DNA from: Terribacillus sp. FSL K6-0262
GTDB lineage: Bacteria > Bacillota > Bacilli > Bacillales > Amphibacillaceae
Assembly (NCBI RefSeq): GCF_037977385.1
Contig: NZ_CP150277.1
Span: 496,001 to 560,000 of the forward strand
Direction: 5' to 3'
DNA: 64,000 bases
Every line of letters starts with the position of its first letter. Positions within the stretch are counted from its first letter, which is position 1. A program made the position numbers and the translations under genes. The notes below the pieces were generated by a model. That model saw only the letters and a program-made list of their open reading frames with translations. It was not told the origin of the DNA and ran no database searches. Positions 1 through 64,000 of the stretch are shown piece after piece.

Positions 1-176
1 ACCTTCACGTCACTATATTTCACTTTTTCTCCATCATACTTTATTTCGTTATCAACAAGTTCAGTAAAACTGCTAGACAGTTGTAGTATTGTCTCACCAT
101 CAACAATACCGAAGTGTTTTTTCCCATCTTGATGCTGGTAGCGAACTATTTTTTGTGTTTTTTGTAAGACCTGCAT
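1..176 (-). CDS. Fumarylacetoacetate hydrolase (FAH) family protein, N-terminal part only
   Basis: The minus strand reads an open frame of 58 codons that starts with ATG at 174-176 and runs off the left edge of the window. A GGAG ribosome binding site lies upstream of the ATG. The sequence begins MQVLQKTQKIVRYQHQDG and continues with a KHFGIVDGETILQL stretch. This matches the layout of the small beta-rich N-terminal domain that precedes the catalytic FAH domain in bacterial FAH-family hydrolases, isomerases and decarboxylases. The catalytic metal-binding residues lie outside the window, so the substrate cannot be inferred. The family assignment rests on this short segment alone. Confidence 0.55.
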   Translation of the reverse strand, partial: MQVLQKTQKIVRYQHQDGKKHFGIVDGETILQLSSSFTELVDNEIKYDGEKVKYSDVK

Positions 177-482
177 TATAAATTTACTCCTTTGGTAAGT
201 AAGATACAGTTACTTAGAATAATATAATTTTAATACTTCACAAAATTTCGAAACCGTATTAGTAATTATATTAATAATAATAGACCTAATTAACGTCCAT
301 TCTATCTCAGTTTGTGTCGGATTAGTTAATAAATTACATATAACAATAAAATTATTATATTTAATGAGTTTTCTATCGTGGAATAGATACTAGCGGTCCC
401 TGAAAACTGTTTTACCTTAACCAGAATAGTTTCAGCTTATAGCGGAGAACCACCAGTACATAATTTCCATTTTTTATTTTAC
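177..482. other. AT-rich intergenic region
   Basis: This stretch of about 300 bases lies between the start of the FAH-family gene and the end of cydB, both on the minus strand. It should hold the promoter of the FAH-family gene and the 3' end of the cydAB transcript. I see no open frame with a ribosome binding site and no strong terminator hairpin in it. Confidence 0.5.
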
Positions 483-1499
483 TTAATATTCCATGTGTTT
501 CCGATGATCAACCCGTTTACGAAAAACGTAATAGCTCCAGATTTGAGAGCCTATCACGAATGGTAAAAGCCCCAAAGCAATATAACTCATGACCTTAAGA
601 GAATAGTCTGCTGAAGAAGCTGTCTTCACAGTCAAACTATAAGCTTCATTTAACGAACTAATCATCACCCGCGGGAACAATCCGATAAATACGGAAGCAA
701 TCAGCAGGATCATGATCAAACCTGACATTAGGAATGCCCAGCCATCACGTTTACGTGTGATGAAGTAGGCTGATGCGATATAAACTATAACACCCACCAC
801 AAATAAATATTTTAAAATATTGCTATGGACACTGAACATATCTGTTTTAAAAGATGTCATCCCAAGAAATGCAATCAGCAAGATTGCGTTAATTGGCAGC
901 AATATCTTTGCAATACGGCGGCAACGCTCTCGCAAATTATCCACCAACCTTAGTGTACCGAAGATAAGTCCATGCCATAAACAAAGCATTGTAAGTGTTA
1001 CGCCACCCAGAACTGTATAGAGATTAATAATATCAGTTACATTTGCATGAACTGTCATATTCTCATCAATCGGCAATCCTTGTATTAAGGCAGTGAACAT
1101 AATACCAAATGTAAGCGGAGGAATGATGCTACCAAATAAAATTACCCAATCCCATATTTTACGCCAAGTTGGATGCGCCACTTTTCCTCGAAATTCAAAA
1201 GCAACCCCACGCCCAATCAAACCAAATAGGATGAAGGCAAAACAGAGATAGAATCCGCTTAGCATGGACGCATACCAGTTAGGGAAAGCAGCAAACATCG
1301 CACCAATCGCTGTGATGAGCCATACTTCGTTGGCATCCCAGTATGGTCCGATTGAATTGATAAACGCTCGTTTTTCTAAGTCATCTTTGGCAACAAACTT
1401 ACTTGCAATCCCGACACCGAAGTCGAAACCTTCCAAGAAGAAAAAGCCAACGAAAAGAACAGCAACGAGAATGAACCAAAATTCATTAAGAGAAAGCAT
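483..1499 (-). CDS. cydB: Cytochrome bd ubiquinol/menaquinol oxidase subunit II (CydB)
   Basis: The 338-residue product is a hydrophobic protein of about eight to nine membrane segments that starts MLSLNEFWF. It carries the subunit II signature near the N-terminus (FFLEGFDFGVGI) and the GPYWDANEVWLI motif around residues 51-62, both hallmarks of CydB. Together with CydA it forms the heme bd quinol oxidase that reduces oxygen with high affinity in the cytoplasmic membrane. The start codon lies inside the end of cydA (14-base overlap), so the two are translationally coupled, and a GGAGGG ribosome binding site precedes it. Known family members bind no heme in subunit II but stabilise subunit I. 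The cydCD exporter genes, which follow cydAB in B. subtilis, are not found downstream here. Confidence 0.95.
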   Translation of the reverse strand: MLSLNEFWFILVAVLFVGFFFLEGFDFGVGIASKFVAKDDLEKRAFINSIGPYWDANEVWLITAIGAMFAAFPNWYASMLSGFYLCFAFILFGLIGRGVAFEFRGKVAHPTWRKIWDWVILFGSIIPPLTFGIMFTALIQGLPIDENMTVHANVTDIINLYTVLGGVTLTMLCLWHGLIFGTLRLVDNLRERCRRIAKILLPINAILLIAFLGMTSFKTDMFSVHSNILKYLFVVGVIVYIASAYFITRKRDGWAFLMSGLIMILLIASVFIGLFPRVMISSLNEAYSLTVKTASSADYSLKVMSYIALGLLPFVIGSQIWSYYVFRKRVDHRKHMEY

Positions 1500-2886
1500 G
1501 TTGACCCTCCTTCGTGTATGGATCTGCTATCGGATCTGTCTTCTCGATATCATGATTTGGACCTTTTTTAATTTCACGGACAAATAGTGTAATCATGACC
1601 GCAAATAGAATGACATACAAAACACAGAAGGTAATGAGGGAAAATAAAACTTCTCCAGCACTAACACCCGCGCTAACCGCATCTTCTGTTTTCATATATC
1701 CAAACACAACCCATGGCTGACGCCCAATTTCAGTCATAATCCATCCAGCAGAGCTTCCGATGAATGGAAAGCTGATTGCAATAACCATCAATCTTAAATA
1801 CCATTTGCTAGTAGTAAGTTTTTTTCTGGCATACAAGTACGCACCCCAGATTGTAAGAACAGCAATTGCACCGCCAAGTGCACACATGACACGGAAACTC
1901 CAGAATGCAGTTTTAACTGGCGGGATGTAATTACCTGGCCCGTAAAGATCTTCATAACGTTGCTGCAGGGTATTCATGCCTTCAACTGAACCTTTAAACT
2001 CTCCATAGGACAAGAAACTTAGAGCATATGGTATTTTAAGCTCACCTGTATTCTCCTTGGCTTCGGTATTAATATTAGCAATCACAGTCCATGGAGCCGG
2101 ATCAGCACTGTCTTCCCAAAGCCCTTCACTAGCAGCCATTTTCATTGGCTGCGTTTCAACTAAGTACAGCGCCTGCTCGTGACCGGACAATGCTATACCA
2201 ATACCACTGATTAAACCAACTACGATTGCAACTTTAAACGATTCTTTATAAAACTCCACGTGCCTCTTACCTAACAACGCAATGGCACTAATACCAGTAA
2301 TAAACAATGCTCCTGTTGCAAAGGAGCCAAAAACTGTATGCGGGAACTCAACCCATAGCTGACCATTTGATACAATTGCAAAGAAATCACTCATCTCAAG
2401 TCTGCCATGTTGCAGTACTGCACCTACTGGATGCTGCATGAATGAGTTTGCAGCTAGGATGAAGAATGCAGAGAAGATTGTACCTAGGGAAACCATCCAG
2501 ATACACCACACGTGCACCCATTTCGGCAGACGATCCCAGCCGAAAATCCACAAACCAAGGAAAGTAGATTCCATGAAGAATGCTAACAATGCCTCTATAG
2601 CTAGCGGTGCTCCGAAGACATCCCCTACGAAACGGGAATATTCGGACCAGTTCATTCCGAACTGGAATTCTTGTAGGATACCGGTTACGACACCCACTGC
2701 AAAGTTAATAAGGAATAAGTGTCCCCAGAACTTCGCCATTTTTTTGTATTTGTCTTGTTTCCTGACAACATACAATGTTTCCATGATTGCAATAATTAAT
2801 GCCAATCCTATACTTAGTGGAACGAATAGGAAATGGAACAATGTTGTTGAAGCAAATTGGATTCGTGAAAGTTCTACTACATCCAT
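1486..2886 (-). CDS. cydA: Cytochrome bd ubiquinol/menaquinol oxidase subunit I (CydA)
   Basis: The 466-residue protein is the heme-bearing subunit of cytochrome bd oxidase. His18 in the LFHFLFVPLSIG segment corresponds to the conserved N-terminal heme ligand, and the EIGRQPWVV motif near residue 390 is the CydA signature next to the quinol site. The periplasmic Q loop is short, as in most Gram-positive enzymes. cydA is first in the operon with cydB. Its upstream region holds a near-perfect Rex-type operator, which suggests induction when NADH/NAD+ rises under oxygen limitation. A second, divergent bd oxidase (ythAB-like) lies 3 kb away in the same orientation. Confidence 0.96.
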   Translation of the reverse strand: MDVVELSRIQFASTTLFHFLFVPLSIGLALIIAIMETLYVVRKQDKYKKMAKFWGHLFLINFAVGVVTGILQEFQFGMNWSEYSRFVGDVFGAPLAIEALLAFFMESTFLGLWIFGWDRLPKWVHVWCIWMVSLGTIFSAFFILAANSFMQHPVGAVLQHGRLEMSDFFAIVSNGQLWVEFPHTVFGSFATGALFITGISAIALLGKRHVEFYKESFKVAIVVGLISGIGIALSGHEQALYLVETQPMKMAASEGLWEDSADPAPWTVIANINTEAKENTGELKIPYALSFLSYGEFKGSVEGMNTLQQRYEDLYGPGNYIPPVKTAFWSFRVMCALGGAIAVLTIWGAYLYARKKLTTSKWYLRLMVIAISFPFIGSSAGWIMTEIGRQPWVVFGYMKTEDAVSAGVSAGEVLFSLITFCVLYVILFAVMITLFVREIKKGPNHDIEKTDPIADPYTKEGQHAFS

Positions 2887-2925
2887 TTTGCCGCCTTCTT
2901 TCTCTACTAGATTTTTCTGGAAACC

Positions 2926-2943
2926 ATGTGATATACATCACAA
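2926..2943. promoter_or_regulatory. Rex-type operator upstream of cydA
   Basis: Read on the minus strand, the 18 bases are TTGTGATGTATATCACAT, an inverted repeat that matches the Rex consensus TTGTGA-N6-TCACAA at all but the last base. It lies 40-57 bases before the cydA start and just downstream of a TATACT box (2955-2960, minus strand), so a bound protein would block transcription. Rex is the redox sensor that represses cyd genes in B. subtilis and staphylococci. The same 16-bp core (TGTGA-N6-TCACA) would also suit an FNR/CRP-type protein, which is the main alternative. A second palindrome, TTTGTTAACAAA, lies at 3022-3033. Confidence 0.6.
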
Positions 2944-3243
2944 TGTCCTGTTATAGTATACTCCCGCTTATCTGTATCGGAATGTGAAATGTTGAACAAA
3001 TTGTGGCGTAATAGTCACAGCTTTGTTAACAAACAAAAATAATTATTAAGAGAGGAATTTTTAAAGATATTACTTCTTCAAATAGATAATCTTAGAAATT
3101 TAATAAATAAGGAAGAACTAACTAAAAATTTTATTAATCATACATCGTTATCAATTAGTATTTTATTGTAAGATAAAATACCATATACAGGAAACGCAAC
3201 TATATTAATGTTTACAATGGCTGTTAATTATAATGATATTCGT

Positions 3244-3294
3244 AAAAAAACTAAAAGCCTATTGCCAAATAACTCTTTGGCAATAGGCTTTTAT
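3244..3294 (-). terminator. Rho-independent terminator of the YfmQ-like gene
   Basis: A 17-bp perfect stem (3253-3269 with 3276-3292) with a six-base loop is followed on the minus strand by a T-rich tail including seven consecutive T at 3244-3250. It closes the gene ending at 3323. The remaining 3000-3240 region is AT-rich with no supported gene. Confidence 0.8.
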
Positions 3295-3322
3295 ATCATG
3301 ATACACATGTTATATTTTTTTA

Positions 3323-3730
3323 CTAACTTGCTATCTCTAGTAATTGAGCAGACCGTATACTGTAGGCAATTTCTTTCTTACCTTGTTTCTTGTACACATT
3401 AATATAATCTGAAGATACGTACAGGCTGTATTCGGTAAACCTTTTTCCTTCAGTTACGGAAATAACCAAGGGCTCTCCATTTTTCTCAGGTGCAAAATAA
3501 TACTTCTCAAGGTAATTAGCATCATTAAAATATTGTATAATTTCATCTTTTCTTCCGCCAATAAATTGTACATCACCATATTTCACTTTACAGTTCTCCG
3601 GTGTTATTTGAGGATGTATCTTATATTTATTTAAAATTTTCTCTACGACTGAACTAGGTAGGGAAGCTGGAATAATCTTTATTAAACTAAACACAATTAA
3701 TATTGCTATAAAAACCCATGTCACTTTCAT
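3323..3730 (-). CDS. Small membrane-anchored protein, YfmQ-like
   Basis: The 135-residue product starts MKVTWVFIAILIVFSLIK, a single N-terminal membrane helix. A soluble domain follows, with the segments FNDANYLEKYYF, GEPLVISVTEGKRF and VYKKQGKKEIAYSIRSAQL. This arrangement resembles the uncharacterised YfmQ family of Bacillus as I remember it, but I could not align it. A GGAG ribosome binding site lies upstream of the ATG. The gene stands alone between cydA and the marR-type gene and has its own terminator. No catalytic motif is visible and no function is proposed. Confidence 0.6.
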   Translation of the reverse strand: MKVTWVFIAILIVFSLIKIIPASLPSSVVEKILNKYKIHPQITPENCKVKYGDVQFIGGRKDEIIQYFNDANYLEKYYFAPEKNGEPLVISVTEGKRFTEYSLYVSSDYINVYKKQGKKEIAYSIRSAQLLEIAS

Positions 3731-3906
3731 CTACTCCTATTTTTAATATTATTTAAAGTTCTATTCTAAGATAATAACCAACTTAGAATAGAACTTTATC
3801 TTCTCACTGCTATTATGTTAGTTATGATAAAAGGTTATGTCAACTACTTCTAAATGTAGTATATGGCTGTATTATGAACATTTTTAAAAACTAGACGCTA
3901 TTCTAG

Positions 3907-4344
3907 TCATTCAGCAAGAATTTCGTTCATCCTGATTAAAAGGTCCCCGAATATATCAATTTCCTCATCTGACCAACTCTTTAACATTTCTTGATATCGA
4001 CTACTCCGCTTCTTTTTGTCTTCCGTTAATTTTGTTATTCCTAAATCTGTGATATGAAATAAGCTACCTCTCTTGTCATTCGGATCCTGTAATCGACTAA
4101 TTAAGCCCTTAGCTTCCGCGGAAGTAGCTTGACGCGATAAGGTTGAAGTATCCAACTTGAAGAATTCCGCCAAATCCTTCAAACGTGCCGGGCCACGTGC
4201 CTCAAGTTCTCTGAGCAGAAGATATATGGCTCGGTCCAAGTCTCCTATCTTACTGCCCGAGCTATCTTTATATACAGCTCTTCTGACTAATGTGGTCATT
4301 TCATACTCAATACGCTCAATTTTGTTACTTTCTTTGAATGGCAT
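3907..4344 (-). CDS. MarR-family transcriptional regulator
   Basis: The 145-residue product (start chosen at MPFKESNK, ten bases after a GAGGAGG site; an upstream TTG is less likely) has the winged-helix layout of MarR proteins. The recognition region ARLKDLAEFFKLDTSTLSRQ is followed by AEAKGLISRLQDPNDKRGS, the canonical wing with its DxR motif, and a C-terminal dimerisation helix. It is transcribed divergently from the lrgAB-type pair. The shared intergenic region has a 36-bp palindrome overlapping the lrgAB promoter, so it most likely represses lrgAB and itself. The inducing signal cannot be told from the sequence. Confidence 0.9.
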   Translation of the reverse strand: MPFKESNKIERIEYEMTTLVRRAVYKDSSGSKIGDLDRAIYLLLRELEARGPARLKDLAEFFKLDTSTLSRQATSAEAKGLISRLQDPNDKRGSLFHITDLGITKLTEDKKKRSSRYQEMLKSWSDEEIDIFGDLLIRMNEILAE

Positions 4345-4370
4345 TTCTGGTTCTCCTCCTCTTGACAAGA

Positions 4371-4424
4371 TTGACAGATTAACTTTTCGTTGTATAATAC
4401 AAGTATATAGTTGTACTATACAAC
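4371..4424 (+). promoter_or_regulatory. lrgAB-type promoter with overlapping MarR operator palindrome
   Basis: TTGACA at 4371-4376 and TATAAT at 4393-4398 are separated by 16 bases and form a consensus SigA promoter facing the LrgA/CidA-like gene. A 36-bp inverted repeat at 4389-4424 (half-sites reading GTTGTATAATAC and its near complement) covers the -10 box and the likely start site. The pairing is imperfect at only a few positions. The position implies repression by steric block, most simply by the divergent MarR protein. Confidence 0.65.
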
Positions 4425-4516
4425 AAAATATTCAAATAATAAAGCGTTTTCCTATTTAGTTTTGAGAGGGGGAAGGCTGTTTTTCTTTGTAAATAAGAGG
4501 ACGGCTTCATTTATTT

Positions 4517-4903
4517 ATGATAGCAATACGTATTATTTTGCAAATTACTATATTATCTGTTTTTTCTATTCTAGGAACTGTACTACACAGTTTGCTTCAT
4601 ATCCCACTTCCCGGAAGTATCATTGGGTTGATTCTATTGCTATTTTGTTTGTCCTACAAAATAGTTCCAGTCAGCATCATCAGTGATGGAGCGGGATTCT
4701 TGTTAGCAATCTTTCCATTATTATTTATACCTGCAATGGTTGGTGTAATGGACTATCCATCCTTTTTCTCCATCCATGGAGCTATCCTTACAATAGTGGT
4801 AGTGTTGAGCAACATCATAACTATCATTTCAGCTGGAATAGTAAGCCAGTTCATGGAAAACAAAATCAATAAAGGGAAGAAGAGAGAATCATGCACCAAA
4901 TAG
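4517..4903 (+). CDS. LrgA/CidA-family holin-like protein
   Basis: The 128-residue membrane protein has four predicted helices and contains the family signature LPGSIIGLILLLFCLSYKIVP (residues 31-51) and the FIPAMVGVMDYPSF segment. Family members are holin-like proteins that act with LrgB/CidB in murein hydrolase control, programmed lysis or pyruvate uptake. Here the gene is followed with a 13-base overlap by the LrgB-like gene and is controlled from the promoter at 4371. Sequence alone does not separate the Lrg from the Cid subfamily. The divergent regulator is of the MarR type rather than LytSR or the LysR-type CidR, which is a different wiring from staphylococci. Confidence 0.88.
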   Translation: MIAIRIILQITILSVFSILGTVLHSLLHIPLPGSIIGLILLLFCLSYKIVPVSIISDGAGFLLAIFPLLFIPAMVGVMDYPSFFSIHGAILTIVVVLSNIITIISAGIVSQFMENKINKGKKRESCTK

Positions 4904-5583
4904 TCTTCGCAATCAGTATAGTTTTTGTTACAGTCGTTATTTATTACATGTGTGTTAAATTATATAAGCGGTATCCCTACCCATTCTTCATCCCGGTCAT
5001 TACAACTTCTGTAGCTTTAATCATTCTGCTAGTTTCTTGTAATATGTCCTATGATGATTATATGATTGGGGGGAAATGGATCAATGCCTTGCTTGGTCCA
5101 GGTGTGGTAGCACTAGCTTATCCTCTCTATAATAATCGGAAGGTTCTTGTGCAAAATATAGCTCCTATCTTAACCGGAGTTTGTATCGGGTCTCTACTCG
5201 GAATGACTAGTGGTATTTTATTTGTCGAAATGCTTGGCGGTAATCATGATCTAGTTCTTTCGGTAATACCTAAATCAATTACGACCCCTGTCGCACTGCA
5301 GCTAACGGATACATTAGGAGGCATACCATCTATGACGGCAATCTTCGTGATGATTGCAGGTATATCTGGAGTTGTCCTTGGTCCGTTGATCCTCAAATTG
5401 GTACGCATCTCTAGCTATGTAGGAAAAGGAATTGCACTGGGCAGTGCTTCACATGCCTTAGGTACTGCAAGAACAATGGAATATGGTGAACCAGCCGTTT
5501 CAATGAGCTCTGTATCGATGACATTAAGTGCGTTGCTAGGCACTGTCTTTGGTCCAATAATTGCATGGGTATTTCAACTTTGA
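4891..5583 (+). CDS. LrgB/CidB-family membrane protein
   Basis: The 230-residue product contains the LrgB signature blocks: PLYNNRKVLVQN (residues 78-89), the GSLLGMTSG segment, PKSITTPVALQL (127-138) and KGIALGSASHALGTARTMEYGE near the C-terminus. It is an integral membrane protein that partners with LrgA/CidA. The gene overlaps the previous one by 13 bases. The operon ends at a bidirectional terminator at 5731-5760. Published work on B. subtilis PftAB shows that such pairs can import pyruvate, so either a transport or a lysis-control role is possible. Confidence 0.9.
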   Translation: MHQIVFAISIVFVTVVIYYMCVKLYKRYPYPFFIPVITTSVALIILLVSCNMSYDDYMIGGKWINALLGPGVVALAYPLYNNRKVLVQNIAPILTGVCIGSLLGMTSGILFVEMLGGNHDLVLSVIPKSITTPVALQLTDTLGGIPSMTAIFVMIAGISGVVLGPLILKLVRISSYVGKGIALGSASHALGTARTMEYGEPAVSMSSVSMTLSALLGTVFGPIIAWVFQL

Positions 5584-5730
5584 CAGGACTCCTTTACCGA
5601 GTTTATCTTTAATTATTAAACCGGATGGTGTGAATACTTGCACCATTCGGTATTTATTCAATAAATTTAATGAGATATAGCTACATTTCTTCAAACCTAT
5701 AACTACTGCAAATATGTGTTTATTCACGTA

Positions 5731-5760
5731 AAAAAACCGGCCAAAATAGCCGGTTTTTAT
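5731..5760. terminator. Bidirectional terminator between lrgB and ythB
   Basis: AAAAAACCGGC, a six-base loop and GCCGGTTTTTAT form a stem with A and T runs on both sides. It ends the lrgAB-type transcript on the plus strand and the ythAB transcript on the minus strand. Confidence 0.8.
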
Positions 5761-5844
5761 TTTCTTCCTTTATAGACTTATATTTGGTTACCTCTACTGT
5801 CTATTCAAAAACTACAATAATTTATTCCAAACGCTCAAGGCTTA

Positions 5845-6858
5845 TCATTTCTTACCTTTAACATACTCCGCATCGAACAGGAACATCCGCATCACAAGGA
5901 TCAAGGAAGGAATTAGCATGAGCAAGCCTCCAGCAAAAGCAATCAACAAAGCTGCTGCTGATGCTGGTAATGTGGCATCTACCGTAATCTCAATCTCATT
6001 GTAAAGCAAATATGGCATATGACCAATTCCATACCCTAAGAGAGCGAAAAAAAACTGCAGCATGACACAGATAAAAGATAGGCCATATTTCCTTTCTTTA
6101 TATACAAAATATATTCCAATGAGAAAGAACAATACAGACAGCCCGAACATCCACCAAAGATCCAGCATATTATTATAATGCTCCGGATTTTGTCTGCTGA
6201 TAAAGATGAATGCTGTCAGACTTGCAATAATCTGCGGCGCTGCCCAGAAAAGCGCATAAGACCGGAGCAATCTACGCGCCTGATCATCCCCTGCTTTATT
6301 AGCATAATACGTCAAAAAGTTAGCACTAATGTAGAGTACAGATACAACTGCTAAAAATACAACTGCCCATGAAAATGGATTTGTCAGCAACTCCTTGTAA
6401 CGCAAGTAGACGCTGCCGTTTTCATGACGTAAAAATCCTCCCTCAGATATCGTCAAACCAGTCGAGATTGCAGCTGGAATAAATAGGCCGCTAGCTCCAT
6501 ATAGGAATGTATATAGTTTACTTTTTCTTGATCCATAATTCTCAAAGGCGTAAAAAGAACCGCGTATACCAATCAATAATAAAATTATTGTTCCAGGTAT
6601 CAGCATGGCTGTCCCATAGTAATATCCGGCATCTGGAAAGAAGAAGGCTAGACCATAGAAGAAGAAAATGAAAAATACATTCGTTATCTCCCACACGGGA
6701 GATAGGTATCTGGCAATCAGGCGATTAAGAATATGATCTTTTTTTGTCTGCATTGCATAATAGGCGAAGAAACCGGCTCCAAAGTCAATTGACGCAATAA
6801 TTAAGTAAGCAAACAGGAAGAACCATAGTGCTGATAACCCTATTATTTCGTAGTTCAT
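5845..6858 (-). CDS. ythB: Second cytochrome bd oxidase subunit II (YthB-like)
   Basis: The 337-residue membrane protein is a divergent CydB homologue that starts MNYEIIGLSALWFFLFAYLIIASIDFG. The IDFGAGFFAYY and LSPVWEITNVFFIFF segments replace the FDFGVG and GPYWDANEVW motifs of canonical CydB. This is the pattern of B. subtilis YthB, subunit II of the second bd-type menaquinol oxidase. The ATG overlaps the end of ythA by four bases. The Asn in the WDANEVW region aligns with WEITNVF, so the fold is conserved although identity to the neighbouring cydB is low. This indicates an ancient paralogue and not a recent duplication. Confidence 0.85.
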   Translation of the reverse strand: MNYEIIGLSALWFFLFAYLIIASIDFGAGFFAYYAMQTKKDHILNRLIARYLSPVWEITNVFFIFFFYGLAFFFPDAGYYYGTAMLIPGTIILLLIGIRGSFYAFENYGSRKSKLYTFLYGASGLFIPAAISTGLTISEGGFLRHENGSVYLRYKELLTNPFSWAVVFLAVVSVLYISANFLTYYANKAGDDQARRLLRSYALFWAAPQIIASLTAFIFISRQNPEHYNNMLDLWWMFGLSVLFFLIGIYFVYKERKYGLSFICVMLQFFFALLGYGIGHMPYLLYNEIEITVDATLPASAAALLIAFAGGLLMLIPSLILVMRMFLFDAEYVKGKK

Positions 6859-8210
6859 TTTTGATCACCTCCAAACAGCGTATCAGGAAAGCGCATCTCC
6901 CACTCTTTTTGAATCGGATTCTTTTTGTATAGGCGATTTAACACTAGTGCATAAAAAGTACCTAATAACACATACAAAATCAAAAATGCTGCGAATGCAT
7001 AATGAACATATGGTGAAGTGACTGCTCCTTCGGCTACACGCATATACCCTCGCATTATCCATGGCTGTCGTCCAACTTCCGCATAAATCCAGCCAAATTC
7101 AAGAGCTAGAACTGCGAGAGGCGCATTAAGTACAATTGCCCTCAATAGCCACTTATTATATTGGTCTCGTTTTTTCCAAAACATAAAAATAATAAAAAGC
7201 ATACTGATCATAATACCGAAAGCCCCAAAACTAACCATTAAATCAAACATATAGTGTATCCATAAAGGCGGTATCAGATCTGCATCCACTTTATCCAAAC
7301 CTATAACCTCACTATTGAAATCGCCAAAAGCCAAGAAGCTAAGCAATTTGGGCAGATGAATAGCCCCTTTTATTTCATTATTCTCTGTCAGCTTGCCAAA
7401 GAGGATTAAGTCTGCTCCTTTTTCACTCTCAAAATGCCACTCAGCAGCGGCAAGCTTTTCAGGCTGATAATTCGCTAAAAATTTAGCAGAAGTATCACCA
7501 GCTATTGCTGTGAAGATGGAAAAAATCAGCGTTATAATCATAGTCAGCTTAAGTGCTTTCTTATAATACTTATTGTTTCCGTATTTCAAGATAAAGAATG
7601 CCGTAATCGCGGCAAGAATAGCTCCTGACATCATGTATGCGGATGTGAGCACATGGAATACTTTTGAAGGAGTTGCCGGATTCAACATTGCCATTAGTGG
7701 CTGCACCGACATAATCGTTCGTCCTTCAAGCGTAAAACCTTGCGGTGTATTCATAAAAGCATTTACACTCGTAATGAACACCGCGCTCATCCCCCCGCCA
7801 ATTACAACCGGAAGAGATAGATACCAATGTGTATACCTTCCCTTGAATCTATCCCATGTATAGATATAGGCTCCTAAAAAGATCGCCTCAAAGAAGAAAG
7901 CAAAGGTTTCCAGAAATAACGGAAGTCCAATAACATGACCGGCAATTTGCATGAAGGTAGGCCATAACAGAAATAACTGAAGGCCGATTGCTGTTCCAGT
8001 TACTACACCGACAGCAACTGTTATAACGTATCCTCTTGTCCATCTTCTTGCTAATAATACATAATTACGATCACGCTTCCGGATTCCTACGTATTCTGCT
8101 GCACAGATCAATAAAGGAACACCGGCACCGATTGTGGCAAAAATAATATGAAAGCAAAGCGTCAAAGAGGTAAGCATCCGCGCTAAAATAACACTGTCAT
8201 AAGCGTACAA
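6855..8210 (-). CDS. ythA: Second cytochrome bd oxidase subunit I (YthA-like)
   Basis: The 451-residue product is a CydA homologue with the N-terminal heme ligand His in MLTSLTLCFHIIFATIG and the signature EVGRQPWIMRGYM near residue 385. The start is TTG, 11 bases after an AGGAGG site; no better ATG is visible. The Q loop is short. In B. subtilis, ythAB encodes a second bd oxidase separate from cydAB, with a role in late growth. Both systems sit 3 kb apart here, which is not the B. subtilis arrangement. A large inverted repeat lies directly against the ribosome binding site. Confidence 0.88.
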   Translation of the reverse strand: MYAYDSVILARMLTSLTLCFHIIFATIGAGVPLLICAAEYVGIRKRDRNYVLLARRWTRGYVITVAVGVVTGTAIGLQLFLLWPTFMQIAGHVIGLPLFLETFAFFFEAIFLGAYIYTWDRFKGRYTHWYLSLPVVIGGGMSAVFITSVNAFMNTPQGFTLEGRTIMSVQPLMAMLNPATPSKVFHVLTSAYMMSGAILAAITAFFILKYGNNKYYKKALKLTMIITLIFSIFTAIAGDTSAKFLANYQPEKLAAAEWHFESEKGADLILFGKLTENNEIKGAIHLPKLLSFLAFGDFNSEVIGLDKVDADLIPPLWIHYMFDLMVSFGAFGIMISMLFIIFMFWKKRDQYNKWLLRAIVLNAPLAVLALEFGWIYAEVGRQPWIMRGYMRVAEGAVTSPYVHYAFAAFLILYVLLGTFYALVLNRLYKKNPIQKEWEMRFPDTLFGGDQK

Positions 8211-8221
8211 GTTTATTCCTT

Positions 8222-8277
8222 CCTCCTGGGTTAATTTTCGTTTCTCTTGTTATGCCCTTAAAAACGAAATTTACCCA
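8222..8277 (-). promoter_or_regulatory. Leader inverted repeat adjoining the ythA ribosome binding site
   Basis: TGGGTTAATTTTCGTTT at 8227-8243 pairs with AAAAACGAAATTTACCCA at 8260-8277 over about 17 positions with two irregularities and a 16-base loop. The left arm abuts the AGGAGG of ythA (complement at 8221-8226). In the mRNA it could fold into a hairpin that hides or frames the ribosome binding site, or the DNA could bind a dimeric repressor. Confidence 0.45.
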
Positions 8278-8850
8278 AGAGAATGAGCGTAAGTAGCAGA
8301 TTGAACTGCAAACATCCTATATCTATATTTAAAGTTAATGATGAGCTCTTTTTAATATATTTAGAACACTGTTAAATTTCACTTACCTTTATTTAACACT
8401 ATATCTACCGCCATATTCCTTGATACCTATACATTTCCATGTTGTAAACATATTTAATCATCACCACATCATTAAAAACATACCTTAATTATTCACGCAA
8501 CTTACAAGATAGTAATAATACCCTCACTTTTAAAGAAAACAAAGGACTGGTTATACGAGGACAAGCTAACTTACTTTTTGAATTGTGTATTTAATACTTT
8601 CGGTAATATAAGCAATACTTGAATTGTAATTCGGCAATACACGTGTCTTAGTATCCCTCGATGCTTATAAAACCGAGTGACTGCTCCCAAAAACCCTTGA
8701 TATCAATGGTTTTCTCAATTTCTTTCACTTTTCATTATTTAATCTTGAAAGTTTTTTCGGTAATGTAAGTAGTATTCATTTTTTATCCTCGGTAATACAA
8801 GCAGCTAAAATTTGTGGCGGATAAAATTCAATCATTCTTTTGGACAATTT
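8278..8850. repeat. Gene-free island boundary with degenerate CGGTAAT repeats
   Basis: No gene is supported in this AT-rich stretch of about 570 bases. Four related segments appear in the same orientation: CGGTAATATAAGCAATACT from 8601, CGGCAATACACGTGTC from 8632, CGGTAATGTAAGTAGTATT from 8758 and CGGTAATACAAGCAGCT from 8790. They lie between the chromosomal ythAB operon and the end of the serine recombinase operon, where an island end or recombinase binding site would be expected. Confidence 0.4.
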
Positions 8851-8881
8851 AAAAGGTCGTTCTTTTAAAGAACGACCTTAA
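8851..8881 (-). terminator. Terminator of the serine recombinase operon
   Basis: AAGGTCGTTC and GAACGACCTT form a perfect ten-base stem with a short loop, and the minus strand continues with a T-rich tail. It lies three bases after the stop of the recombinase gene ending at 8884. Confidence 0.75.
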
Positions 8882-8883
8882 TT

Positions 8884-10500
8884 TTATGGTGATACAATTC
8901 CTTTGGTCTCTTCACTTAAAGAATTCATATAATCCTCAATCTCAACGAATGGCGTTAATCTGTAATCAACCTGAATACCTGTTCTTTCAACATTGTAAGA
9001 AACCCAATTTAAAACTAACCTCAAGAATGCTCTCTTTTCTCTTGAAGAGTATTCATTGATATCCCTGGAAAACCGCATTACCTTTTCTTCAAAGAAACAT
9101 TCAGCAGGTAGTTTTTGTAACTTAAGGGATACCATTTCAGCTTCCTTTTTCTCCAACTCTATCTTATCAATTGCAGAAGAAATGATACGAGTATACCTTC
9201 CTTCCATTACACTTAACTTGTATCTTAGTTTCTGCAAATCCTCATTAATTTTCTCTATTCTATTTTTAAGATTCTTCGCCCATTGAGTTATGGTTTGATT
9301 ATAAACATCCTTGTAATTATATAAAGATCCATTCCATCTTGAAGACAGATTGGCAATAACCTTAGACTCAAGATCTTCTTTATCAACATTATATTTACAG
9401 TTGACACAACTATAATAGTTGTACTGCTTTTTTGATCCCGATGGCGTCGCATTCTTGGTTGCGAGGGTCCTACCGCATTTCATACACTTAACTATCCCCT
9501 TTAAGATAAAGGGACTATTAAAACGGCCTCTTAAAGACTTATCTTTCCTGAACGATTGTGTAATCTCCCATACTTCCTCACTAATCAATGCGGGATGGTG
9601 ATTCTGGAAAAGGCTAATCTGTTCTAACTGCTTCCTTTTACTATTATGGTACCCAGTACGTGCATTCCAAGTCATATCACCAATATACCAGCGATTATTG
9701 AGGATATAGCGTACACTGGAATCCTCCCATTTTTCGTTATTGTTTGGGGAGAGAACAGGAGATTTGCTTAGAAGAAGAGCAATATCCTTATCGCTATATC
9801 CGTTACTATATAAATGAAAGATTAGTACCACTACTTTAGCTTCATCATTTGGTACTAGTTCCTCTCTTGTCCCGCTGCTGTAACTATAACCAAAGGGTGC
9901 CTTTGACCCTGGTCGCTTTGGTTTCTCTCTTTCTAATATAGATTTGATATATGATTTCGCTGTATTCGATTTTTTCTCTGATTCACTATGAGCTCTTACA
10001 ACTTTATATTGTGTTATAGGATCGTTAGGATCCCATTCCGTTTCATCTAAGCTTGAAAAGAATTTAAACCCGTTACGGAATGATTTTATCGTTACATATA
10101 TATCATTAATATCAGTAATAGAGCGGGATATTCTTGACTCATCATAAAAAAATAAAGCTTGAGCTGTCTCATTTGCCTCTATAAACTTTATCATTTCAGT
10201 AGCACTCTTACGGTTATAAACCATTGTATGATACGCTGAAGTAGCTTTATCAATAAATAACACTAAAGAGAGATAGCCTTCTTTTTTCGCCTTACTCACT
10301 ATATATCTTAGTTGGATTTCTAAAGAATGCTTATCAGATTGTTTTTGATCAGACCACCGTATATAAGCAATCCCCAAAGGATATAAATTTGTCTTGTCCT
10401 CTGAAGTTACTATATTAAGATCTGGCAAATCTATAGCTATATCTGTGTGAAGGTTAATTCCATTATAGAGATAGTTATAATTAAAGAATAATTGCTGCAT
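8884..10500 (-). CDS. Large serine recombinase B
   Basis: The start was set at MQQLFFNYNY because AGGAGGAG lies eight bases upstream; the product is 538 residues. A roughly 40-residue N-terminal extension precedes a resolvase domain whose nucleophile is Ser50 in AYIRWSDQ. A Recombinase domain follows, with the typical APFGYSYSSG segment near residue 205. A zinc ribbon (CMKC and CVNC) spans residues of about 355-390, and a coiled coil follows. Enzymes of this class cut and rejoin att sites. The gene overlaps the upstream recombinase gene by 20 bases, so the two proteins are made together, as with the CcrA/CcrB pair of SCC elements (466 and 538 residues here). I do not claim that it is CcrB. 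Confidence 0.85.
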   Translation of the reverse strand: MQQLFFNYNYLYNGINLHTDIAIDLPDLNIVTSEDKTNLYPLGIAYIRWSDQKQSDKHSLEIQLRYIVSKAKKEGYLSLVLFIDKATSAYHTMVYNRKSATEMIKFIEANETAQALFFYDESRISRSITDINDIYVTIKSFRNGFKFFSSLDETEWDPNDPITQYKVVRAHSESEKKSNTAKSYIKSILEREKPKRPGSKAPFGYSYSSGTREELVPNDEAKVVVLIFHLYSNGYSDKDIALLLSKSPVLSPNNNEKWEDSSVRYILNNRWYIGDMTWNARTGYHNSKRKQLEQISLFQNHHPALISEEVWEITQSFRKDKSLRGRFNSPFILKGIVKCMKCGRTLATKNATPSGSKKQYNYYSCVNCKYNVDKEDLESKVIANLSSRWNGSLYNYKDVYNQTITQWAKNLKNRIEKINEDLQKLRYKLSVMEGRYTRIISSAIDKIELEKKEAEMVSLKLQKLPAECFFEEKVMRFSRDINEYSSREKRAFLRLVLNWVSYNVERTGIQVDYRLTPFVEIEDYMNSLSEETKGIVSP

Positions 10501-11881
10501 TGTCAATCTCCTCCTGTACATAGTCTCCAAAATTACACAACATCCTTATGAAATCTTCACTTACTTCTATAGATGAAATGAAAAACTGAATTAGAATTTT
10601 CGTATTAGTAACTTGTAATCTTTTCTTCAGATGATCCCTTACAATTTCAGCTAAATCAGATAACTCCATCTTTGCTTCTTTTAATCGAATGAGTTGCTGA
10701 TCGATTTCATCAATCTGGTTCATTAAATCTTTTTCAGAGAGTAATAGATTATCACTTATTTCATCTCTCATAATATTCCTGACTATCTTGTTGTGGAGTT
10801 TATCTACTTCTATTCTTTTGTTATTTTTTAACGTGTTCAATTGCTTTTGTAATTCTACTATTACTGCATTACATTCTTTGTACACTTCTTTTAGATTTAA
10901 ATTTGATACATAAGAGCGCAGCTTTACCTCTACTTCTTCTAATAGTGCTTGACGTGTTATTGTAATTTCTTTATGTTTTCTCCTGCAGTAGAATACTGCA
11001 GGATTGGACAATGTTCTTCTTCTACTCATACTTCTTTTGCAAATCGCGCATTCTGGAATAATTATATTTTCTTTTGAATATTCCTCGAGTGCGTTATAAA
11101 TTATGTCTCTGTTTTTCTCTAGTTTAAACTGTACCTTATTAAAATCAGCCACTGACACTAATTCTTCTACGTGATCCAATCTTTGTAACTTACCGTTAAT
11201 ATCCGCACAACCAGCGAAAAAAGGGTTTCTTAAATATTTCATAATTCTCAAGTAATCTTTACTTCTTAACTCGGCGGCGAAATTTTCTATTACTTTGAGT
11301 ACCTCTAATCCATCGCTCGACTTTATAAAAGACTCGTAAAGTCTTCTTAGAAAATCACTGTCTTTATTGGCAATAAATTTAACCTTATCTTTGGTGGTTA
11401 TTACTCTCTCAAAACCATAAACTTGTGTCGGGCGAATTTTTCTTGCGTCACGTGAACGATTTGCAATATTGCGGCCATCCATTTGAGTAAAGATGCCGTG
11501 CATGCCTTCGGAGTCTACATCAACAGTATAAGGACTTTGTTCAACTGCAGTAAAAACTACTTCGACTTTGTGCTTGTTTAGAAGCTTTATAATATTCATA
11601 TATTCATAAAAATTTCTTGCCAATCTGTCTCTCGAATAGACTACTACTATTGAAATATTACCTGCTTCAACCTGTGCAAGTAATTTCTTTAGTTCAGGTC
11701 TTTTCTTAATTTCTACCTTATTCGCAGAAACAGCAAAATCATTAAAGAATTCAATATTCGTTAGATTGTTAGAAGCTACATAGTTCTTAGCTAATTTTAG
11801 TTGCATCGCCACACTTTGACCTCTGCTACTAACTCTAGTGTAAATAGCTACTTTTCCCTTTCGAAATGCATTATGTATCAT
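10481..11881 (-). CDS. Large serine recombinase A
   Basis: The 466-residue product starts MIHNAFRKGKVAIYTRVSSRGQS with the resolvase nucleophile at Ser18. VVVYSRDRLARN (residues 80-91) is the conserved Arg-containing block of the catalytic site. The zinc ribbon is irregular: CAIC is present but the second pair reads YCRRKH, so one ligand may be His. A long coiled-coil region fills the C-terminal third. The region after the catalytic core lacks the usual GxxPfGY loop and reads RPTQVYGFERV instead, so the protein may need recombinase B as partner. It overlaps the 62-residue gene upstream by 11 bases and recombinase B downstream by 20 bases. Confidence 0.82.
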   Translation of the reverse strand: MIHNAFRKGKVAIYTRVSSRGQSVAMQLKLAKNYVASNNLTNIEFFNDFAVSANKVEIKKRPELKKLLAQVEAGNISIVVVYSRDRLARNFYEYMNIIKLLNKHKVEVVFTAVEQSPYTVDVDSEGMHGIFTQMDGRNIANRSRDARKIRPTQVYGFERVITTKDKVKFIANKDSDFLRRLYESFIKSSDGLEVLKVIENFAAELRSKDYLRIMKYLRNPFFAGCADINGKLQRLDHVEELVSVADFNKVQFKLEKNRDIIYNALEEYSKENIIIPECAICKRSMSRRRTLSNPAVFYCRRKHKEITITRQALLEEVEVKLRSYVSNLNLKEVYKECNAVIVELQKQLNTLKNNKRIEVDKLHNKIVRNIMRDEISDNLLLSEKDLMNQIDEIDQQLIRLKEAKMELSDLAEIVRDHLKKRLQVTNTKILIQFFISSIEVSEDFIRMLCNFGDYVQEEIDNAAIIL

Positions 11882-12059
11882 TTTGATTTTCTCCTTTAGA
11901 AATTTGATAAAAATCTGGTGACATTAACTCCGCCTGGAGATCTAAGTCGATATCCAATTCTTTAATAATTGTTCGATATATAATCATTCTGATGAAATGA
12001 AATGATTCTTTTGTTAGTTCTTCGTTTGTTGTTACTTTTAGTATCTTTATTTCAGACAT
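11871..12059 (-). CDS. Small acidic protein of the recombinase operon
   Basis: The 62-residue product begins MSEIKILKVTTNEELTKESF. The start was chosen because GAGAGGAG lies eight bases upstream; a longer frame beginning at 12101 has no such site. The protein is predicted to be helical and ends in an acidic, polar tail. I do not recognise the family. Its position, translationally coupled to two serine recombinases, suggests a recombination directionality factor or accessory subunit, but this is inferred from context only. Confidence 0.65.
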   Translation of the reverse strand: MSEIKILKVTTNEELTKESFHFIRMIIYRTIIKELDIDLDLQAELMSPDFYQISKGENQNDT

Positions 12060-12121
12060 AAATCTTCTCCTCTCTAATACTTTTAAGACAAGTATTGGCA
12101 TAGAGGGGGATTTATAAACTA

Positions 12122-12244
12122 TTAATCTATATTAAGCTCCAATTGTATTTCTATAGTTTCTGCTTTATTTATCGGCACTACTATTTCGTATGTATTTTCT
12201 TTTTTCAGTAAGTTTTCCTCAATAAGATTAATTAAGCTTTTCAT
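12122..12244 (-). CDS. Predicted 40-residue protein
   Basis: The minus strand reads ATG at 12242-12244 preceded by GGGGGAT and ends with TAA at 12122-12124. The product MKSLINLIEENLLKKENTYE and its acidic tail form an amphipathic helix followed by a strand-rich end (IVVPINKAETIEIQLELNID). The start lies inside the previous gene, so the two are coupled. No family is recognised. It is counted as a gene because of the ribosome binding site and the tight overlap. Confidence 0.5.
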   Translation of the reverse strand: MKSLINLIEENLLKKENTYEIVVPINKAETIEIQLELNID

Positions 12245-12362
12245 TTTTATCCCCCAGAATATCAACCATAAAATCTTGAATGACCTTTTTATTGACGCCA
12301 GCCTCTTCTGATACCTTTAAGATTGCTTCAATCCATTCTTTGCTCACATTTAGATCACTCAA
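12228..12362 (-). CDS. SinI-like antirepressor-type small protein
   Basis: The frame starts with TTG at 12360-12362, eight bases after AAGGGGAG, and gives 44 residues. The segment SKEWIEAILKVSEEAGVNKK, continuing VIQDFM, matches the SinI domain pattern (D/S-x-EW-x-x-L-I-x-x-A-x-x-x-G-x-x-x-x-x-I-x-x-F). In B. subtilis that helix-turn-helix hairpin binds SinR and prevents DNA binding. No XRE/SinR-type partner is encoded near it, so it may act on a host SinR-like regulator, or it may be a stand-alone dimerisation module for the recombinase operon it heads. The match is by eye and by pattern only. Confidence 0.55.
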   Translation of the reverse strand: MSDLNVSKEWIEAILKVSEEAGVNKKVIQDFMVDILGDKNEKLN

Positions 12363-12431
12363 TTGATATCTCCCCTTAATAAAACTAGATAATAAGTTAT
12401 ATTGCGATATTTTTTGATTTTCAAGGGGTAA

Positions 12432-12458
12432 ATAAAAAAATATCGCCTTAGGCGATAT
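12432..12458 (-). terminator. Terminator built around the stop codon of the 208-residue gene
   Basis: On the minus strand, ATATCGCC, the TAA stop codon as the three-base loop, and GGCGATAT are followed by seven T. The gene and its terminator therefore share sequence. Confidence 0.8.
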
Positions 12459-13074
12459 AATCTTCGTAAAAACTGCATAGCGCCAGTACTTCAGCGCCTG
12501 CTAATTTTTTTTTGTATTTTTTAAACTCTAAGTCTCGGTCAGTACTGAATCGGGGTGAATTATTACATATCCTCTTTAATTTATAAGCAGCTCGACGGTT
12601 GTGCTCCTCTATATCACAGCTTATAAAACGAAATTGTCCGCACTTTTTTTGGTGGTATTCAACAAAATATCGAATTAAGTTAGGCTTACTAACAAATCCC
12701 CAGTTTAAGAATTGTTTTTGAGTAGGATTCTGGTTAGCAAAAGTAACGTCGACTTTCTTTAGTTTTCCACACTTTGTTCTAAGTAAGCGGCGGCCACTAG
12801 AATCAACCACTTCAAGAAAAAAATCTGTATAAGATATTTTATTTCCTAAAATTTGTTGACCTGGTCCTTCTGTATACACCTGTGAGAAAGAGACATTCTC
12901 TTTAAGATTAATCAAATAGTTACTCCAGTCTATAAAATAGAATGTCTTCCTAGCAGGGAATGAATTACTGTCTAGTGTTTCTCTAACAGACACCCAAACA
13001 ATTAAATCTGTACTTACAAAATAACCCTGAGAATTTATTATAAACTCTCGCTTTCTTTCTTTACTCCATTCCAT
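12448..13074 (-). CDS. Unknown 208-residue island protein
   Basis: The start was set at MEWSKERKREF, since AGGGGGAA lies seven bases upstream; the frame extends further to 13119 without such a site. The product is soluble and basic, with no signal peptide or membrane helix. It has several strand-rich segments (SYTDFFLEVVDSSGRRLLRT) and a Lys/Arg-rich C-terminus (RRAAYKLKRICNN). I considered a TnsA-like nuclease fold because of the strand and basic pattern, but the required acidic and QxK catalytic residues are not clear. It is transcribed as a separate unit upstream of the small-gene/recombinase operon and away from the repeat array. Confidence 0.65.
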   Translation of the reverse strand: MEWSKERKREFIINSQGYFVSTDLIVWVSVRETLDSNSFPARKTFYFIDWSNYLINLKENVSFSQVYTEGPGQQILGNKISYTDFFLEVVDSSGRRLLRTKCGKLKKVDVTFANQNPTQKQFLNWGFVSKPNLIRYFVEYHQKKCGQFRFISCDIEEHNRRAAYKLKRICNNSPRFSTDRDLEFKKYKKKLAGAEVLALCSFYEDYIA

Positions 13075-13173
13075 TCTTACATTCCCCCTGTTCTTAGAAC
13101 AGTTATTTTCCAAGAACAAAAGATTTATACCTAACTTTCACCCTCCATATTATTTTCCAAGCTTTTTGAAAAA

Positions 13174-13394
13174 GTTTTTTCCACTTCTTATTTTGGTGGT
13201 TCTATCATTATAAGCAGAACTTTGCTAAAAAGTTTTTTCCACTTCTTATTTCGATGGTTCTATCATTATAAGCAGAGCTTTGCTAAAAAAGTTTTTTCCA
13301 CTTCTTATTTCGATAGTTCTATCATTAGAAGCAGAGCTTTAATAAAAAAGTTTTTTCCACTTCTTATTTTGATGGTTCTATCATTATAAGCAGA
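13174..13394. repeat. Four tandem 59-bp repeats
   Basis: Units begin at 13174, 13232, 13291 and 13350 (spacing 58, 59, 59); the last is cut short. Each contains GTTTTTTCCACTTCTTATTT, a GG or GA-TGGTT segment, and CTATCATTATAAGCAGAG, then an imperfect palindrome AGCAGAGCTTTGCT at the junction. Differences between units are single bases. The array sits between the divergent 208-residue gene and the excisionase-integrase genes. This is a position for iterons, operators or arm-type recombinase sites. No unique spacers lie between units, so it is not a CRISPR array. Confidence 0.9.
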
Positions 13395-13463
13395 AGAATA
13401 ATTCGATTTTTATTAGAAGAAAATTTTTACAATCAACTAATTAGTACAAAAAGGAGTATATAA

Positions 13464-13649
13464 ATGAACAAGAATTACGAAGATTACCCTATGATACTCT
13501 CCGCTGAAGATGTCGCGGACATACTAAAAGTCTCAAAATCAACAGCCTATGCTCTTATGAACGCTCCCGGTTTTCCTCTAATCAAGCTCAATGGTACAAA
13601 TAGAGTAAAAAGGGTCTTAAAAGATAAATTCATTGAATATATCAGTTGA
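13464..13649 (+). CDS. Excisionase-like helix-turn-helix protein
   Basis: The 61-residue product contains LSAEDVADILKVSKSTAYAL, the MerR-like winged helix of the HTH_17/excisionase family, followed by a short wing FPLIKLNGTNRVKR. An AAGGAG site lies seven bases before the ATG. Its place just upstream of a tyrosine integrase is typical of Xis in ICE and phage modules. It probably binds near the att sites or the 59-bp repeats to steer excision, and may also regulate transcription. Confidence 0.75.
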   Translation: MNKNYEDYPMILSAEDVADILKVSKSTAYALMNAPGFPLIKLNGTNRVKRVLKDKFIEYIS

Positions 13650-13704
13650 ATATTGTCAAACCTGCAATTATTACTCTATTAATCTATTAAGGTGGTCAAT
13701 ATTT

Positions 13705-14847
13705 ATGAAAGGTCATATTTATAAACGCGGCAAGACATATACGTACGTTATTGACGTTGGGAGAGATCCTGAAACCGGACAAAGAAAGCAAAAATCCAAG
13801 GGTGGCTTTCAGAAAAAGAAAGAGGCAGAACAAGCTTTACGAAAGGCTTTAGATGTATTAGAAAAAGAAGACTTTCACTCACCATCAAAAGAGAACTTTT
13901 CAATTTTTATGCAAAAGTGGCTCAATACACATTACAGATTTCGGGTTAGTGAAACAACTATAAGCATAAGCACTTATACGATTAACAAACACCTTCTTAA
14001 CAATAATCCATTTCTAAACAAACAAATTTCTAAAATAACCACTAGGGATATAGACAATTTTTACGGATATAAACTCAATGAAGGTCTTTCAACAAGTACA
14101 GTTCGTAAGCTGCATAACTTACTGAATAAGGCCCTAGGACAAGCACAAAAATGGAATATGATTATTTCAAATCCTGTAGCAAGTGCTGATCCTCCTTCTA
14201 TAAAAAAGGCAGAATTCCTGATATGGAATTCTGCTGACATCAATAAGTTCTTAACAACCATAAGAAATGAGCGGCTATATATTTTATTCTTTTTGGCAAT
14301 TCATACCGGAATGCGTAAAGGTGAACTCTTAGCCCTTAGATGGGCTGATATTGATTTAGAAAGAAGAGTTATAAATGTAAGACGCTCACTGTCCAATATT
14401 CCTGGTAAGGGATACTTACACAAAGAATTAAAGACTAAAAAATCCAAAAGAAATATAACCATCAGTGAAGACGTTGCAGAAACTCTTCTTCAACATAAAA
14501 AAGAACAAGAGAAAATTATTGAGCTATTTGGAAATGCTTATGTAGAAAATGACCTTATAATATGCACTAATGAAGGTAAAGAGCAAGATTTGCGTAATGT
14601 AACAAGGGTGATGAAAAGATTAATCCAAGAAGCCGGAGTGTCCAAAATTAGATTTCACGATTTGAGACATACCCACGCCTCTATTCTTCTATCTGAAGGT
14701 ATAGACGTTGTAGAGGTTTCTAGTCGATTAGGCCACACAAATCCGAGAACGACATTGGAGACTTATGCGCACTTAGTCCCAAATAAGAATAACAATGCTG
14801 CTGACCGTTTTAGTAAGGCATTGAGCAAAGATCTATTTATGGAATGA
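13705..14847 (+). CDS. Tyrosine integrase (site-specific recombinase)
   Basis: The start was set at MKGHIYKRGKTYTYVIDVGR because AAGGTGG lies nine bases upstream; a longer frame begins at 13633. The 380-residue protein has an N-terminal arm-binding AP2-like domain (to residue 55), a SAM-like core-binding domain (about 60-160) and the catalytic domain. Visible catalytic residues are Arg204 (TGMRKGE), His318 and Arg321 (HDLRHTHAS), His344 (LGHTNPRTT) and Tyr354 (ETYAHL), with a Lys near 244. It is the Tn916/phage class that often inserts at tRNA 3' ends, which fits the tRNA-Val gene 2.9 kb downstream. Confidence 0.93.
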   Translation: MKGHIYKRGKTYTYVIDVGRDPETGQRKQKSKGGFQKKKEAEQALRKALDVLEKEDFHSPSKENFSIFMQKWLNTHYRFRVSETTISISTYTINKHLLNNNPFLNKQISKITTRDIDNFYGYKLNEGLSTSTVRKLHNLLNKALGQAQKWNMIISNPVASADPPSIKKAEFLIWNSADINKFLTTIRNERLYILFFLAIHTGMRKGELLALRWADIDLERRVINVRRSLSNIPGKGYLHKELKTKKSKRNITISEDVAETLLQHKKEQEKIIELFGNAYVENDLIICTNEGKEQDLRNVTRVMKRLIQEAGVSKIRFHDLRHTHASILLSEGIDVVEVSSRLGHTNPRTTLETYAHLVPNKNNNAADRFSKALSKDLFME

Positions 14848-14945
14848 AGGAAAAAAATTCACAAAACACCTTCTCTTTTATTATTAAAAGCTATATCCTA
14901 ATACCAAAGATAGGAAAAAAGACATAATTAGAGAGAAGGAACACT

Positions 14946-16382
14946 GTGAAGAAGTTCGATTTGAATATCGAAAAGGTTTTAGAACATTGGTCTATAGCCC
15001 ACGCCTTAAGAGAGATTATTGCAAATGCACTTGATGAATCTATATTAAGTAACACTAAGCAGCCGCTCATACAAAAGGACAACAATGGCTTGTGGCATAT
15101 TAAAGATTATGGCCGCGGTCTAAGATATGAGCATCTCACTCAAAACGAGAATACAGAAAAAACAGAGAATCCAAATAAGGTTATTGGAAAGTTCGGCGTA
15201 GGTTTGAAAGATGCACTAGCTACTTTTGATCGGCGGCAGATTGGGGTCTTAATTCACTCCAAGTACAGCGATATTACTATTGAAAAGGCTCCAAAAGATG
15301 ACTTTGAAGATGTTGTAACATTGCACGCTATTGTAAAAGAACCGACTAATCCTGAAATGGTTGGTACAGAATTTATCTTCTCGGGTCTGCAAGATAGCGA
15401 TATAAATGATGCAAAGGACTTCTTTCTACTTTACTCTGGTGACAAACTTATTGAAGAAACTAAATATGGTTCTATATATGTTAGTCGTAAAAAGAGCGCC
15501 AGAATATATGTAAATGGAATATGTGTAGCAGAAGAGGAGAACTTCTTGTTCAGCTACAATATTACATCTCCTACAAAGAAACTCCTACAATCTCTAAACA
15601 GAGAAAGAAGTAATGTTGGCAGAAGCGCTTATACTGACAGAGTTAAATCAATATTGCTTGAGTGTACAAGCAACGAATCTGCTGAACTACTAGTTGATGA
15701 CTTACAGAATATGCAAACGGGTGTAACGCGCGATGAATTGCAATGGATAGACGTGCAGCTTCACGCCTGTAAAATACTTAGTAGTAAGGAAAAGGTATTG
15801 TTCTTGACCGCGTATGACTTGATGGATGGCGGCAAATATATAGATTACGCTAAAGAAGAAGATATTCGGATAGTAACGGTTCCGGACAATCTTGCGCTAA
15901 GGCTCCAATCCAGTAAAGACTTAAATGGCAAGGAATTCCGTAATTTAGATGTTTTCGCCGCTGAATGGAATCAGAATTTTGAGTTTAAGCTAGTCGATTA
16001 TAAAAAGCTTAGTAATAAGGAAAAAGAAGTGTTCGATCATAAAGACACTATTTTAAACTGGTTCCCACATCAAAGAAAAGCAGTAAAAACGATTGTTATT
16101 TCTGAGACAATGCGGCCGGATAATTACAGCGGAGACGATGCACTGGGTTTATGGGAACCTGCTAATAAACGAATAATCATTAAACGTAGTCAACTTTCGA
16201 ATATCCAAGCATTTACTGGAACATTTTTGCACGAGCTTGTTCACGCATTTACTGGAACAGATGATGTGACACTTGAATTTGAGCAGGAACTAACCAGAAT
16301 GCTAGGTATAATAAGTCAGATGACCCTTAATACAAACAAGAAAAAAGAGTCATTCATCAGACGTTATTTTAGAAAACAATAA
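14946..16382 (+). CDS. GHKL ATPase fused to a HExxH metallopeptidase-like domain
   Basis: The GTG start follows a GAGAAGGA site; the product is 478 residues. The N-terminal 115 residues carry all three Bergerat-fold motifs: the N box Glu23-Asn27 with Asp30 (ALREIIANALDE), the G1 box Asp54-x-Gly56-x-Gly58 (KDYGRGL) and the G2 box (IGKFGVGLKDAL, 80-91). The last 60 residues hold HELVH at 429-433 and a glutamate-rich segment (TLEFEQEL) that could give the third zinc ligand, as in zincins. The middle 250 residues are of unknown fold. The coupling resembles Hsp90/MORC-type ATP clamps linked to a protease. It forms an apparent operon with the RES gene 23 bases downstream. Function is inferred: ATP-driven sensor or protease in a defence pair. 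Confidence 0.8.
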   Translation: MKKFDLNIEKVLEHWSIAHALREIIANALDESILSNTKQPLIQKDNNGLWHIKDYGRGLRYEHLTQNENTEKTENPNKVIGKFGVGLKDALATFDRRQIGVLIHSKYSDITIEKAPKDDFEDVVTLHAIVKEPTNPEMVGTEFIFSGLQDSDINDAKDFFLLYSGDKLIEETKYGSIYVSRKKSARIYVNGICVAEEENFLFSYNITSPTKKLLQSLNRERSNVGRSAYTDRVKSILLECTSNESAELLVDDLQNMQTGVTRDELQWIDVQLHACKILSSKEKVLFLTAYDLMDGGKYIDYAKEEDIRIVTVPDNLALRLQSSKDLNGKEFRNLDVFAAEWNQNFEFKLVDYKKLSNKEKEVFDHKDTILNWFPHQRKAVKTIVISETMRPDNYSGDDALGLWEPANKRIIIKRSQLSNIQAFTGTFLHELVHAFTGTDDVTLEFEQELTRMLGIISQMTLNTNKKKESFIRRYFRKQ

Positions 16383-16405
16383 AAAATTAAAGGGGTTCAC
16401 AATGT

Positions 16406-17509
16406 ATGAATTGCTGTATCAATTGTATTAATAACAAACAGATTTCATATGAAATAATTAAATTAAATCTAATTGGAGATTGCTCTTTTTGTGAAGGTAA
16501 AGATTTAAATATATGTGATATAAAATCAAGTATTTTCGCTTATCCTAAACGTTTAATATTACGGTTAAATAAAAGTGATAGTGGATTTAGAATACAAAGG
16601 TTCCTAACAAAGCAAATTAACCTATTCAATCCAGAGTTACCTCAAGAAGTTATAGATAATTTAATCATACATATGACAGGTGGTTTAAGGAACCTTGAAG
16701 ACCTCCAAGGGAATTTTGCAGTTCCATACCATCTTTCATCCCTTGTTGGTGAATGGAAAAATTTCAAAGATGCCGTCAAATATTCCAATAGATTTGGTTT
16801 TGGTATTTCTGAGAGGCTATCGGAAGCTCTAAGATATATACTTATAGAAAATAAATATACACTAACTAAAAATGAGCACTATTTCAGAGCAAGATTGGGA
16901 TACGATAAAATAAAAGTAGAACAACGACACGGATACCCAGGTGAGCAAGTAGTAACAATAAAAGATATGGAGGTAGCCTTTTCAGGAGATAAAATTATGG
17001 CTCCTCCTTCACATCTTGTTAATGAGGGCAGACTTAATCCTCGGGGGATTTCATACTTGTATGTTGCAGAAAATGATATAACTGCTATTGCTGAAGTTCG
17101 TCCGCACAAACACAAAAAAGTATCAGTCGCAAATGTTAAAACTAATGATACTCTTGAAGTTTCTTGTTTCGACAATAGAACATTCTTTGAAAAACCTACT
17201 CTAAGTGAACAATTAGATTTTTATCTTCTCACCAATTTCCTAAATAGTGAATTTTCAAAGCCAATTGATGAAGACACAAGATATTTAGATTATCTTCCTA
17301 CTCAATATGTATCTGAACTGGCAAAGAATCTTAAAATAGAAGGTATAAGGTATAGCAGTTCATTAGAAGATGGTTTTAACATCTGTATTTTCAACACAGA
17401 AAAAGTGGAATTTGTAGAGTCCGATATAGCCAAGATTTCTTCTGTAAAGCTTGAAATAGAAAGATCGAACACTTATGAGTACAAAGTTATCAATGGTGGT
17501 CAACTTTAA
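16406..17509 (+). CDS. RES-domain protein with Cys-rich N-terminus
   Basis: The ATG at 16406 follows AGGGG at 16391-16395; the product is 367 residues. Residues 1-37 hold CxxC pairs (C4/C7 and C26/C29), which could bind zinc. A helical region follows to about 155. The RES core covers about 158-320: FRARLG (R161), NEGRLNPRGISYLYVAEND (203-221), ITAIAEVRP with Glu230, and a late IRYSSS segment. These are the Arg, Glu and Ser marks of the family. RES toxins studied elsewhere, such as MbcT and other Xre-RES pairs, destroy NAD+. No Xre antitoxin is present; the GHKL-peptidase gene sits in that place. The gene ends at a strong terminator before the att region. Confidence 0.8.
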   Translation: MNCCINCINNKQISYEIIKLNLIGDCSFCEGKDLNICDIKSSIFAYPKRLILRLNKSDSGFRIQRFLTKQINLFNPELPQEVIDNLIIHMTGGLRNLEDLQGNFAVPYHLSSLVGEWKNFKDAVKYSNRFGFGISERLSEALRYILIENKYTLTKNEHYFRARLGYDKIKVEQRHGYPGEQVVTIKDMEVAFSGDKIMAPPSHLVNEGRLNPRGISYLYVAENDITAIAEVRPHKHKKVSVANVKTNDTLEVSCFDNRTFFEKPTLSEQLDFYLLTNFLNSEFSKPIDEDTRYLDYLPTQYVSELAKNLKIEGIRYSSSLEDGFNICIFNTEKVEFVESDIAKISSVKLEIERSNTYEYKVINGGQL

Positions 17510-17526
17510 TTAAATACGTTCCTTTA

Positions 17527-17576
17527 TTATTAAGATGGAATTATTAAGATGGAATATCCGTTCCATCTTTTATTTT
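17527..17576 (+). terminator. Terminator of the RES gene with tandem 14-bp duplication
   Basis: TTATTAAGATGGAA is present twice in tandem (17527-17540 and 17541-17554). The second copy pairs with TTCCATCTT (17561-17569) and is followed by TTATTTT. The duplication makes two alternative left arms for the hairpin. Confidence 0.7.
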
Positions 17577-17638
17577 GCCCACAAGGACTTTCAAATTAAA
17601 CATCAAACAATAAATTCATACTCTCCTTTATCAGTGGA

Positions 17639-17675
17639 ATGTTAGCAAAATGTTAGCATTTGCCCCTCTAACACC
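17639..17675. other. Candidate integrase arm-type sites at the island end
   Basis: ATGTTAGCA occurs at 17639-17647 and again at 17650-17658, 11 bases apart (one helical turn). An inverted partial copy TCTAACA follows at 17667-17673. Such pairs commonly flank attP cores of tyrosine integrases, and these lie about 100 bases from the tRNA-Val 3' end. Confidence 0.45.
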
Positions 17676-17701
17676 TTTGTACTACTCTTTACCTAAAACG
17701 C

Positions 17702-17747
17702 AAAAAAGGCTGGAACCCTTGCCTACCAAGGGTTCCAGCCTTTTTTC
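17702..17747. terminator. Bidirectional terminator next to tRNA-Val
   Basis: AAAAAAGGCTGGAACCCTTG and its complement form a 20-base perfect stem with a five-base loop and T runs on both strands. It lies directly downstream of the tRNA-Val gene on the minus strand. Confidence 0.85.
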
Positions 17748-17753
17748 AATTAG

Positions 17754-17826
17754 TGATTCCGACTGGACTTGAACCAGCGACCCCTACCCTGTCAAGGTAG
17801 TGCTCTCCCAGCTGAGCTACGGAATC
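17754..17826 (-). tRNA. tRNA-Val (GAC)
   Basis: The minus strand reads a 73-base cloverleaf: acceptor GATTCCG pairing with CGGAATC, D arm TAGCTCAGCTGGGA, anticodon stem CTACC/GGTAG around the loop TTGACAG (anticodon GAC), and T arm GGTTCAAGTCC. CCA is not encoded. Its 3' end faces the island, as expected for a tyrosine integrase target. Confidence 0.93.
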
Positions 17827-17923
17827 GATATGTAATGTAACGTCTTGTATTATTCTATTAGATATATACAAGATTGTCAACACTATTAGGAAAAGTTATT
17901 TCGGGTAACATAAAACAACTGTG

Positions 17924-17973
17924 TTGACTTTCCGTTTTAAGGGGCGTATAGTAGCAAAAGTAACCAACCGGTT
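17924..17973 (+). promoter_or_regulatory. Promoter and putative TetR operator
   Basis: TTGACT (17924-17929), 17 bases and TATAGT (17947-17952) form a good SigA promoter. AACCGGTT at 17966-17973 is the centre of a palindrome just past the expected start site, a typical autorepressor site for the TetR-type gene that follows. Confidence 0.5.
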
Positions 17974-18009
17974 TTTATAAAACTTATGGGTTTTGAGTGA
18001 GGGAATGTA

Positions 18010-18864
18010 ATGGATAAAAAAACGGAGATTTTAATGGCCGCGAAGCGGAAGTTTGCGGAGTTTGGGTTCCAGCAGGTGTCGATGCAGTCGATAGCGGAGG
18101 CTTGTAAGATATCGAAGGCCTCCATTTACAAACTGTTCGGTTCCAAGGAGGAACTGCTGAATGAGCTGATTGAAAACAATCATGCGCAGCTGCGGAATAA
18201 GGCTGCTTTGATCGAGGCAGATAAGAGCTTGACGCCGGATATTCGTTTTGAGCGGAAGATTGTGATGGAGATCGAGTCTTTCAAGGAGAACAAGCATTTG
18301 ATCCAAATGCTGATGTTCTCTCCCCCTTTCAAGGAATCATCAGATCTTCAGCAGCATATGAACAATGTCCGGGGCATTCTTATCAAATGGCATCAGGACA
18401 TGCTGTTGAATCTTTATGGAAACAAGATAGAACCGTACAAATGGGATATGACACTCAATCTGCTTGGACTGCTGAATCCTTATTTAAGAATGATGGCGGA
18501 TGGCGCAATCCTGAAAAAGCCGGCGGAGGTTGCGCATGAAATCAAGCTGGTGATGGACGCTATTATTGCTGATAAACTGAGCCGCGCTCCCCTATTGAAT
18601 GAGCGGCATATCCAGCTTCATTTTCATGCGGATTTGCCCGAGGCTCCTGGAAAAGAGGAACTGCTGCACACATTCTTGCAGCAAATACATGAGCTTACAG
18701 TAAACGATCTGAAAGATGGTTCGCTGACAGAGGCTGTGGTTCATCTGAAGCAGGAATTGGCTAAGGAGGAGCCTGCTCCCTATTTGATTGATGCACTGCT
18801 GACTTACTTAGATCAACATAGCAGATTAAAAGAAAGTATCCGAGCCATTCGGTTACTGCTGTAA
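18010..18864 (+). CDS. TetR/AcrR-family transcriptional regulator
   Basis: The 284-residue protein has the TetR helix-turn-helix in its first 50 residues (KFAEFGFQQVSMQSIAEACKISKASIYKLFGSK region) and a long ligand-binding domain with about 90 more residues than a minimal TetR. A GAGGGAA site precedes the ATG. It lies 12 bases upstream of a drug-exporter gene in the same operon, and its promoter contains AACCGGTT, so it most likely represses both genes until a toxic ligand binds. GC content rises clearly here relative to the island. Confidence 0.9.
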   Translation: MDKKTEILMAAKRKFAEFGFQQVSMQSIAEACKISKASIYKLFGSKEELLNELIENNHAQLRNKAALIEADKSLTPDIRFERKIVMEIESFKENKHLIQMLMFSPPFKESSDLQQHMNNVRGILIKWHQDMLLNLYGNKIEPYKWDMTLNLLGLLNPYLRMMADGAILKKPAEVAHEIKLVMDAIIADKLSRAPLLNERHIQLHFHADLPEAPGKEELLHTFLQQIHELTVNDLKDGSLTEAVVHLKQELAKEEPAPYLIDALLTYLDQHSRLKESIRAIRLLL

Positions 18865-18876
18865 GGAGGAATATAA

Positions 18877-20310
18877 ATGGCTGAACAGACTGCTCAGGTC
18901 AACCGGATGGCGACGGTGACGATTTTCATCATCGGTGCTTTCGTGACGATTTTGAACCAGACATTGTTGGTTACGGCTTTGCCCCATATTATGAGTGACT
19001 TTGATATTACAGCAGATCAGGGACAATGGCTGACAACTGCATTCATGCTGACAAACGGGATCCTGATTCCGATTACAGCATTCTTGATTGAGAAATATTC
19101 GACGCGGAAATTGTTCTTGTTTGCGATGACCACCTTCAGCATCGGAACGCTGGTTGCAGCAGTGGCACCAGCGTTCAGTCTTTTGCTGGTGGCTCGAATC
19201 ATCCAGGCAATCGGAGCCGGTATCATGATGCCGCTCATGCAGACTGTCTTCCTGACGATCTTCCCGCCGGAAAAGCGCGGGACGGCAATGGGGATGTTCG
19301 GGCTCGTCATCGCATTTGCTCCGGCAATCGGTCCTACGCTCAGCGGCTGGATCGTCGATAGCTTCTCTTGGCATTACCTGTTCTATATCGTCCTGCCAAT
19401 TGCTGTCATCGATTTGGTTTTGGCCATTTTCGTATTGAAAAATGTAACGACATTGAAGGAATCCAAGATCGATGTGCTCTCTGTCGTATACTCATCCATC
19501 GGGTTCGGCGGTATTCTGTATGGATTCAGCTCCGCTGGTACGAGCGGCTGGGTCAATTGGGAGGTCATGGGCACACTCGGCATAGGGGCGCTGTCCTTGA
19601 TCCTGTTCATCATCAGACAGCTGCAGATGGAAAAACCATTGCTGGAGTTCCGCGTGTTCAAGAACTTCACCTTCACGATTACGACGATCATGGGTATGCT
19701 CGTATTCGGGCTGATGATCGGGACAGAAACGATCCTGCCGTTATATACGCAAAACCTGCGTGATGTCAGTGCATTCCATTCCGGATTGATGCTGCTTCCA
19801 GGGGCGATCATGATGGGTATCCTCTCTCCGTTCGTGGGGGCGATCTTTGATAAGATCGGCGCGAAGCTGCTGGCAATTATCGGTTTCTTCCTGATGACAG
19901 TGACGACTATTCCATTTGCTTTCCTCGAACTGGATACGTCGCTTTCCTTCATCGTGATCATCTATACGCTTCGCATGGCTGGTACAGCGCTTGTCATGAT
20001 GCCGCTCACGACAGCCGGGATCAATGCTTTGCCAAACCATTTGATTCCGCATGCGACGGCGATGAACAATACATTCCGACAGGTTGGCGGCTCGATCGGT
20101 ACGGCTATTCTGATCACCATCATGACGAATACGATAAAATACGGCGACTTCACAAATCCTGCCGATGCCCAAATTACTGGCATGGATGCTGCCTTCCTTG
20201 CAGCAGTCCTTCTGTCGGCAATTGGTTTGATCATGGCGTTTTTCTTAAGAAGGAAAAATGATGACGGCAGCAATAGGGTCACAGCCAATAAGCCGGGTAT
20301 GGAAAACTAA
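18877..20310 (+). CDS. MFS multidrug exporter of the DHA2 (EmrB/QacA) family
   Basis: The 477-residue membrane protein is consistent with 14 helices. Family marks are the motif D1 region LVTALPHIMSDFDITADQGQ (residues 30-49), motif A around YSTRKLFLFA, and motif C GMFGLVIAFAPAIGPTLSGW (about 139-158). It should export hydrophobic drugs or dyes using the proton gradient. It follows the TetR gene with an AAGGAGG site 7 bases before the ATG, and the operon ends at the hairpin at 20331-20363. Confidence 0.9.
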   Translation: MAEQTAQVNRMATVTIFIIGAFVTILNQTLLVTALPHIMSDFDITADQGQWLTTAFMLTNGILIPITAFLIEKYSTRKLFLFAMTTFSIGTLVAAVAPAFSLLLVARIIQAIGAGIMMPLMQTVFLTIFPPEKRGTAMGMFGLVIAFAPAIGPTLSGWIVDSFSWHYLFYIVLPIAVIDLVLAIFVLKNVTTLKESKIDVLSVVYSSIGFGGILYGFSSAGTSGWVNWEVMGTLGIGALSLILFIIRQLQMEKPLLEFRVFKNFTFTITTIMGMLVFGLMIGTETILPLYTQNLRDVSAFHSGLMLLPGAIMMGILSPFVGAIFDKIGAKLLAIIGFFLMTVTTIPFAFLELDTSLSFIVIIYTLRMAGTALVMMPLTTAGINALPNHLIPHATAMNNTFRQVGGSIGTAILITIMTNTIKYGDFTNPADAQITGMDAAFLAAVLLSAIGLIMAFFLRRKNDDGSNRVTANKPGMEN

Positions 20311-20330
20311 AAAATAGTATAGGTTCATGG

Positions 20331-20363
20331 ACAGAGCATGCTATCCGCGTGTTCTGTTTTTTT
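20331..20363 (+). terminator. Terminator of the tetR-exporter operon
   Basis: ACAGAGCATGC and GCGTGTTCTGT form a stem with two G-U pairs, followed by TTTTTTT. Confidence 0.65.
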
Positions 20364-20422
20364 GCCAATCAAACCAGATGTTTTTTGTCATAATAGTAAT
20401 ATCCTGTAAAAAAGGGAGGTCG

Positions 20423-20851
20423 ATGCCCATCATCAAGAAAAGGAAATCAATCATTATTCTCGGGATGATGATTGTCTTTGCAGGGATGGTTTATGTCGCC
20501 CTGCCTTACTTCCATGTCAAGCATGATAGGACTTTGGAAGTCAGCTTGAATGAAAAAGTGAAGGACGAACACACAAATACCGTATTTTTAGGAGATCTTA
20601 TTACATATGACTGGAAAAGAGCTCATCTCTTCCATCCTTACACGGAGGAAGCAGATATGAAGTAAACATTGGGCAAAAAGTTTCACGACCCAGTGGGGAT
20701 ATCGCTGCGGGATGATATGGAGCTCTTAGTAATTGTAAAAGAAGACAATTCGTTTGAATATGCCGGAATTCAACTCGGTCACGGTATGATTCGACCTACT
20801 GAAACCTGCTTAACTCCTGAAAAGGATGAAATGGAGATCATCCATCCTTGA
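20423..20851 (+). pseudogene. Membrane-anchored protein interrupted by an in-frame stop
   Basis: A good GGGAGG site and ATG at 20423 open a frame for 80 residues (one N-terminal membrane helix, then TLEVSLNEKVKDEHTNTVFL). It stops at TAA 20663-20665, just after EEADMK. The same frame continues without further stops to 20851 with TLGKKFHDPVGISLRDDM and ELLVIVKEDNSFEYAGIQLG. The two halves read as one continuous small extracytoplasmic domain of the kind common in Bacillus hypothetical proteins. A single base change explains the stop. The second half alone has only a TTG without a ribosome binding site. Function is unknown. Confidence 0.7.
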
Positions 20852-20862
20852 TATTCTCCGAG

Positions 20863-20893
20863 ATCGACCGGCAGCTGCCGGTCGATTTGTTTT
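20863..20893. terminator. Bidirectional terminator between two decayed genes
   Basis: ATCGACCGGCAG and CTGCCGGTCGAT form a perfect 12-base stem without loop bases, followed by TTGTTTT. It serves the gene ending at 20851 and the convergent FosX-like pseudogene. Confidence 0.7.
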
Positions 20894-20901
20894 GGATTGC
20901 A

Positions 20902-21283
20902 TTAGCTTTCCCCTTTGTTATACGATTCCAATCGTTCTTGCCGTGTCCCGGTATGCAGTTCGAAAAGGTTGTGTAAAAGTAGATGGACTTCCCCTTCCCT
21001 TCAAAAGCCCGAGTCCGTGTCGGTCTTATTTCCAGACCCGCCTTTCCCATTCTATCTGCATCTACTTTAATGCAGCATGATGATATGTCCGATTGACAAT
21101 TCCCCTTGGCTGCATAACAGCAATCCATTGTCCGCCTTCCCGGAATAATTTCCCAGTATATAGGGGGTGGCTTTTGATACCGCTGCCGTAAACTTCTTCT
21201 GCATCCAAAACCTTTTGGAAAAGGTCTGCAGTCCGATTGAGATCCCTGACAATGAAAGTAATGTAGCTTATGCCCTTGATCAC
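20902..21283 (-). pseudogene. FosX-like fosfomycin-resistance VOC protein, frameshifted
   Basis: A GTG start at 21281-21283 opens MIKGISYITFIVRDLNRTAD and a first frame ending at HHAALK. The neighbouring frame then continues with VDADRMGKAGLEIRPTRTRA and GKGKSIYFY, and a third frame with NLFELHTGTRQERLESYN, ending at TAA 20902-20904. Joined, these match the beta-alpha-beta layout of FosX (a Mn-dependent fosfomycin epoxide hydrolase), including the metal ligand His of the YHHAA segment and the Glu in LFELHTGT. Small deletions near 21065 and near 20973 break the frame. The gene follows the HD-domain gene by four bases. It should be inactive unless the sequence contains errors. Confidence 0.7.
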
Positions 21284-21287
21284 GTTG

Positions 21288-21893
21288 TTACCCTGCAGTT
21301 TCAGGAGTCTCCCTTAGCTTATCTTCTGCCTCTGCCACGATCACTTGCCGCAGTTCCTCCAGCACCGGATGAAAATCGGTATGCGATTTTAACAAATAAA
21401 TCATCTCCTTCTCTATATCGAGCCATGTTTCCAGCGATGCTTCATTATGCTGCAGCTGAGCCTCCAGCTTATCCAGGGCATTGGCCACTTTGGCTTCGAA
21501 TGTTCCTTTCGCTTCGAATTCCTGCCAAAGCAGCTGCAGCTCCTTCCCCGGTTCTTCTGCAAGCATCGCCCTGATATCATCCATTGCCTTTTCCTCCGCC
21601 AAACGCTTCTGTTCTTTCCTTTTTGCATCATAAAGCGTATCAAAAGCGGGTATGTCCTTTGCTTCTGCTTCCACAAGGTCATGAATCATGATCATCTTCA
21701 GTAATTTTGCCATGTCTAACTTTTCTTCTATGTAAGGTTCCAACAGTACAGCCATCAAGCCGACGCGCCACGTATGTTCCGCGACACTCTCCTGCCTGCC
21801 GTTTGAAAGCCAGCTATGCCTCATTTCAAATTTAAGCTTCTCGGCAAGCTTCAATACTTGCATGATTCCTTTTATCTGTTCCACTGGCATCAT
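21288..21893 (-). CDS. HD-domain phosphohydrolase, YfbR/5'-deoxynucleotidase type
   Basis: The 201-residue protein has the HD-superfamily metal ligands in order: His in MRHSWLSNGRQESVAEHTWRV (H26 and H41), the HD pair in MIMIHDLVEAEAKDIP, and a later Asp near residue 140 (NALDKLEAQL). This is the pattern of small HD proteins such as YfbR, which remove phosphate from deoxynucleoside monophosphates. An AAAGGGG site lies before the ATG pair at the start. It is the first gene of a unit with the FosX-like remnant. The substrate is not proven. Confidence 0.8.
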   Translation of the reverse strand: MMPVEQIKGIMQVLKLAEKLKFEMRHSWLSNGRQESVAEHTWRVGLMAVLLEPYIEEKLDMAKLLKMIMIHDLVEAEAKDIPAFDTLYDAKRKEQKRLAEEKAMDDIRAMLAEEPGKELQLLWQEFEAKGTFEAKVANALDKLEAQLQHNEASLETWLDIEKEMIYLLKSHTDFHPVLEELRQVIVAEAEDKLRETPETAG

Positions 21894-21940
21894 CCCCTTT
21901 CCATCATCTTACCATAATTCCCATGTGAAATAAGTCGTAT

Positions 21941-22036
21941 TTTGCCTTAAGTAAACTTATTTTCTGTCATGATTATTTTTTTCTTTCATGCACTTGACTT
22001 TCCCATTTGCATACTTTAATTTTGCCTTAAGGAAAA
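21941..22036 (+). promoter_or_regulatory. mnt promoter region with two MntR boxes
   Basis: TTTGCCTTAAGTAAAC at 21941-21956 and TTTGCCTTAAGGAAAA at 22021-22036 match the palindromic MntR operator. A TTGACT at 21994-21999 with TAATTT at 22017-22022 (17-base spacer) places the second box across the -10 element. The arrangement predicts repression by Mn-loaded MntR. Confidence 0.7.
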
Positions 22037-22083
22037 ACACATGCATGTGGCTAATAATCCAATTCGTCAAAGGAGTGTCTTAT

Positions 22084-23019
22084 GTGAAAAAGCTATTCTC
22101 TTTCGTACCTTTGTTACTGGCTGTCTTTTTACTTGCTGGCTGTGGTGCTTCCGATTCTGCTTCTGGTTCCGGTCCTGAGAAAGGGAAATTACACGTGACC
22201 ACGACTATCGCTCAAATCGCTGATGCTGCCGAACAAATCGGCGGCGAGCATGTGGAAGTCGTTAGTCTGATGGGGCCGGGAATCGATCCCCATTTATACA
22301 AAGCGACACAGAGCGATATCCAAAAACTCCAGGACGCCGATGTGATCCTTTACAATGGCCTGCACCTGGAAGGGCAAATGCTCGAGGTATTCGAATATAT
22401 GCCAAAAGAGATACCTGCAATAGCAATCGGGGAAGCTGTTGATGACGCAACGCTATTATCGGATGCCGAGGATGCCAGCCTTCCAGATCCGCATATTTGG
22501 TTCGATATCGATATCTGGAAAACTGCCATCAGTAATATCACGGATATATTCATAAAAGAAGATCCGGATAACAGGGAGGATTACCAGGCGAATGAAGCTG
22601 CCTATTTCGACAAGCTGGATGAGCTGAAAAGCTATGCTGAAGCAAAAATGGCATCCATTCCAGCGGAGCGGCGGGTGCTCGTCACAGCTCATGACGCCTT
22701 TCATTATTTCGGCGAGGCTTATGATATGGAAGTGATGGGGCTACAAGGATTATCCACCGACTCCGAATTCGGTTTAGCTGATATCCAACAATTGATCGAT
22801 ACACTGACAGAGCGAAAAATCGGGGCAGTATTCGTGGAGTCGAGTGTGTCCGAGAAATCGATCAACGCCGTGATCGATGGGACCAAAGAAGCTGGTCATG
22901 ACGTAAAAATCGGCGGCGAACTCTATTCTGATGCCATGGGTGAAAAAGGGACAGAGGAAGGCACCTACATCGGCATGTACCGCCATAATGTCGACACCAT
23001 TGCAGAAGCTTTGAGATAG
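22084..23019 (+). CDS. mntA: Manganese ABC transporter substrate-binding lipoprotein
   Basis: The start is a GTG at 22084, ten bases after AAAGGAG; the product is 312 residues. MKKLFSFVPLLLAVFLLAGC is a lipoprotein signal with cleavage before the Cys. The mature protein is a cluster A-I (ZnuA/PsaA/MntA) binding protein, with metal ligands visible as His in GPGIDPHLYKAT, His in DPHIWFD, and His in AHDAFHYFGEAY. The short His-poor loop and the MntR boxes upstream favour manganese over zinc. It is the first gene of a four-gene operon with ATPase and two permeases, the same order as B. subtilis mntABCD. Confidence 0.88.
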   Translation: MKKLFSFVPLLLAVFLLAGCGASDSASGSGPEKGKLHVTTTIAQIADAAEQIGGEHVEVVSLMGPGIDPHLYKATQSDIQKLQDADVILYNGLHLEGQMLEVFEYMPKEIPAIAIGEAVDDATLLSDAEDASLPDPHIWFDIDIWKTAISNITDIFIKEDPDNREDYQANEAAYFDKLDELKSYAEAKMASIPAERRVLVTAHDAFHYFGEAYDMEVMGLQGLSTDSEFGLADIQQLIDTLTERKIGAVFVESSVSEKSINAVIDGTKEAGHDVKIGGELYSDAMGEKGTEEGTYIGMYRHNVDTIAEALR

Positions 23020-23030
23020 GAGGAGGACAG

Positions 23031-23777
23031 ATGGAAGCTTTGAAAATAAAGGATTTAAACGTTGCTTATGACCGAAAGACTGTTTTGGAACAAGTCGGCA
23101 TGTCCATCCCCAAGGAAACCCTGACGGCCATTGTCGGTCCGAATGGTGCTGGTAAATCGACTTTGATCAAAGCTGTCCTCGGGATGATCAAGCGGTCTTC
23201 AGGGGAGATTTCGATACTAGGAAAGCCTTACCATCCAAAAAATCGCAATGTAGGCTATGTACCGCAGCGAGGATCGGTGGACTGGGACTTCCCCACGAAT
23301 GCCCTGGATGTCACCTTGATGGGCCGTTACGGTCATATCGGCTGGTTCAAGCGGCCTTCCAAACATGATATCGGTCTGGCAAGGGAAGCGCTGCAAAAAC
23401 TAGGAATGGAGGAATATGCCGATAGACAGATCCGGCAGCTTTCCGGCGGGCAGCAGCAGCGTGTATTCCTGGCTCGGGCACTTGTTCAGGATGCCGATGT
23501 TTACTTCATGGATGAACCATTCGTCGGAGTGGACGCCAAGACTGAAAAAGCGATAATCGGTTTGCTGCAGGAATTGAAGCAAAAAGGTAAGACTGTCATT
23601 GTCGTCCATCATGATCTTCAAACCGTTCCTGAATACTTCGATCACACACTTCTGTTAAATAGGACCGTAATCGCGGATGGCCCGACCGAAGAAGTATTCA
23701 CCAAAGAGTTGCTGCAAAAAACATATGGCGGCGCACTGGCATTCTTCCCTGCGCCGGACGAACGGATCGGAGGGTGA
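23031..23777 (+). CDS. mntB: Manganese ABC transporter ATP-binding protein
   Basis: The 248-residue ATPase has Walker A GPNGAGKST (about residues 37-45), a Q loop at PQRGSVDWDFP, the signature LSGGQQQR (about 138-145), Walker B DVYFMDEPF and the switch His in VVHHDLQT. An AGGAGG site lies before the ATG, 11 bases downstream of mntA. It powers the MntCD permease. The tight spacing with the neighbours marks one transcript. Confidence 0.92.
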   Translation: MEALKIKDLNVAYDRKTVLEQVGMSIPKETLTAIVGPNGAGKSTLIKAVLGMIKRSSGEISILGKPYHPKNRNVGYVPQRGSVDWDFPTNALDVTLMGRYGHIGWFKRPSKHDIGLAREALQKLGMEEYADRQIRQLSGGQQQRVFLARALVQDADVYFMDEPFVGVDAKTEKAIIGLLQELKQKGKTVIVVHHDLQTVPEYFDHTLLLNRTVIADGPTEEVFTKELLQKTYGGALAFFPAPDERIGG

Positions 23778-23781
23778 TCAC

Positions 23782-24690
23782 ATGCTGCAGGAAATGTGGC
23801 ATGCACTGCTGCACCAGCCGAATACACAATGGGTGGTCCTGAGCACGATGCTGCTTGGGATAGCCAGCGGCGTCCTGGGAAGCTTTGCCCTGCTAAAGAA
23901 GCAAAGCTTGATTGGAGATGCTGTGGCGCATGCTGCGCTGCCCGGGATCTGTACCGCCTACCTTTTCATAGGCGAAAAGCAGCTGCTGGTCCTTTTGATA
24001 GGCGCTGCAGCTGCTGGCCTTTTGGCAACCTATTTGATTCAGCTGATCACGATGACGACACGGATAAAGAAAGATACTGCCATTTGTATGGTGCTGAGCG
24101 TTTTCTTCGGTATGGGCATCGTACTGCTTACCCGGATCACACGTCAGGCGCAAGGAAATAAGAGCGGTCTGGATAACTTCGTTTTCGGTCAGGCAGCAGC
24201 CATGACAAGAACTGATGTCTATACGATGGGTGGTGCGGCCGGCATTTTGATCCTCATTGCATTCCTTCTATTCAAAGAATGGAAGCTTCTGATTTTCGAT
24301 CCCGGCTTTGCCAAGAATAGCGGCTTGTCCGTCGGTTTGCTCGAAACGCTCTTCTCCACCCTGCTGGTCATGACAGTCGTGATCGGCATCCAGGCAGTCG
24401 GTGTCATCCTCATGGCTGCTTTGCTCATCATTCCCTCGATCAGTGCCCGGTATTGGACGGATCGACTTGGCTCGATGGTGATCATCGCTGGCGGAATCGG
24501 AGCCTGCTCCGGCATTGCCGGCGTCCTTATCAGTACAGTCAGCACCGGCCTGGCAACAGGTCCCCTTATCGTTGTCACGGCGGCCCTTTGTTTTATAGTA
24601 TCTTTCACTTTCGGCCGTAAGCACGGCCTTGTCCAAAAACTGACGGCGCACCGGGTTCGGACGGAACACCTAAAGGAGGAAGGGATATGA
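23782..24690 (+). CDS. mntC: Manganese ABC transporter permease MntC
   Basis: The start was set at MLQEMWHALLHQPNTQWVVL because a GGAGGGTGA site lies five bases upstream; the frame itself extends further. The 302-residue protein has eight to nine hydrophobic segments and the ABC-3 signature GDAVAHAALPGICTAYLF. A charged, Arg-rich tail (TAHRVRTEHLKEE) is cytoplasmic. The gene ends with a four-base overlap into mntD. Confidence 0.9.
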   Translation: MLQEMWHALLHQPNTQWVVLSTMLLGIASGVLGSFALLKKQSLIGDAVAHAALPGICTAYLFIGEKQLLVLLIGAAAAGLLATYLIQLITMTTRIKKDTAICMVLSVFFGMGIVLLTRITRQAQGNKSGLDNFVFGQAAAMTRTDVYTMGGAAGILILIAFLLFKEWKLLIFDPGFAKNSGLSVGLLETLFSTLLVMTVVIGIQAVGVILMAALLIIPSISARYWTDRLGSMVIIAGGIGACSGIAGVLISTVSTGLATGPLIVVTAALCFIVSFTFGRKHGLVQKLTAHRVRTEHLKEEGI

Positions 24691-25547
24691 CCTACGAAGG
24701 CTGGATTTTGCTTACTGCCTGCCTTGTCGGCATCAGCTGCGGCATGGTCGGCTGTTTCCTGATTGTCCGGCGCATGGCAATGCTTGCCGATGCCATCAGT
24801 CACAGCGTACTGCTTGGAATCGTGCTCGCCTTCCTGATCGCCAACAGTCTTAACGGGATTTACATGCTGATCGGTGCAACGATCATCGGTTTTGTTACGA
24901 CCTTCGCCATCCAATCACTTCATCATGCCGGTGTCCAGGAAGATGCCAGTATCGGCATCGTGTTTACCACCTTCTTTTCCATCGGAGTCATCCTGATTTC
25001 ATTATTTGCAAAGGATGTCCATTTGGATGTCGAGCATGCGCTGATGGGTGAGATTGCCTTCATTCCATGGGATACCCAAATCCTATTCGGCTTCGAGATA
25101 CCAAAGGCAACAGCGATGCTTTTGGGTATAAGTGTGTTTGCTTTGCTCATCATCCTGCTTTTCTATAAGGAATGGAAGCTCACTTCCTTCGATGCAGCAC
25201 TCGCTCTGACACTCGGCTTGCCGGTTACTTTGATCCATTACCTGCTGATGGGGCTTGTTTCCATCACGGCCGTTGGTTCGTTTGACGCTGTCGGTGCCAT
25301 CCTTGTCGTCAGTATGCTCGTCGTACCTGGCGCTTGTGCGTATTTACTCACGGATCGATTATCAGCCATGCTCCTGTACAGCTGCATTTTCGGCATCCTT
25401 AGTGCCGTGATCGGTTATTATGGCGCACTATGGCTCGATGCTTCGATTTCCGGATCCATGAGTACAGCCGGCGGGATCCTGTTTTTGCTGACATGGATGT
25501 TTTCACCGCGGTATGGTTTATTGCGTCGATTCTTCATCACAGCCTGA
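24687..25547 (+). CDS. mntD: Manganese ABC transporter permease MntD
   Basis: This is a 286-residue ABC-3 family permease with the signature ADAISHSVLLGIVLAFLI and about eight membrane segments. It is a paralogue of MntC, so the two form a heterodimeric channel. The start ATG overlaps the mntC stop (ATGA), which indicates translational coupling. The operon ends at the hairpin at 25549. Confidence 0.9.
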   Translation: MTYEGWILLTACLVGISCGMVGCFLIVRRMAMLADAISHSVLLGIVLAFLIANSLNGIYMLIGATIIGFVTTFAIQSLHHAGVQEDASIGIVFTTFFSIGVILISLFAKDVHLDVEHALMGEIAFIPWDTQILFGFEIPKATAMLLGISVFALLIILLFYKEWKLTSFDAALALTLGLPVTLIHYLLMGLVSITAVGSFDAVGAILVVSMLVVPGACAYLLTDRLSAMLLYSCIFGILSAVIGYYGALWLDASISGSMSTAGGILFLLTWMFSPRYGLLRRFFITA

Positions 25548-25548
25548 T

Positions 25549-25579
25549 AAGCAAATGGCTTACGCCATTTGCTTTTTTC
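25549..25579 (+). terminator. Terminator of mntABCD
   Basis: AGCAAATGGC and GCCATTTGCT form a ten-base stem with a four-base loop and a run of six T. Confidence 0.9.
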
Positions 25580-25644
25580 ATTCCTCCCCTTCCCATTCAT
25601 GGTAAAATGGCATCACAACCCTTTCATAAAGCGAGGTTTAGCAG

Positions 25645-26370
25645 ATGAAACGAAATGGCAAGATGGAAAGCACCATGATCGACAGCATCTATTTGGACGA
25701 AAGCCTGGAGATACGCTGGTATAAGCCGGAGTCCTTCTCCCCCATGTATAAATACCAGCTATGCATCATGCAGGATGGAAACGACTATTTCCAAATGGGA
25801 CGGATAGCGACGTTAAGCGATCAGCTGCACAGTGACGGACAGATTAAAAATACGGTTTTTGCTGGTATCCATTACCGCGATCGGAACGACCGAATCGATA
25901 AATATCATCCAGACGGAAAGAAACACGAAGCATTTTTGCAGTTTCTATTGCATGAGGTGCTGCCAGTGCTGGAGGATGACCTGCCCACTTTACATATGGG
26001 AGCGACCAGGACACTGATGGGCGATTCCCTTGCTGGCACGCTCTCGCTGGTTGCCGCCCTTCGTTTCCCGCATACTTTCGGAGGCGTCGTGATGCAGTCT
26101 CCATTGGTGGATGAAGCTGTCATGCGGGAAGTGCGCGAGGCCAAGCAGCTGGATAGCCTGTCCATTTACCATACGGTCGGAACGAATGAGACCTCTGTCC
26201 CCACTTCCTTCCATAAAGAAATGGACTTTGTGGAACCGAATCGAAGCTTACAGGAATACTTCCGCTCCAAGGATATCGATTATACCTACCGCGAGCTGCA
26301 GGACGCAGAGCATACATGGAAGTATTGGCAGCGCGATATGAAACAGGTGCTGACAGACGTTTTCGGCTGA
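25645..26370 (+). CDS. yjcH: Esterase-family alpha/beta hydrolase, YjcH-like
   Basis: The 241-residue product is of the esterase D/enterochelin esterase type. It has the nucleophile elbow GDSLAG (about residues 129-134), a cap region with WYKPESFSPMY and a C-terminal His in DAEHTWKYW. The gene order hydrolase, YjcG, YjcF matches B. subtilis yjcH-yjcG-yjcF. It is soluble, with no signal peptide. The substrate is unknown. Confidence 0.82.
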   Translation: MKRNGKMESTMIDSIYLDESLEIRWYKPESFSPMYKYQLCIMQDGNDYFQMGRIATLSDQLHSDGQIKNTVFAGIHYRDRNDRIDKYHPDGKKHEAFLQFLLHEVLPVLEDDLPTLHMGATRTLMGDSLAGTLSLVAALRFPHTFGGVVMQSPLVDEAVMREVREAKQLDSLSIYHTVGTNETSVPTSFHKEMDFVEPNRSLQEYFRSKDIDYTYRELQDAEHTWKYWQRDMKQVLTDVFG

Positions 26371-26466
26371 ACGGTTGGCCGCATACAGCAGGCACTATCT
26401 CTGGTATAATAAGGGACAGAAGCAAACGATACGCATGCTATTCATTCTTAATTGGAGGTACTTTAG

Positions 26467-26979
26467 ATGAACTACACTATTGCAATTTTCCCATCTGAGC
26501 AAGTTCAGCAAGAAGCCAATTCGTACCGCAAAAGATACGATTCCGCGTATGCACTCATCAAACCGCATATGAAGGTGAGGCAGCCATTCACATTGAATGA
26601 AGAAGATCTCATCGATGCAGTGAGCGAGCTCAAACGGATTGCACGCGAAACAGCTCCCTTCTCCTATAAAATAGAAAAAGTCAGCACGTTTGCACCTGCT
26701 CATAATACACTTTATTTCAAAGTGACTCCTTCTGAGCAGCTTAAAACCTTGCACGAGAAGCTCTACCACGGCTTCTTCGAGGGTGAGAAAGAATATGCAT
26801 TCGTCCCCCATATCACGATTGCACAGAATCTTTCAAGCGGGGAATATGGGGATTTGTATGGAACGCTGAAGCTGAAGCAATTCCAATATGAAGAGCAAGC
26901 CGAACAATTCCATTTGCTCGAGCAGCAAGCGGACGACAAATGGATCGTGAAAGAAACTTTTACATTAGGCGAGGAATGA
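26467..26979 (+). CDS. yjcG: YjcG-like 2'-5' RNA ligase/phosphoesterase superfamily protein
   Basis: The 170-residue protein belongs to the 2H phosphoesterase superfamily. Two HxT-type motifs are visible: KPHMKVRQPFTL (H35 region) and VPHITIAQNL (H113 region). The start MNYTIAIFPSE follows GGAGG at the right distance. In B. subtilis this is YjcG, located between yjcH and yjcF as here. It may act on cyclic phosphate ends of RNA or on nucleotides; no substrate is visible. Confidence 0.88.
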   Translation: MNYTIAIFPSEQVQQEANSYRKRYDSAYALIKPHMKVRQPFTLNEEDLIDAVSELKRIARETAPFSYKIEKVSTFAPAHNTLYFKVTPSEQLKTLHEKLYHGFFEGEKEYAFVPHITIAQNLSSGEYGDLYGTLKLKQFQYEEQAEQFHLLEQQADDKWIVKETFTLGEE

Positions 26980-26982
26980 AGA

Positions 26983-27405
26983 ATGGACATAATCGTTGCA
27001 GAAAACAGCCGCCAGCAGCAGGATGCCTTCCAAGTGAGAACATTGGTTTTCGTGGAAGAACAAAAAGTGCCGGCGGATCTTGAAATCGATGAGCTGGAGA
27101 ACGAGAGCATCCACTTTGTCGGGTATGAAGATGATATTCCTGGAGCGGCCGGCAGAATGCGCTTCGTCAACGGCTACGCTAAAATGGAACGCATTTGTAT
27201 CCTGAAGGAATTCCGGGGCAAGCATTACGGCAATGAACTGATGCGCGCCATGGAGGACGAGGCCAAAAGACGCGGCATGCAGAAGGCGAAACTGAATGCA
27301 CAGACCCAGGCGATCCCTTTTTATGAACGGCTGGGCTATACAGTCGTTTCCGATGAATTCATGGATGCCGGCATCCCGCATAAGACAATGACGAAACAGC
27401 TGTGA
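26983..27405 (+). CDS. yjcF: GNAT-family acetyltransferase, YjcF-like
   Basis: The 140-residue protein has the GNAT fold: VRTLVFVEEQKVPADLEIDE at the start, the acetyl-CoA loop RGKHYGNELMRAME (about residues 79-92), and the C-terminal FYERLGYTVVSDEFMDAGIPH segment. It starts four bases after yjcG and is followed by a terminator. The strong QxFxxRxxVFVxEQ-like N-terminus is shared with the ElaA/YjcF branch. The acceptor is unknown. Confidence 0.85.
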   Translation: MDIIVAENSRQQQDAFQVRTLVFVEEQKVPADLEIDELENESIHFVGYEDDIPGAAGRMRFVNGYAKMERICILKEFRGKHYGNELMRAMEDEAKRRGMQKAKLNAQTQAIPFYERLGYTVVSDEFMDAGIPHKTMTKQL

Positions 27406-27430
27406 GGCTCCCCTTTTGGGAGTCTTTTTT
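27405..27430 (+). terminator. Terminator of yjcHGF
   Basis: GGCTCCCC, TTTT and GGGAGTC form a stem directly after the yjcF stop, followed by TTTTTT. Confidence 0.8.
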
Positions 27431-27485
27431 CGTATAGCTCTTCCACCTTTGGGCATGCTTTCTCTTAGAAGGGATGTGACGGTAC

Positions 27486-28166
27486 GTGGGAGTTTATGGA
27501 GAGATAATTGTAGAAGTGATATTTGGATTCGTTGGTCTTTTCTTATTGACGAAAATGCTTGGAAAGACACAAATGAACCAAATCACGCCTTTTGACTTCA
27601 TTGCCGCAATTGCAGCAGGGGAGCTGTTCGGGAATGCTTTGTTCGATCCCGAGGCTGGTATCCCTCATATTGCAGTGGCCATCATCACATGGGGGATACT
27701 CATGCTGATCGTTGAAAAATTGACACAGAAATTCAAACGAACGCGCGGATTCTTGGAAGGTAAGCCATCCGTCATCATTTCGCAAGGCGAAATTCAATAT
27801 GAGGATATGAAAGTGAATAAAATGGACTTCAATCAATTGATGCATCAGCTTCGGGCCAATAATGTCTTTTCCCTTGCCGAGGTCGATTATGCCATCATCG
27901 AAGCAGATGGCAGTTTGAGTGTATTGAAAAAGAGCGCCTATCAGACACCGACACGGGATGATCTGAAGCTGAAGGAACAGCCCAATCCACTTCCTGTATC
28001 CTTCATCCTTGATGGGGAGATCATCGAGGACAATGTCATCAATTGCGGGAAATCACTGGAGTGGCTGAGGGATGAAATCAAGAAGCAAGGGTTTGATACA
28101 GCGGCAGATGTGGCGTATGCAGAATGGACACACACGAATGGTTTATTTACCAGAGCTTATCATTGA
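27486..28166 (+). CDS. YetF-type (DUF421) membrane protein
   Basis: The 226-residue product (GTG start after GAAGGGA) has three N-terminal membrane helices and the family block LGKTQMNQITPFDFIAAIAAGE. A cytoplasmic DUF421 domain with RGFLEGKPSVIISQG and two further repeats follows. B. subtilis has several paralogues (YetF, YdfS, YrbG, YkjA). Some are spore-membrane or lipid-related, but the biochemical role is not settled. The gene is monocistronic here. Confidence 0.82.
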   Translation: MGVYGEIIVEVIFGFVGLFLLTKMLGKTQMNQITPFDFIAAIAAGELFGNALFDPEAGIPHIAVAIITWGILMLIVEKLTQKFKRTRGFLEGKPSVIISQGEIQYEDMKVNKMDFNQLMHQLRANNVFSLAEVDYAIIEADGSLSVLKKSAYQTPTRDDLKLKEQPNPLPVSFILDGEIIEDNVINCGKSLEWLRDEIKKQGFDTAADVAYAEWTHTNGLFTRAYH

Positions 28167-28167
28167 A

Positions 28168-28446
28168 TCAACAAAGCATATCGATATGACGTCCTTTTCC
28201 AGTCAGCAGACTATATGTCTGTCTATCAAAGGGCGTCTTTTTGTCTGCTTGCTTTCTCTCCCGGAGCTGTAGCGAGGCTTGATGGGCAAGCCGATCTTGG
28301 ACGTATCGCTCAAACGTTTCGGGCTTTCCATCCTGCACAACCGGATTCGCCCGCTCAATCGTATATCTGCTGCTCTTCCTTACCCCATTGAGCCTGTTTT
28401 GATAATCCATGTATTGATTTGCAGATACTGGCAGTGTCCAGCTCAT
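28168..28446 (-). CDS. Conserved-looking small basic protein
   Basis: The 92-residue product begins MSWTLPVSANQYMDYQNRLN and is rich in Arg, Gln and Tyr (about 15 percent basic). A GGAAGGGA site lies six bases before the ATG. It is convergent with the yetF-like gene, with no intergenic space. No domain is recognised. Composition and the neighbouring coat genes would allow a sporulation role, but the evidence is weak. Confidence 0.55.
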   Translation of the reverse strand: MSWTLPVSANQYMDYQNRLNGVRKSSRYTIERANPVVQDGKPETFERYVQDRLAHQASLQLRERKQADKKTPFDRQTYSLLTGKGRHIDMLC

Positions 28447-28510
28447 GACATCCCTTCCTTTCCTTTTTATGTATTCTTCTATTCCCTTCTTCTTCCTTGT
28501 CTAACCATAT

Positions 28511-28534
28511 AAAAAAAGCAGCCGAAGCTGCTTT
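28511..28534 (-). terminator. Terminator of the His/Asp-rich gene
   Basis: AAAGCAGC and GCTGCTTT form a stem with a four-base loop, and the minus strand continues with seven T. Confidence 0.8.
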
Positions 28535-28536
28535 GA

Positions 28537-28782
28537 TCAGAACCAGAAATTCCGGCGTCTCCTGTCCTCATCGTCATCTTTATCATCATCATGTTTTTTG
28601 TCTTTATCTTCATCATGTCCGTTATCGCGGTGATCATCTCTCTTGCGGCGATGGCCGAAGATCGGATCGAAATCATGATCACGGCCATGCTTTTCTTTTT
28701 CTTTATCGTCCGTATCCAATATCACTTTATCGGCTTTGATGATAAGATTCTTGACATGGATAACCTTTTTTTCTTCAGACAT
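28537..28782 (-). CDS. Low-complexity Asp/His/Lys/Arg-rich protein
   Basis: The 81-residue product begins MSEEKKVIHVKNLIIKADKV, a short strand-rich head. The tail (about residues 30-80) is made almost only of Asp, His, Lys, Arg and Glu and ends RRRRNFWF. It lies divergently upstream of a CotY/CotZ-type gene and close to cotO. It therefore could be a coat or exosporium component or a metal-binding coat filler. This is inferred from composition and position; no homology is claimed. Confidence 0.6.
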   Translation of the reverse strand: MSEEKKVIHVKNLIIKADKVILDTDDKEKEKHGRDHDFDPIFGHRRKRDDHRDNGHDEDKDKKHDDDKDDDEDRRRRNFWF

Positions 28783-28997
28783 GCTATCACTCCTTTTCCT
28801 AAACTCAATTCTGAAATAGTTTATGTTCCATGGACTTTATGGTGTGCAGCTTTTGCCTATATTGCATTTTTTTCTTCCATATTCACCCACGACTTATTCC
28901 ATAAAGGTGTAAATCGCCCACACACAACATAGGGCATCTCATATCTTATTAAAGACGATACGTCATCACTTTATCAATTCGAGAGGGGTTAAACATC

Positions 28998-29495
28998 ATG
29001 AGCTGTGGATGTGAAAAAGGCACAGGCTGCGTCAAGGACATCCTTAAAGAAATCGCCAATGCGCAAAAGGATATCTACACGGAATGCTGTGCCACAAGCG
29101 CGGAACAATCCATCAATGATCTTCTTGGCAACTGGGGAGGATCCACTGGTTTCGATACAGTACCTTTCATTCTCTATAACAAGGACGGTTCACCTTTCCG
29201 GGGAGTAGGAGTTGTACCTGGGGCTACACCTGGAACACTTGGTCCGGTTGCAGCGAGCTTCTATTTCCGCGTAAAGACTGTATACGAAGACGATTGTGCT
29301 GTCCTTGAATTGCTGCGCGATCCAGCGGACTTAGACTTGACACCTGATAGCATCGATGATCAAGCAGTGGCAAACTTAACTGCGACTGGTCTTTGCTTCA
29401 CTGTCGATTTACACTGCTTCTGCCATATCACAACGCTTCCTGCAATCTCTGCTTTCAATGGAAATTCCGGAACACCAGGAGTTCCGACCATTTAA
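28998..29495 (+). CDS. Spore coat protein of the CotY/CotZ/ExsY family
   Basis: The 165-residue product is Cys-rich at the start (MSCGCEKGTGCVKD). It has the family core blocks DTVPFILYNKDGSPF, VAASFYFRVKTVYEDDCAVL and the CFTVDLHCFCHITTL end. CotY, CotZ and ExsY form crust or exosporium basal layers through disulfide cross-linked hexamers. The C-terminus (GNSGTPGVPTI) is unusual and short. A strong GAGAGGGG site lies before the ATG. The gene is convergent with cotO, so it is part of the coat cluster known in B. subtilis as cotVWXYZ-cotO, which is reduced here to one CotY/Z. Confidence 0.85.
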   Translation: MSCGCEKGTGCVKDILKEIANAQKDIYTECCATSAEQSINDLLGNWGGSTGFDTVPFILYNKDGSPFRGVGVVPGATPGTLGPVAASFYFRVKTVYEDDCAVLELLRDPADLDLTPDSIDDQAVANLTATGLCFTVDLHCFCHITTLPAISAFNGNSGTPGVPTI

Positions 29496-29501
29496 AAAAA
29501 G

Positions 29502-29537
29502 AAGTTCAATCTTGGAAAACAAGATTGAACTTTTTTT
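29502..29537. terminator. Bidirectional terminator between cotY/Z and cotO
   Basis: AAGTTCAATCTTG and CAAGATTGAACTT form a 13-base stem with A and T runs on either side; it serves both convergent coat genes. Confidence 0.9.
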
Positions 29538-29538
29538 A

Positions 29539-29967
29539 TTAGAACCCAAGCAGCTTTATGTCCTTGACACTGGATAACTTAATCTCTCTTTTGAATGGAC
29601 GCCTGATTGATTTGAACTGTATCACATCTTCTTCTATTCCCGATATAGTTCCTATGAAGCTATTTTCCTCTGTTACTATCTCACATTTCATTCGGGGAAT
29701 TTGAGATGGCAGATTTAACAGGTATCTAGTCTTTTCGGAAATAGAGAGATCCTTGAAGTCCCCTTTTTTCGTTTTCCTGACTGTTTCTTCTGCTGGCTTT
29801 TCTTCAGCAGATTCTACAGCCGTCACTGATTCAGCATCGCCTGTTGTCACTTTCTTGTCATCCTTTGTCGTACGATAAGCCTGCTGCATTTCTGCTTGCG
29901 GCAGATCAAGCTTCGGCTGGGCAATGAACAGCAGCGGCTGCTGACGCCGTACCTTTCCTTTGGACAT
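29539..29967 (-). CDS. cotO: Spore coat protein CotO-like
   Basis: The start was set at MSKGKVRRQQPLLFIAQPKL because GAGGAGG lies seven bases upstream. The 142-residue product has a variable, acidic middle and a C-terminal 70-residue domain with LSISEKTRYLLNLPSQIPRM, KCEIVTEENSFIGTISGIEE and SSVKDIKLLGF. This domain is characteristic of CotO (YjbX), a morphogenetic coat protein controlling outer coat assembly. It is shorter than the B. subtilis protein (about 227 residues), mainly in the variable middle. Position next to CotY/Z supports the call. Confidence 0.78.
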   Translation of the reverse strand: MSKGKVRRQQPLLFIAQPKLDLPQAEMQQAYRTTKDDKKVTTGDAESVTAVESAEEKPAEETVRKTKKGDFKDLSISEKTRYLLNLPSQIPRMKCEIVTEENSFIGTISGIEEDVIQFKSIRRPFKREIKLSSVKDIKLLGF

Positions 29968-30041
29968 GCGATGTCCTCCTCTGCATAGTTTCTTACTCAG
30001 TATATGCACCGGACCGATTGGTGTGCCCAGAATCAGCAAAG

Positions 30042-30067
30042 AAAAAAGACTGTCCGCAGACAGTCTT
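30042..30067 (-). terminator. Terminator of the antiporter gene
   Basis: AAGACTGTC, CGCA and GACAGTCTT form a stem that includes the stop region of the gene ending at 30067, followed by a T run on the minus strand. Confidence 0.75.
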
Positions 30068-31902
30068 CATTCAAGCAGCTCACGCAAATCTTCTATATAT
30101 TCCCCTGATCCGGTCACGATCAGAAGGTCATCCATCCGCAATACTGTATCCCCATGCGGGACAATGGAATCTTTGCCGCGGAAAATCCGGACGATGATCA
30201 AATCCCCATGGAAGGGAAAGCGGCGGAGCGATACACCCTCATAAGCAGCATTCTGCATCGATACTTGATAGAGGGCATTATCCTGATTCGTCAGGATATT
30301 CATTAAACTCGGCGCTTCGATAAGGGCTTTCAGCAGCAAATTGGTCGACAGAAGGACAGAGAACACTTCCACGCCCTTATCCTTTAATTCATCGCTTAGA
30401 ACAGGGTGTTCGATACGTGCGATGACACGATCGACACCTGATTCCTTCGCATAGAGTGCGATGTCCTTGTTTTGGGCTTCATCGCCGGTGGATACGACAA
30501 GGATATCCACATTGAATACACCCAGTCTTTCCAGCTGTGCAGGTTCATAGTTCTCCAGCTCCTGGATATCGAATTCCGGATGCGCCAGACTTTCATCGAT
30601 TTTATCCTGTTTCGTGTGATACAGATGCGTCCTGTAGTGGTGCCCATCCAAGTTCCGGACGGATGGCATCGTCAGCTGGTTGGCACCGATGAAGCCAACA
30701 TCGTACTTTTTATCCGTATCCGCATAACGCACATAGAACCGCTTAAAGAACCAAGGCGTAATGATACAGCTGATCACAGCTACAAGAATCAGTGCCCCTT
30801 CCATTTTGGCATCGATGATACCGATCCGTTTCCCGATGGCAGCTGCTGCAATGACCAATGAAAGCGTGGATGTCAGGATGGTCCCTGCACTGATCACGGA
30901 ACGCCAGTCATACCACCTTCGCAAGTAGAGAATGGGAATGAGCTTTGACATAAGCAGTGCAATCAGAAGCAATGGGATAAGGGTCAATATTTGCGGATCT
31001 GTCAGCAATGAACGCAAATCCATTTCGACCCCTACCATGACGAAGAATATAGGAATAAGGAAACCATAGCCGAAGCTGTCCAGCTGATGGACCAGCTCCT
31101 GGTTCGGGGACAGCAGCGAAACAAGTGTCCCGGCCAAGAATGCTCCCAGGATATTCTCCGCACCGACAGACTCGGATACGGCCACAAGTACAATGATGAG
31201 CGTGAAAACCGCTCGTGTCCCTATCTGGACGGTTCCCTTGGACATTGTCTCGATGAAGGAACGCTTCTGGAAAATCTTTCCGATAAAATACAAAAGGACA
31301 CCAACTCCGAATAGGATGAGCAGCAGCCACATATTGCCTCCTTCATCACCATAGATGGAAGCAAACACCGCCAATAGGATCATCGTAGCCAAATCAGCGA
31401 TGACGGCTATCATAAGGATGGTCTGTCCGAATGTCGACTTCATCATCTGCGCTTCCTTCAATGTCGGTACAACGACCCCCAATGAAATGGTGGAGATGAT
31501 CAGCGTCATGAGAAAGACATTATCGATAAAGCCAGCCAGGACGAATACATATGACAACCCAATCGATAAGACGAGGATACCAAGGAATACAATAACCGAT
31601 ATGACGAACGGCGATTGAGATGGCTGTTTATCCTTTTTCCGTCTATCCTTCCCAGCAAAAATAGAAAAATCGATTTCGAGTCCGCTCAAGAACATCAAGA
31701 AGATGAAACCGAGGGTGGACAATGTGTCCAGCCACGTGCTTTGATTGACTAGGTCAAAACCGCTTTGACCGATGATAAGACCGACGATTATTTCCGCTAC
31801 GACTACAGGGAGCGCACGGAGCTTCAGACGGTTCATGAGAATTGGTGTAAGGAATGCTGCCAAAATGACAACGACTAAGGATATGATGGATTCATGCTCC
31901 AT
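30067..31902 (-). CDS. yjbQ: Monovalent cation:proton antiporter (CPA2), YjbQ-like
   Basis: The 611-residue product has an N-terminal Na+/H+ exchanger-type membrane domain of about 12 helices (to residue 390). Motifs include LPVVVAEIIVGLIIGQSGFD and the GAENILGAFLAGTLV segment. A cytoplasmic TrkA-N-type (about 400-520) and a TrkA-C domain follow at the C-terminus (DLLIVTGSGEY). This is the KefB/YjbQ layout, predicted to exchange K+ or Na+ for protons with nucleotide-controlled gating. Its location next to the yjb cluster matches B. subtilis yjbQ. The NAD-binding glycine motif of the TrkA-N domain is degenerate (DVGFIGANQLTM). Confidence 0.85.
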   Translation of the reverse strand: MEHESIISLVVVILAAFLTPILMNRLKLRALPVVVAEIIVGLIIGQSGFDLVNQSTWLDTLSTLGFIFLMFLSGLEIDFSIFAGKDRRKKDKQPSQSPFVISVIVFLGILVLSIGLSYVFVLAGFIDNVFLMTLIISTISLGVVVPTLKEAQMMKSTFGQTILMIAVIADLATMILLAVFASIYGDEGGNMWLLLILFGVGVLLYFIGKIFQKRSFIETMSKGTVQIGTRAVFTLIIVLVAVSESVGAENILGAFLAGTLVSLLSPNQELVHQLDSFGYGFLIPIFFVMVGVEMDLRSLLTDPQILTLIPLLLIALLMSKLIPILYLRRWYDWRSVISAGTILTSTLSLVIAAAAIGKRIGIIDAKMEGALILVAVISCIITPWFFKRFYVRYADTDKKYDVGFIGANQLTMPSVRNLDGHHYRTHLYHTKQDKIDESLAHPEFDIQELENYEPAQLERLGVFNVDILVVSTGDEAQNKDIALYAKESGVDRVIARIEHPVLSDELKDKGVEVFSVLLSTNLLLKALIEAPSLMNILTNQDNALYQVSMQNAAYEGVSLRRFPFHGDLIIVRIFRGKDSIVPHGDTVLRMDDLLIVTGSGEYIEDLRELLE

Positions 31903-31920
31903 GCCGGACCCTCCTTTTTT

Positions 31921-33288
31921 CTATTGTGGTAAAAATCCCATGAAGGCTGTTGCCAGCCCGAAATAAATCAAGATTGATATGATATCATTTATCGTCGTGA
32001 TAAAAGGACCCGAAGCGACGGCCGGGTCGATCTTCAGCTTATGCATGATGAGCGGAATAACAGCCCCAGCTAAAGTTGCTACTATTAAGGTCGAGAGGAT
32101 AGATAACCCGATAAGCAGCCCCAGGTAAAAACTTTTTTGCCATATGATTACCACCAATGTAATGATAATGCCGCAGATGACACCGTTAATGATGCCTGTC
32201 AGACCCTCTCTGATCACCATGCGCATTTTCCCTCTTTTTGCCACATCTCCCGTTGCCATGCCTCGTACTGCAACAGCTAGCGCTTGTGTACCCGTATTGC
32301 CGCCCATCCCCCCGATAACTGGGATGAAACTGGCAAGAATCGCAACTTTGCTGAGTGTATCTTCAAACTGACTTATCATGCTTGCCGTTATCATACCAAG
32401 GAATAGAAGTGCAATGAGCCACGGCAGCCGTTTACGGGCAGAAACGAAGGCACTGTCCTCCCCTCTTTCCGTATCACTGACACCGGCTAAACGACTGTAA
32501 TCCTCGTCTGCTTCTTCTTCCATGACATCCAGGATATCATCGACGGTAATGATGCCCAGGATATGGTTTTGAAAGTCAACGACCGGCAGCGCCAGGAAGT
32601 CATAATCGCGCACCATTTGCGCGACGTGCTCCTGATCATCCCCGACAGAGACACTGACGATCCTGTCACTCATCACTTCGGAAATGAGCCAGTCCTTCTC
32701 GGCTATGATCAGATTACGCAAGGAAATGACGCCTACCAATTTTTTATCTTGATCGACTACATACGTATAATAAATCGTTTCGGCATCCGGCGCTTCAGCC
32801 CGGAGATGCAGCATTGCTTCCCGCACTGTATCAGCCGCACTGACACTGACGAATTCCGTCGTCATGATACTTCCAGCTGTCTTATCTTCATAATGGAGCA
32901 GATGCTTTATTTCATCTGCTGCATCCTTTTCCATGATGGTGATGAAGCTTGCAACCTTATTTTTGTCCATTTCTTTCAGGATATCCACCGCATCGTCGGC
33001 TGACATCTCCGCCAATACTTGCGCCGCATACCTCGAGTACATCTCTGTGAAATAAATATCCGCATTCTCCTGATCGACATTTTCCATGATTTCCGCTGTT
33101 TCATCAGGTGACAGATAGGAATAAATCTGTTTACGGATTTCTTCAGGCTGTTCCTCGAACACGGCAGCCTGATCATACGGGTGCAGCTCTAGGTATTCTG
33201 CACGAAATTGATCGATCTGCTGATTGGCTAGTGCCTCCCTGATTTTATTTTGGTATAGTAAGATTTCTTGGTTTTCCAAATGATCCAT
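31921..33288 (-). CDS. mgtE: Magnesium transporter MgtE
   Basis: The start was set at MDHLENQEILLYQNKIREAL because AAGGAGG lies eight bases upstream; the product is 455 residues. It has the MgtE_N domain (about 30-130), two CBS domains (about 135-255, with the TTEFVSVSA and VVDFQNHILGIIT segments) and a five-helix membrane domain containing GNTGTQALAVAVRG, the MgtE signature. It is a Mg2+-gated channel of the cytoplasmic membrane. I find no M-box riboswitch in the short upstream region shared with the rodA-like gene. Confidence 0.93.
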   Translation of the reverse strand: MDHLENQEILLYQNKIREALANQQIDQFRAEYLELHPYDQAAVFEEQPEEIRKQIYSYLSPDETAEIMENVDQENADIYFTEMYSRYAAQVLAEMSADDAVDILKEMDKNKVASFITIMEKDAADEIKHLLHYEDKTAGSIMTTEFVSVSAADTVREAMLHLRAEAPDAETIYYTYVVDQDKKLVGVISLRNLIIAEKDWLISEVMSDRIVSVSVGDDQEHVAQMVRDYDFLALPVVDFQNHILGIITVDDILDVMEEEADEDYSRLAGVSDTERGEDSAFVSARKRLPWLIALLFLGMITASMISQFEDTLSKVAILASFIPVIGGMGGNTGTQALAVAVRGMATGDVAKRGKMRMVIREGLTGIINGVICGIIITLVVIIWQKSFYLGLLIGLSILSTLIVATLAGAVIPLIMHKLKIDPAVASGPFITTINDIISILIYFGLATAFMGFLPQ

Positions 33289-33518
33289 ACGCCTGCCTCC
33301 TTGCTTGCAAGAAATTTCAATAGTAAGTAACGTGCAGCAGTTTGTCAACGGAAAATATCCTATTTTATTAAAGGTTTAAGAAACTTTAATAGAGTACACT
33401 TAATTTATCGGTCATTTTGTTGTAAACTGTAACAAGATTATATTCCACTCATTTGCAAAATCTAATCGCTTTTTAAAGCAGCTAGAGATGCGGAAGGAAC
33501 GAAAGAAAGGTTTTGTGT

Positions 33519-34697
33519 ATGAATTCTAACAAATTTCGGTTAGATCTAACAATTATATTAGTATTGATACTGCTTGGTATCGTCTCTTCATTCACTTTAT
33601 ATGAGCTGCAGCCGACTCTATCAGGGATTGCAGCCCAGACCCAATATATGCCGCGGCAGATTATGTGGTACATTGTGGGAGGGGTTGTCATTGCTGTCAT
33701 GATGCTGCTTGACTACGACCGGCTCCGTCAGCTTGTATGGATTTTTTATGGAATCGGTATGGTTATGCTCCTTATGCTTTTCTTCCGATTCCCATCGGCC
33801 ATCATCAATGAAGCGAATGGTGCGACAAGCTGGTTCATCCTGCCTGGTATCGGCTCGATGCAGCCATCTGAATTCGTAAAGGTATTTGTCGTCATTGCTT
33901 TGGCGCATGTGATCATGTCCCATAATGAGAAAAATACGATCCGCACGAATAAATCGGACTTGTTCCTGCTTGGGAAACTGCTTGCCGTCGCACTGCCTCC
34001 GATGCTGTTGGTTGCGTCACAGCCTGACCTTGGCGGTTTCTTGGTATTGAGTGCCATCCTTGGTGCAACCATCCTGGTCTCTGGAATAAGCTGGCGGCTC
34101 CTTTTGACCATACTCGGGATTGTATTGGGTGCCGTTGCATTTCTTGTCATCCTGTCGTACATCTTCCCGAACCAAGTTGGTTCTTTCTTGCAGGAGACGA
34201 TCTTCAAGCACGTTGAAAGCCGCTTCCTAGGCTGGCTTTACCCAGAAAAGTACCCGGATTCCAGCTACCAGTACCGCTTGGGACTGATGGCGATCGGATC
34301 GGGGATACTATTCGGCAAAGGCGCTTCCAATTTCCAAGTATCCATTCCGGAGCGTCATACGGATTATATCTTCTCCGCTATCGCTGAGCAGTTTGGATTC
34401 ATCGGATCGGCGCTTGTCCTTTTCCTATTCTTCATCCTCATCTATCGGATGATCCAAGTAGGATTGGAAAGCAATGAACCGTTTGGAAGCTATCTTTCAG
34501 CAGGGTTCATCGGGATGTTCACCTACCAAATATTCCAGAATATCGGGATGTCGGTGGGACTGGTTCCGATTACAGGGCTTCCGCTCCCATTCCTCAGTTA
34601 CGGAGGAAGCTCGACACTTGCTTATATGATTGCAATCGGCATCGTGCTCAACATTCATTCCAGGACCCGGACATACATGTTCGAAACACAGAAATAA
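33519..34697 (+). CDS. RodA/FtsW/SpoVE-family peptidoglycan polymerase
   Basis: The 392-residue product has about ten membrane segments and the SEDS signatures: QPSEFVKVFVV, the ASQPDLGGFLVL region with the catalytic Asp, HTDYIFSAIAEQFGF and the PLPFLSYGGSSTLA block near the C-terminus. SEDS proteins polymerise glycan strands from lipid II with class B PBPs. The similarity pattern fits RodA rather than FtsW, but there is no partner PBP beside it, so the role (elongation or sporulation) is not fixed. I chose the ATG at 33519 over the TTG at 33513 because of spacing to the AGAAAGG site. Confidence 0.87.
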   Translation: MNSNKFRLDLTIILVLILLGIVSSFTLYELQPTLSGIAAQTQYMPRQIMWYIVGGVVIAVMMLLDYDRLRQLVWIFYGIGMVMLLMLFFRFPSAIINEANGATSWFILPGIGSMQPSEFVKVFVVIALAHVIMSHNEKNTIRTNKSDLFLLGKLLAVALPPMLLVASQPDLGGFLVLSAILGATILVSGISWRLLLTILGIVLGAVAFLVILSYIFPNQVGSFLQETIFKHVESRFLGWLYPEKYPDSSYQYRLGLMAIGSGILFGKGASNFQVSIPERHTDYIFSAIAEQFGFIGSALVLFLFFILIYRMIQVGLESNEPFGSYLSAGFIGMFTYQIFQNIGMSVGLVPITGLPLPFLSYGGSSTLAYMIAIGIVLNIHSRTRTYMFETQK

Positions 34698-34706
34698 GCC
34701 ATATGA

Positions 34707-34740
34707 AAAAAGGGAAAGCTACGTTAAGCTTTCCCTTTTT
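34707..34740 (+). terminator. Terminator of the rodA-like gene
   Basis: AAGGGAAAGCT and AGCTTTCCCTT form an 11-base stem with a six-base loop and a T run. Confidence 0.85.
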
Positions 34741-34757
34741 GTATAGGAGTGATAGAT

Positions 34758-35495
34758 ATGAAGATCGATTTTATCGGGGATGTTCATGGCTGCAACCTTG
34801 AGCTGCACGAGCTTTTTGATGAATTAGGTTATGAGCTGGAGGATGGACTGCCTGTTCACCCTGAAAATCGGCAGCCATTTTTCATTGGTGACTTGACTGA
34901 TCGCGGTCCCGATTCATTGGGCGTGATTGAACTCGTGTATCGGCTTGTTGAAGAAGGAATCGGCTATTATGTCCCAGGCAATCATTGTGATAAGCTTTAC
35001 CGATATTTGGTCGGGAATAATGTCCAAGTAAAGCACGGCTTGGAAACTACGGTGGCAGAACTGCAGAACAGTCCGCCGAACAAACGGCGAAAGCTGTCCA
35101 ATATGTTTATGCAGCTCTATAAAAAAGCTCCGCTTTACAAGCGGATTCCAGAACTTGGTGCTATTGCCGCGCATGCCGGAATCAAAGAGTCCTTGATCGG
35201 CAAAGAAGGGAAAAAAGTGAAAAGCTTTGTCCTTTATGGGGACACGACTGGGGAGATGGACGAGCTGGGCCGTCCGGTAAGATTGGATTGGGCCAAGCAT
35301 TATCATGGGGATGACTGGGTCATCTATGGCCATACTCCTGTTTTGGATGCCCGCATCATCCATCATACGATCAATATCGATACAGGCTGTGTATTCGGGA
35401 ACAAGCTGACTGCCTGCCGCTTCCCGGAACGCAGTCTGCACAGCGTTCCCTCGCAGCAGCCATTCGTCGAAGAGAAATTCCGCTCATTCGATTAG
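34758..35495 (+). CDS. prpE: Bis(5'-nucleosyl)-tetraphosphatase PrpE
   Basis: The 245-residue calcineurin-type phosphoesterase starts [19 protein letters not shown], with the metallophosphatase motifs [22 protein letters not shown] and YGHTPVLDA in order. PrpE hydrolyses Ap4A symmetrically and can act as a Ser/Thr phosphatase in spores. The start lies after AGGAGTG. The 3' end overlaps the convergent rluD-type gene by 12 bases. Order prpE, yjbO, nadK, yjbM matches B. subtilis. Confidence 0.92.
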
Positions 35496-36347
35496 GAAAT
35501 CCTCCGGAATCGGGGAATGGAAAGTCAGCAGACGTTTCGTAAATGGATGGACAAAACGCAGCTGCTGGGAATGCAAAGCCTGCCGGTTGATGACGTTTGT
35601 CTTTCCGCCGTATAGTGTATCCCCAGCCAATGGATGACCAATGTTTGCCATATGGACGCGGATTTGATGTGTCCTCCCTGTGGCAAGCTTTACTTCCACC
35701 AGTGTATGGCGGTTGAAGGAAGCCTGGCGACGGAAGTATGTGACTGCCGTTTGTCCATCCGCTCTTACTTCCCGCTCGATGATCGAGCCTTCCTTCCTGC
35801 CGATCGGCCGATTTATCGTTCCTGAAGATTCTGTCATGGTGCCTTCCACCAGCGCAGCATAGGACCGCTGGATTTCCCCTTGCTTCTGATCAGCAGCCAA
35901 GAGCGTATGGGCATAACGATGCTTGGCCACCAGCATCAGTCCCGATGTATCACGATCCAATCTTGTCAGGATATGAACTGTATACGGCAGACCTTGTTCC
36001 TTATAGTGCCACAGCAAGCCATTGGCAATCGTACCTGACGGCTGGTTCATCGATGGAATCACCGCAACACCAGGCAACTTATCCAATACGAGTACATGCT
36101 CATCTTCATAGACGATCGGCAAATCCAGCGGCTCTGCCTCCATATAGGAACCTGCTTTTTCCTCTGGCAGCTCCACTTCCAAGCTATCACCTGCCTTGCC
36201 GACATGCCAAAGAGGCGCCGTCTGCTGGTTGAGCGTCACCAGCTTGGGCTCCTCCTTCAATGTTTTGAATAATCTTCTTGAAACTCCTTGGGACTTCAGG
36301 AAATCCTTGATGACGATCTCCTCAGCCAAGGTCCAGCTTAATTTCAT
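35484..36347 (-). CDS. yjbO: RluD-type pseudouridine synthase YjbO-like
   Basis: The 287-residue protein belongs to the RsuA/RluA family. Conserved blocks are the catalytic-Asp motif [18 protein letters not shown] (about residues 125-142), [20 protein letters not shown] and LYGG. It modifies uridines of 23S rRNA or other RNAs. The start codon abuts nadK by five bases, so the two, with yjbM, form one transcript. Confidence 0.9.
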
Positions 36348-36352
36348 ATTGT

Positions 36353-37150
36353 CTACCTCTTATCTGCAATGAATGAGTCATGCACCCGTTTCCAGAATGG
36401 AAATGGCCGGAAGCGGGCAAAACGGACACGCTGCTTCGCGACCGAGCAGGTGATCGATTCGATATCCGAATGATTTTCGGTCATATGATCGATGGCAATC
36501 AGGAAACTTTTATCCAATGTCGGCCGGAGCGTACAAGGATGATGGCTCGGCAAAATAAGCGGGGAACCGATCGTCCGGAACACACGGTTATTGATGGAAG
36601 CAAGCTCCGTCACTTGGATCGATGCCAAGGAAGGATGGATGATGGCTCCATTAAGCGCTTTATTATAGGCTGTACTTCCGGAAGGCGTCGAAATGACGAG
36701 TCCATCTCCCCGGAATGTTTCAAAATGCTCGCCTTTGATCGATACATCAAGGACAACCGAACCATCTGGTGTCTTGACGGAACATTCATTCAATGCCAGA
36801 TGCTCGTCCACTCTCCCATCCTTGTGGGTGATGGAAATGTCGAGCAGCGGATATTCCACGATGTGGTATGGTTTGTTGGCAATCTGCAGCAGCAGCTTTT
36901 CCAATTCTTCCGGTACCCAATCGGCATAGAACCCCAAATGACCGGTATGGATCCCGATGAATGCCGTGCTGTCCAGCCGATGGACATATGTATGGAAATT
37001 CTCAAGGAAAGTGCCGTCTCCACCGACGGATATCGCAAGATCAGGCTCCTTCTCATCGTACTCGAAATTGAAATGAGCCAAATGTTCGACAATCGTTTCT
37101 TTGATGCGGTCCGACTTCTCATCTCCCCGTGACAGAACCGTATATTTCAT
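36353..37150 (-). CDS. nadK: NAD kinase
   Basis: The start was set at [14 protein letters not shown], since GGGGTG lies eight bases upstream; the product is 265 residues. The GGDGTFL motif (about residues 46-52) and the [26 protein letters not shown] and PLILPS segments are those of ATP-dependent NAD kinases, which make NADP. It sits between the RelQ-type synthetase gene and yjbO in one operon. Confidence 0.95.
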
Positions 37151-37164
37151 CCCTGCTAACACCC

Positions 37165-37794
37165 CTATTTATGCTTTTTGATTTGCTGCTGATCATGATA
37201 AATCCGCTGTGCTTCCTGCACTTCATCCCGGATTTTGGACATTTCCTCATCCAGCCGGAATGCAGCTTCAGCGGCTCTTTTCAATCTTGTCTTCAATTCA
37301 GATGGTATCTGGCCATCGTATTTATAATTGAGGGAATGCTCATTTGTAGCCCAGAAGTTCATTGCAAGTGTACGGATTTGAATTTCGGCAAGTACTTTCT
37401 TTTCTCCATGGATCGTTTCAACCGGATATTCGATGATCATATGATAGGAACGGTATCCGCTTTCCTTCGTTTCCACGATATAGTCGATTTCATTGACGAT
37501 TTTGAAATCATTGCGTGCTTTTAGCATGCCCACAACCGTGTAGATGTCATCAACGAACTGTGTCACGATCCGCAGCCCTGCAATATCCTGTATTTCCTGA
37601 TGCAGTGCATCGACTGTGACCTGCTTATTCGCTGCTTTTTGGAGAATACTTCGTATCGGTTTCACCCGTCCGGTGATGAACTCAATGGGAGAATGACGTG
37701 ATTCATTTTCGAATTGAGCACGCATCCCCTTCAGCTTCACTTTCAGTTCTTCTACTACCTGTACATATGGTGCTAAAAATACTTCCCAATTCAT
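37165..37794 (-). CDS. sasB: Small alarmone synthetase (GTP pyrophosphokinase), RelQ/SasB type
   Basis: The 209-residue product is a stand-alone RelA_SpoT synthetase domain with [46 protein letters not shown] and the [18 protein letters not shown] segment. RelQ (YjbM) makes (p)ppGpp and related alarmones and is allosterically controlled by pppGpp. It is the first gene of the operon with nadK and yjbO. There is no hydrolase domain, consistent with the family. Confidence 0.93.
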
Positions 37795-37925
37795 GCTCTA
37801 CATAGCCCCTTTTCTTACCAGCAGCGTCTAGTTGTTCCAGATGCATTCTATCTGCTTTCAGTGTATCATAAAAGCAGCTTGGCATTACAATCGAAAACAC
37901 AGATGTTCGCGCAGGGGGTATCAGT

Positions 37926-38504
37926 ATGCCGCAAGAAATCGAAATCGAATTCAAGAATCTGCTCACGGAAGCGGAATTCAAGAAACTATATCATGCATTG
38001 GAAATGGAAAGCGCACCTGTCATCCAGCAGGTCAACCATTATTTCGAAACAAAGGACTTTCAGTTGAAACAACAAGGATCCGCCTTGCGGATAAGGGAAA
38101 AAAACGGGAGATTTCAATCCACGCTGAAACAGCCGCAAGGAGATGGGCTGCTGGAAACGCATGATGATTTGACGGAGGAGCAAGCCAAAGCATGGCTGCA
38201 AGGGCAAATCACGCTTGGCCCTGATATCAGCAAGCAGCTCAAGGAAATGGACATATCCGCTGCTGAATTGAATTATGGCGGCTCCCTGGAGACTATCCGG
38301 CGGGAGAAATCATATAATGATACCACGATTGTCCTTGATAAAAGCATCTATGGTGACACCGTCGATTACGAATTGGAGCTGGAAGCCAGCAGCTATAAGC
38401 ATGGGGAGAATGTGTTCCAAACTCTTCTTGACGCTCACGGCATAGGGAAGCGAAAGACGCCGAACAAGATCCAGCGCTTCTATGACAGCCTCCAAAACAG
38501 ATAA
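37926..38504 (+). CDS. yjbK: CYTH-domain protein YjbK-like
   Basis: The 192-residue protein starts MPQEIEIEFKNLLTEAEFKK. The ExExK motif (EIEIEFK, residues 4-10) is the CYTH hallmark, and strands with Arg/Lys/Glu residues that line the tunnel follow (ALRIREKNGR, STLKQP, YELELEAS). Such enzymes bind triphosphates and divalent metal. The gene is divergent from the alarmone synthetase gene, as in B. subtilis, where yjbK is thought to act on phosphate compounds. Confidence 0.88.
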   Translation: MPQEIEIEFKNLLTEAEFKKLYHALEMESAPVIQQVNHYFETKDFQLKQQGSALRIREKNGRFQSTLKQPQGDGLLETHDDLTEEQAKAWLQGQITLGPDISKQLKEMDISAAELNYGGSLETIRREKSYNDTTIVLDKSIYGDTVDYELELEASSYKHGENVFQTLLDAHGIGKRKTPNKIQRFYDSLQNR

Positions 38505-38603
38505 GTTGCCCAATCCAATGGCAGCCTGCTAAAATGAATTACAGTCAACCCCATATAGGGCAGATGTTATGTTGATTGCTCTTTGCATTAGAAAGGAAGA
38601 ATC

Positions 38604-39005
38604 ATGAATCAAGCTGAAACATTATATGATGGTATTGGCGGACAGGCAGCATTGGAACGCCTGGTGGATGCCTTCTACCGACGAGTGGCAGTGGATCCGG
38701 ATTTAAAGCCGATTTTCCCGGAAGATTTGACGGAGACCCGCCGCAAACAACAGCAGTTCCTGACACAATTCTTAGGCGGGCCGCCGCTCTATACAGAAGA
38801 GCATGGTCATCCGAAGCTAAGATATCGGCACCTCCCTTTCAAAATCACACCTACGCGTAAGGATGCATGGCTTTCCTGCATGGCAGCTGCCCTCGCGGAA
38901 ACTGACATAGAGGAACCTTATAAAAGCATAATCTTTGAACGACTTGCGCTTACCGCACATCATATGATGAACACACCAGACGAAGAGAAAGGAGAATCGA
39001 TATGA
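38604..39005 (+). CDS. yjbI: Group II truncated hemoglobin, YjbI-like
   Basis: The 133-residue globin starts with LYDGIGGQAALERLVDAFYR and has the proximal His in PKLRYRHLPFKITPTRKDAW and Trp in DAWLSCMAAAL. Group II truncated globins share these positions. YjbI has been linked to YjbH (SpxH) and to protection of the TasA matrix from oxidation. The gene overlaps spxH by four bases, so the two proteins are co-made. Confidence 0.9.
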   Translation: MNQAETLYDGIGGQAALERLVDAFYRRVAVDPDLKPIFPEDLTETRRKQQQFLTQFLGGPPLYTEEHGHPKLRYRHLPFKITPTRKDAWLSCMAAALAETDIEEPYKSIIFERLALTAHHMMNTPDEEKGESI

Positions 39006-39880
39006 GCTGGGAATCTTCCAATTCAAAACAGCAAAGGCTTGAGGATGACTGTGGCGGATTTTGCGGGCTGTTTCCTTCCTCAAAGAAACCCGTGGAGATT
39101 TACGTTTTTATCGATCCGCTTTGCGAAGATTGCTGGTCACTCGAGCCTTTTCTCAAGAAACTAACAATGGAATATGGACAATACTTCACTTTGCGTACCA
39201 TATTGACCGGCGATTATCAGCCGCTTGTACGCGAACGGAATGAATGCACGTACCCGAAGGCTGTCCTGCAGCCCGATAATATTTTATGGAATAATGCCGT
39301 TTCCTTCCCGTGGCGGACTTCACTTGCAATAAAAGCAGCAGAGCTGCAAGGAAGAAAAGCCGGCACCCGCTTCCTGCGGACGATCCAGGAAGCATTGTTC
39401 CTGAACAAGCAAGATATCACAGCGGATGAGATCCTGATCGAATGCGCTAAAATCGCTGAACTTGATTTGGAGGAGTTTCGCGAGGATATGTACTCCCCAT
39501 CAGCGAAGAAAGCATTCCAATGCGATGTGAAGCTGACGAAGGAATTGGAAATCGACGAATCCCCCTCCATCGTATTCTTCAATGAATCCGAGGAAGATTC
39601 CGGTATCAAGATTTCCGGTTTGTATAGTTACGACGTGTATGTCACCGTCCTGCACCAGATGCTGCAAAGAGACCCGCAGCCGGCAGAGAAGCCCCCTGTG
39701 GAGGAATTCCTCTCCAGCTATAAATTTGTCGGCAGCAGGGAGATTTCATTGATCTATGACTGGACGAATGCCCAGACAGAAAAGGAAATGAAAAAGCTGC
39801 AATTGAAACAAATGGTCGAACGAATCCCCATCCAACATGATACTTTCTGGAAATATAATATTACTTCAAAAGCTGAATAA
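39002..39880 (+). CDS. spxH: Spx-degradation adaptor SpxH (YjbH)
   Basis: The 292-residue protein starts with a Cys-bearing leader (LEDDCGGFCGLFP) followed by a DsbA-like thioredoxin fold with the CEDC motif in IDPLCEDCWSLEPF. The C-terminal half carries the long helical extension typical of YjbH. SpxH presents Spx to ClpXP, and its own Zn/Cys head senses stress. The target spx lies 7 kb away, and mecA sits beside it, so three parts of the Spx/Clp circuit are close together. Confidence 0.9.
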   Translation: MSWESSNSKQQRLEDDCGGFCGLFPSSKKPVEIYVFIDPLCEDCWSLEPFLKKLTMEYGQYFTLRTILTGDYQPLVRERNECTYPKAVLQPDNILWNNAVSFPWRTSLAIKAAELQGRKAGTRFLRTIQEALFLNKQDITADEILIECAKIAELDLEEFREDMYSPSAKKAFQCDVKLTKELEIDESPSIVFFNESEEDSGIKISGLYSYDVYVTVLHQMLQRDPQPAEKPPVEEFLSSYKFVGSREISLIYDWTNAQTEKEMKKLQLKQMVERIPIQHDTFWKYNITSKAE

Positions 39881-39902
39881 CGTTTTGCTGCACTCATTCC
39901 TG

Positions 39903-39931
39903 ACAGCCGTACACTCGTGCGGCTGTTTTTC
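39903..39931 (+). terminator. Terminator of yjbI-spxH
   Basis: ACAGCCG and CGGCTGT form a stem with a nine-base loop followed by TTTTT. Confidence 0.7.
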
Positions 39932-39978
39932 GATGGCTGGAAACGGTCGAAGATCGGCATGCATCGGAAAGCTTCGAC

Positions 39979-40251
39979 TTAAAGTTTCCGGTCAACTGGC
40001 ACTTCCGGCATCGTTTCATGGTATTCCATCAATTCAAGCTGAAAACCACCTCCCAGAACACGCTTTAGAGCGCCTGTGAGGCAGTGGATGACCGGAAGCT
40101 GCCTCCTTATAATGGCGGGAGAAAAGCATCCCACGGGTACCTGAATGGCCATCCATGGTATGTACGCAGACAAGGCTTGTCCAACATCAGCATCCTTCCC
40201 CCTCCAATGAAACAGCAGCGTCACAATTCCAGTCCCTGATACAGGAGCCAA
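39979..40251 (-). CDS. Doubtful 90-residue open frame
   Basis: The frame encodes MAPVSGTGIVTLLFHWRGKD and a hydrophobic, His-containing middle. A terminator hairpin (40255-40284) lies immediately upstream on both strands, there is no clear promoter and no strong ribosome binding site, though a GTG in VTLLFHW could be the true start. It is listed only because the region of about 600 bases between 39931 and 40490 holds nothing better. Confidence 0.2.
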   Translation of the reverse strand: MAPVSGTGIVTLLFHWRGKDADVGQALSAYIPWMAIQVPVGCFSPAIIRRQLPVIHCLTGALKRVLGGGFQLELMEYHETMPEVPVDRKL

Positions 40252-40254
40252 TAC

Positions 40255-40284
40255 AAAAAGGCCTGCCTAATGGCAGACCTTTTT
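40255..40284 (+). terminator. Hairpin terminator in the spxH-IS gap
   Basis: AAAAAGG, CCTGCC/GGCAGA and CCTTTTT form an interrupted stem with A and T runs. It could end transcripts from either direction. The 40285-40490 stretch that follows is AT-rich and gene-free and should hold the promoter of the next gene. Confidence 0.6.
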
Positions 40285-40491
40285 GCATGTATAACTTCTA
40301 CTGAGGGGATGGGAGAACAATAATCCAAACAAAGGGGACTTGTTTGTGATGTTTCTCACAAATATAATGTACCAAATATACGATGGAATAGCAACTATTA
40401 TGTGCACATTTTCACAAAAAAGTCACAAGCTCGTTTAGTCTAGTCTTTCATATGGCTGCATAAAGTGTTGGTAGTCGGAGGTGTTGTTATC

Positions 40492-40677
40492 ATGAGAGGA
40501 ATCGGCATCCTATTGATCGCCTGTGTCATTTTTGCTTTATGTTTCAATATTCTCGGCCTGCTTCATCTCGTATCCATGCTCATCACTTTGCCTGTATTAT
40601 TTTTATCGCTGCTTGCCGCTTGCTATTTCTTTACCCGAAAAAGAACATACAAAGGCATAAAAAAACCGACGCGATAG
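40492..40677 (+). CDS. Small two-helix membrane protein
   Basis: The 61-residue product starts MRGIGILLIACVIFALCFNI after a GGAGGTG site and has two hydrophobic segments and a basic tail (TRKRTYKGIKKPTR). The stop codon lies inside the hairpin in which the insertion sequence sits. No family is recognised. Confidence 0.6.
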   Translation: MRGIGILLIACVIFALCFNILGLLHLVSMLITLPVLFLSLLAACYFFTRKRTYKGIKKPTR

Positions 40678-40686
40678 CGTCGGTTC
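40665..40686. repeat. Left copy of a 22-bp direct repeat flanking the IS
   Basis: The 20-base palindrome ACCGACGCGATAGCGTCGGT plus TC is present here and again at 42239-42260. On the minus strand this copy is followed by a T run, so it is a terminator. Together the copies look like a target duplication made by the insertion sequence. Confidence 0.75.
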
Positions 40687-42238
40687 AGATTGTAGAGAAA
40701 TCCCAGTTTCTCTACAATCTTTTTTTATTCGATACTCTTCTGCTTTCTTTAAAGGGCTGTTTTATAAAAAAGATAGCCAGCCACCTACCTATCCTAGCTT
40801 TGCTAGGTGGTTGGCTATCTTTTTTATGTTCTGACAGGTCGCTGTCATCAGCGCCTGTTCCTGCACTTTTTCTCTTCCTCGTAACCTACAATAGCGAAGC
40901 CCGTGGAGTTGTTTCGCATCCGCAAAGCTTCGCTCTATCGTTTCTTTTCGCAATTTATATAATAACTTTCCTGAGTGGCTCAGGCGATTTTCCCGCACCC
41001 AATCTTTACTACCTTCCCAAACATGCCTTGTGATAACTTTTCGATGATTTCTTGATTTCGTACATGTGGCCAACAGTGGGCAAGCAGTACATTGTTTAGG
41101 GTCAGATGCGTATTCTTTATACCCTTCTCGATTTGTTGTTCGCAGAGGTAATGTTTGTCCGTTTGGACAAACATAATGATCTTTCTCTGGGACATACTTG
41201 AACTTCCATTTAGGCATTAATCCTTTAGTAGGATGAAAACGTCGGTGACCGATGACAGCGAAAATATTCTGTTCATTCAAGGCGTGACAGATTGGCGTAG
41301 TGAGATAACCGGAGTCCAGAGCGACAGCTTCCACATCAAAATTAAAGCGTTCCTTCTGTCGTTCAAGGCGCTCCAAATAAGGCCGTGAATCGTGCACATT
41401 TCCGGCCGTGACATGGACATCGGTAATAATATTATATTTCATATCCGTAGTTCTATGATCTAAGTAGAAAAAGCCTTCAGGCTTTCCTTCTCGATACATA
41501 TAGCCACTCTCTGGATCAGTCGTGCTTTCTTTCACTACTTTCGTTTCTGTCACCTCCTCTCGTGACTTTAAAGCTTTTTTCCTTGTTTTGTACGTTCTTC
41601 TTGGATTGCTTTATCCAATTCTTCCTGATATGAACGAGTAGCTTCCTGTACTTCCTTCTTGATGAACTTTCTTTTATTCGCATTGGCTTTTAAGTGGGTG
41701 GAATCAGTGAATAAGACGCGTCCTCCAACCATACGATGCTTCATTGCCTGTTCTACAATTTCATCAAAGATTTGTTGGAAGATATCTGTGCCCTTGAATC
41801 GATTACAACGATTCCAGCTTATTGTAGAGTGGTGAGGGACTGGGTCCGTGAGTTTAAGTCCTAAAAACCAACGGTAAGCAATGTTTGTCTGGATTTCTTT
41901 CTCTAATTGCCTTTCGGAACGGATACCGAAAAGGTAGCCGATAAAGATCATTTTAAAGAGGACAAGAGGATCTAGGGAAGGACGGCCATTGTCCGCCGAA
42001 TAATAAGGACGAACTTTTTCACGGATGAAGGAGAAATCTATGTGGGTTTCTATCTTACGCAATAGGTGGTTTTCAGGGACAAGTTCTTCTATAGTTACGA
42101 TTTCAAGAGCTGTTTGGTCATTCTCTCTGGAATTTAACATCTTGGCACCGCCTTTTAGTCGTTTCTTCTATTATAAAAAAGTAAGAAAAAGAAGTGAACT
42201 CAAAATAAAAAGGCTGTCGAGACTTTCTCGACAGCCTG
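40687..42238 (-). mobile_element. IS1182-like insertion sequence in a terminator hairpin
   Basis: The 1,552-base element has imperfect terminal inverted repeats: GATTGTAGAGAAA at 40688-40700 corresponds to GGCTGTCGAGAAA (read on the minus strand from 42236). Each end is itself a hairpin followed by a T run pointing into the element. It is flanked by two identical 22-bp copies of a hairpin. A further large hairpin near 40771-40825 closes the transposase transcript. The transposase fills the centre. Confidence 0.75.
40789..42140 (-). pseudogene. IS1182-family DDE transposase in two frames
   Basis: The N-terminal frame (42140 to 41568, 190 residues) contains the DUF772-type region and the first catalytic Asp in FTDSTHLKANANK. 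The second frame (41553 to 40789, 254 residues) has the Asp in VALDSGYLT, the Zn-like CPNG/CTACP region and the Glu in KETIERSFADAK. The frames are joined near A AAA AAG (minus strand, about 41576-41582): a -1 slip there gives GKKALKSREEVTETK, as in intact relatives. Either programmed frameshifting makes one 444-residue transposase, or a single-base change has inactivated it. Confidence 0.8.
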
Positions 42239-42260
42239 ACCGACGCGATAGCGTCGGTTC
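42239..42260. repeat. Right copy of the 22-bp direct repeat flanking the IS
   Basis: This copy is identical to 40665-40686. It lies three bases downstream of the pepF stop on the minus strand. The element's own end hairpin with TTTTTATTTT follows and restores a terminator for pepF. Confidence 0.75.
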
Positions 42261-42263
42261 CTC

Positions 42264-44075
42264 TTATTTCTGCAAAAGTTTCTCCATTTCATCCAATTTG
42301 GCTTCGAATACATCGAGTGCAGACAGGATCGTCTGTTTATCCGTCATATCCACTCCTGCAGATTTCAATACTTCGATTGGGTAATCACTGCTTCCAGCTT
42401 TCAGGAATCCGATATATTTCTCGACTGCAGGCTGCCCCTCCTCCAGGATCTTAGCGGATAAGGCAGTTGCAGCTGCATAGCCAGTTGCATATTGATATAC
42501 ATAATAATTGTAATAGAAATGAGGGATACGCGCCCATTCCATACCGATTTCTTCGTCGATTGTCAAACCATCGCCGAAGTATTTCTTATTCAGATCATAA
42601 TACATGGATGTCAGCTTCTCTGCAGTGAGCACTTCCCCATCCTGCTGGTGCTTATGGATCATATGCTCGAATTCCGCAAACATCGTCTGACGGAAGACAG
42701 TACCGCGGAATCCTTCCAGGAAGTGATTCAGCAAATACAGCTTCTCTTGCTCATCGTCCGCATTATTGATCATGTATTCATTCAGCAAAGCCTCATTGCA
42801 AGTGGATGCAACCTCGGCAACGAATATGGAGTAATTGCCGTAGCGATAAGGCTGATTGTTCCGCGTGTAATAACTATGCACCGAATGACCGAATTCATGT
42901 GCCAATGTGAAAAGGTTGTTCACATTATCCTGCCAGTTCATCAGGATATATGGATTCGTGCCATATGCTCCGGAGCTGTACGCACCGCTGCGTTTGCCTT
43001 TATTCTCTTCCACGTCGACCCAGCGGTTTTCAAAGCCTTCCTTCAGGATGGACTGATAATCTTCTCCCAAAGGCTCCAGTCCTTTAAGCACAAGCTCCTT
43101 CGCCTCTTCATAGGATACTTTCATATCCACGTCCTTGACAAGAGGTGTATAGAGATCGTACATATGCAAATCATCAAGCCCGAGGACTTTCTTGCGCAGT
43201 GCCACATAGCGATGCAATAATGGCAGACGCTCATTCACCGCTTCCACAAGGTTATCGTATACCTGCTCCGGGATATTATTATTATCCAGCGCCGACTGCC
43301 GAGCTGACTCGTAGTTTCTTACTTTTGCATAGAAGTTATTCTTCTTCACCGTACCGGATAGGGTGGAAGCGAATGTATTCCGGAACTGACTGAAGGTATC
43401 ATACATGGACTTGAATGCATCCCTGCGGACGCGCTGATCCTGAGATTCCAGGAATGTCACGTAGCGCCCATGCGTAACATCCACTTCTTCTCCTTCTTCA
43501 TTCTTGATGCTCGGGAAGGTCAAATCCGCGTTATTGAGCATTCCGAATGTGGCGGAGCCATTATCGGTCACTTCGGATGCCTGTGCGAGCAAGGTCTCTT
43601 CCTTTTCAGACAGCACATGAGCCCGCTGACGGCTGATTTCATTCAACGTATGCTCGTACAACTTGAGATCATCATTTCCTGCCAGGAATTCCTGTATGCG
43701 ATCCTCCTCAATTGCAAGCAATTCCGGAACGATATAGCTCATCTTACTGGAAATCTGTGTGATCAATAGTTCCGCTTTTGATTGCAATGCTTGATAATGC
43801 CCATTCGTCGTATCCTGGTCATAGCGCATATGCGCATATGTATAAAGCTTGCCGATGCGTTCGGATAGCTCATCCTGCAGCTTGAACATTTCGTACAAGG
43901 TTTCTGCAGACTCACCAAGCTTGCCCTGGAACGCCGAGATTTTGTCTCCATCCTCGGCCAGCGCCTTGCGCTCTTCCTCCCATAGTTCGTCAGTCGCGAA
44001 TATATCCTCCAGGTTCCAGGTTCTTTCTACTGGTACCTCGCTTCTTTTCGGTAAAGACTTAGCTGATTTTGACAC
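42264..44075 (-). CDS. pepF: Oligoendopeptidase F
   Basis: The start was set at a GTG (44073-44075) six bases after GGAGGAGG. The upstream ATG touches that site, and a longer frame reaches 44162. The product is 603 residues. It is a cytoplasmic M3B zinc peptidase with HEFGH in FTLAHEFGHSVHSYY and a downstream Glu in EVASTCNEALLNEY. The PepF domain is preceded by the N-terminal helical bundle. It cuts short peptides of 7-23 residues and in B. subtilis (YjbG) overexpression affects sporulation pheromones. The gene ends at the IS junction. Confidence 0.93.
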   Translation of the reverse strand: MSKSAKSLPKRSEVPVERTWNLEDIFATDELWEEERKALAEDGDKISAFQGKLGESAETLYEMFKLQDELSERIGKLYTYAHMRYDQDTTNGHYQALQSKAELLITQISSKMSYIVPELLAIEEDRIQEFLAGNDDLKLYEHTLNEISRQRAHVLSEKEETLLAQASEVTDNGSATFGMLNNADLTFPSIKNEEGEEVDVTHGRYVTFLESQDQRVRRDAFKSMYDTFSQFRNTFASTLSGTVKKNNFYAKVRNYESARQSALDNNNIPEQVYDNLVEAVNERLPLLHRYVALRKKVLGLDDLHMYDLYTPLVKDVDMKVSYEEAKELVLKGLEPLGEDYQSILKEGFENRWVDVEENKGKRSGAYSSGAYGTNPYILMNWQDNVNNLFTLAHEFGHSVHSYYTRNNQPYRYGNYSIFVAEVASTCNEALLNEYMINNADDEQEKLYLLNHFLEGFRGTVFRQTMFAEFEHMIHKHQQDGEVLTAEKLTSMYYDLNKKYFGDGLTIDEEIGMEWARIPHFYYNYYVYQYATGYAAATALSAKILEEGQPAVEKYIGFLKAGSSDYPIEVLKSAGVDMTDKQTILSALDVFEAKLDEMEKLLQK

Positions 44076-44213
44076 GAACATCCTCCTCCATTGCTGCTTG
44101 CCTTTTTCTGTTCCAAAGACTATTTCGTATAGTTGTAGGGAAAATCCTTCAATTATAAGCATTTTCTCTCTTATATTATATATAAAAGCGGCAGATTCAT
44201 GCGAAGAAAACGA

Positions 44214-45329
44214 TTATGTCATTCCTGAAAATGGAGAATGCCTTTTCTTTACGTAAGCATCCGTTCCCAATCGTTCGAACCATCCATGCTGGCACAGACG
44301 GTCCATATAGGATTCAACCGGATGCAGATCTGCAAAAATCGCAAACGGCTTATTCAGGGCTTCCCACCTTCTGCTGACATATTTCAGCTGCTCAAGCGTG
44401 ACGCTTTTCATGATAGGCAAGGGATCCAATTGCTTCAGCCATAGGTCGGTCTGCCATACATACGGTGGCACGGACATATGGTATTGGGATTCGACGGGAT
44501 GTAATAGATGCAAAGGCATGGATTGAAGCGATACACCACGTTCATATAATTGCAGGACCCATCGCTTCAGATGGGCAGAAGCGTACGTCAGCGGCCTTGC
44601 TGCCATTTTCGCTTGAAAGTCGGTCCATACTTGATCAATTTGGCGGACGTTTTTCGGAAGGGCTTGAAAAAGCTGAGGGAAATGGATTTGCTGCAGAGGA
44701 CGAAAATAAAACTGACCGACAGTCCGTTTCTTTCCCGTCAAAAGGATATGCTGGACATTGCAAAAAGCTTCACTATCCGAACAATAGTACAAAAGCTGTA
44801 AAGGCATATCCCGCTTGTATTGCAGGAGGAAGCGCTGATCTCTTTTCGAAAGATCGAGCATATACGTGGATGTACGCTTCATCCGATTACCGCCGAGTAT
44901 CCATATCGGCAGGATTCCATTACATCCATATGCTTCATTCCGTCTGTACAACTCTTCATCCGATAGGGATGCACATTGATATTCGATTGCCAAAAGCCTT
45001 CCTCCGGGAGTATGAAGCAGCAAATCAGGCCGTCTTTCCGACTTCCCGATACGTTCCTCCACTTTCACAGTATAGCCTTGCCTCTTCAACCAGCGGAAAA
45101 GCTGCAGCTTGCCGCGCATATGATATAGGCTTTCCCCGGTTCTGGTTAATTCGCAATCTTGAATCTGCTCATGGGCAAAATGAGGAATCACTTTCCTGCC
45201 TGCACGAATGATGACGGCCTTTTTACAGGCAGGACAGAAGAAGCGGCACTTCCTTAATTCATGGATCCGCTCTGTCCGATATGCAGCCAGCAGCACCAGC
45301 CGCCCATCCTCCAATTCCGCCTGCAGCAT
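44214..45329 (-). CDS. coiA: Competence protein CoiA-like
   Basis: The start was set at MLQAELEDGRLVLLAAYRTE because AAGGAGGTG lies seven bases upstream; the product is 371 residues. It has CPAC in the N-terminal Cys region, GRKVIPHFAHE, and the nuclease-like block KSERRPDLLLHTPGGRLLAI, with EYQ as the E-x-Q catalytic pair. CoiA acts in natural transformation, likely on incoming DNA. Its place between pepF and mecA follows B. subtilis yjbF. Confidence 0.88.
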   Translation of the reverse strand: MLQAELEDGRLVLLAAYRTERIHELRKCRFFCPACKKAVIIRAGRKVIPHFAHEQIQDCELTRTGESLYHMRGKLQLFRWLKRQGYTVKVEERIGKSERRPDLLLHTPGGRLLAIEYQCASLSDEELYRRNEAYGCNGILPIWILGGNRMKRTSTYMLDLSKRDQRFLLQYKRDMPLQLLYYCSDSEAFCNVQHILLTGKKRTVGQFYFRPLQQIHFPQLFQALPKNVRQIDQVWTDFQAKMAARPLTYASAHLKRWVLQLYERGVSLQSMPLHLLHPVESQYHMSVPPYVWQTDLWLKQLDPLPIMKSVTLEQLKYVSRRWEALNKPFAIFADLHPVESYMDRLCQHGWFERLGTDAYVKKRHSPFSGMT

Positions 45330-45415
45330 ATGCTTCACCTCCTTGAGGACAGTATATCCCATCAAACAGGCAATACGGAAAAACAGTTATAAAAACGCAT
45401 TTTGGGGCAAAAAAA

Positions 45416-45442
45416 ATAGACATTCCGTAAGTGAATGTCTAT
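45416..45442 (-). terminator. Terminator overlapping the mecA stop
   Basis: ATAGACATTC and GAATGTCTAT form a ten-base stem around the mecA stop region, and the minus strand continues with TTTTTTTT. Confidence 0.8.
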
Positions 45443-46110
45443 CTACGAGGGAAGTATTTCTTCACGTTTGTAAGTGCGTCATTGGCGAAGATCACCTTGC
45501 CATACTCTTCCAATCGGTAAATTGTAGTTTGGGAATCATATCCAAACTCCAGGATTTGACTCAAGACGTCCTCCTGCTCATCATCTCCAAGTACTGTGTC
45601 ATCAAATTCCACATAAAGCATATATTTATCTTTGTAGTGGAATAATTTGTTCTCGATGCCGTATGTCTCCTCGAAGTAATGGCTGAGCTGGATCACATCT
45701 TCGAAATCCCTGAATTGAATGATGAAGGATAGCTCTCCTGCATCCTCTTCTTCCCCATCCTCTTGATGGGAGCCGAATTTCTCTTCAAGAACAGAATCGA
45801 CTTTCTCTTCCACCGATGATTGAATGGCTTTATCGTCCACATTCAGCTCCAGGCTTTCGCCATCCTTTGAAAGCTGGGCCTTTGTGACGACGATTTCCAA
45901 CCCTTTATCCATAGCCTGCACTTGAATCCAAAGCGGACCATCGACACTGAAGTCTTCTTTATAATTGACTTCATCCATCATCTGCCAGAACAATTGCTCA
46001 CTTCTTTCGCGGTTATACCAAATATCCTCTTTATCAAAGCCGCGATCTTCAATATCCAGATAAGATATATAAAATTTGATTGTATTTTCATTAATTCTTT
46101 CTATTTCCAT
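45439..46110 (-). CDS. mecA: Adaptor protein MecA
   Basis: The 223-residue protein begins MEIERINENTIKFYISYLDI, has an acidic linker (residues about 110-125) and the C-terminal MecA domain (SFIIQFRDFEDVIQLSHYFE and related blocks). It brings ComK and other targets to ClpC and is needed for assembling the ClpCP hexamer. A GGAGG site precedes the ATG. It has its own terminator, so it is monocistronic. The gene-free region 46111-46340 upstream should contain its promoter. Confidence 0.93.
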   Translation of the reverse strand: MEIERINENTIKFYISYLDIEDRGFDKEDIWYNRERSEQLFWQMMDEVNYKEDFSVDGPLWIQVQAMDKGLEIVVTKAQLSKDGESLELNVDDKAIQSSVEEKVDSVLEEKFGSHQEDGEEEDAGELSFIIQFRDFEDVIQLSHYFEETYGIENKLFHYKDKYMLYVEFDDTVLGDDEQEDVLSQILEFGYDSQTTIYRLEEYGKVIFANDALTNVKKYFPRR

Positions 46111-46341
46111 GGTTTTCTCTCCCTCCAGTAAAGTGGCAGGTGAAAAACGCCCTCTTGCCTTTACACTTCCCGTATTCCCTTACCCTCAATCTAACTTTTT
46201 CTGTGTATGTTTCTATTTTATGATAAATCCTCCCGCATGGAAAACAGAAAGGCTTACATTTGCCGAAAAAAGGCGAATGACCCTTGGGATTCTGTCCATT
46301 GTAGCGCATTTCAGATAATTTGTCATCCGAATGGCACAAAG

Positions 46342-46376
46342 AAAAAGACGCGGATCCGAGTGGATCCGCGTCTTTT
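46342..46376 (-). terminator. Terminator of spx
   Basis: AAAAAGACGCGGATCC and GGATCCGCGTCTTTT form a perfect stem of about 15 pairs with a four-base loop and T run; it lies just after spx. Confidence 0.9.
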
Positions 46377-46388
46377 ATCTGTGAAAGG

Positions 46389-46784
46389 TCAGTTGACCAT
46401 GCGCTGTGCTTCACGCAGTTGGAATGTACGCACAGTTCTTGGCAAGAAGCGGCGAATTTCGTCTTCATTATAACCGACCTGCAAACGTTTCTCATCAAGG
46501 ATGATCGGACGTCGCAGCAAGCCAGGGTTTTCTTGAATCAAGCTATATAACTTCTTCAATGGTAATTGATCTAAGTTCATATTTAGGCTTTGGAAAACCT
46601 TTGAGCGTGTAGAGATGATCTCGTCGGTACCATCTTCTGTCATACGCAGGATTTCCTTGATTTCTTCAAGTGATAATGTCTCGGAGAAGATGTTCCTCTC
46701 TGTGAACGGAATATCGTGCTCTTCTAACCAAGCTTTAGCTTTGCGGCAAGATGTACAACTTGGTGAGGTATAAAGTGTTACCAT
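46389..46784 (-). CDS. spx: Transcriptional regulator Spx
   Basis: The 131-residue ArsC-fold protein starts [20 protein letters not shown] with the redox switch Cys10 and Cys13 and the conserved [20 protein letters not shown] segment. Spx binds the RNA polymerase alpha C-terminal domain to redirect transcription in disulfide stress. The adaptor gene spxH is 7 kb away on the plus strand, and mecA lies next to it. The upstream region 46785-47010 is AT-rich and may hold several promoters. Confidence 0.95.
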
Positions 46785-47010
46785 TTAACTTCACTCCTCA
46801 ATACAGAATATGTTTCTATTTCATTGCCCATGGAAAGATTTTATTTAAAATAATTTTAATTTAATCTCTCTATGTACAAGTATACTACAGCGGTCAAGTT
46901 ATTGAAAGACTTCCTGAAATATACCACAGTTTTTACACAAATATACGTTTGTATCGTTATTATGGTTCCTGTTTACCCTTCCCTCAAGGTTTAAAACCCA
47001 TTTTGATAAA

Positions 47011-47601
47011 TTATTTCTGTTTTTCTTTCAATGCATCAAAAATGCTATCCTTTGCAGCATCCTTTGAGAATGTCAATGCTTCATCCGAAGGCTGATAAGC
47101 TTCCCCATATAGCTGCTTGTCTTTGTATGTGTGAATCTGTTCGTACATATCCCGCATAGCATCGAATATCTCTTCTTCTGTTTCTTGATTTGGCGCCCAA
47201 TAAAGGATTTCCATTGGATTTTCCTTATCTGTCGCCAAGGAACGGCGATTGTATCCAATCGTCTGAGCATGCTGAAACCCCAGTCTTTCATAAAAGCGAA
47301 GCCGCTTCTTGGAATCGGAATCCTCATACTGGAGGGGTTCGACTTCCAGGAGAATCGGCTTTCCCTTTTTCTTCAGCTTTTCGATCAGCTTACCGCCGAT
47401 TCCTTGTCCGCGGGTCTTGGCAGCAACATATAGATAATCGATAAACAGGAAATGGTCGAATTCGGCATACATCAGGACATGGTCCTCACTCTCATCCTTG
47501 AAATATACATCGGCTTTTTCCTTCAGCAGCAATTCCATATGCTCCCTCGACTTCATCTCCTCTACCGGAAAGTACTTGCTAAGCTTCTCATACCAATTCA
47601 T
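47011..47601 (-). CDS. yjbC: GNAT-family acetyltransferase YjbC-like
   Basis: The start was set at MNWYEKLSKYFPVEEMKSRE because AAAGGAG lies seven bases upstream; the product is 196 residues. The acetyl-CoA motif is KTRGQGIGGKLIEKLKKKG (about residues 82-100), followed by RLRFYERLGFQHAQTIGYNR. Near the C-terminus the protein ends in a charged tail of about 20 residues. Position next to spx matches B. subtilis yjbC. The acceptor is unknown. Confidence 0.85.
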   Translation of the reverse strand: MNWYEKLSKYFPVEEMKSREHMELLLKEKADVYFKDESEDHVLMYAEFDHFLFIDYLYVAAKTRGQGIGGKLIEKLKKKGKPILLEVEPLQYEDSDSKKRLRFYERLGFQHAQTIGYNRRSLATDKENPMEILYWAPNQETEEEIFDAMRDMYEQIHTYKDKQLYGEAYQPSDEALTFSKDAAKDSIFDALKEKQK

Positions 47602-47654
47602 AAAGCAGCTCCTTTTATAATTCGTCATAGCTTAGTTATACCCGCAGAGACCCG

Positions 47655-47687
47655 CAATAAACAAAACAGCCCCCTACCGGGAGGCTG
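47655..47687 (-). terminator. Hairpin downstream of the DUF4015 gene
   Basis: CAGCCCCC, TACC and GGGAGGCTG form a stem, and the minus strand continues TTTTGTTTATT. It ends the gene at 47698. Confidence 0.7.
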
Positions 47688-47697
47688 CTGCTTTGTA

Positions 47698-48897
47698 TCA
47701 AGGTGTATAATCCACATCTTCCGTATAGCTGTTCGCTGCATTCCAAATGAGAAATTCGTCGATACCATTCTCATTTAGCGCTTGGATCTGCTCTTCCACT
47801 TCCTGCTTGCCGTACTGTTTGGAAGATACCCATGGTGCTTCGAAATCCTGGATCCATGGCCTGGATTTCGGTTTATTCTCCAGCTTGCCAAGTACTTCAT
47901 TTTCTACCTTTGCGTATTCCGCTGTAAGCTCATACGGATGGTCATTCGGGACGTCCAAGCCAAAATAAGAGGTCCAGTGACTCGGATAGATCATCGAGGA
48001 AATCACGTCGACGTTTGAAGAAATCTTGGAGAAATTCTGTCCGATACCGGGCGCTTCCTCAAGTGTGGCTGCATAACCAAAGATATCGACCGATGTCTGG
48101 ACATCATAATTTGCCAATTCCCCTTTGGCATATGCAACAAAATCCGTCACCGCGTTCACCCGCTTTTGTACGTCATCCGTATTCTCATCTTTATAATCCC
48201 CGAGATCGTATTGGAGTTCATCATCTTTCGTTTCAAAGCCTTCCGGGAAGCGCACATAGTCAAACTGGATCTCCTGGAACCCCATCATGGCTGCTTCCTT
48301 CGCCAATTCTACATTGTATTCCCATACTTCATGCTGGAACGGGCTTACGAAAGCTTCTCCCCGCCCATTTTTCCAGACACTGCCGTCCTGATTGGTAAAG
48401 GAAAGTTCCGGTTTTTTCTCGGCTAATAATGTATCTTTGAATACAACGATTCGTGCAATCGGATAAATTTTATGCTTTTCCAATTCCTTCAGCATCTTTT
48501 GCGGATCATCGATATAGTTTTTGGCTATATCATAATATGGCGATTTTTCATCCGGTGTATATGTAATGTTTCCATGATCGTCCTTTATATCGATGACCAT
48601 GGTGTTGAGATCCGTATCGTCCACCAGCTTCACCAAGCTATCGAACTTTGCCCCTCCTGCACTGGGTCCGGTTACGTAAATTCCTCTGACTGCGTCAGGG
48701 TAATCAAAGGACAGATCCGATGAATATGTAAATCGTTTCATGACTTGCGGCACCTCATATGTCTGGACTGTGGAGGCTCGTGCGGTCAGCTGCTTTCCTT
48801 CCAGCTGTTCCCCTTCATTTGCAGCGAGTGCGGACGTCGGCAGCAAAGCGGCAGCAGAAAAAGCGGCAGTCAGCATCGTCTTCTTGAATTTTCCCAT
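47698..48897 (-). CDS. Secreted putative glycoside hydrolase (DUF4015 TIM barrel)
   Basis: The 399-residue product has a typical signal peptide (MGKFKKTMLTAAFSAAALLP ending at TSALA). The barrel carries VRGIYVTGPSAGG, FDSLVKLVDDTDLNTMVIDI, PIARIVVFKDTLLAEKKPEL and the carboxylate-rich FDYVRFPEGFETKDD segment, which places Asp residues at the expected active site. The family is predicted to cut cell-wall or exopolysaccharides. The gene is monocistronic with a terminator downstream. Confidence 0.85.
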   Translation of the reverse strand: MGKFKKTMLTAAFSAAALLPTSALAANEGEQLEGKQLTARASTVQTYEVPQVMKRFTYSSDLSFDYPDAVRGIYVTGPSAGGAKFDSLVKLVDDTDLNTMVIDIKDDHGNITYTPDEKSPYYDIAKNYIDDPQKMLKELEKHKIYPIARIVVFKDTLLAEKKPELSFTNQDGSVWKNGRGEAFVSPFQHEVWEYNVELAKEAAMMGFQEIQFDYVRFPEGFETKDDELQYDLGDYKDENTDDVQKRVNAVTDFVAYAKGELANYDVQTSVDIFGYAATLEEAPGIGQNFSKISSNVDVISSMIYPSHWTSYFGLDVPNDHPYELTAEYAKVENEVLGKLENKPKSRPWIQDFEAPWVSSKQYGKQEVEEQIQALNENGIDEFLIWNAANSYTEDVDYTP

Positions 48898-49042
48898 TCT
48901 ATCAATCTCCTATTTGGTATTAGCTTCATTATAAGGGAGATATTTGGCAGATGAAACCGGTTAAAGACGAAATAACCAATTTATTGTCGGATCATTCCCC
49001 TTCTTCTTTATTTAACCTGATCCTGACACCAGCAAACCGAAA

Positions 49043-49071
49043 AGAACCGCAAGCCATAAGCTTGCGGTTCT
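49043..49071 (-). terminator. Terminator of the opp operon
   Basis: AGAACCGCAAGC and GCTTGCGGTTCT form a perfect 12-base stem with a five-base loop just after oppF. The T tail is weak. Confidence 0.7.
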
Positions 49072-49074
49072 GAA

Positions 49075-50019
49075 TCACTTCATAATTGGATTTTGCTGTT
49101 CTTTCTTATACGCTTCGAATTCCTTTGATGTGCAGAGCACCCAATGTTTCGGGCTGATTTCACGGAATTCCGGCTCTTCGCTCGTATCATGCTGGCTTGG
49201 ATCATAGACGATACGTTTGCGGTTGCGCTCATATATCGGATCCGGAAGCGGTATGGCAGAGAGAAGGGAACGCGTATACGGATGCACTGGATTTTTGTAC
49301 AGTTCATCGGCATCGGCCAATTCGACCAGCTTACCGAAATACATAACGCCAATCCGGTCACTGATGTATTTTACCATGGAAAGGTCATGAGCAATGAACA
49401 GGTAAGTAAGTCCTTTTTCCTTCTGAAGCTGCTTCATCAAGTTGACTACCTGTGCCTGGATGGATACATCCAGTGCGGAAATCGGTTCATCGGCAATGAT
49501 GAATTCGGGATCTACAGCAAGGGCCCGAGCGATTCCGAGACGCTGACGCTGACCGCCGGAGAATTCATGCGGGTAGCGGTTGGCATGCTCTTTGTTCAAG
49601 CCGACTGTTTCCAGCAGTTCATATACTTTCGCTCTCCGTTCTTCTGCATTCTTCGCCAAGCCGTGGATATCGATTCCTTCAGCAATGATATCCATGACGG
49701 TCATACGTGGGTTCAGGGAAGAATACGGATCCTGGAAGATCATCTGCATTTGGCGGTTGAATTTCTTCAATTCCGCTTTATTCTTCTTCCCTTGCACGTT
49801 TTCACCTTTGAAAAGAACTTCGCCATCTGTGGAGTTGTACAGACGGATGATGGAACGGCCAGTTGTGGATTTGCCGCAGCCTGACTCGCCGACAAGTCCG
49901 AATGTTTCCCCTTTATAAATATCAAACGTCAATCCATCCACTGCTTTGACGACGTTATTTCGTCCAAGTTTGAAATGCTGCTTCAGATTCTTGATTTCAA
50001 CTAATTTTTCCTGACTCAT
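49075..50019 (-). CDS. oppF: Oligopeptide ABC transporter ATPase OppF
   Basis: The 314-residue ATPase has Walker A GESGCGKST (about 42-50), signature FSGGQRQR, Walker B FIIADEPISALD and switch His in FIAHDLSMV. The C-terminal oligopeptide extension (PDPIYERNRKRIVYDPSQHD) is typical of OppF/AppF. It starts one base before the end of oppD. It works with OppD to power uptake of short peptides. Confidence 0.92.
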   Translation of the reverse strand: MSQEKLVEIKNLKQHFKLGRNNVVKAVDGLTFDIYKGETFGLVGESGCGKSTTGRSIIRLYNSTDGEVLFKGENVQGKKNKAELKKFNRQMQMIFQDPYSSLNPRMTVMDIIAEGIDIHGLAKNAEERRAKVYELLETVGLNKEHANRYPHEFSGGQRQRLGIARALAVDPEFIIADEPISALDVSIQAQVVNLMKQLQKEKGLTYLFIAHDLSMVKYISDRIGVMYFGKLVELADADELYKNPVHPYTRSLLSAIPLPDPIYERNRKRIVYDPSQHDTSEEPEFREISPKHWVLCTSKEFEAYKKEQQNPIMK

Positions 50020-51071
50020 TATCGCGTCGCCTCCTCAGAATGGTCCATAGACTCGATCCGCTTCTTCACTGACTCAGGAGGGTCGATCTTCGGTGCATCT
50101 TCATGCAGCAGCCATGTAGCAGCATAATGCGTATCAGATACTTTGAACATCGGCGGCTCCTCGACGAAGTCGATCTCAAGCGCGAATTTATTACGCGCCG
50201 CAAACGCATCCCCTTTTGGCGGTGCAATCAAATCAGGTGGTGTACCGGGAATAGCAAACAATTCCTCCTCGTCACTTTCCAGTGTCGGCATAGAACCGAG
50301 CAGCCCCCATGTATACGGATGTTTCGGATTATAGAATACTTCATCGACTGTTCCGATTTCCACGATCTTACCAGCATACATTACCGCCACCCGGTCTGCC
50401 ACGTTGGCCACAACACCAAGGTCATGGGTAATGAAGATGATGGAAGTTTCCACTTTCTTTTGAATGTCTTTCATCAGCTCCAAAATCTGAGCCTGAATCG
50501 TAACATCCAGGGCAGTAGTCGGTTCGTCGGCAATCAAGATACGAGGATTACAAGCAAGTGCCATCGCAATCACGACACGCTGCCGCATACCGCCTGAGAA
50601 CTGATGCGGGTATTGCTTCATACGAGCTTCCGGATTCGGAATCTGCACCAAGTTCATCAGCTCAATTGCTTTTTTCTTTGCCTCTTCCTTGCCCAGTTTT
50701 TGATGCTTAAGCAAGCCTTCCATGATTTGTTTACCGACTTTCATCGTTGGATTAAGAGAAGTCATTGGATCCTGGAAGATCATCGCAAGCTCTTTACCGC
50801 GGATTGCCTGCATACTTTTATCTTTCAATTTCGTAATATCTTTATCCTCAAACATGATGGAACCTTCTTTAACAAAGCCGTGCGGTTTCGGAAGCAGCCC
50901 CATCAATGCTTTTGTCGTAACGGATTTCCCGGAGCCTGACTCCCCTACGATCGCAAGTGTCTCCCCTTTTTTCAGATCAAAGGAAACGCCCCTTACTGCT
51001 TGTACTTCACCGCTATGGGTTTTAAATGAAACTTTGAGATTATCAACCTCAAGAATATTATCTTTTTTCAA
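50019..51071 (-). CDS. oppD: Oligopeptide ABC transporter ATPase OppD
   Basis: The 350-residue ATPase (TTG start after AGGAGGCG) has Walker A GESGSGKSV, signature FSGGMRQR, Walker B ILIADEPTTALD and FITHDLGVV. It is the longer partner of the pair, with the OppD C-terminal domain (LFAIPGTPPDLIAPPKGDAF). It forms one transcript with oppC and oppF. Confidence 0.92.
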   Translation of the reverse strand: MKKDNILEVDNLKVSFKTHSGEVQAVRGVSFDLKKGETLAIVGESGSGKSVTTKALMGLLPKPHGFVKEGSIMFEDKDITKLKDKSMQAIRGKELAMIFQDPMTSLNPTMKVGKQIMEGLLKHQKLGKEEAKKKAIELMNLVQIPNPEARMKQYPHQFSGGMRQRVVIAMALACNPRILIADEPTTALDVTIQAQILELMKDIQKKVETSIIFITHDLGVVANVADRVAVMYAGKIVEIGTVDEVFYNPKHPYTWGLLGSMPTLESDEEELFAIPGTPPDLIAPPKGDAFAARNKFALEIDFVEEPPMFKVSDTHYAATWLLHEDAPKIDPPESVKKRIESMDHSEEATR

Positions 51072-51089
51072 GGTAGTCGCCTCCTTTAT

Positions 51090-52253
51090 TTATTTCCTCA
51101 TCTTAGGATCGAATGCATCACGTAGTCCATCACCAAGGATATTGAACACAATCATTATGATGGAGATTAGCACTGCCGGAAATACTAGCATAGAAGGTGT
51201 AGTTTGCAATGTTTTGAAACCATCATTGATTAACGTACCGAGCGATGCTGCCGGCGAAGGCAATCCAAGACCGATAAAGCTTAGGAATGCTTCAAAGAAA
51301 ATTGCAGACGGAATGGAGAACATTGTGTTAACAATGATGAGACCCATAACGTTTGGTATTAAATGCCTTCCGATGATTTTTCTGTTTGGAGCACCCAAAG
51401 TACGAGAAGCTAATACAAACTCATGGCCTTTGAGCTTTAATACTTCTCCTCGCACAATTCTAGCCATACTCGTCCATCCAGTTATAGTCAATGCTATTAT
51501 AATCGCCCAGATGCCCGGATCAAGTACTAAAATCATTAAAATAACCACTACTAAGTTAGGAATCCCAATGATAACTTCCAAGAATCGCATCATGTAGTTA
51601 TCTACTCTTCCACCATAGTACGCAGCTATACCGCCATATGCTACACCGATAACCAGATCAATTAAGGCTGCGGCTACAGCAATCAGCAAGGAAACCCTTG
51701 TACCATCCCAGACACGTGTCCAGATATCCCTACCTAACCTATCCGTACCGAAATAGAAATATTCATCTTCCAATCCTTTTGCTGCGTATTTATCATATGT
51801 TGCTTTAACTTCAGCGGAATTCGGACTACCATCGCCTTCATTGATAACTTCGAAGGTAATGAACTCCTTTTGTTCTTCCGATTGAGTCTTAAACTGTGTA
51901 TTTGCCTTCATTTCAGCAGTCTGAACATTATTACCATAAAACGTTTTTGTTTCTTTTCCATCAAAGCCCAAAAATGAAATATTTTCAAGGCCCGGGATTC
52001 TTGGAGCCATCAAAGAACGGTTCAAATCTTGTTCTTTATAGGTGTAATCACTTAAAACAGGAGCAAATATACTCATTAATACGATTACAAGCAAGATGAA
52101 AAAAGAAATCATGAAGAACACATTTTTTCTTAAGCTTCTCATCGCATCTTGCAAAAGTGTACTACTTTTACGAGCAATAATGTCACTTTGCTCTTGCGTA
52201 CGGTCTGCCGGACGGAAGAGGTTTTTATCGATTTGTCGTTTTTGATTTTCCAT
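51090..52253 (-). CDS. oppC: Oligopeptide ABC transporter permease OppC
   Basis: The start was set at MENQKRQIDKNLFRPADRTQ, eight bases after GAAAGGA; the product is 387 residues, longer than the 300 residues of the usual OppC. The extra is a roughly 100-residue loop after the first helix (MAPRIPGLENISFLGFDGKE and neighbours) that faces outside. The EAA loop is in SMARIVRGEVLKLKGHEFVL. The permease signature places it with OppB in the channel. OppC relatives with this long extracellular loop are known in Bacillaceae. Confidence 0.9.
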   Translation of the reverse strand: MENQKRQIDKNLFRPADRTQEQSDIIARKSSTLLQDAMRSLRKNVFFMISFFILLVIVLMSIFAPVLSDYTYKEQDLNRSLMAPRIPGLENISFLGFDGKETKTFYGNNVQTAEMKANTQFKTQSEEQKEFITFEVINEGDGSPNSAEVKATYDKYAAKGLEDEYFYFGTDRLGRDIWTRVWDGTRVSLLIAVAAALIDLVIGVAYGGIAAYYGGRVDNYMMRFLEVIIGIPNLVVVILMILVLDPGIWAIIIALTITGWTSMARIVRGEVLKLKGHEFVLASRTLGAPNRKIIGRHLIPNVMGLIIVNTMFSIPSAIFFEAFLSFIGLGLPSPAASLGTLINDGFKTLQTTPSMLVFPAVLISIIMIVFNILGDGLRDAFDPKMRK

Positions 52254-52257
52254 GGTC

Positions 52258-53190
52258 TCAGTCCTTTCCAGCAAGCCTTATTCTAGGATCAATCAATCCA
52301 TATAGTATATCGATGATTAAAATCATAACAATGAATACTACAGCGAAGAACAAAGTTGTACCCATGATAATAGGAAAATCATTTGTATTTACTGATGTTA
52401 CAAATTGCTGACCAATTCCAGGAATTGCAAAGATTTGCTCGATAACGAGTGTACCTGTTAATAGACCAACAGCTAATGGTCCAAGAATTGTTATCAACGG
52501 AATAAGCGCGTTCCTGATACCATGCTTGAAAATAATAGCTGCTCCGGAAAGCCCCTTCGCTCTTGCGGTAGTAATATAATCTTCATTTAAAACCTCAATC
52601 ATTTCTGTTCGCATAAACCTGGCACAGGTTGCCATAGGGAAAATTGCCAAGGCAATGGTTGGTAAGATGGTATATTCAAATCCATTCCACGTCGCAACCG
52701 GGAGGATCCCCCATTTTACAGCTAAAAAGAACTGAAGTATGCCCGCGAAAACGAAAGATGGAATCGAAGTACCAAGTACTGCAACTATGGTTGAAACATA
52801 GTCTGTAATTCCATTATGGTAAATAGCGGACAATAGTCCCAGCAGAATACCTACGACCGTACCAATAATAAGAGCCTGCGCTCCAAGCTGGGCAGATGTT
52901 TCTGCTCTGCCTTCACCAAACAAGATACTTGTAACTGAACGGTTGTCATATTTGAAAGAGATACCAAGATCCCCTTGAACCAAACCGCCTAAATATTTTA
53001 CATACTGAACTGGTATCGGATCGTTCAATCCATATTTTTCATAGATAACTTCTTGTTGTTCCTCAGTCAATTTGTTTGCGTTCGCTAAAGGCGAACCGGG
53101 CAGAAGCTTCATTAGCATAAATGAGATAGTTGCAATAAGGAATAGCGTGATGATCATATAGATGATACGCTGCCCTATATACCGTGCCAT
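52258..53190 (-). CDS. oppB: Oligopeptide ABC transporter permease OppB
   Basis: The start was set at MARYIGQRIIYMIITLFLIA, seven bases after AGGAGGTG; the product is 310 residues with six helices. The N-terminal OppB/DppB motif and the EAA-type RTEMIEVLNEDYITTARAKG loop are clear. It lies four bases upstream of oppC and downstream of an internal hairpin after oppA. Confidence 0.92.
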   Translation of the reverse strand: MARYIGQRIIYMIITLFLIATISFMLMKLLPGSPLANANKLTEEQQEVIYEKYGLNDPIPVQYVKYLGGLVQGDLGISFKYDNRSVTSILFGEGRAETSAQLGAQALIIGTVVGILLGLLSAIYHNGITDYVSTIVAVLGTSIPSFVFAGILQFFLAVKWGILPVATWNGFEYTILPTIALAIFPMATCARFMRTEMIEVLNEDYITTARAKGLSGAAIIFKHGIRNALIPLITILGPLAVGLLTGTLVIEQIFAIPGIGQQFVTSVNTNDFPIIMGTTLFFAVVFIVMILIIDILYGLIDPRIRLAGKD

Positions 53191-53248
53191 AACGTGCACC
53201 TCCTGTTTATTGTCGCAAAATTCAACATTATTAGATAATAACCACCAA

Positions 53249-53290
53249 TGGAAAAGAGAGTATATACCATTTGGATATACTCTCTTTCCC
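53249..53290 (-). terminator. Internal hairpin between oppA and oppB
   Basis: AAAGAGAGTATAT and ATATACTCTCTTT form a perfect 13-base stem with a nine-base loop and a short T run on the minus strand. It probably lowers oppBCDF expression relative to the abundant binding protein. Confidence 0.75.
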
Positions 53291-53326
53291 TTGATTCTTC
53301 TCGTATAAGTTTAATATTATATAAAC

Positions 53327-55030
53327 TTATTCTTGAACGGCAGCATTATCAGCATAAGCCCATTTGTACTCGAAATCGTTTCCAGCAGGGTTTGAGAATA
53401 CGCCTTTCATTTTTGGACTAACTAAGTAAGAGTAACCGGCTTGATACAGTGGTGCAATTGCTGCATCGTCAAGCAATACTTTTTCTGCATCAAGGAAATC
53501 TTGCCAGCGAGCTTCAGGGTCCGTAGCATCTTCATTTGCTGCTTTTTCAACTAAAGAATCGTACTCTTCGCTTGAATATGCCATACGGTTATTCTCGCCA
53601 TCTGTCACGAACAAGTTCATGAACGTGTTAGGGTCGATATAGTCAGGACCCCAACCGGATACTTGGATATCAAAATCACCGGCTGTATCCAAATCCAATC
53701 TTTGCTGGAACGGAACTTGCATAATATTGATAGTCAAACCTTCTAGATTTGTTTCTAATTGCTCTTTCAAGTAGTCAACCATTTGTGTGGAAAGATCTGT
53801 ATCGCCAGTAAGGATTTCCAGCGTAATCTCATCTTGGCCCAACTCTTCTTTTGCAGTAGCCCAAGCTTCTTTAGCAGCTTCCACATCATAAGTCAGGAAG
53901 TCTCCATTTGCTTCACGGAAATCAGTACCATCTGGACCTTTAACGAAATCTTTCGGCATCAAGCCATTGGATACAGTGGATCCATTATTAAGAACTACGT
54001 TTACCAGACCTTCTTTATCAATAGCCTGTGCAATCGCTTTACGTGCATTGATGTTTGCGAGAGGTGTTTCCTCGCCTTTACGGTTCTGATTAAGTTTTAG
54101 ATACCAAGAAGCCATATCAGGTACGGCAAGGTAGTCTTCATCATTGATACGCTGGTCTACAAACTCAGCAGTCAAGCTTGTACGGTCAACCTCACCAGTG
54201 TCATAAAGGTTAACTCCCGTAGCTGTATCTTTTACAACTTGGAGATTAATCTCTTCTAGCTGAACCGCATCAGCATCCCAATAAGTATCATTCTTTTCGA
54301 ACTTCATAGAGCTGCCATGGTTCCATTCTGTCATCTTGAATGGACCGTTGGAAAGCAGGTTATCCGCTTCAAGCGCATAATTTTCGCCTTGTTCTTCAAC
54401 GAATTTCTGATTCAAAGGCATGAAAGTAGGGAATGTAGTTAATGACTCGAAGTATGGAACTGGCTTTTCAAGCTGCACTTCCAGAGTGTGGTCGTCAACT
54501 GCTTTAACACCTAGTTCAGATACATCCATTTCGCCTTGGTTGATAGCAGTGGCATTCTTGATAACGCCGCCCATCATATACGGACCGTACTCGGAACCGG
54601 TATCAGGGTTGATTGCTCGCTGCCAAGCATAAACGAAGTCGTGTGCTGTGACAGGGTCTCCATTTTCCCATTCCGCATTGTCGCGAAGGGTGAATGTCCA
54701 AGTAAGACCATCTTCACTCACTTCCGGATCGCCAGTGGCAATACCTTCTACAGGAGTTCCATCTTCACCCAAGCGGTAAAGTCCCTCTTGGATCTCTGAA
54801 GTCCATTGGATACCGTATTGGTCATCCGCTAGAGAAGAATCCATCGATGGAATCTCGTCTCCGATTGTTAGGTTGAATACCTGTTCGCCGTTAGCAGAGC
54901 CTTCAGCGCTTTCTCCGCTGCCGCCATTTCCGCCGCTGCCGCTTGAACTGTCAGAGCCGCCGGAACATGCAGCAAGGAATGAACTAAGTACTAAAACAAG
55001 TGCAAGTAATAGCCAGTTCGTCTTTCTCAT
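53327..55030 (-). CDS. oppA: Oligopeptide-binding lipoprotein OppA
   Basis: The start was set at MRKTNWLLLALVLVLSSFLA, ten bases after GGGGAGG; the product is 567 residues. The lipobox is LAAC, followed by a Gly/Ser-rich linker (GGSDSSSGSGGNGGSGESAE). The SBP_bac_5 domain shows NLTIGDEIPSMDSSLADDQY and the YSFQWGPDY-type VSGWGPDYIDPNTFMNLF block. It delivers peptides to OppBCDF and can carry signalling peptides in Bacillus. It is the first gene of the operon. Confidence 0.93.
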   Translation of the reverse strand: MRKTNWLLLALVLVLSSFLAACSGGSDSSSGSGGNGGSGESAEGSANGEQVFNLTIGDEIPSMDSSLADDQYGIQWTSEIQEGLYRLGEDGTPVEGIATGDPEVSEDGLTWTFTLRDNAEWENGDPVTAHDFVYAWQRAINPDTGSEYGPYMMGGVIKNATAINQGEMDVSELGVKAVDDHTLEVQLEKPVPYFESLTTFPTFMPLNQKFVEEQGENYALEADNLLSNGPFKMTEWNHGSSMKFEKNDTYWDADAVQLEEINLQVVKDTATGVNLYDTGEVDRTSLTAEFVDQRINDEDYLAVPDMASWYLKLNQNRKGEETPLANINARKAIAQAIDKEGLVNVVLNNGSTVSNGLMPKDFVKGPDGTDFREANGDFLTYDVEAAKEAWATAKEELGQDEITLEILTGDTDLSTQMVDYLKEQLETNLEGLTINIMQVPFQQRLDLDTAGDFDIQVSGWGPDYIDPNTFMNLFVTDGENNRMAYSSEEYDSLVEKAANEDATDPEARWQDFLDAEKVLLDDAAIAPLYQAGYSYLVSPKMKGVFSNPAGNDFEYKWAYADNAAVQE

Positions 55031-55049
55031 GTAATACATGACCTCCCCA

Positions 55050-55064
55050 AAGATTCTGAAATTT
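55050..55064. promoter_or_regulatory. CodY-like box upstream of oppA
   Basis: The minus strand reads AAATTTCAGAATCTT, which differs from the CodY motif AATTTTCWGAAAATT at three positions. It lies 20 bases before oppA. CodY control of peptide uptake is known in low-GC Gram-positives. The rest of the 315-base upstream region (55031-55353) is AT-rich and gene-free. Confidence 0.3.
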
Positions 55065-55353
55065 TATAACTTTCTCACGAACTACTTGTTCGCAATTAGA
55101 ATTATACAAGTTTTCTCACAATTTGTGCACCCCTAATTTTATAGCAATTTTACAAAAGTCCGAAAACATTGCATTTTCATAACAAAAAATAGGACTATTT
55201 AACTAGTTTATTTTGCTGATTTTACACTTTATTTTATGTTTTTTACACAATTCCAAGTATAATGTCCCCTATGGACAACTCTTTGTCATAGGAATAAATG
55301 TTCCCCATCATCTTATGCTATAATTGTTCATAATCTTTAGAAGGCGGTAATGT

Positions 55354-55713
55354 ATGTTGTTTGGTAAATGGAACTGGATTCTACTATTGATTAACTTAGT
55401 GATTACAGCAGTACTTTTCTTTCTTTCAGATCAGCAAAGTCTCTTATCGCTGATCAACTCTATCTTTTATGTAGCTTTCTTCTACTTCATCGTAGGTATG
55501 CTATTATTCGTTATCAAAGGCAGGGTGCTCGATGGAATAACGAGAAGCTTCCGGAGATTCGGCAAAGTAATGAGCAAGGGCCTGTTCGACTTCGAAGAAA
55601 ATGGTGTCCCTTCTGAGTGGGTGAACCGATCATTCCTGAGCCATATGCTATTCCAGGCTGCTGTCCTGATTGGACTGATGCTCATCCTTCTGGCAATCTT
55701 TTATCTGTTTTGA
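55354..55713 (+). CDS. DUF3899-type membrane protein
   Basis: The 119-residue product has three membrane helices: near residues 8-24, 33-54 and 99-118. The central loop FEENGVPSEWVNRSFLSHML is polar. The arrangement fits the small DUF3899 family of Bacillaceae, whose function is unknown. A GGCGG-like site precedes the ATG. It lies between oppA (divergent) and trpS with no shared transcript evident. Confidence 0.65.
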   Translation: MLFGKWNWILLLINLVITAVLFFLSDQQSLLSLINSIFYVAFFYFIVGMLLFVIKGRVLDGITRSFRRFGKVMSKGLFDFEENGVPSEWVNRSFLSHMLFQAAVLIGLMLILLAIFYLF

Positions 55714-55764
55714 CCGACTTGCAAACCAGTCGAAACATGCATATAATGAATAATTAACAGGAAT

Positions 55765-57008
<1,244 letters not shown>

Positions 57009-57042
57009 AAAAGAAACCGGCAGATCATTCTGCCGGTTATTT

Positions 57043-57795
57043 TTATGAGGTTTTTGCCTGATCATTCTTTTCGAGTTCCCAGAGCTTTTCATAAAATGGC
57101 TGGCCTTTCACCATTTTTTCGCAAAGCTCCTCTTGCTTCTTGCTCCAGCCGACCGAAACTCCATCATAAAGCTTCTGCCATGCTTCCCGGAATTCAAGTG
57201 AACGATTCACATGGTATTCTTCAGGCTTCCATTCTGTCAGCCAATATCTGACTTGATCCAGATTCCCGCTCGTTTCAAGCTGATCCATGGCCATCATCAA
57301 AAGCTGCTTCAGCTGTCGTTCCTTCCTCGTCAGTCCAATCATCAAGTCAGGCTTCAGGGATAGGATATGATATTCCTTCTCCTCCCCTTCTTCTTTCCAC
57401 TCGAATGTTTCAGGCTGTACATCTTCTATCATTTGATAGACAAGCCTTTCCTGCCGAGGGATCAGCCGGCTTTTCCTGACTGGTGTGATATATCCCATCG
57501 TATCGATTGCAAGGATTGCTTTTCCGTTCGTCACAATGCATGCATAATCAATGGCAATCCGCTCTTGGTTCTTACGCAGGAAGGCTTTCCGGTGGATCAT
57601 ATCCAGCATCGCCTTCGGAAGCTCCTGGAGGTCATTTTCGATGTATGCGAATAGCGCATCTTCTATGTAGAGCAATGGTACCTGATCAAGCAGTTCGATG
57701 CCATCTTCTTTCCGCCATTCATGAAAGGAGCATACATTGTAGCCATTTTCTTCGCCTTCAAACCAGTTCACCCAAATATCATGCATAAATAACAT
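57043..57795 (-). CDS. yjbA: YjbA-like DUF3603 protein
   Basis: The 250-residue product starts [20 protein letters not shown] and keeps the [40 protein letters not shown] and [18 protein letters not shown] segments. These match my recollection of B. subtilis YjbA across most of its length. The protein is soluble, acidic and without a known catalytic motif. It lies between trpS (convergent) and fabF, as in B. subtilis. Confidence 0.85.
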
Positions 57796-57960
57796 AGATA
57801 ACCCTCACTTTGCTTTTCGATTCTGCTATTCCGACGACGGTCACGCTTGCATGCAGCTATATTCATTGGGTGTAAGAGCGTGTTCCGTGTGGGTTGTAGT
57901 AGGATACATTATGACCAACCAGCAAAGATTTATTCTTGTATTTAGATGATTTGGCAAGAA

Positions 57961-57988
57961 AAAAACCTCCTATATAATAGGAGGTTTT
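57961..57988 (-). terminator. Terminator of fabF
   Basis: AACCTCCTAT and ATAGGAGGTT form a stem with a short loop and a T run on the minus strand, just after the fabF stop at 57993. The gap 57796-57960 holds no gene. Confidence 0.8.
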
Positions 57989-57992
57989 CGTC

Positions 57993-59231
57993 TTATTGAT
58001 ATTGTTTGAAAACAAGGGCCGCATTATGACCGCCGAATCCAAGTGAATTGCTCAGGGCAGCACGGACTGTTTTCTCACGCTTCACGTTTGGTACATAATC
58101 CAAGTCGCAAAGCGGATCTTTTTCTGCCAAATTGATTGTCGGAGGGATGACGCCATCCTGAATCGATTTGACACAAATCACCGCTTCGACTGCTCCTGCA
58201 GCACCAAGCATATGACCTGTCATTGATTTCGTTGAAGATATAGCCGTTTTGTAAGCATGATCACCCAGCAGCTGCTTCAGGGCAGCTGTCTCGAACTTGT
58301 CGTTCAATTCAGTGCTTGTCCCATGTGCATTGACATAGTCGATGTCTTCAGCCTGCAGACCAGCATCTTCCATGGCTTGACGCATGGCACGTACAGCGCC
58401 TTCACCCTCCGGTGCAGGTGCTGTGATATGATAAGCATCGCCTGATGAACCGTAGCCGACGATTTCCGCATAGATAGTAGCACCGCGTTCCAGTGCCGAT
58501 TCCAATGATTCAAGAATGAGAATGCCGGCACCTTCACCCATTACGAAACCGTCGCGGTTAGCATCAAACGGGCGGCTAGCAGTCTTTGGATCATCATTGA
58601 AGGATAATGCCTTCGCCGCAGAGAATCCAGCAAATGCCATCTTTGTCAATGGTGCCTCTGTTCCGCCAGTGATCATGATATCGGCATCCCCGCGCTGGAT
58701 GACTTTGAAAGCATCCCCGATGGAGTTAGCCCCGGAAGCACATGCTGTAACTGTGCAGGAGTTTATCCCCTTTGCTCCAAGCTGGATCGATACTTGTCCG
58801 GAAGCCATATCCGGAATCATCATCGGAACGAAGAATGGGCTGACCCGCCGAGCACCTTTCGTCATCAGCTTTTCGAATTGTTCTTCATAAGTACCCATAC
58901 CGCCGATACCGGAGCCGATCCAGACTCCGATACGATTCGCATTCTCATCCGTGATGGTTAATTCAGCATCCTCTACAGCCATTTTACTGGCCGCGACGGC
59001 ATATTGCGTAAACAAATCCATACGCTTAGCATCTTTTTTATCCATATAGTCTTCTGGGTTGAAGTCTTTCACTTCCGCTGCCACTTTCGCAGGGAAGTCG
59101 TCCTTATTCACCCGAGTGACATAATCGATTCCTGATTTACCTTCCAAGAGATTCTGCCACGTTGTTTCGGCGTCATTCCCTACCGGTGTCACCGCGCCTA
59201 GACCTGTGACAACAACTCTTTTCTTTTCCAT
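57993..59231 (-). CDS. fabF: 3-oxoacyl-[ACP] synthase II (FabF)
   Basis: The start was set at [20 protein letters not shown] because AAGGAGG lies eight bases upstream; the product is 412 residues. The catalytic triad is visible: Cys in [13 protein letters not shown] (about 163), His in [12 protein letters not shown] (about 303) and His in [10 protein letters not shown] (about 340). It elongates acyl-ACP. The fabH gene that precedes it in B. subtilis is missing here, and I see no FapR box in its upstream region. Confidence 0.95.
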
Positions 59232-59459
59232 ACAATTGTTCCTCCTTCTCCAGCAATCATTCACGCTGAAGCTGTTCTGACTGGTCGAATGATAAATGAT
59301 GACCATATTAAGAGCATAATCTGAAGTATATTGTAACGTATTTTTCTTATTCTGTAAGCTCTTAAGTTAAACAAAATATATTCCCTTTCATTTTTCAGGA
59401 TAAACACATAGACAAGACACAGTGATAGTGCATATTCTATCGCATGGAGGTGTGCAAAG

Positions 59460-59669
59460 ATGAGGAAAGACGATTCCCGACTGGATGAATTTCTTTTTGG
59501 TAAAAGAAGAAATGCGCGACAGGAACCTGAAGAGCTGAAAAAAGATGATACGAAAAAAGATTTCAATCTAATGGAGACTGCCGGTACTATCATGGAAACC
59601 TATGAGCAGCTTTCTCCATATGTAAAACACCTGAAGAACCACGCCAAAAAATTCATTTCCAAAAAATGA
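59460..59669 (+). CDS. Small highly charged protein
   Basis: The 69-residue product starts MRKDDSRLDEFLFGKRRNAR after a GGAGGTG site and ends in a basic tail (KHLKNHAKKFISKK). It is mostly helical and hydrophilic. No family is recognised. It lies between fabF and a convergent 197-residue gene. Confidence 0.6.
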   Translation: MRKDDSRLDEFLFGKRRNARQEPEELKKDDTKKDFNLMETAGTIMETYEQLSPYVKHLKNHAKKFISKK

Positions 59670-59686
59670 AGAAGAGCCGGGCAGGA

Positions 59687-60280
59687 TCACTTGTAAAAAC
59701 GGCTGTATTGTTCATAGTGTCTGTGTAAAACAGCTAAATCATCCATTACATCGCGTTTGAGGGCTATCACCGTTCTATCCTCCTGCTCCGGACACACCTC
59801 TTTTGCATAGAAGTGATATTTTTCTATGGCCCTGTTTCCCGATAATATCTTGCTGATTGTTTGCATCACTGGCTTGACAGGAAGCGCATGCCGGCAAAAA
59901 TAGTCATCTTCAAACGGTATCCGCTTCCCATTCCACCTTATAGCATCCACATCCCTGGGCATCCATTCCCCATATAATATAGGAAGCAAAATTTGATTTT
60001 CGATATTCGGATCGATATCTGCTTCATAACTGATATCCACATGACGATACGCTAAGTCATCCTTTTTCCCCGAACCGAAAAAACTGATATGGGCATCATA
60101 ATCCTTTTTTTGGATACCTTCGCTGAACAAGGCATGACGGCCAAGATACATGCTCAGATGCTCTTCTCTATCCGATAAGGATTCTTCATGCTGGCCTGAT
60201 ACTTCATGACCATCTTCCAGCAGTGCCTGGACGAGATGATATCCTTCCCAGCAGTAGCATTGACTTACAAGAAATTGCAT
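59687..60280 (-). CDS. Unknown 197-residue protein with a dehydrogenase-like N-terminus
   Basis: The start was set at MQFLVSQCYCWEGYHLVQAL, six bases after GAGAGGTG. The first 30 residues (CWEGYHLVQALLEDGHEVSG) look like a degenerate beta-alpha unit of the NAD(P)-binding fold, where the Gly-rich loop is lost. The remaining part has no motif I know. In B. subtilis, yjaV occupies a similar place next to fabF, and it could be that gene. The call is uncertain. Confidence 0.55.
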   Translation of the reverse strand: MQFLVSQCYCWEGYHLVQALLEDGHEVSGQHEESLSDREEHLSMYLGRHALFSEGIQKKDYDAHISFFGSGKKDDLAYRHVDISYEADIDPNIENQILLPILYGEWMPRDVDAIRWNGKRIPFEDDYFCRHALPVKPVMQTISKILSGNRAIEKYHFYAKEVCPEQEDRTVIALKRDVMDDLAVLHRHYEQYSRFYK

Positions 60281-60388
60281 AAAACACACCTCTCCTATTC
60301 ATGTGAGGATTTGCACAAGAATTGTTTTTCTTTTTAGCCGGAACCTGCTATGATAGATGTATATGTGTGAATGATAGAGGTGATACTA

Positions 60389-60568
60389 ATGCGGTTTATT
60401 GTAACCATTATTTGGGCGTTCGCCCTAAGTGCTGTCGTAGCATTCGTTCTGACAAGCATGTCCGGTGATTCATACGATATGTCACTCGTCTACGTTATGA
60501 CAATAATCTTCAGTCTGGGTGTATGGACTGTATCTGCAGCGCTCTCCAAAGGGGAAAAGCATGAATAA
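60389..60568 (+). CDS. DUF2929-type small membrane protein (YjzD-like)
   Basis: The 59-residue product starts MRFIVTIIWAFALSAVVAFV after a GAGGTG site and has two membrane helices. Its sequence matches the DUF2929 family, to which B. subtilis YjzD belongs. Function is unknown. The gene ends in a terminator. Confidence 0.7.
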   Translation: MRFIVTIIWAFALSAVVAFVLTSMSGDSYDMSLVYVMTIIFSLGVWTVSAALSKGEKHE

Positions 60569-60596
60569 AACCTTGCCGATCGGCAAGGTTTTTTCT
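60567..60596. terminator. Bidirectional terminator between yjzD-like and the Gly/Tyr-rich gene
   Basis: AAAACCTTGCCG and CGGCAAGGTTTT form a perfect stem with T runs on both strands. Confidence 0.9.
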
Positions 60597-60597
60597 A

Positions 60598-60915
60598 TTA
60601 CCACGGAATCAGGCTGAGTGCCGCCAAACCGACGAGCGGTAAAACGAGCCGGCGGAAACGGCCGCCAGGGTAACCAAATCCATATCCGTACCCAGGATAT
60701 CCAAAAGGATTACGATAATCGTCATCCTCTACAAAATCATACTGTTCGTCTGCTGGTATGGCGAGATGGACATATTCATCATCCACATCCAAGATGATGC
60801 CATCCAGCTGATATCCATCCATCAGCTGGATGAGAACATATTGATATTTGTGCTGTTTGCACATATCCATCATATGATGAGCTTGCGAATAAGTCTGTTC
60901 ATGTGAATTTGTCAC
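60598..60915 (-). CDS. Gly/Tyr-rich small protein with a hydrophobic C-terminus
   Basis: The 105-residue product begins with GTG after GGGGGAAGG. Its head is His/Gln-rich (MTNSHEQTYSQAHHMMDMCK). An acidic strand region (LIQLMDGYQLDGIILDVDDE) follows, then a Gly/Tyr/Pro-rich tract (FGYPGYGYGFGYPGG) and a basic and hydrophobic end. The layout is common among uncharacterised Bacillaceae spore or surface proteins. No biochemical function can be read. Confidence 0.6.
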   Translation of the reverse strand: MTNSHEQTYSQAHHMMDMCKQHKYQYVLIQLMDGYQLDGIILDVDDEYVHLAIPADEQYDFVEDDDYRNPFGYPGYGYGFGYPGGRFRRLVLPLVGLAALSLIPW

Positions 60916-61006
60916 GATTGACCTTCCCCCTTTACATCATCAGCCTATGCCGGGGAAATGCCGCGCGTGCAAAAAAAGCCCTCTTGCAATGCAAGAGGAC
61001 TGCTTA

Positions 61007-61318
61007 TCAATCCGGAATCCCAAGTGCAATTTTAGCATAGCGGGACATACGGTCCTTGGACCAAGGCGGATTCCAAACGATATTCACTTTCGTATCTTTG
61101 ATTTCCGGAATATCTGCCAAGACGCGTTTCACATCCTGTTCGATGTGACCAGCCAGCGGGCAGCCCATCGCAGTCAATGTCATGGTGACGATTCCAGTAC
61201 CTTCTTCATCTATGTCCACTCCATATACAAGGCCCAGATTGACGATATCAATTCCCAGCTCGGGATCGATTACATTTTCCAGTGCTCCGAGCACATTTTC
61301 TTCCAATGCCTGATCCAT
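61007..61318 (-). CDS. yitW: DUF59 iron-sulfur assembly factor YitW-like
   Basis: The 103-residue MIP18-family protein contains DPELGIDIVNLGLVYGVDID and the conserved Cys in MTLTAMGCPLAGHIEQDV, then NIVWNPPWSKDRMS. Family members (SufT, PaaD-like) help insert Fe-S clusters. An AAGGAGG site precedes the ATG. It lies 80 bases from yitV and near yitU, as in B. subtilis. Confidence 0.9.
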   Translation of the reverse strand: MDQALEENVLGALENVIDPELGIDIVNLGLVYGVDIDEEGTGIVTMTLTAMGCPLAGHIEQDVKRVLADIPEIKDTKVNIVWNPPWSKDRMSRYAKIALGIPD

Positions 61319-61399
61319 TCCTGTTCCTCCTTTAAGCCAGTTAAAAACTGTTTACCTGCATCTATTTAAACATATTTTCACCAAAATAGAAATAAACTG

Positions 61400-62164
61400 C
61401 TACAGTACCTTCTCCAGCCAGGCTGTTCCGGCAAGCATAGCTTTTCTGGAGACCTTGTGGCCTGAACCTTCTTCTGTTACATACGTGAACTGTTTGGCAT
61501 TCCCCGCTTTGTTTTCGAGTGTCTCATAAAAGCTGCGCGAATGCGCATAAGGAACGACCGGATCTTTGTCACCGTGCCAGAAGAACAGCGGCCGATTGCC
61601 GATGGTCTCCGGGTGCAGGGAAAGGTCGATTTTCTCAAGGGAAGCATAAAGCTGCTCCAATTCCTCTTCCGATACATTCATTTCCATGCCGGATTGTTTG
61701 ACTGCCTCTACCATCCCGCGGGCAAATGCTGCAATCTTCGGCGATCCCATCATCACCATACCAGCCTTGATCCAATCGAATTGGGTGAGTGCTGCGCAAG
61801 TCGTGATGCCTCCCATGCTTGTACCACCGATGGCAAATCGATCATCCTGAATCAATCCTTTATCGGATGCATACTGATGGATCTGCTGCAAATCATGCAG
61901 ATTTTCTTTTACAATGCCGAAGAATTCCAACTGCCGTTTGCTGCTGCTCACATCATCTTCCCGGATACCATGGTGAAGCGCCTCCGGCAACAGCACGCGA
62001 TACCCCTTGGCTGCCAGCATATACGCGATTGGCAAATTATGCTCCCTGGCACTCGTGAAACCATGGAAATATGTAAATACCGGAAGTGCTTTATCCTCAG
62101 CGCCCGCCTGCTCTACAAGAAGCACTGGCACCTCGTTCCAGACTTCTTCTTTTATGACGATCAT
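61400..62164 (-). CDS. yitV: YitV-like alpha/beta hydrolase
   Basis: The start was set at MIVIKEEVWNEVPVLLVEQA because GAGGATG lies seven bases upstream; the product is 254 residues. The nucleophile elbow is GGTSMGG (about residues 112-118), with His in YFHGFTSAREH and a late Asp/His pair in HGDKDPVVPYAHS and GSGHKVSRK. It is a cytoplasmic serine esterase of unknown substrate. It is divergent from yitU. Confidence 0.88.
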   Translation of the reverse strand: MIVIKEEVWNEVPVLLVEQAGAEDKALPVFTYFHGFTSAREHNLPIAYMLAAKGYRVLLPEALHHGIREDDVSSSKRQLEFFGIVKENLHDLQQIHQYASDKGLIQDDRFAIGGTSMGGITTCAALTQFDWIKAGMVMMGSPKIAAFARGMVEAVKQSGMEMNVSEEELEQLYASLEKIDLSLHPETIGNRPLFFWHGDKDPVVPYAHSRSFYETLENKAGNAKQFTYVTEEGSGHKVSRKAMLAGTAWLEKVL

Positions 62165-62319
62165 TTGCTTCATCCTCTTCAACGTTTTCCATTGCCTACT
62201 GCTTCATCTTAGTATGTCCGGGCTGCTTTTGTAAATCGATACTCCCTCGTCTTGACGATTTCTTTACAGATGATGAAGAGAAGGATACACTATAATGAAC
62301 AATATAGAGGTGATAATGG

Positions 62320-63147
62320 ATGGAAAAACATTTGATAGCACTTGATTTAGATGGAACACTTTTGACAGATGACAAGCACATCTCCGAAAAGAATAAACGA
62401 GCCATTGAAGCAGCAATCCAAGCTGGCCATGTTGTCGTCATCGCAACGGGAAGACCGCATCGTGCCTCGTTGGCTTATTATCGCGAACTCGGCCTTACTA
62501 CCCCGATGGTCAATTTCAACGGCGCCCTCATACATCATCCCGATGATAAGAAATGGGACGCTGTCCACTCCCCCATGCCGATACGTACTGCCAGGAAAAT
62601 CGTGGATACATGCCATAAACTCGATGTAAAAAATATCATTGCAGAAGTGATGGATGATGTGTATATCGATCGCTTTGACCAGTACTTATTGGATTTATTC
62701 CATTTAGAGGAAGAAGATGATCCGATCAAAGTCGGCAGCTTGACGCAAATGCTTGAGGATGACCCGACCTCCTTGCTCATTTACCCGCACGAAAACCAAG
62801 TCGCTTCCATACGGGAGACACTGGAGAAGGAGCATGCGGAAATAATTGAGCACCGTCGCTGGGGCGCACCGTATCACATCATTGAAATCATCCGAAAAGG
62901 GCTGAGCAAGGCAGTCGGCCTGCAGAAGATTTCCCATTACTACGGAATCCCGCAAAAAAATATCATTGCTTTCGGGGACGAAGATAATGATTTGGAAATG
63001 ATCGAGTACGCTGGTGCCGGCGTTGCGATGGGCAATGCCATCGCTCCGTTGAAAGAAATCGCCGACTATACGACAGGATCAAATATGGAAGATGGCATCG
63101 CTTCCTTCCTTCATTCGTATCTGAAGCTGGAGGTCCCGGCGAATTAA
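62320..63147 (+). CDS. yitU: HAD-family Cof-type phosphatase YitU-like
   Basis: The 275-residue protein carries the HAD motifs: DLDGTLLTDD (motif I, residues 8-17), VIATGRP, then KGLSKAVGL and FGDEDNDLEMI (motif IV). The C2-type cap lies in between. B. subtilis YitU has been shown to dephosphorylate flavin-pathway intermediates. The neighbour yitV is divergent, with 155 bases between. Confidence 0.9.
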   Translation: MEKHLIALDLDGTLLTDDKHISEKNKRAIEAAIQAGHVVVIATGRPHRASLAYYRELGLTTPMVNFNGALIHHPDDKKWDAVHSPMPIRTARKIVDTCHKLDVKNIIAEVMDDVYIDRFDQYLLDLFHLEEEDDPIKVGSLTQMLEDDPTSLLIYPHENQVASIRETLEKEHAEIIEHRRWGAPYHIIEIIRKGLSKAVGLQKISHYYGIPQKNIIAFGDEDNDLEMIEYAGAGVAMGNAIAPLKEIADYTTGSNMEDGIASFLHSYLKLEVPAN

Positions 63148-63253
63148 CAGTTTTTACAACTCATACTTGTACGGCTCAAGGAACAAAATAAAAGCGTAAT
63201 CGGGTAAAGCCGGTTATGCTTTTTACTTCTTTAGACGTTCGGAGGGGTAACGA

Positions 63254-63397
63254 ATGAGCAAGAGAAGTAAATCCAAACGGTTCACAAGTCAGGGAGCACA
63301 ATCGGTCAGGCAGCATGACGATGTTTTTGTCTATCGTGAACGCTTCAGCGACACTGTGAAGAAGCATCAATCAGAAAGCCATAATGGAGGGTTTTAG
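63254..63397 (+). CDS. Very small Ser/Arg/Lys-rich protein
   Basis: The 47-residue product begins MSKRSKSKRFTSQGAQSVRQ and ends QSESHNGGF. It follows GGAGGGG six bases before the ATG and ends one base before the next gene. It has no membrane helix. No family is recognised; composition would fit a small spore or nucleoid-associated peptide. Confidence 0.55.
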   Translation: MSKRSKSKRFTSQGAQSVRQHDDVFVYRERFSDTVKKHQSESHNGGF

Positions 63398-63398
63398 G

Positions 63399-63566
63399 AT
63401 GGAAAACTTCTTCGAAAGAGCCAAGCAAAAAGTGCAGGGCTTGACAAATAAGCCAAGCCAGGAAGATTCTGCAGCAGTGCAGGAGGCTATCCAATCTGCA
63501 TATAACGATGCAACTGCAGAAGAAAAGCAGCAATTGCAGGACTTGCAGCAGGAGCTCGACCAGTAA
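63399..63566 (+). CDS. Small helical protein, YitR/DUF3813-like
   Basis: The 55-residue product starts MENFFERAKQKVQGLTNKPS after GGAGGG and ends EEKQQLQDLQQELDQ. It is acidic and fully helical. The size and the place near yitU fit the DUF3813 protein YitR of B. subtilis. This is only pattern recognition. A terminator follows immediately. Confidence 0.55.
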   Translation: MENFFERAKQKVQGLTNKPSQEDSAAVQEAIQSAYNDATAEEKQQLQDLQQELDQ

Positions 63567-63567
63567 C

Positions 63568-63604
63568 AAAAAGGAGCAGATCCGTAAATGGATCTGCTCC
63601 TTTT
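63568..63604 (+). terminator. Terminator after the two tiny genes
   Basis: AAAAGGAGCAGATCC, six loop bases and GGATCTGCTCCTTTT form a perfect 15-base stem with a T run. Confidence 0.9.
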
Positions 63605-63792
63605 CATAAACGAGGACAATTGCCCAGGAAATAATCAACTGAAAGAGTGGAAGCATGTCGATTGCTGTCAAAGATACCCTCTGCAACCTTCTTCTTTTTC
63701 CCCTGGAAGACAAAGCAAGTCATTTCCCGCTTTTTAATTTGTCCTCCATCTGCTATGATAGTGGTAAGTATGGACGCTAGGAGGTCAATAGC

Positions 63793-64000
63793 ATGAGTGT
63801 AAGAGTGGAAAATACCCCGAATCCGAATGCAAAAAAATTCACTACTGATAAAATCATCTTTGAAGGCAATGGCAGTGTATCCGTCATGCCCGGACAAACA
63901 AGCGAATATGACATCATGAACCAGTTGATGACGGTCGAAGGTGTCGATAATGTATTCGGCTTCCAAAATTTCATTACCATCAATAAGCTGCCGAACGCAG
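63793..64000 (+). CDS. Nfu/NifU N-terminal-domain protein, partial
   Basis: The frame begins MSVRVENTPNPNAKKFTTDK after a TAGGAGG site and runs off the right edge (69 codons visible). It matches the Nfu N-terminal domain (PF08712-type), with the typical MPGQTSEYDIMNQLMTVEGV and FGFQNFITINK segments. Such proteins are linked to Fe-S scaffold proteins, although many Bacillus forms lack the Cys-bearing C-domain. The C-terminus is not visible. Confidence 0.85.
   Translation, partial: MSVRVENTPNPNAKKFTTDKIIFEGNGSVSVMPGQTSEYDIMNQLMTVEGVDNVFGFQNFITINKLPNA

Follow-up and report, generated by a model that had tools for sequence, protein, structure and literature searches.

A GHKL-type ATPase-peptidase gene and a RES-domain gene carried by an integrase island at tRNA-Val in Terribacillus

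Several described systems resemble a gene pair of Terribacillus sp. FSL K6-0262, in which a GHKL/Hsp90-like ATPase with a C-terminal zinc-peptidase motif (hereafter ATPase-peptidase) is followed by a RES-domain protein. The RES toxins of RES-Xre type II systems (MbcT, ParT, NatT and P. putida RES) share the RES domain and its fold with the second protein. In contrast to them, this RES protein has 367 amino acids, a cysteine ribbon and an N-terminal helical part, and has no Xre gene. Proteins that join a HEPN/RES-NTD1 domain to a RES domain, some with an N-terminal zinc ribbon, were described by Anantharaman et al. 2013 (PMC3710099). Their architecture, as given there, corresponds to that predicted for the Terribacillus RES protein, although the Pfam match of the latter for this part (PF18870) lies below the cut-off.

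For the first protein, the GHKL-S5 ATPases of the MORC/paraMORC radiation, described in restriction-modification (R-M) systems by Iyer et al. 2008 (PMC2292703), are similar in their N-terminal GHKL motifs, S5-like middle domain, lateral mobility and, in some cases, R-M neighbours. On the other hand, the Terribacillus protein has a C-terminal HExxH end, and its family is often found without an evident operon partner; the words 'peptidase', 'protease' and 'HExxH' are absent from the main text of that paper. VcSduA is a GHKL ATPase fused to a Shedu nuclease, for which anti-phage activity was reported (PMC12137116). Both proteins have a GHKL domain and a C-terminal hydrolase, proposed in the VcSduA paper to be under GHKL control, but the hydrolase is a nuclease in VcSduA and a peptidase motif in the Terribacillus protein. 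In addition, gop-beta-cII of satellite P4 (PMC9122126) is a proven anti-phage layout. Among the matches listed from the titles and abstract beginnings of the open-licence PMC literature, there was nothing on the ATPase-peptidase or on a GHKL-RES pair, nor was a function given for the former.

The integrase island at tRNA-Val

The whole stretch of 64,000 nucleotides that was analysed is called the window. As listed in Table 1, the ATPase-peptidase gene and the RES gene occupy the slot between a tyrosine integrase gene and the tRNA-Val attachment site, in agreement with the first-pass annotation, which had placed them as cargo between an integrase and its likely tRNA target. The two genes are on the same strand with a gap of 23 bases, a ribosome-binding-site-like AAAGGGG precedes the RES gene, and none of the four terminator-like sites predicted in the region (2.9 expected by chance) lies between them; given that expectation, the stem-loop past the RES gene is weak evidence by itself. 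The spacing, the shared strand and the lack of a listed terminator suit a single operon, and the two genes may well be co-transcribed; this counts against their independence. Their codon usage points the other way. The GC3 value is 0.344 for the ATPase-peptidase gene and 0.217 for the RES gene, which counts for their independence; the integrase gene has 0.29, and the three genes to the right of the tRNA have 0.50-0.64.

Table 1. Coordinates of the features of the island in the window
Feature	Position	Strand	Remarks
Direct repeats (n = 4)	13169..13414		Spaced at 58-59 nt; precede the integrase gene; 83-100% identical to the reference copy
Tyrosine integrase	13633..14847	+	Domains Arm-DNA-bind_4, Phage_int_SAM_3, Phage_integrase
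ATPase-peptidase gene	14946..16382	+	GHKL/Hsp90-like, C-terminal zinc-peptidase motif; 478 aa; GTG start
HELVH...E putative zinc site	16230..16283	+	Residues 429-446
RES-domain gene	16406..17509	+	367 aa; ATG start
Terminator-like stem-loop	17546..17569	+	36 bases past the end of the RES gene
Attachment-site core	17742..17796		3′ end of tRNA-Val and flank; repeated beyond the window
tRNA-Val (gac)	17753..17826	-	Integration target

Partial copies, 87-94% identical, of a 54-base sequence that includes the 3′ end of tRNA-Val are present at genome positions 478,994, 482,808 and 484,031. These copies lie 30-35 kb to the left of the tRNA, beyond the window; in the window itself, a search with a 22-base core that allowed 3 mismatches found no second copy of the attachment core. 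When tRNA-Val and its right-hand gene were used as a query, 10 of 10 genomes of the genus were matched, including the own one. The regions of five other genomes were compared. L145, L146 and L147 have a partial second copy of tRNA-Val on the same side, the second copy of L144 is a complete tRNA-Val gene, and no second copy was seen in L148. Furthermore, L146 and L147 have an integrase about 40% identical (matched piecewise) at about 130 bases from tRNA-Val. Thus, the second tRNA copies and the integrases adjoining the tRNA in the genus indicate that tRNA-Val is a stacked integration hotspot. The four direct repeats upstream of the integrase are possible arm-type binding sites.

Other features of the window were noted as well. 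To the left of the integrase, two large serine recombinase genes overlap each other on the minus strand (8884-11881) and form a second recombination module, and an ORF of 223 aa (12448-13119) has no match in Pfam, PADLOC, NCBIfam or PHROGs (E<=1). By eye, the translations at 483-8210 show two pairs of cytochrome-bd-like genes, which have the outer tRNA copies on one side and the tRNA on the other. No R-M gene was found among the four proteins scanned at 8884-14847, which are the two serine recombinases, one unknown protein and the integrase. The leader of the ATPase-peptidase gene (14848-14960) forms a strong hairpin that pairs its ribosome-binding site (z = -5.0 with dinucleotide shuffles and -3.2 with simple shuffles). 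Such a hairpin was rejected as a feature of the family, since ten other ATPase-peptidase leaders gave z values from -1.7 to +2.3.

The ATPase-peptidase and the RES protein

The first-pass annotation had read the first gene as a GHKL-type ATP-binding domain fused to a HExxH peptidase-like end, and this reading was borne out. The predicted fold contains an Hsp90/GyrB-type ATPase core, and the GHKL ATP-binding motifs and an S5-type middle domain are present. In the alignment of the family, H429, E430 and H433 are conserved in 117 of 117 sequences and E446 in 116 of 117. The protein therefore has the HExxH motif with a downstream conserved Glu by which gluzincins are recognised, and E446 may be the third zinc ligand. 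No zincin was among the fold matches listed; these matches cover mainly residues 1-340 rather than the peptidase end (residues 345-478), so they give no sign of a new fold. Relatives 42-94% identical, from both bacteria and archaea, keep the catalytic residues, the closest one listed being 94% identical. Two relatives, P0002 (823 aa) and P0047 (772 aa), have two tandem ATPase units and a single peptidase end, which suggests a dimer in which one peptidase suffices. No PADLOC model matched the ATPase-peptidase, the RES protein or the 223-aa ORF (E<=1). A phage origin of the ATPase-peptidase was also considered and rejected, since there was no tblastn match in 50,697 phage records; yet four viral contigs encode an ATPase-peptidase.

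The second gene had been described as a RES-domain protein with CxxC pairs, which agrees with its predicted layout of an N-terminal four-Cys ribbon, a helical middle and a C-terminal RES fold. The predicted model of the RES domain matches MbcT, NatT and ParT. Among the 59-61 relatives in which these positions are occupied, 56-59 keep C4, C7, C26 and C29, which form a putative zinc ribbon. The helical middle is HEPN/RES-NTD1-like (PF18870 with 14.2 bits against a cut-off of 27.4, over 23 residues), and several of the RES relatives listed carry both PF18870 and PF08808. The closest relative listed is 59% identical. From the predicted fold and the residues, the RES protein may consume NAD+. In viral contigs, the scan for RES found none. 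Five RES proteins were compared with PADLOC, and neither the window copy (E<=1) nor those of L115, L118, L121 and L122 (E<=0.1) had a match.

Is the RES protein the toxin of an Xre-RES toxin-antitoxin pair? Between the integrase and the tRNA, the ORFs of at least 80 aa are the ATPase-peptidase gene, the RES gene and, antisense within the latter, an ORF of 98 aa, and no Xre/HTH antitoxin gene was found among them, as the first-pass annotation had also noticed. The NCBIfam ParT model gave 14.3 bits on the window RES protein against a cut-off of 110. The Xre-RES explanation was rejected, since there is no antitoxin gene in this interval and the architecture is different. It was also considered whether either gene is decaying passenger DNA without function. 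Their sporadic distribution and low GC would suit such an origin, but both frames are open, the catalytic residues are intact in both proteins, and these are kept by relatives across the range of identity given above in bacteria and archaea. Loss of function is thus hardly to be expected for either gene.

Neighbours of the two genes in other genomes

The first-pass annotation had proposed a two-gene defence system in which the ATPase-peptidase controls the RES effector. Are the two genes conserved as neighbours? I examined 94 distinct other ATPase-peptidase loci with flanks of up to 3 kb a side. The genome scan, which confirmed 145 loci, supplied 80 of them; 3 more came from genomes of the order, 4 from viral contigs and 7 from plasmids. 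Of the 94, 70 have more than 1.5 kb on both sides, and near-duplicates such as L056/L058 and L081/L082 were kept. A RES gene adjoins the ATPase-peptidase gene in only one of them, L043 from Omnitrophota. There, the gene row consists of an Mrr-like nuclease gene, a short lipoprotein-like gene, the RES gene and the ATPase-peptidase gene. Compared with the window, the order is reversed, with the RES gene upstream and 125 bases apart, and the RES protein is of another RES lineage, with 259 aa and no cysteine ribbon. An Xre pair was rejected for this RES gene as well, since the preceding 97-aa gene matches no Xre family and looks lipoprotein-like by eye. Under random placement, 0.02 and 0.007 RES neighbours are expected, and the probability of one recurrence is 0.007-0.021. 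The RES frequencies used were 11 matches in 145 genomes for the phylum of L043 and, with the own genome counted, 10 in 189 for the own order; mean genome sizes of 1.75 and 3.9 Mb were assumed. Thus, the adjacency in L043 is unlikely to be plain chance, although the clustering of accessory genes is outside that model.

From the RES side, the ATPase-peptidase was found in none of the 16 widely flanked RES loci (L115-L126 and, on plasmids, L131-L134; L123 and L130 represent one plasmid) and in none of the six with short flanks (L009-L012, L110, L111). The wide flanks are mostly at least 4 kb on both sides, and L117, L120 and L125 have 1.3-3.5 kb on one side. In the loci whose surroundings were read, RES genes stand alone, in a defence-like gene row, or behind a pair of genes named sce7726 and sce7725. 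The co-occurrence of the two genes across genomes, which the first-pass annotation had named as a check, gave a similar picture. In 299 genomes of the order, the ATPase-peptidase is present in 4 (E<=1e-20) and the RES protein in 8 (E<=1e-5); the own genome is the only one with both, so the 3 and 7 others do not overlap. In 398 genomes of the phylum, RES is present in 11 (E<=1e-10) and the ATPase-peptidase in 1, with the own genome in both counts. No GHKL-RES fusion was found; 3,693 candidates of a length suited to a fusion gave one RES protein, of 506 aa and without a listed GHKL domain.

These results were weighed against a true two-gene defence module, in which the ATPase-peptidase would sense infection or restrain the RES protein, and would free it by cleavage or remodelling for an NAD+ drain. 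Such a module would account for the 23-base spacing without a listed terminator and for the intact catalytic residues of both proteins, and the adjacency does recur in another phylum, two genes past an Mrr-like nuclease gene, at a frequency that random placement rarely gives. Nevertheless, the partner is missing in 93 of the 94 ATPase-peptidase loci and in all 16 widely flanked RES loci, there is no fusion, the GC3 values differ, and L043 has the reversed order, the longer spacer and a RES protein lacking the ribbon. I therefore regard such a module as unlikely. Of the first-pass interpretation as a whole, the enzyme identities, the missing Xre gene and the island stood, and the conserved pair did not; a lack of conserved adjacency is the outcome which that annotation had itself set as a refutation. 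The neighbour counts cover relatives other than the closest ones listed (94% identical for the ATPase-peptidase and 59% for RES), so the pair could be conserved if it is young.

Both sce7726 and sce7725 are located upstream of the RES gene in 9 of the 16 widely flanked RES loci (L118, L119, L120, L121, L125 and L126, and the plasmid loci L132, L133 and L134), and L131 has a match to sce7725 only. In a further plasmid locus (L123/L130), PLD-like and Shedu SduA genes lie downstream of RES. The sce7726 proteins matched the PADLOC model 'cll' in 2 of 2 tested (9.2e-15 and 1.2e-15), and 1 of 2 tested sce7725 proteins weakly matched 'beta' (0.036); I take these model names to denote components of gop-beta-cII. 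By its sequence matches, the sce7726-sce7725-RES operon resembles a gop-beta-cII layout with a RES gene in it. The likeness to gop-beta-cII of P4 (PMC9122126) is that RES relatives take the third place in the operon and the first gene matches the cII-like model, but the window has neither partner gene.

It is conceivable that the RES gene of the window is a displaced member of such an operon and now works either alone or with the ATPase-peptidase as a substitute for the former partners. The frequency of the operon among RES loci and the matches to 'cll' and 'beta' are consistent with this. However, profiles from six loci detected no sce7725 or sce7726 in the window (E<=1), and the RES proteins compared with PADLOC had no match. 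In the RES tree (38 rows), moreover, the window copy belongs to a starred set of nine rows (100/99) that contains neither L043 nor any sce-linked row, and no sce neighbour is known in this clade, where the surroundings were read for L115 besides the window. In L115, the nearest same-strand gene lies 431 bases upstream of RES and is neither ATPase-peptidase nor sce7725/7726. A displaced origin is very doubtful. The L043 copy has a long branch in this tree; the window and L043 copies share one side of a weak branch (51/73) that separates them from the sce-linked rows, so a shared history of the two is possible.

The ATPase-peptidase gene is frequently found without an evident operon partner, as judged by eye and uncounted. 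An integrase and tRNA-Ala accompany it, without RES, in L015 (1.9 kb) and in L127 (6.5 kb). In L018, again without RES but with no integrase match, a tmRNA is 2.4 kb away; a tRNA scan of 10 loci was positive in 3. The viral contig L093 carries it without RES. On the Salinibacter plasmid pSR56 (L101:7962-9404), a type I R-M locus contains it between its S and R genes, and in an Epsilonproteobacteria MAG (L024:1083-2531) it is bordered by a RAMP gene on one side and by type III R-M genes on the other. These settings without RES, at the integrase and tRNA-Ala, in the viral contig and in the R-M rows, support the independence of the two genes. In four archaeal loci (L020, L022, L025, L040), an SbcC-like ATPase gene is directly upstream and an SbcD-like gene before that, so these partners recur as a set; one SbcC-like ATPase was scanned, and SbcD was assigned by kinship to a gene so annotated. 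A Piwi-domain gene lies two genes away on a Natrinema plasmid, and the ATPase-peptidase gene adjoins dprA on a Euzebya plasmid.

PADLOC matches (E<=1e-10) were counted for proteins of 150-900 aa encoded near the ATPase-peptidase gene (within 3 genes; 142 of 237 near genes) and far from it (at least 5 genes away; 148 of 398 far genes) in genome-scan loci, with the near-duplicate L058 left out. Among the 25 families listed per scan, mad3 had 7 near versus 4 far matches, AriA (PDLC02979) 6 versus 2, and Old reached 5, and individual GajA models up to 5, versus at most 2; mad2 (3 matches) was listed in the far set only. Overall, 195 PADLOC families were matched near and 168 far. The enrichment of defence genes around the ATPase-peptidase is weak, the models overlap, and far genes may share the same islands. 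A role of the ATPase-peptidase in conflict or defence is plausible.

Independent genes or a switch

The single adjacency in 94 loci, its absence from the 16 RES loci, the lack of overlap in the 299 genomes outside the own one and the lack of a fusion suggest that the two genes are independent. I consider it likely that each is an accessory gene complete in itself and mobile on its own, and that both were stacked as cargo in the island at tRNA-Val, where they are co-transcribed by happenstance. Both are probably related to defence. If they are independent, the RES protein would be a one-chain effector of the NAD+-phosphorylase type that needs no Xre partner. Its ribbon and helical N-terminal part may restrain the enzyme, or act as a sensor, until it is triggered; the RES domain would then consume NAD+ and stop the growth of the infected or stressed cell. 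The ATPase-peptidase may be an Hsp90-fold ATP clamp, probably dimeric, that feeds or gates the fused zinc peptidase. It would thus be an ATP-controlled protease, whose substrate is probably foreign or conflict-related.

The recurrence in L043 keeps a weaker form of the pair idea alive. In that form, the Hsp90-type clamp with its zinc peptidase would be an infection sensor controlling the neighbouring RES effector, in a pairing assembled at least twice, in the window and in L043. I regard this as distinctly unlikely.

In an unusual combination, the single chain of the ATPase-peptidase joins an Hsp90-like clamp to a zinc-peptidase motif. Its conservation is strong from archaea to Bacilli, yet its distribution is scattered, as that of a mobile gene would be. 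The RES family occupies at least two genomic settings, solitary and in the sce7726-sce7725-RES operon. If the two genes are independent, the value of the locus rests in each family. If the pair were functional, it would represent a new mode of control for an NAD+-depleting effector, with a chaperone-protease as the switch.
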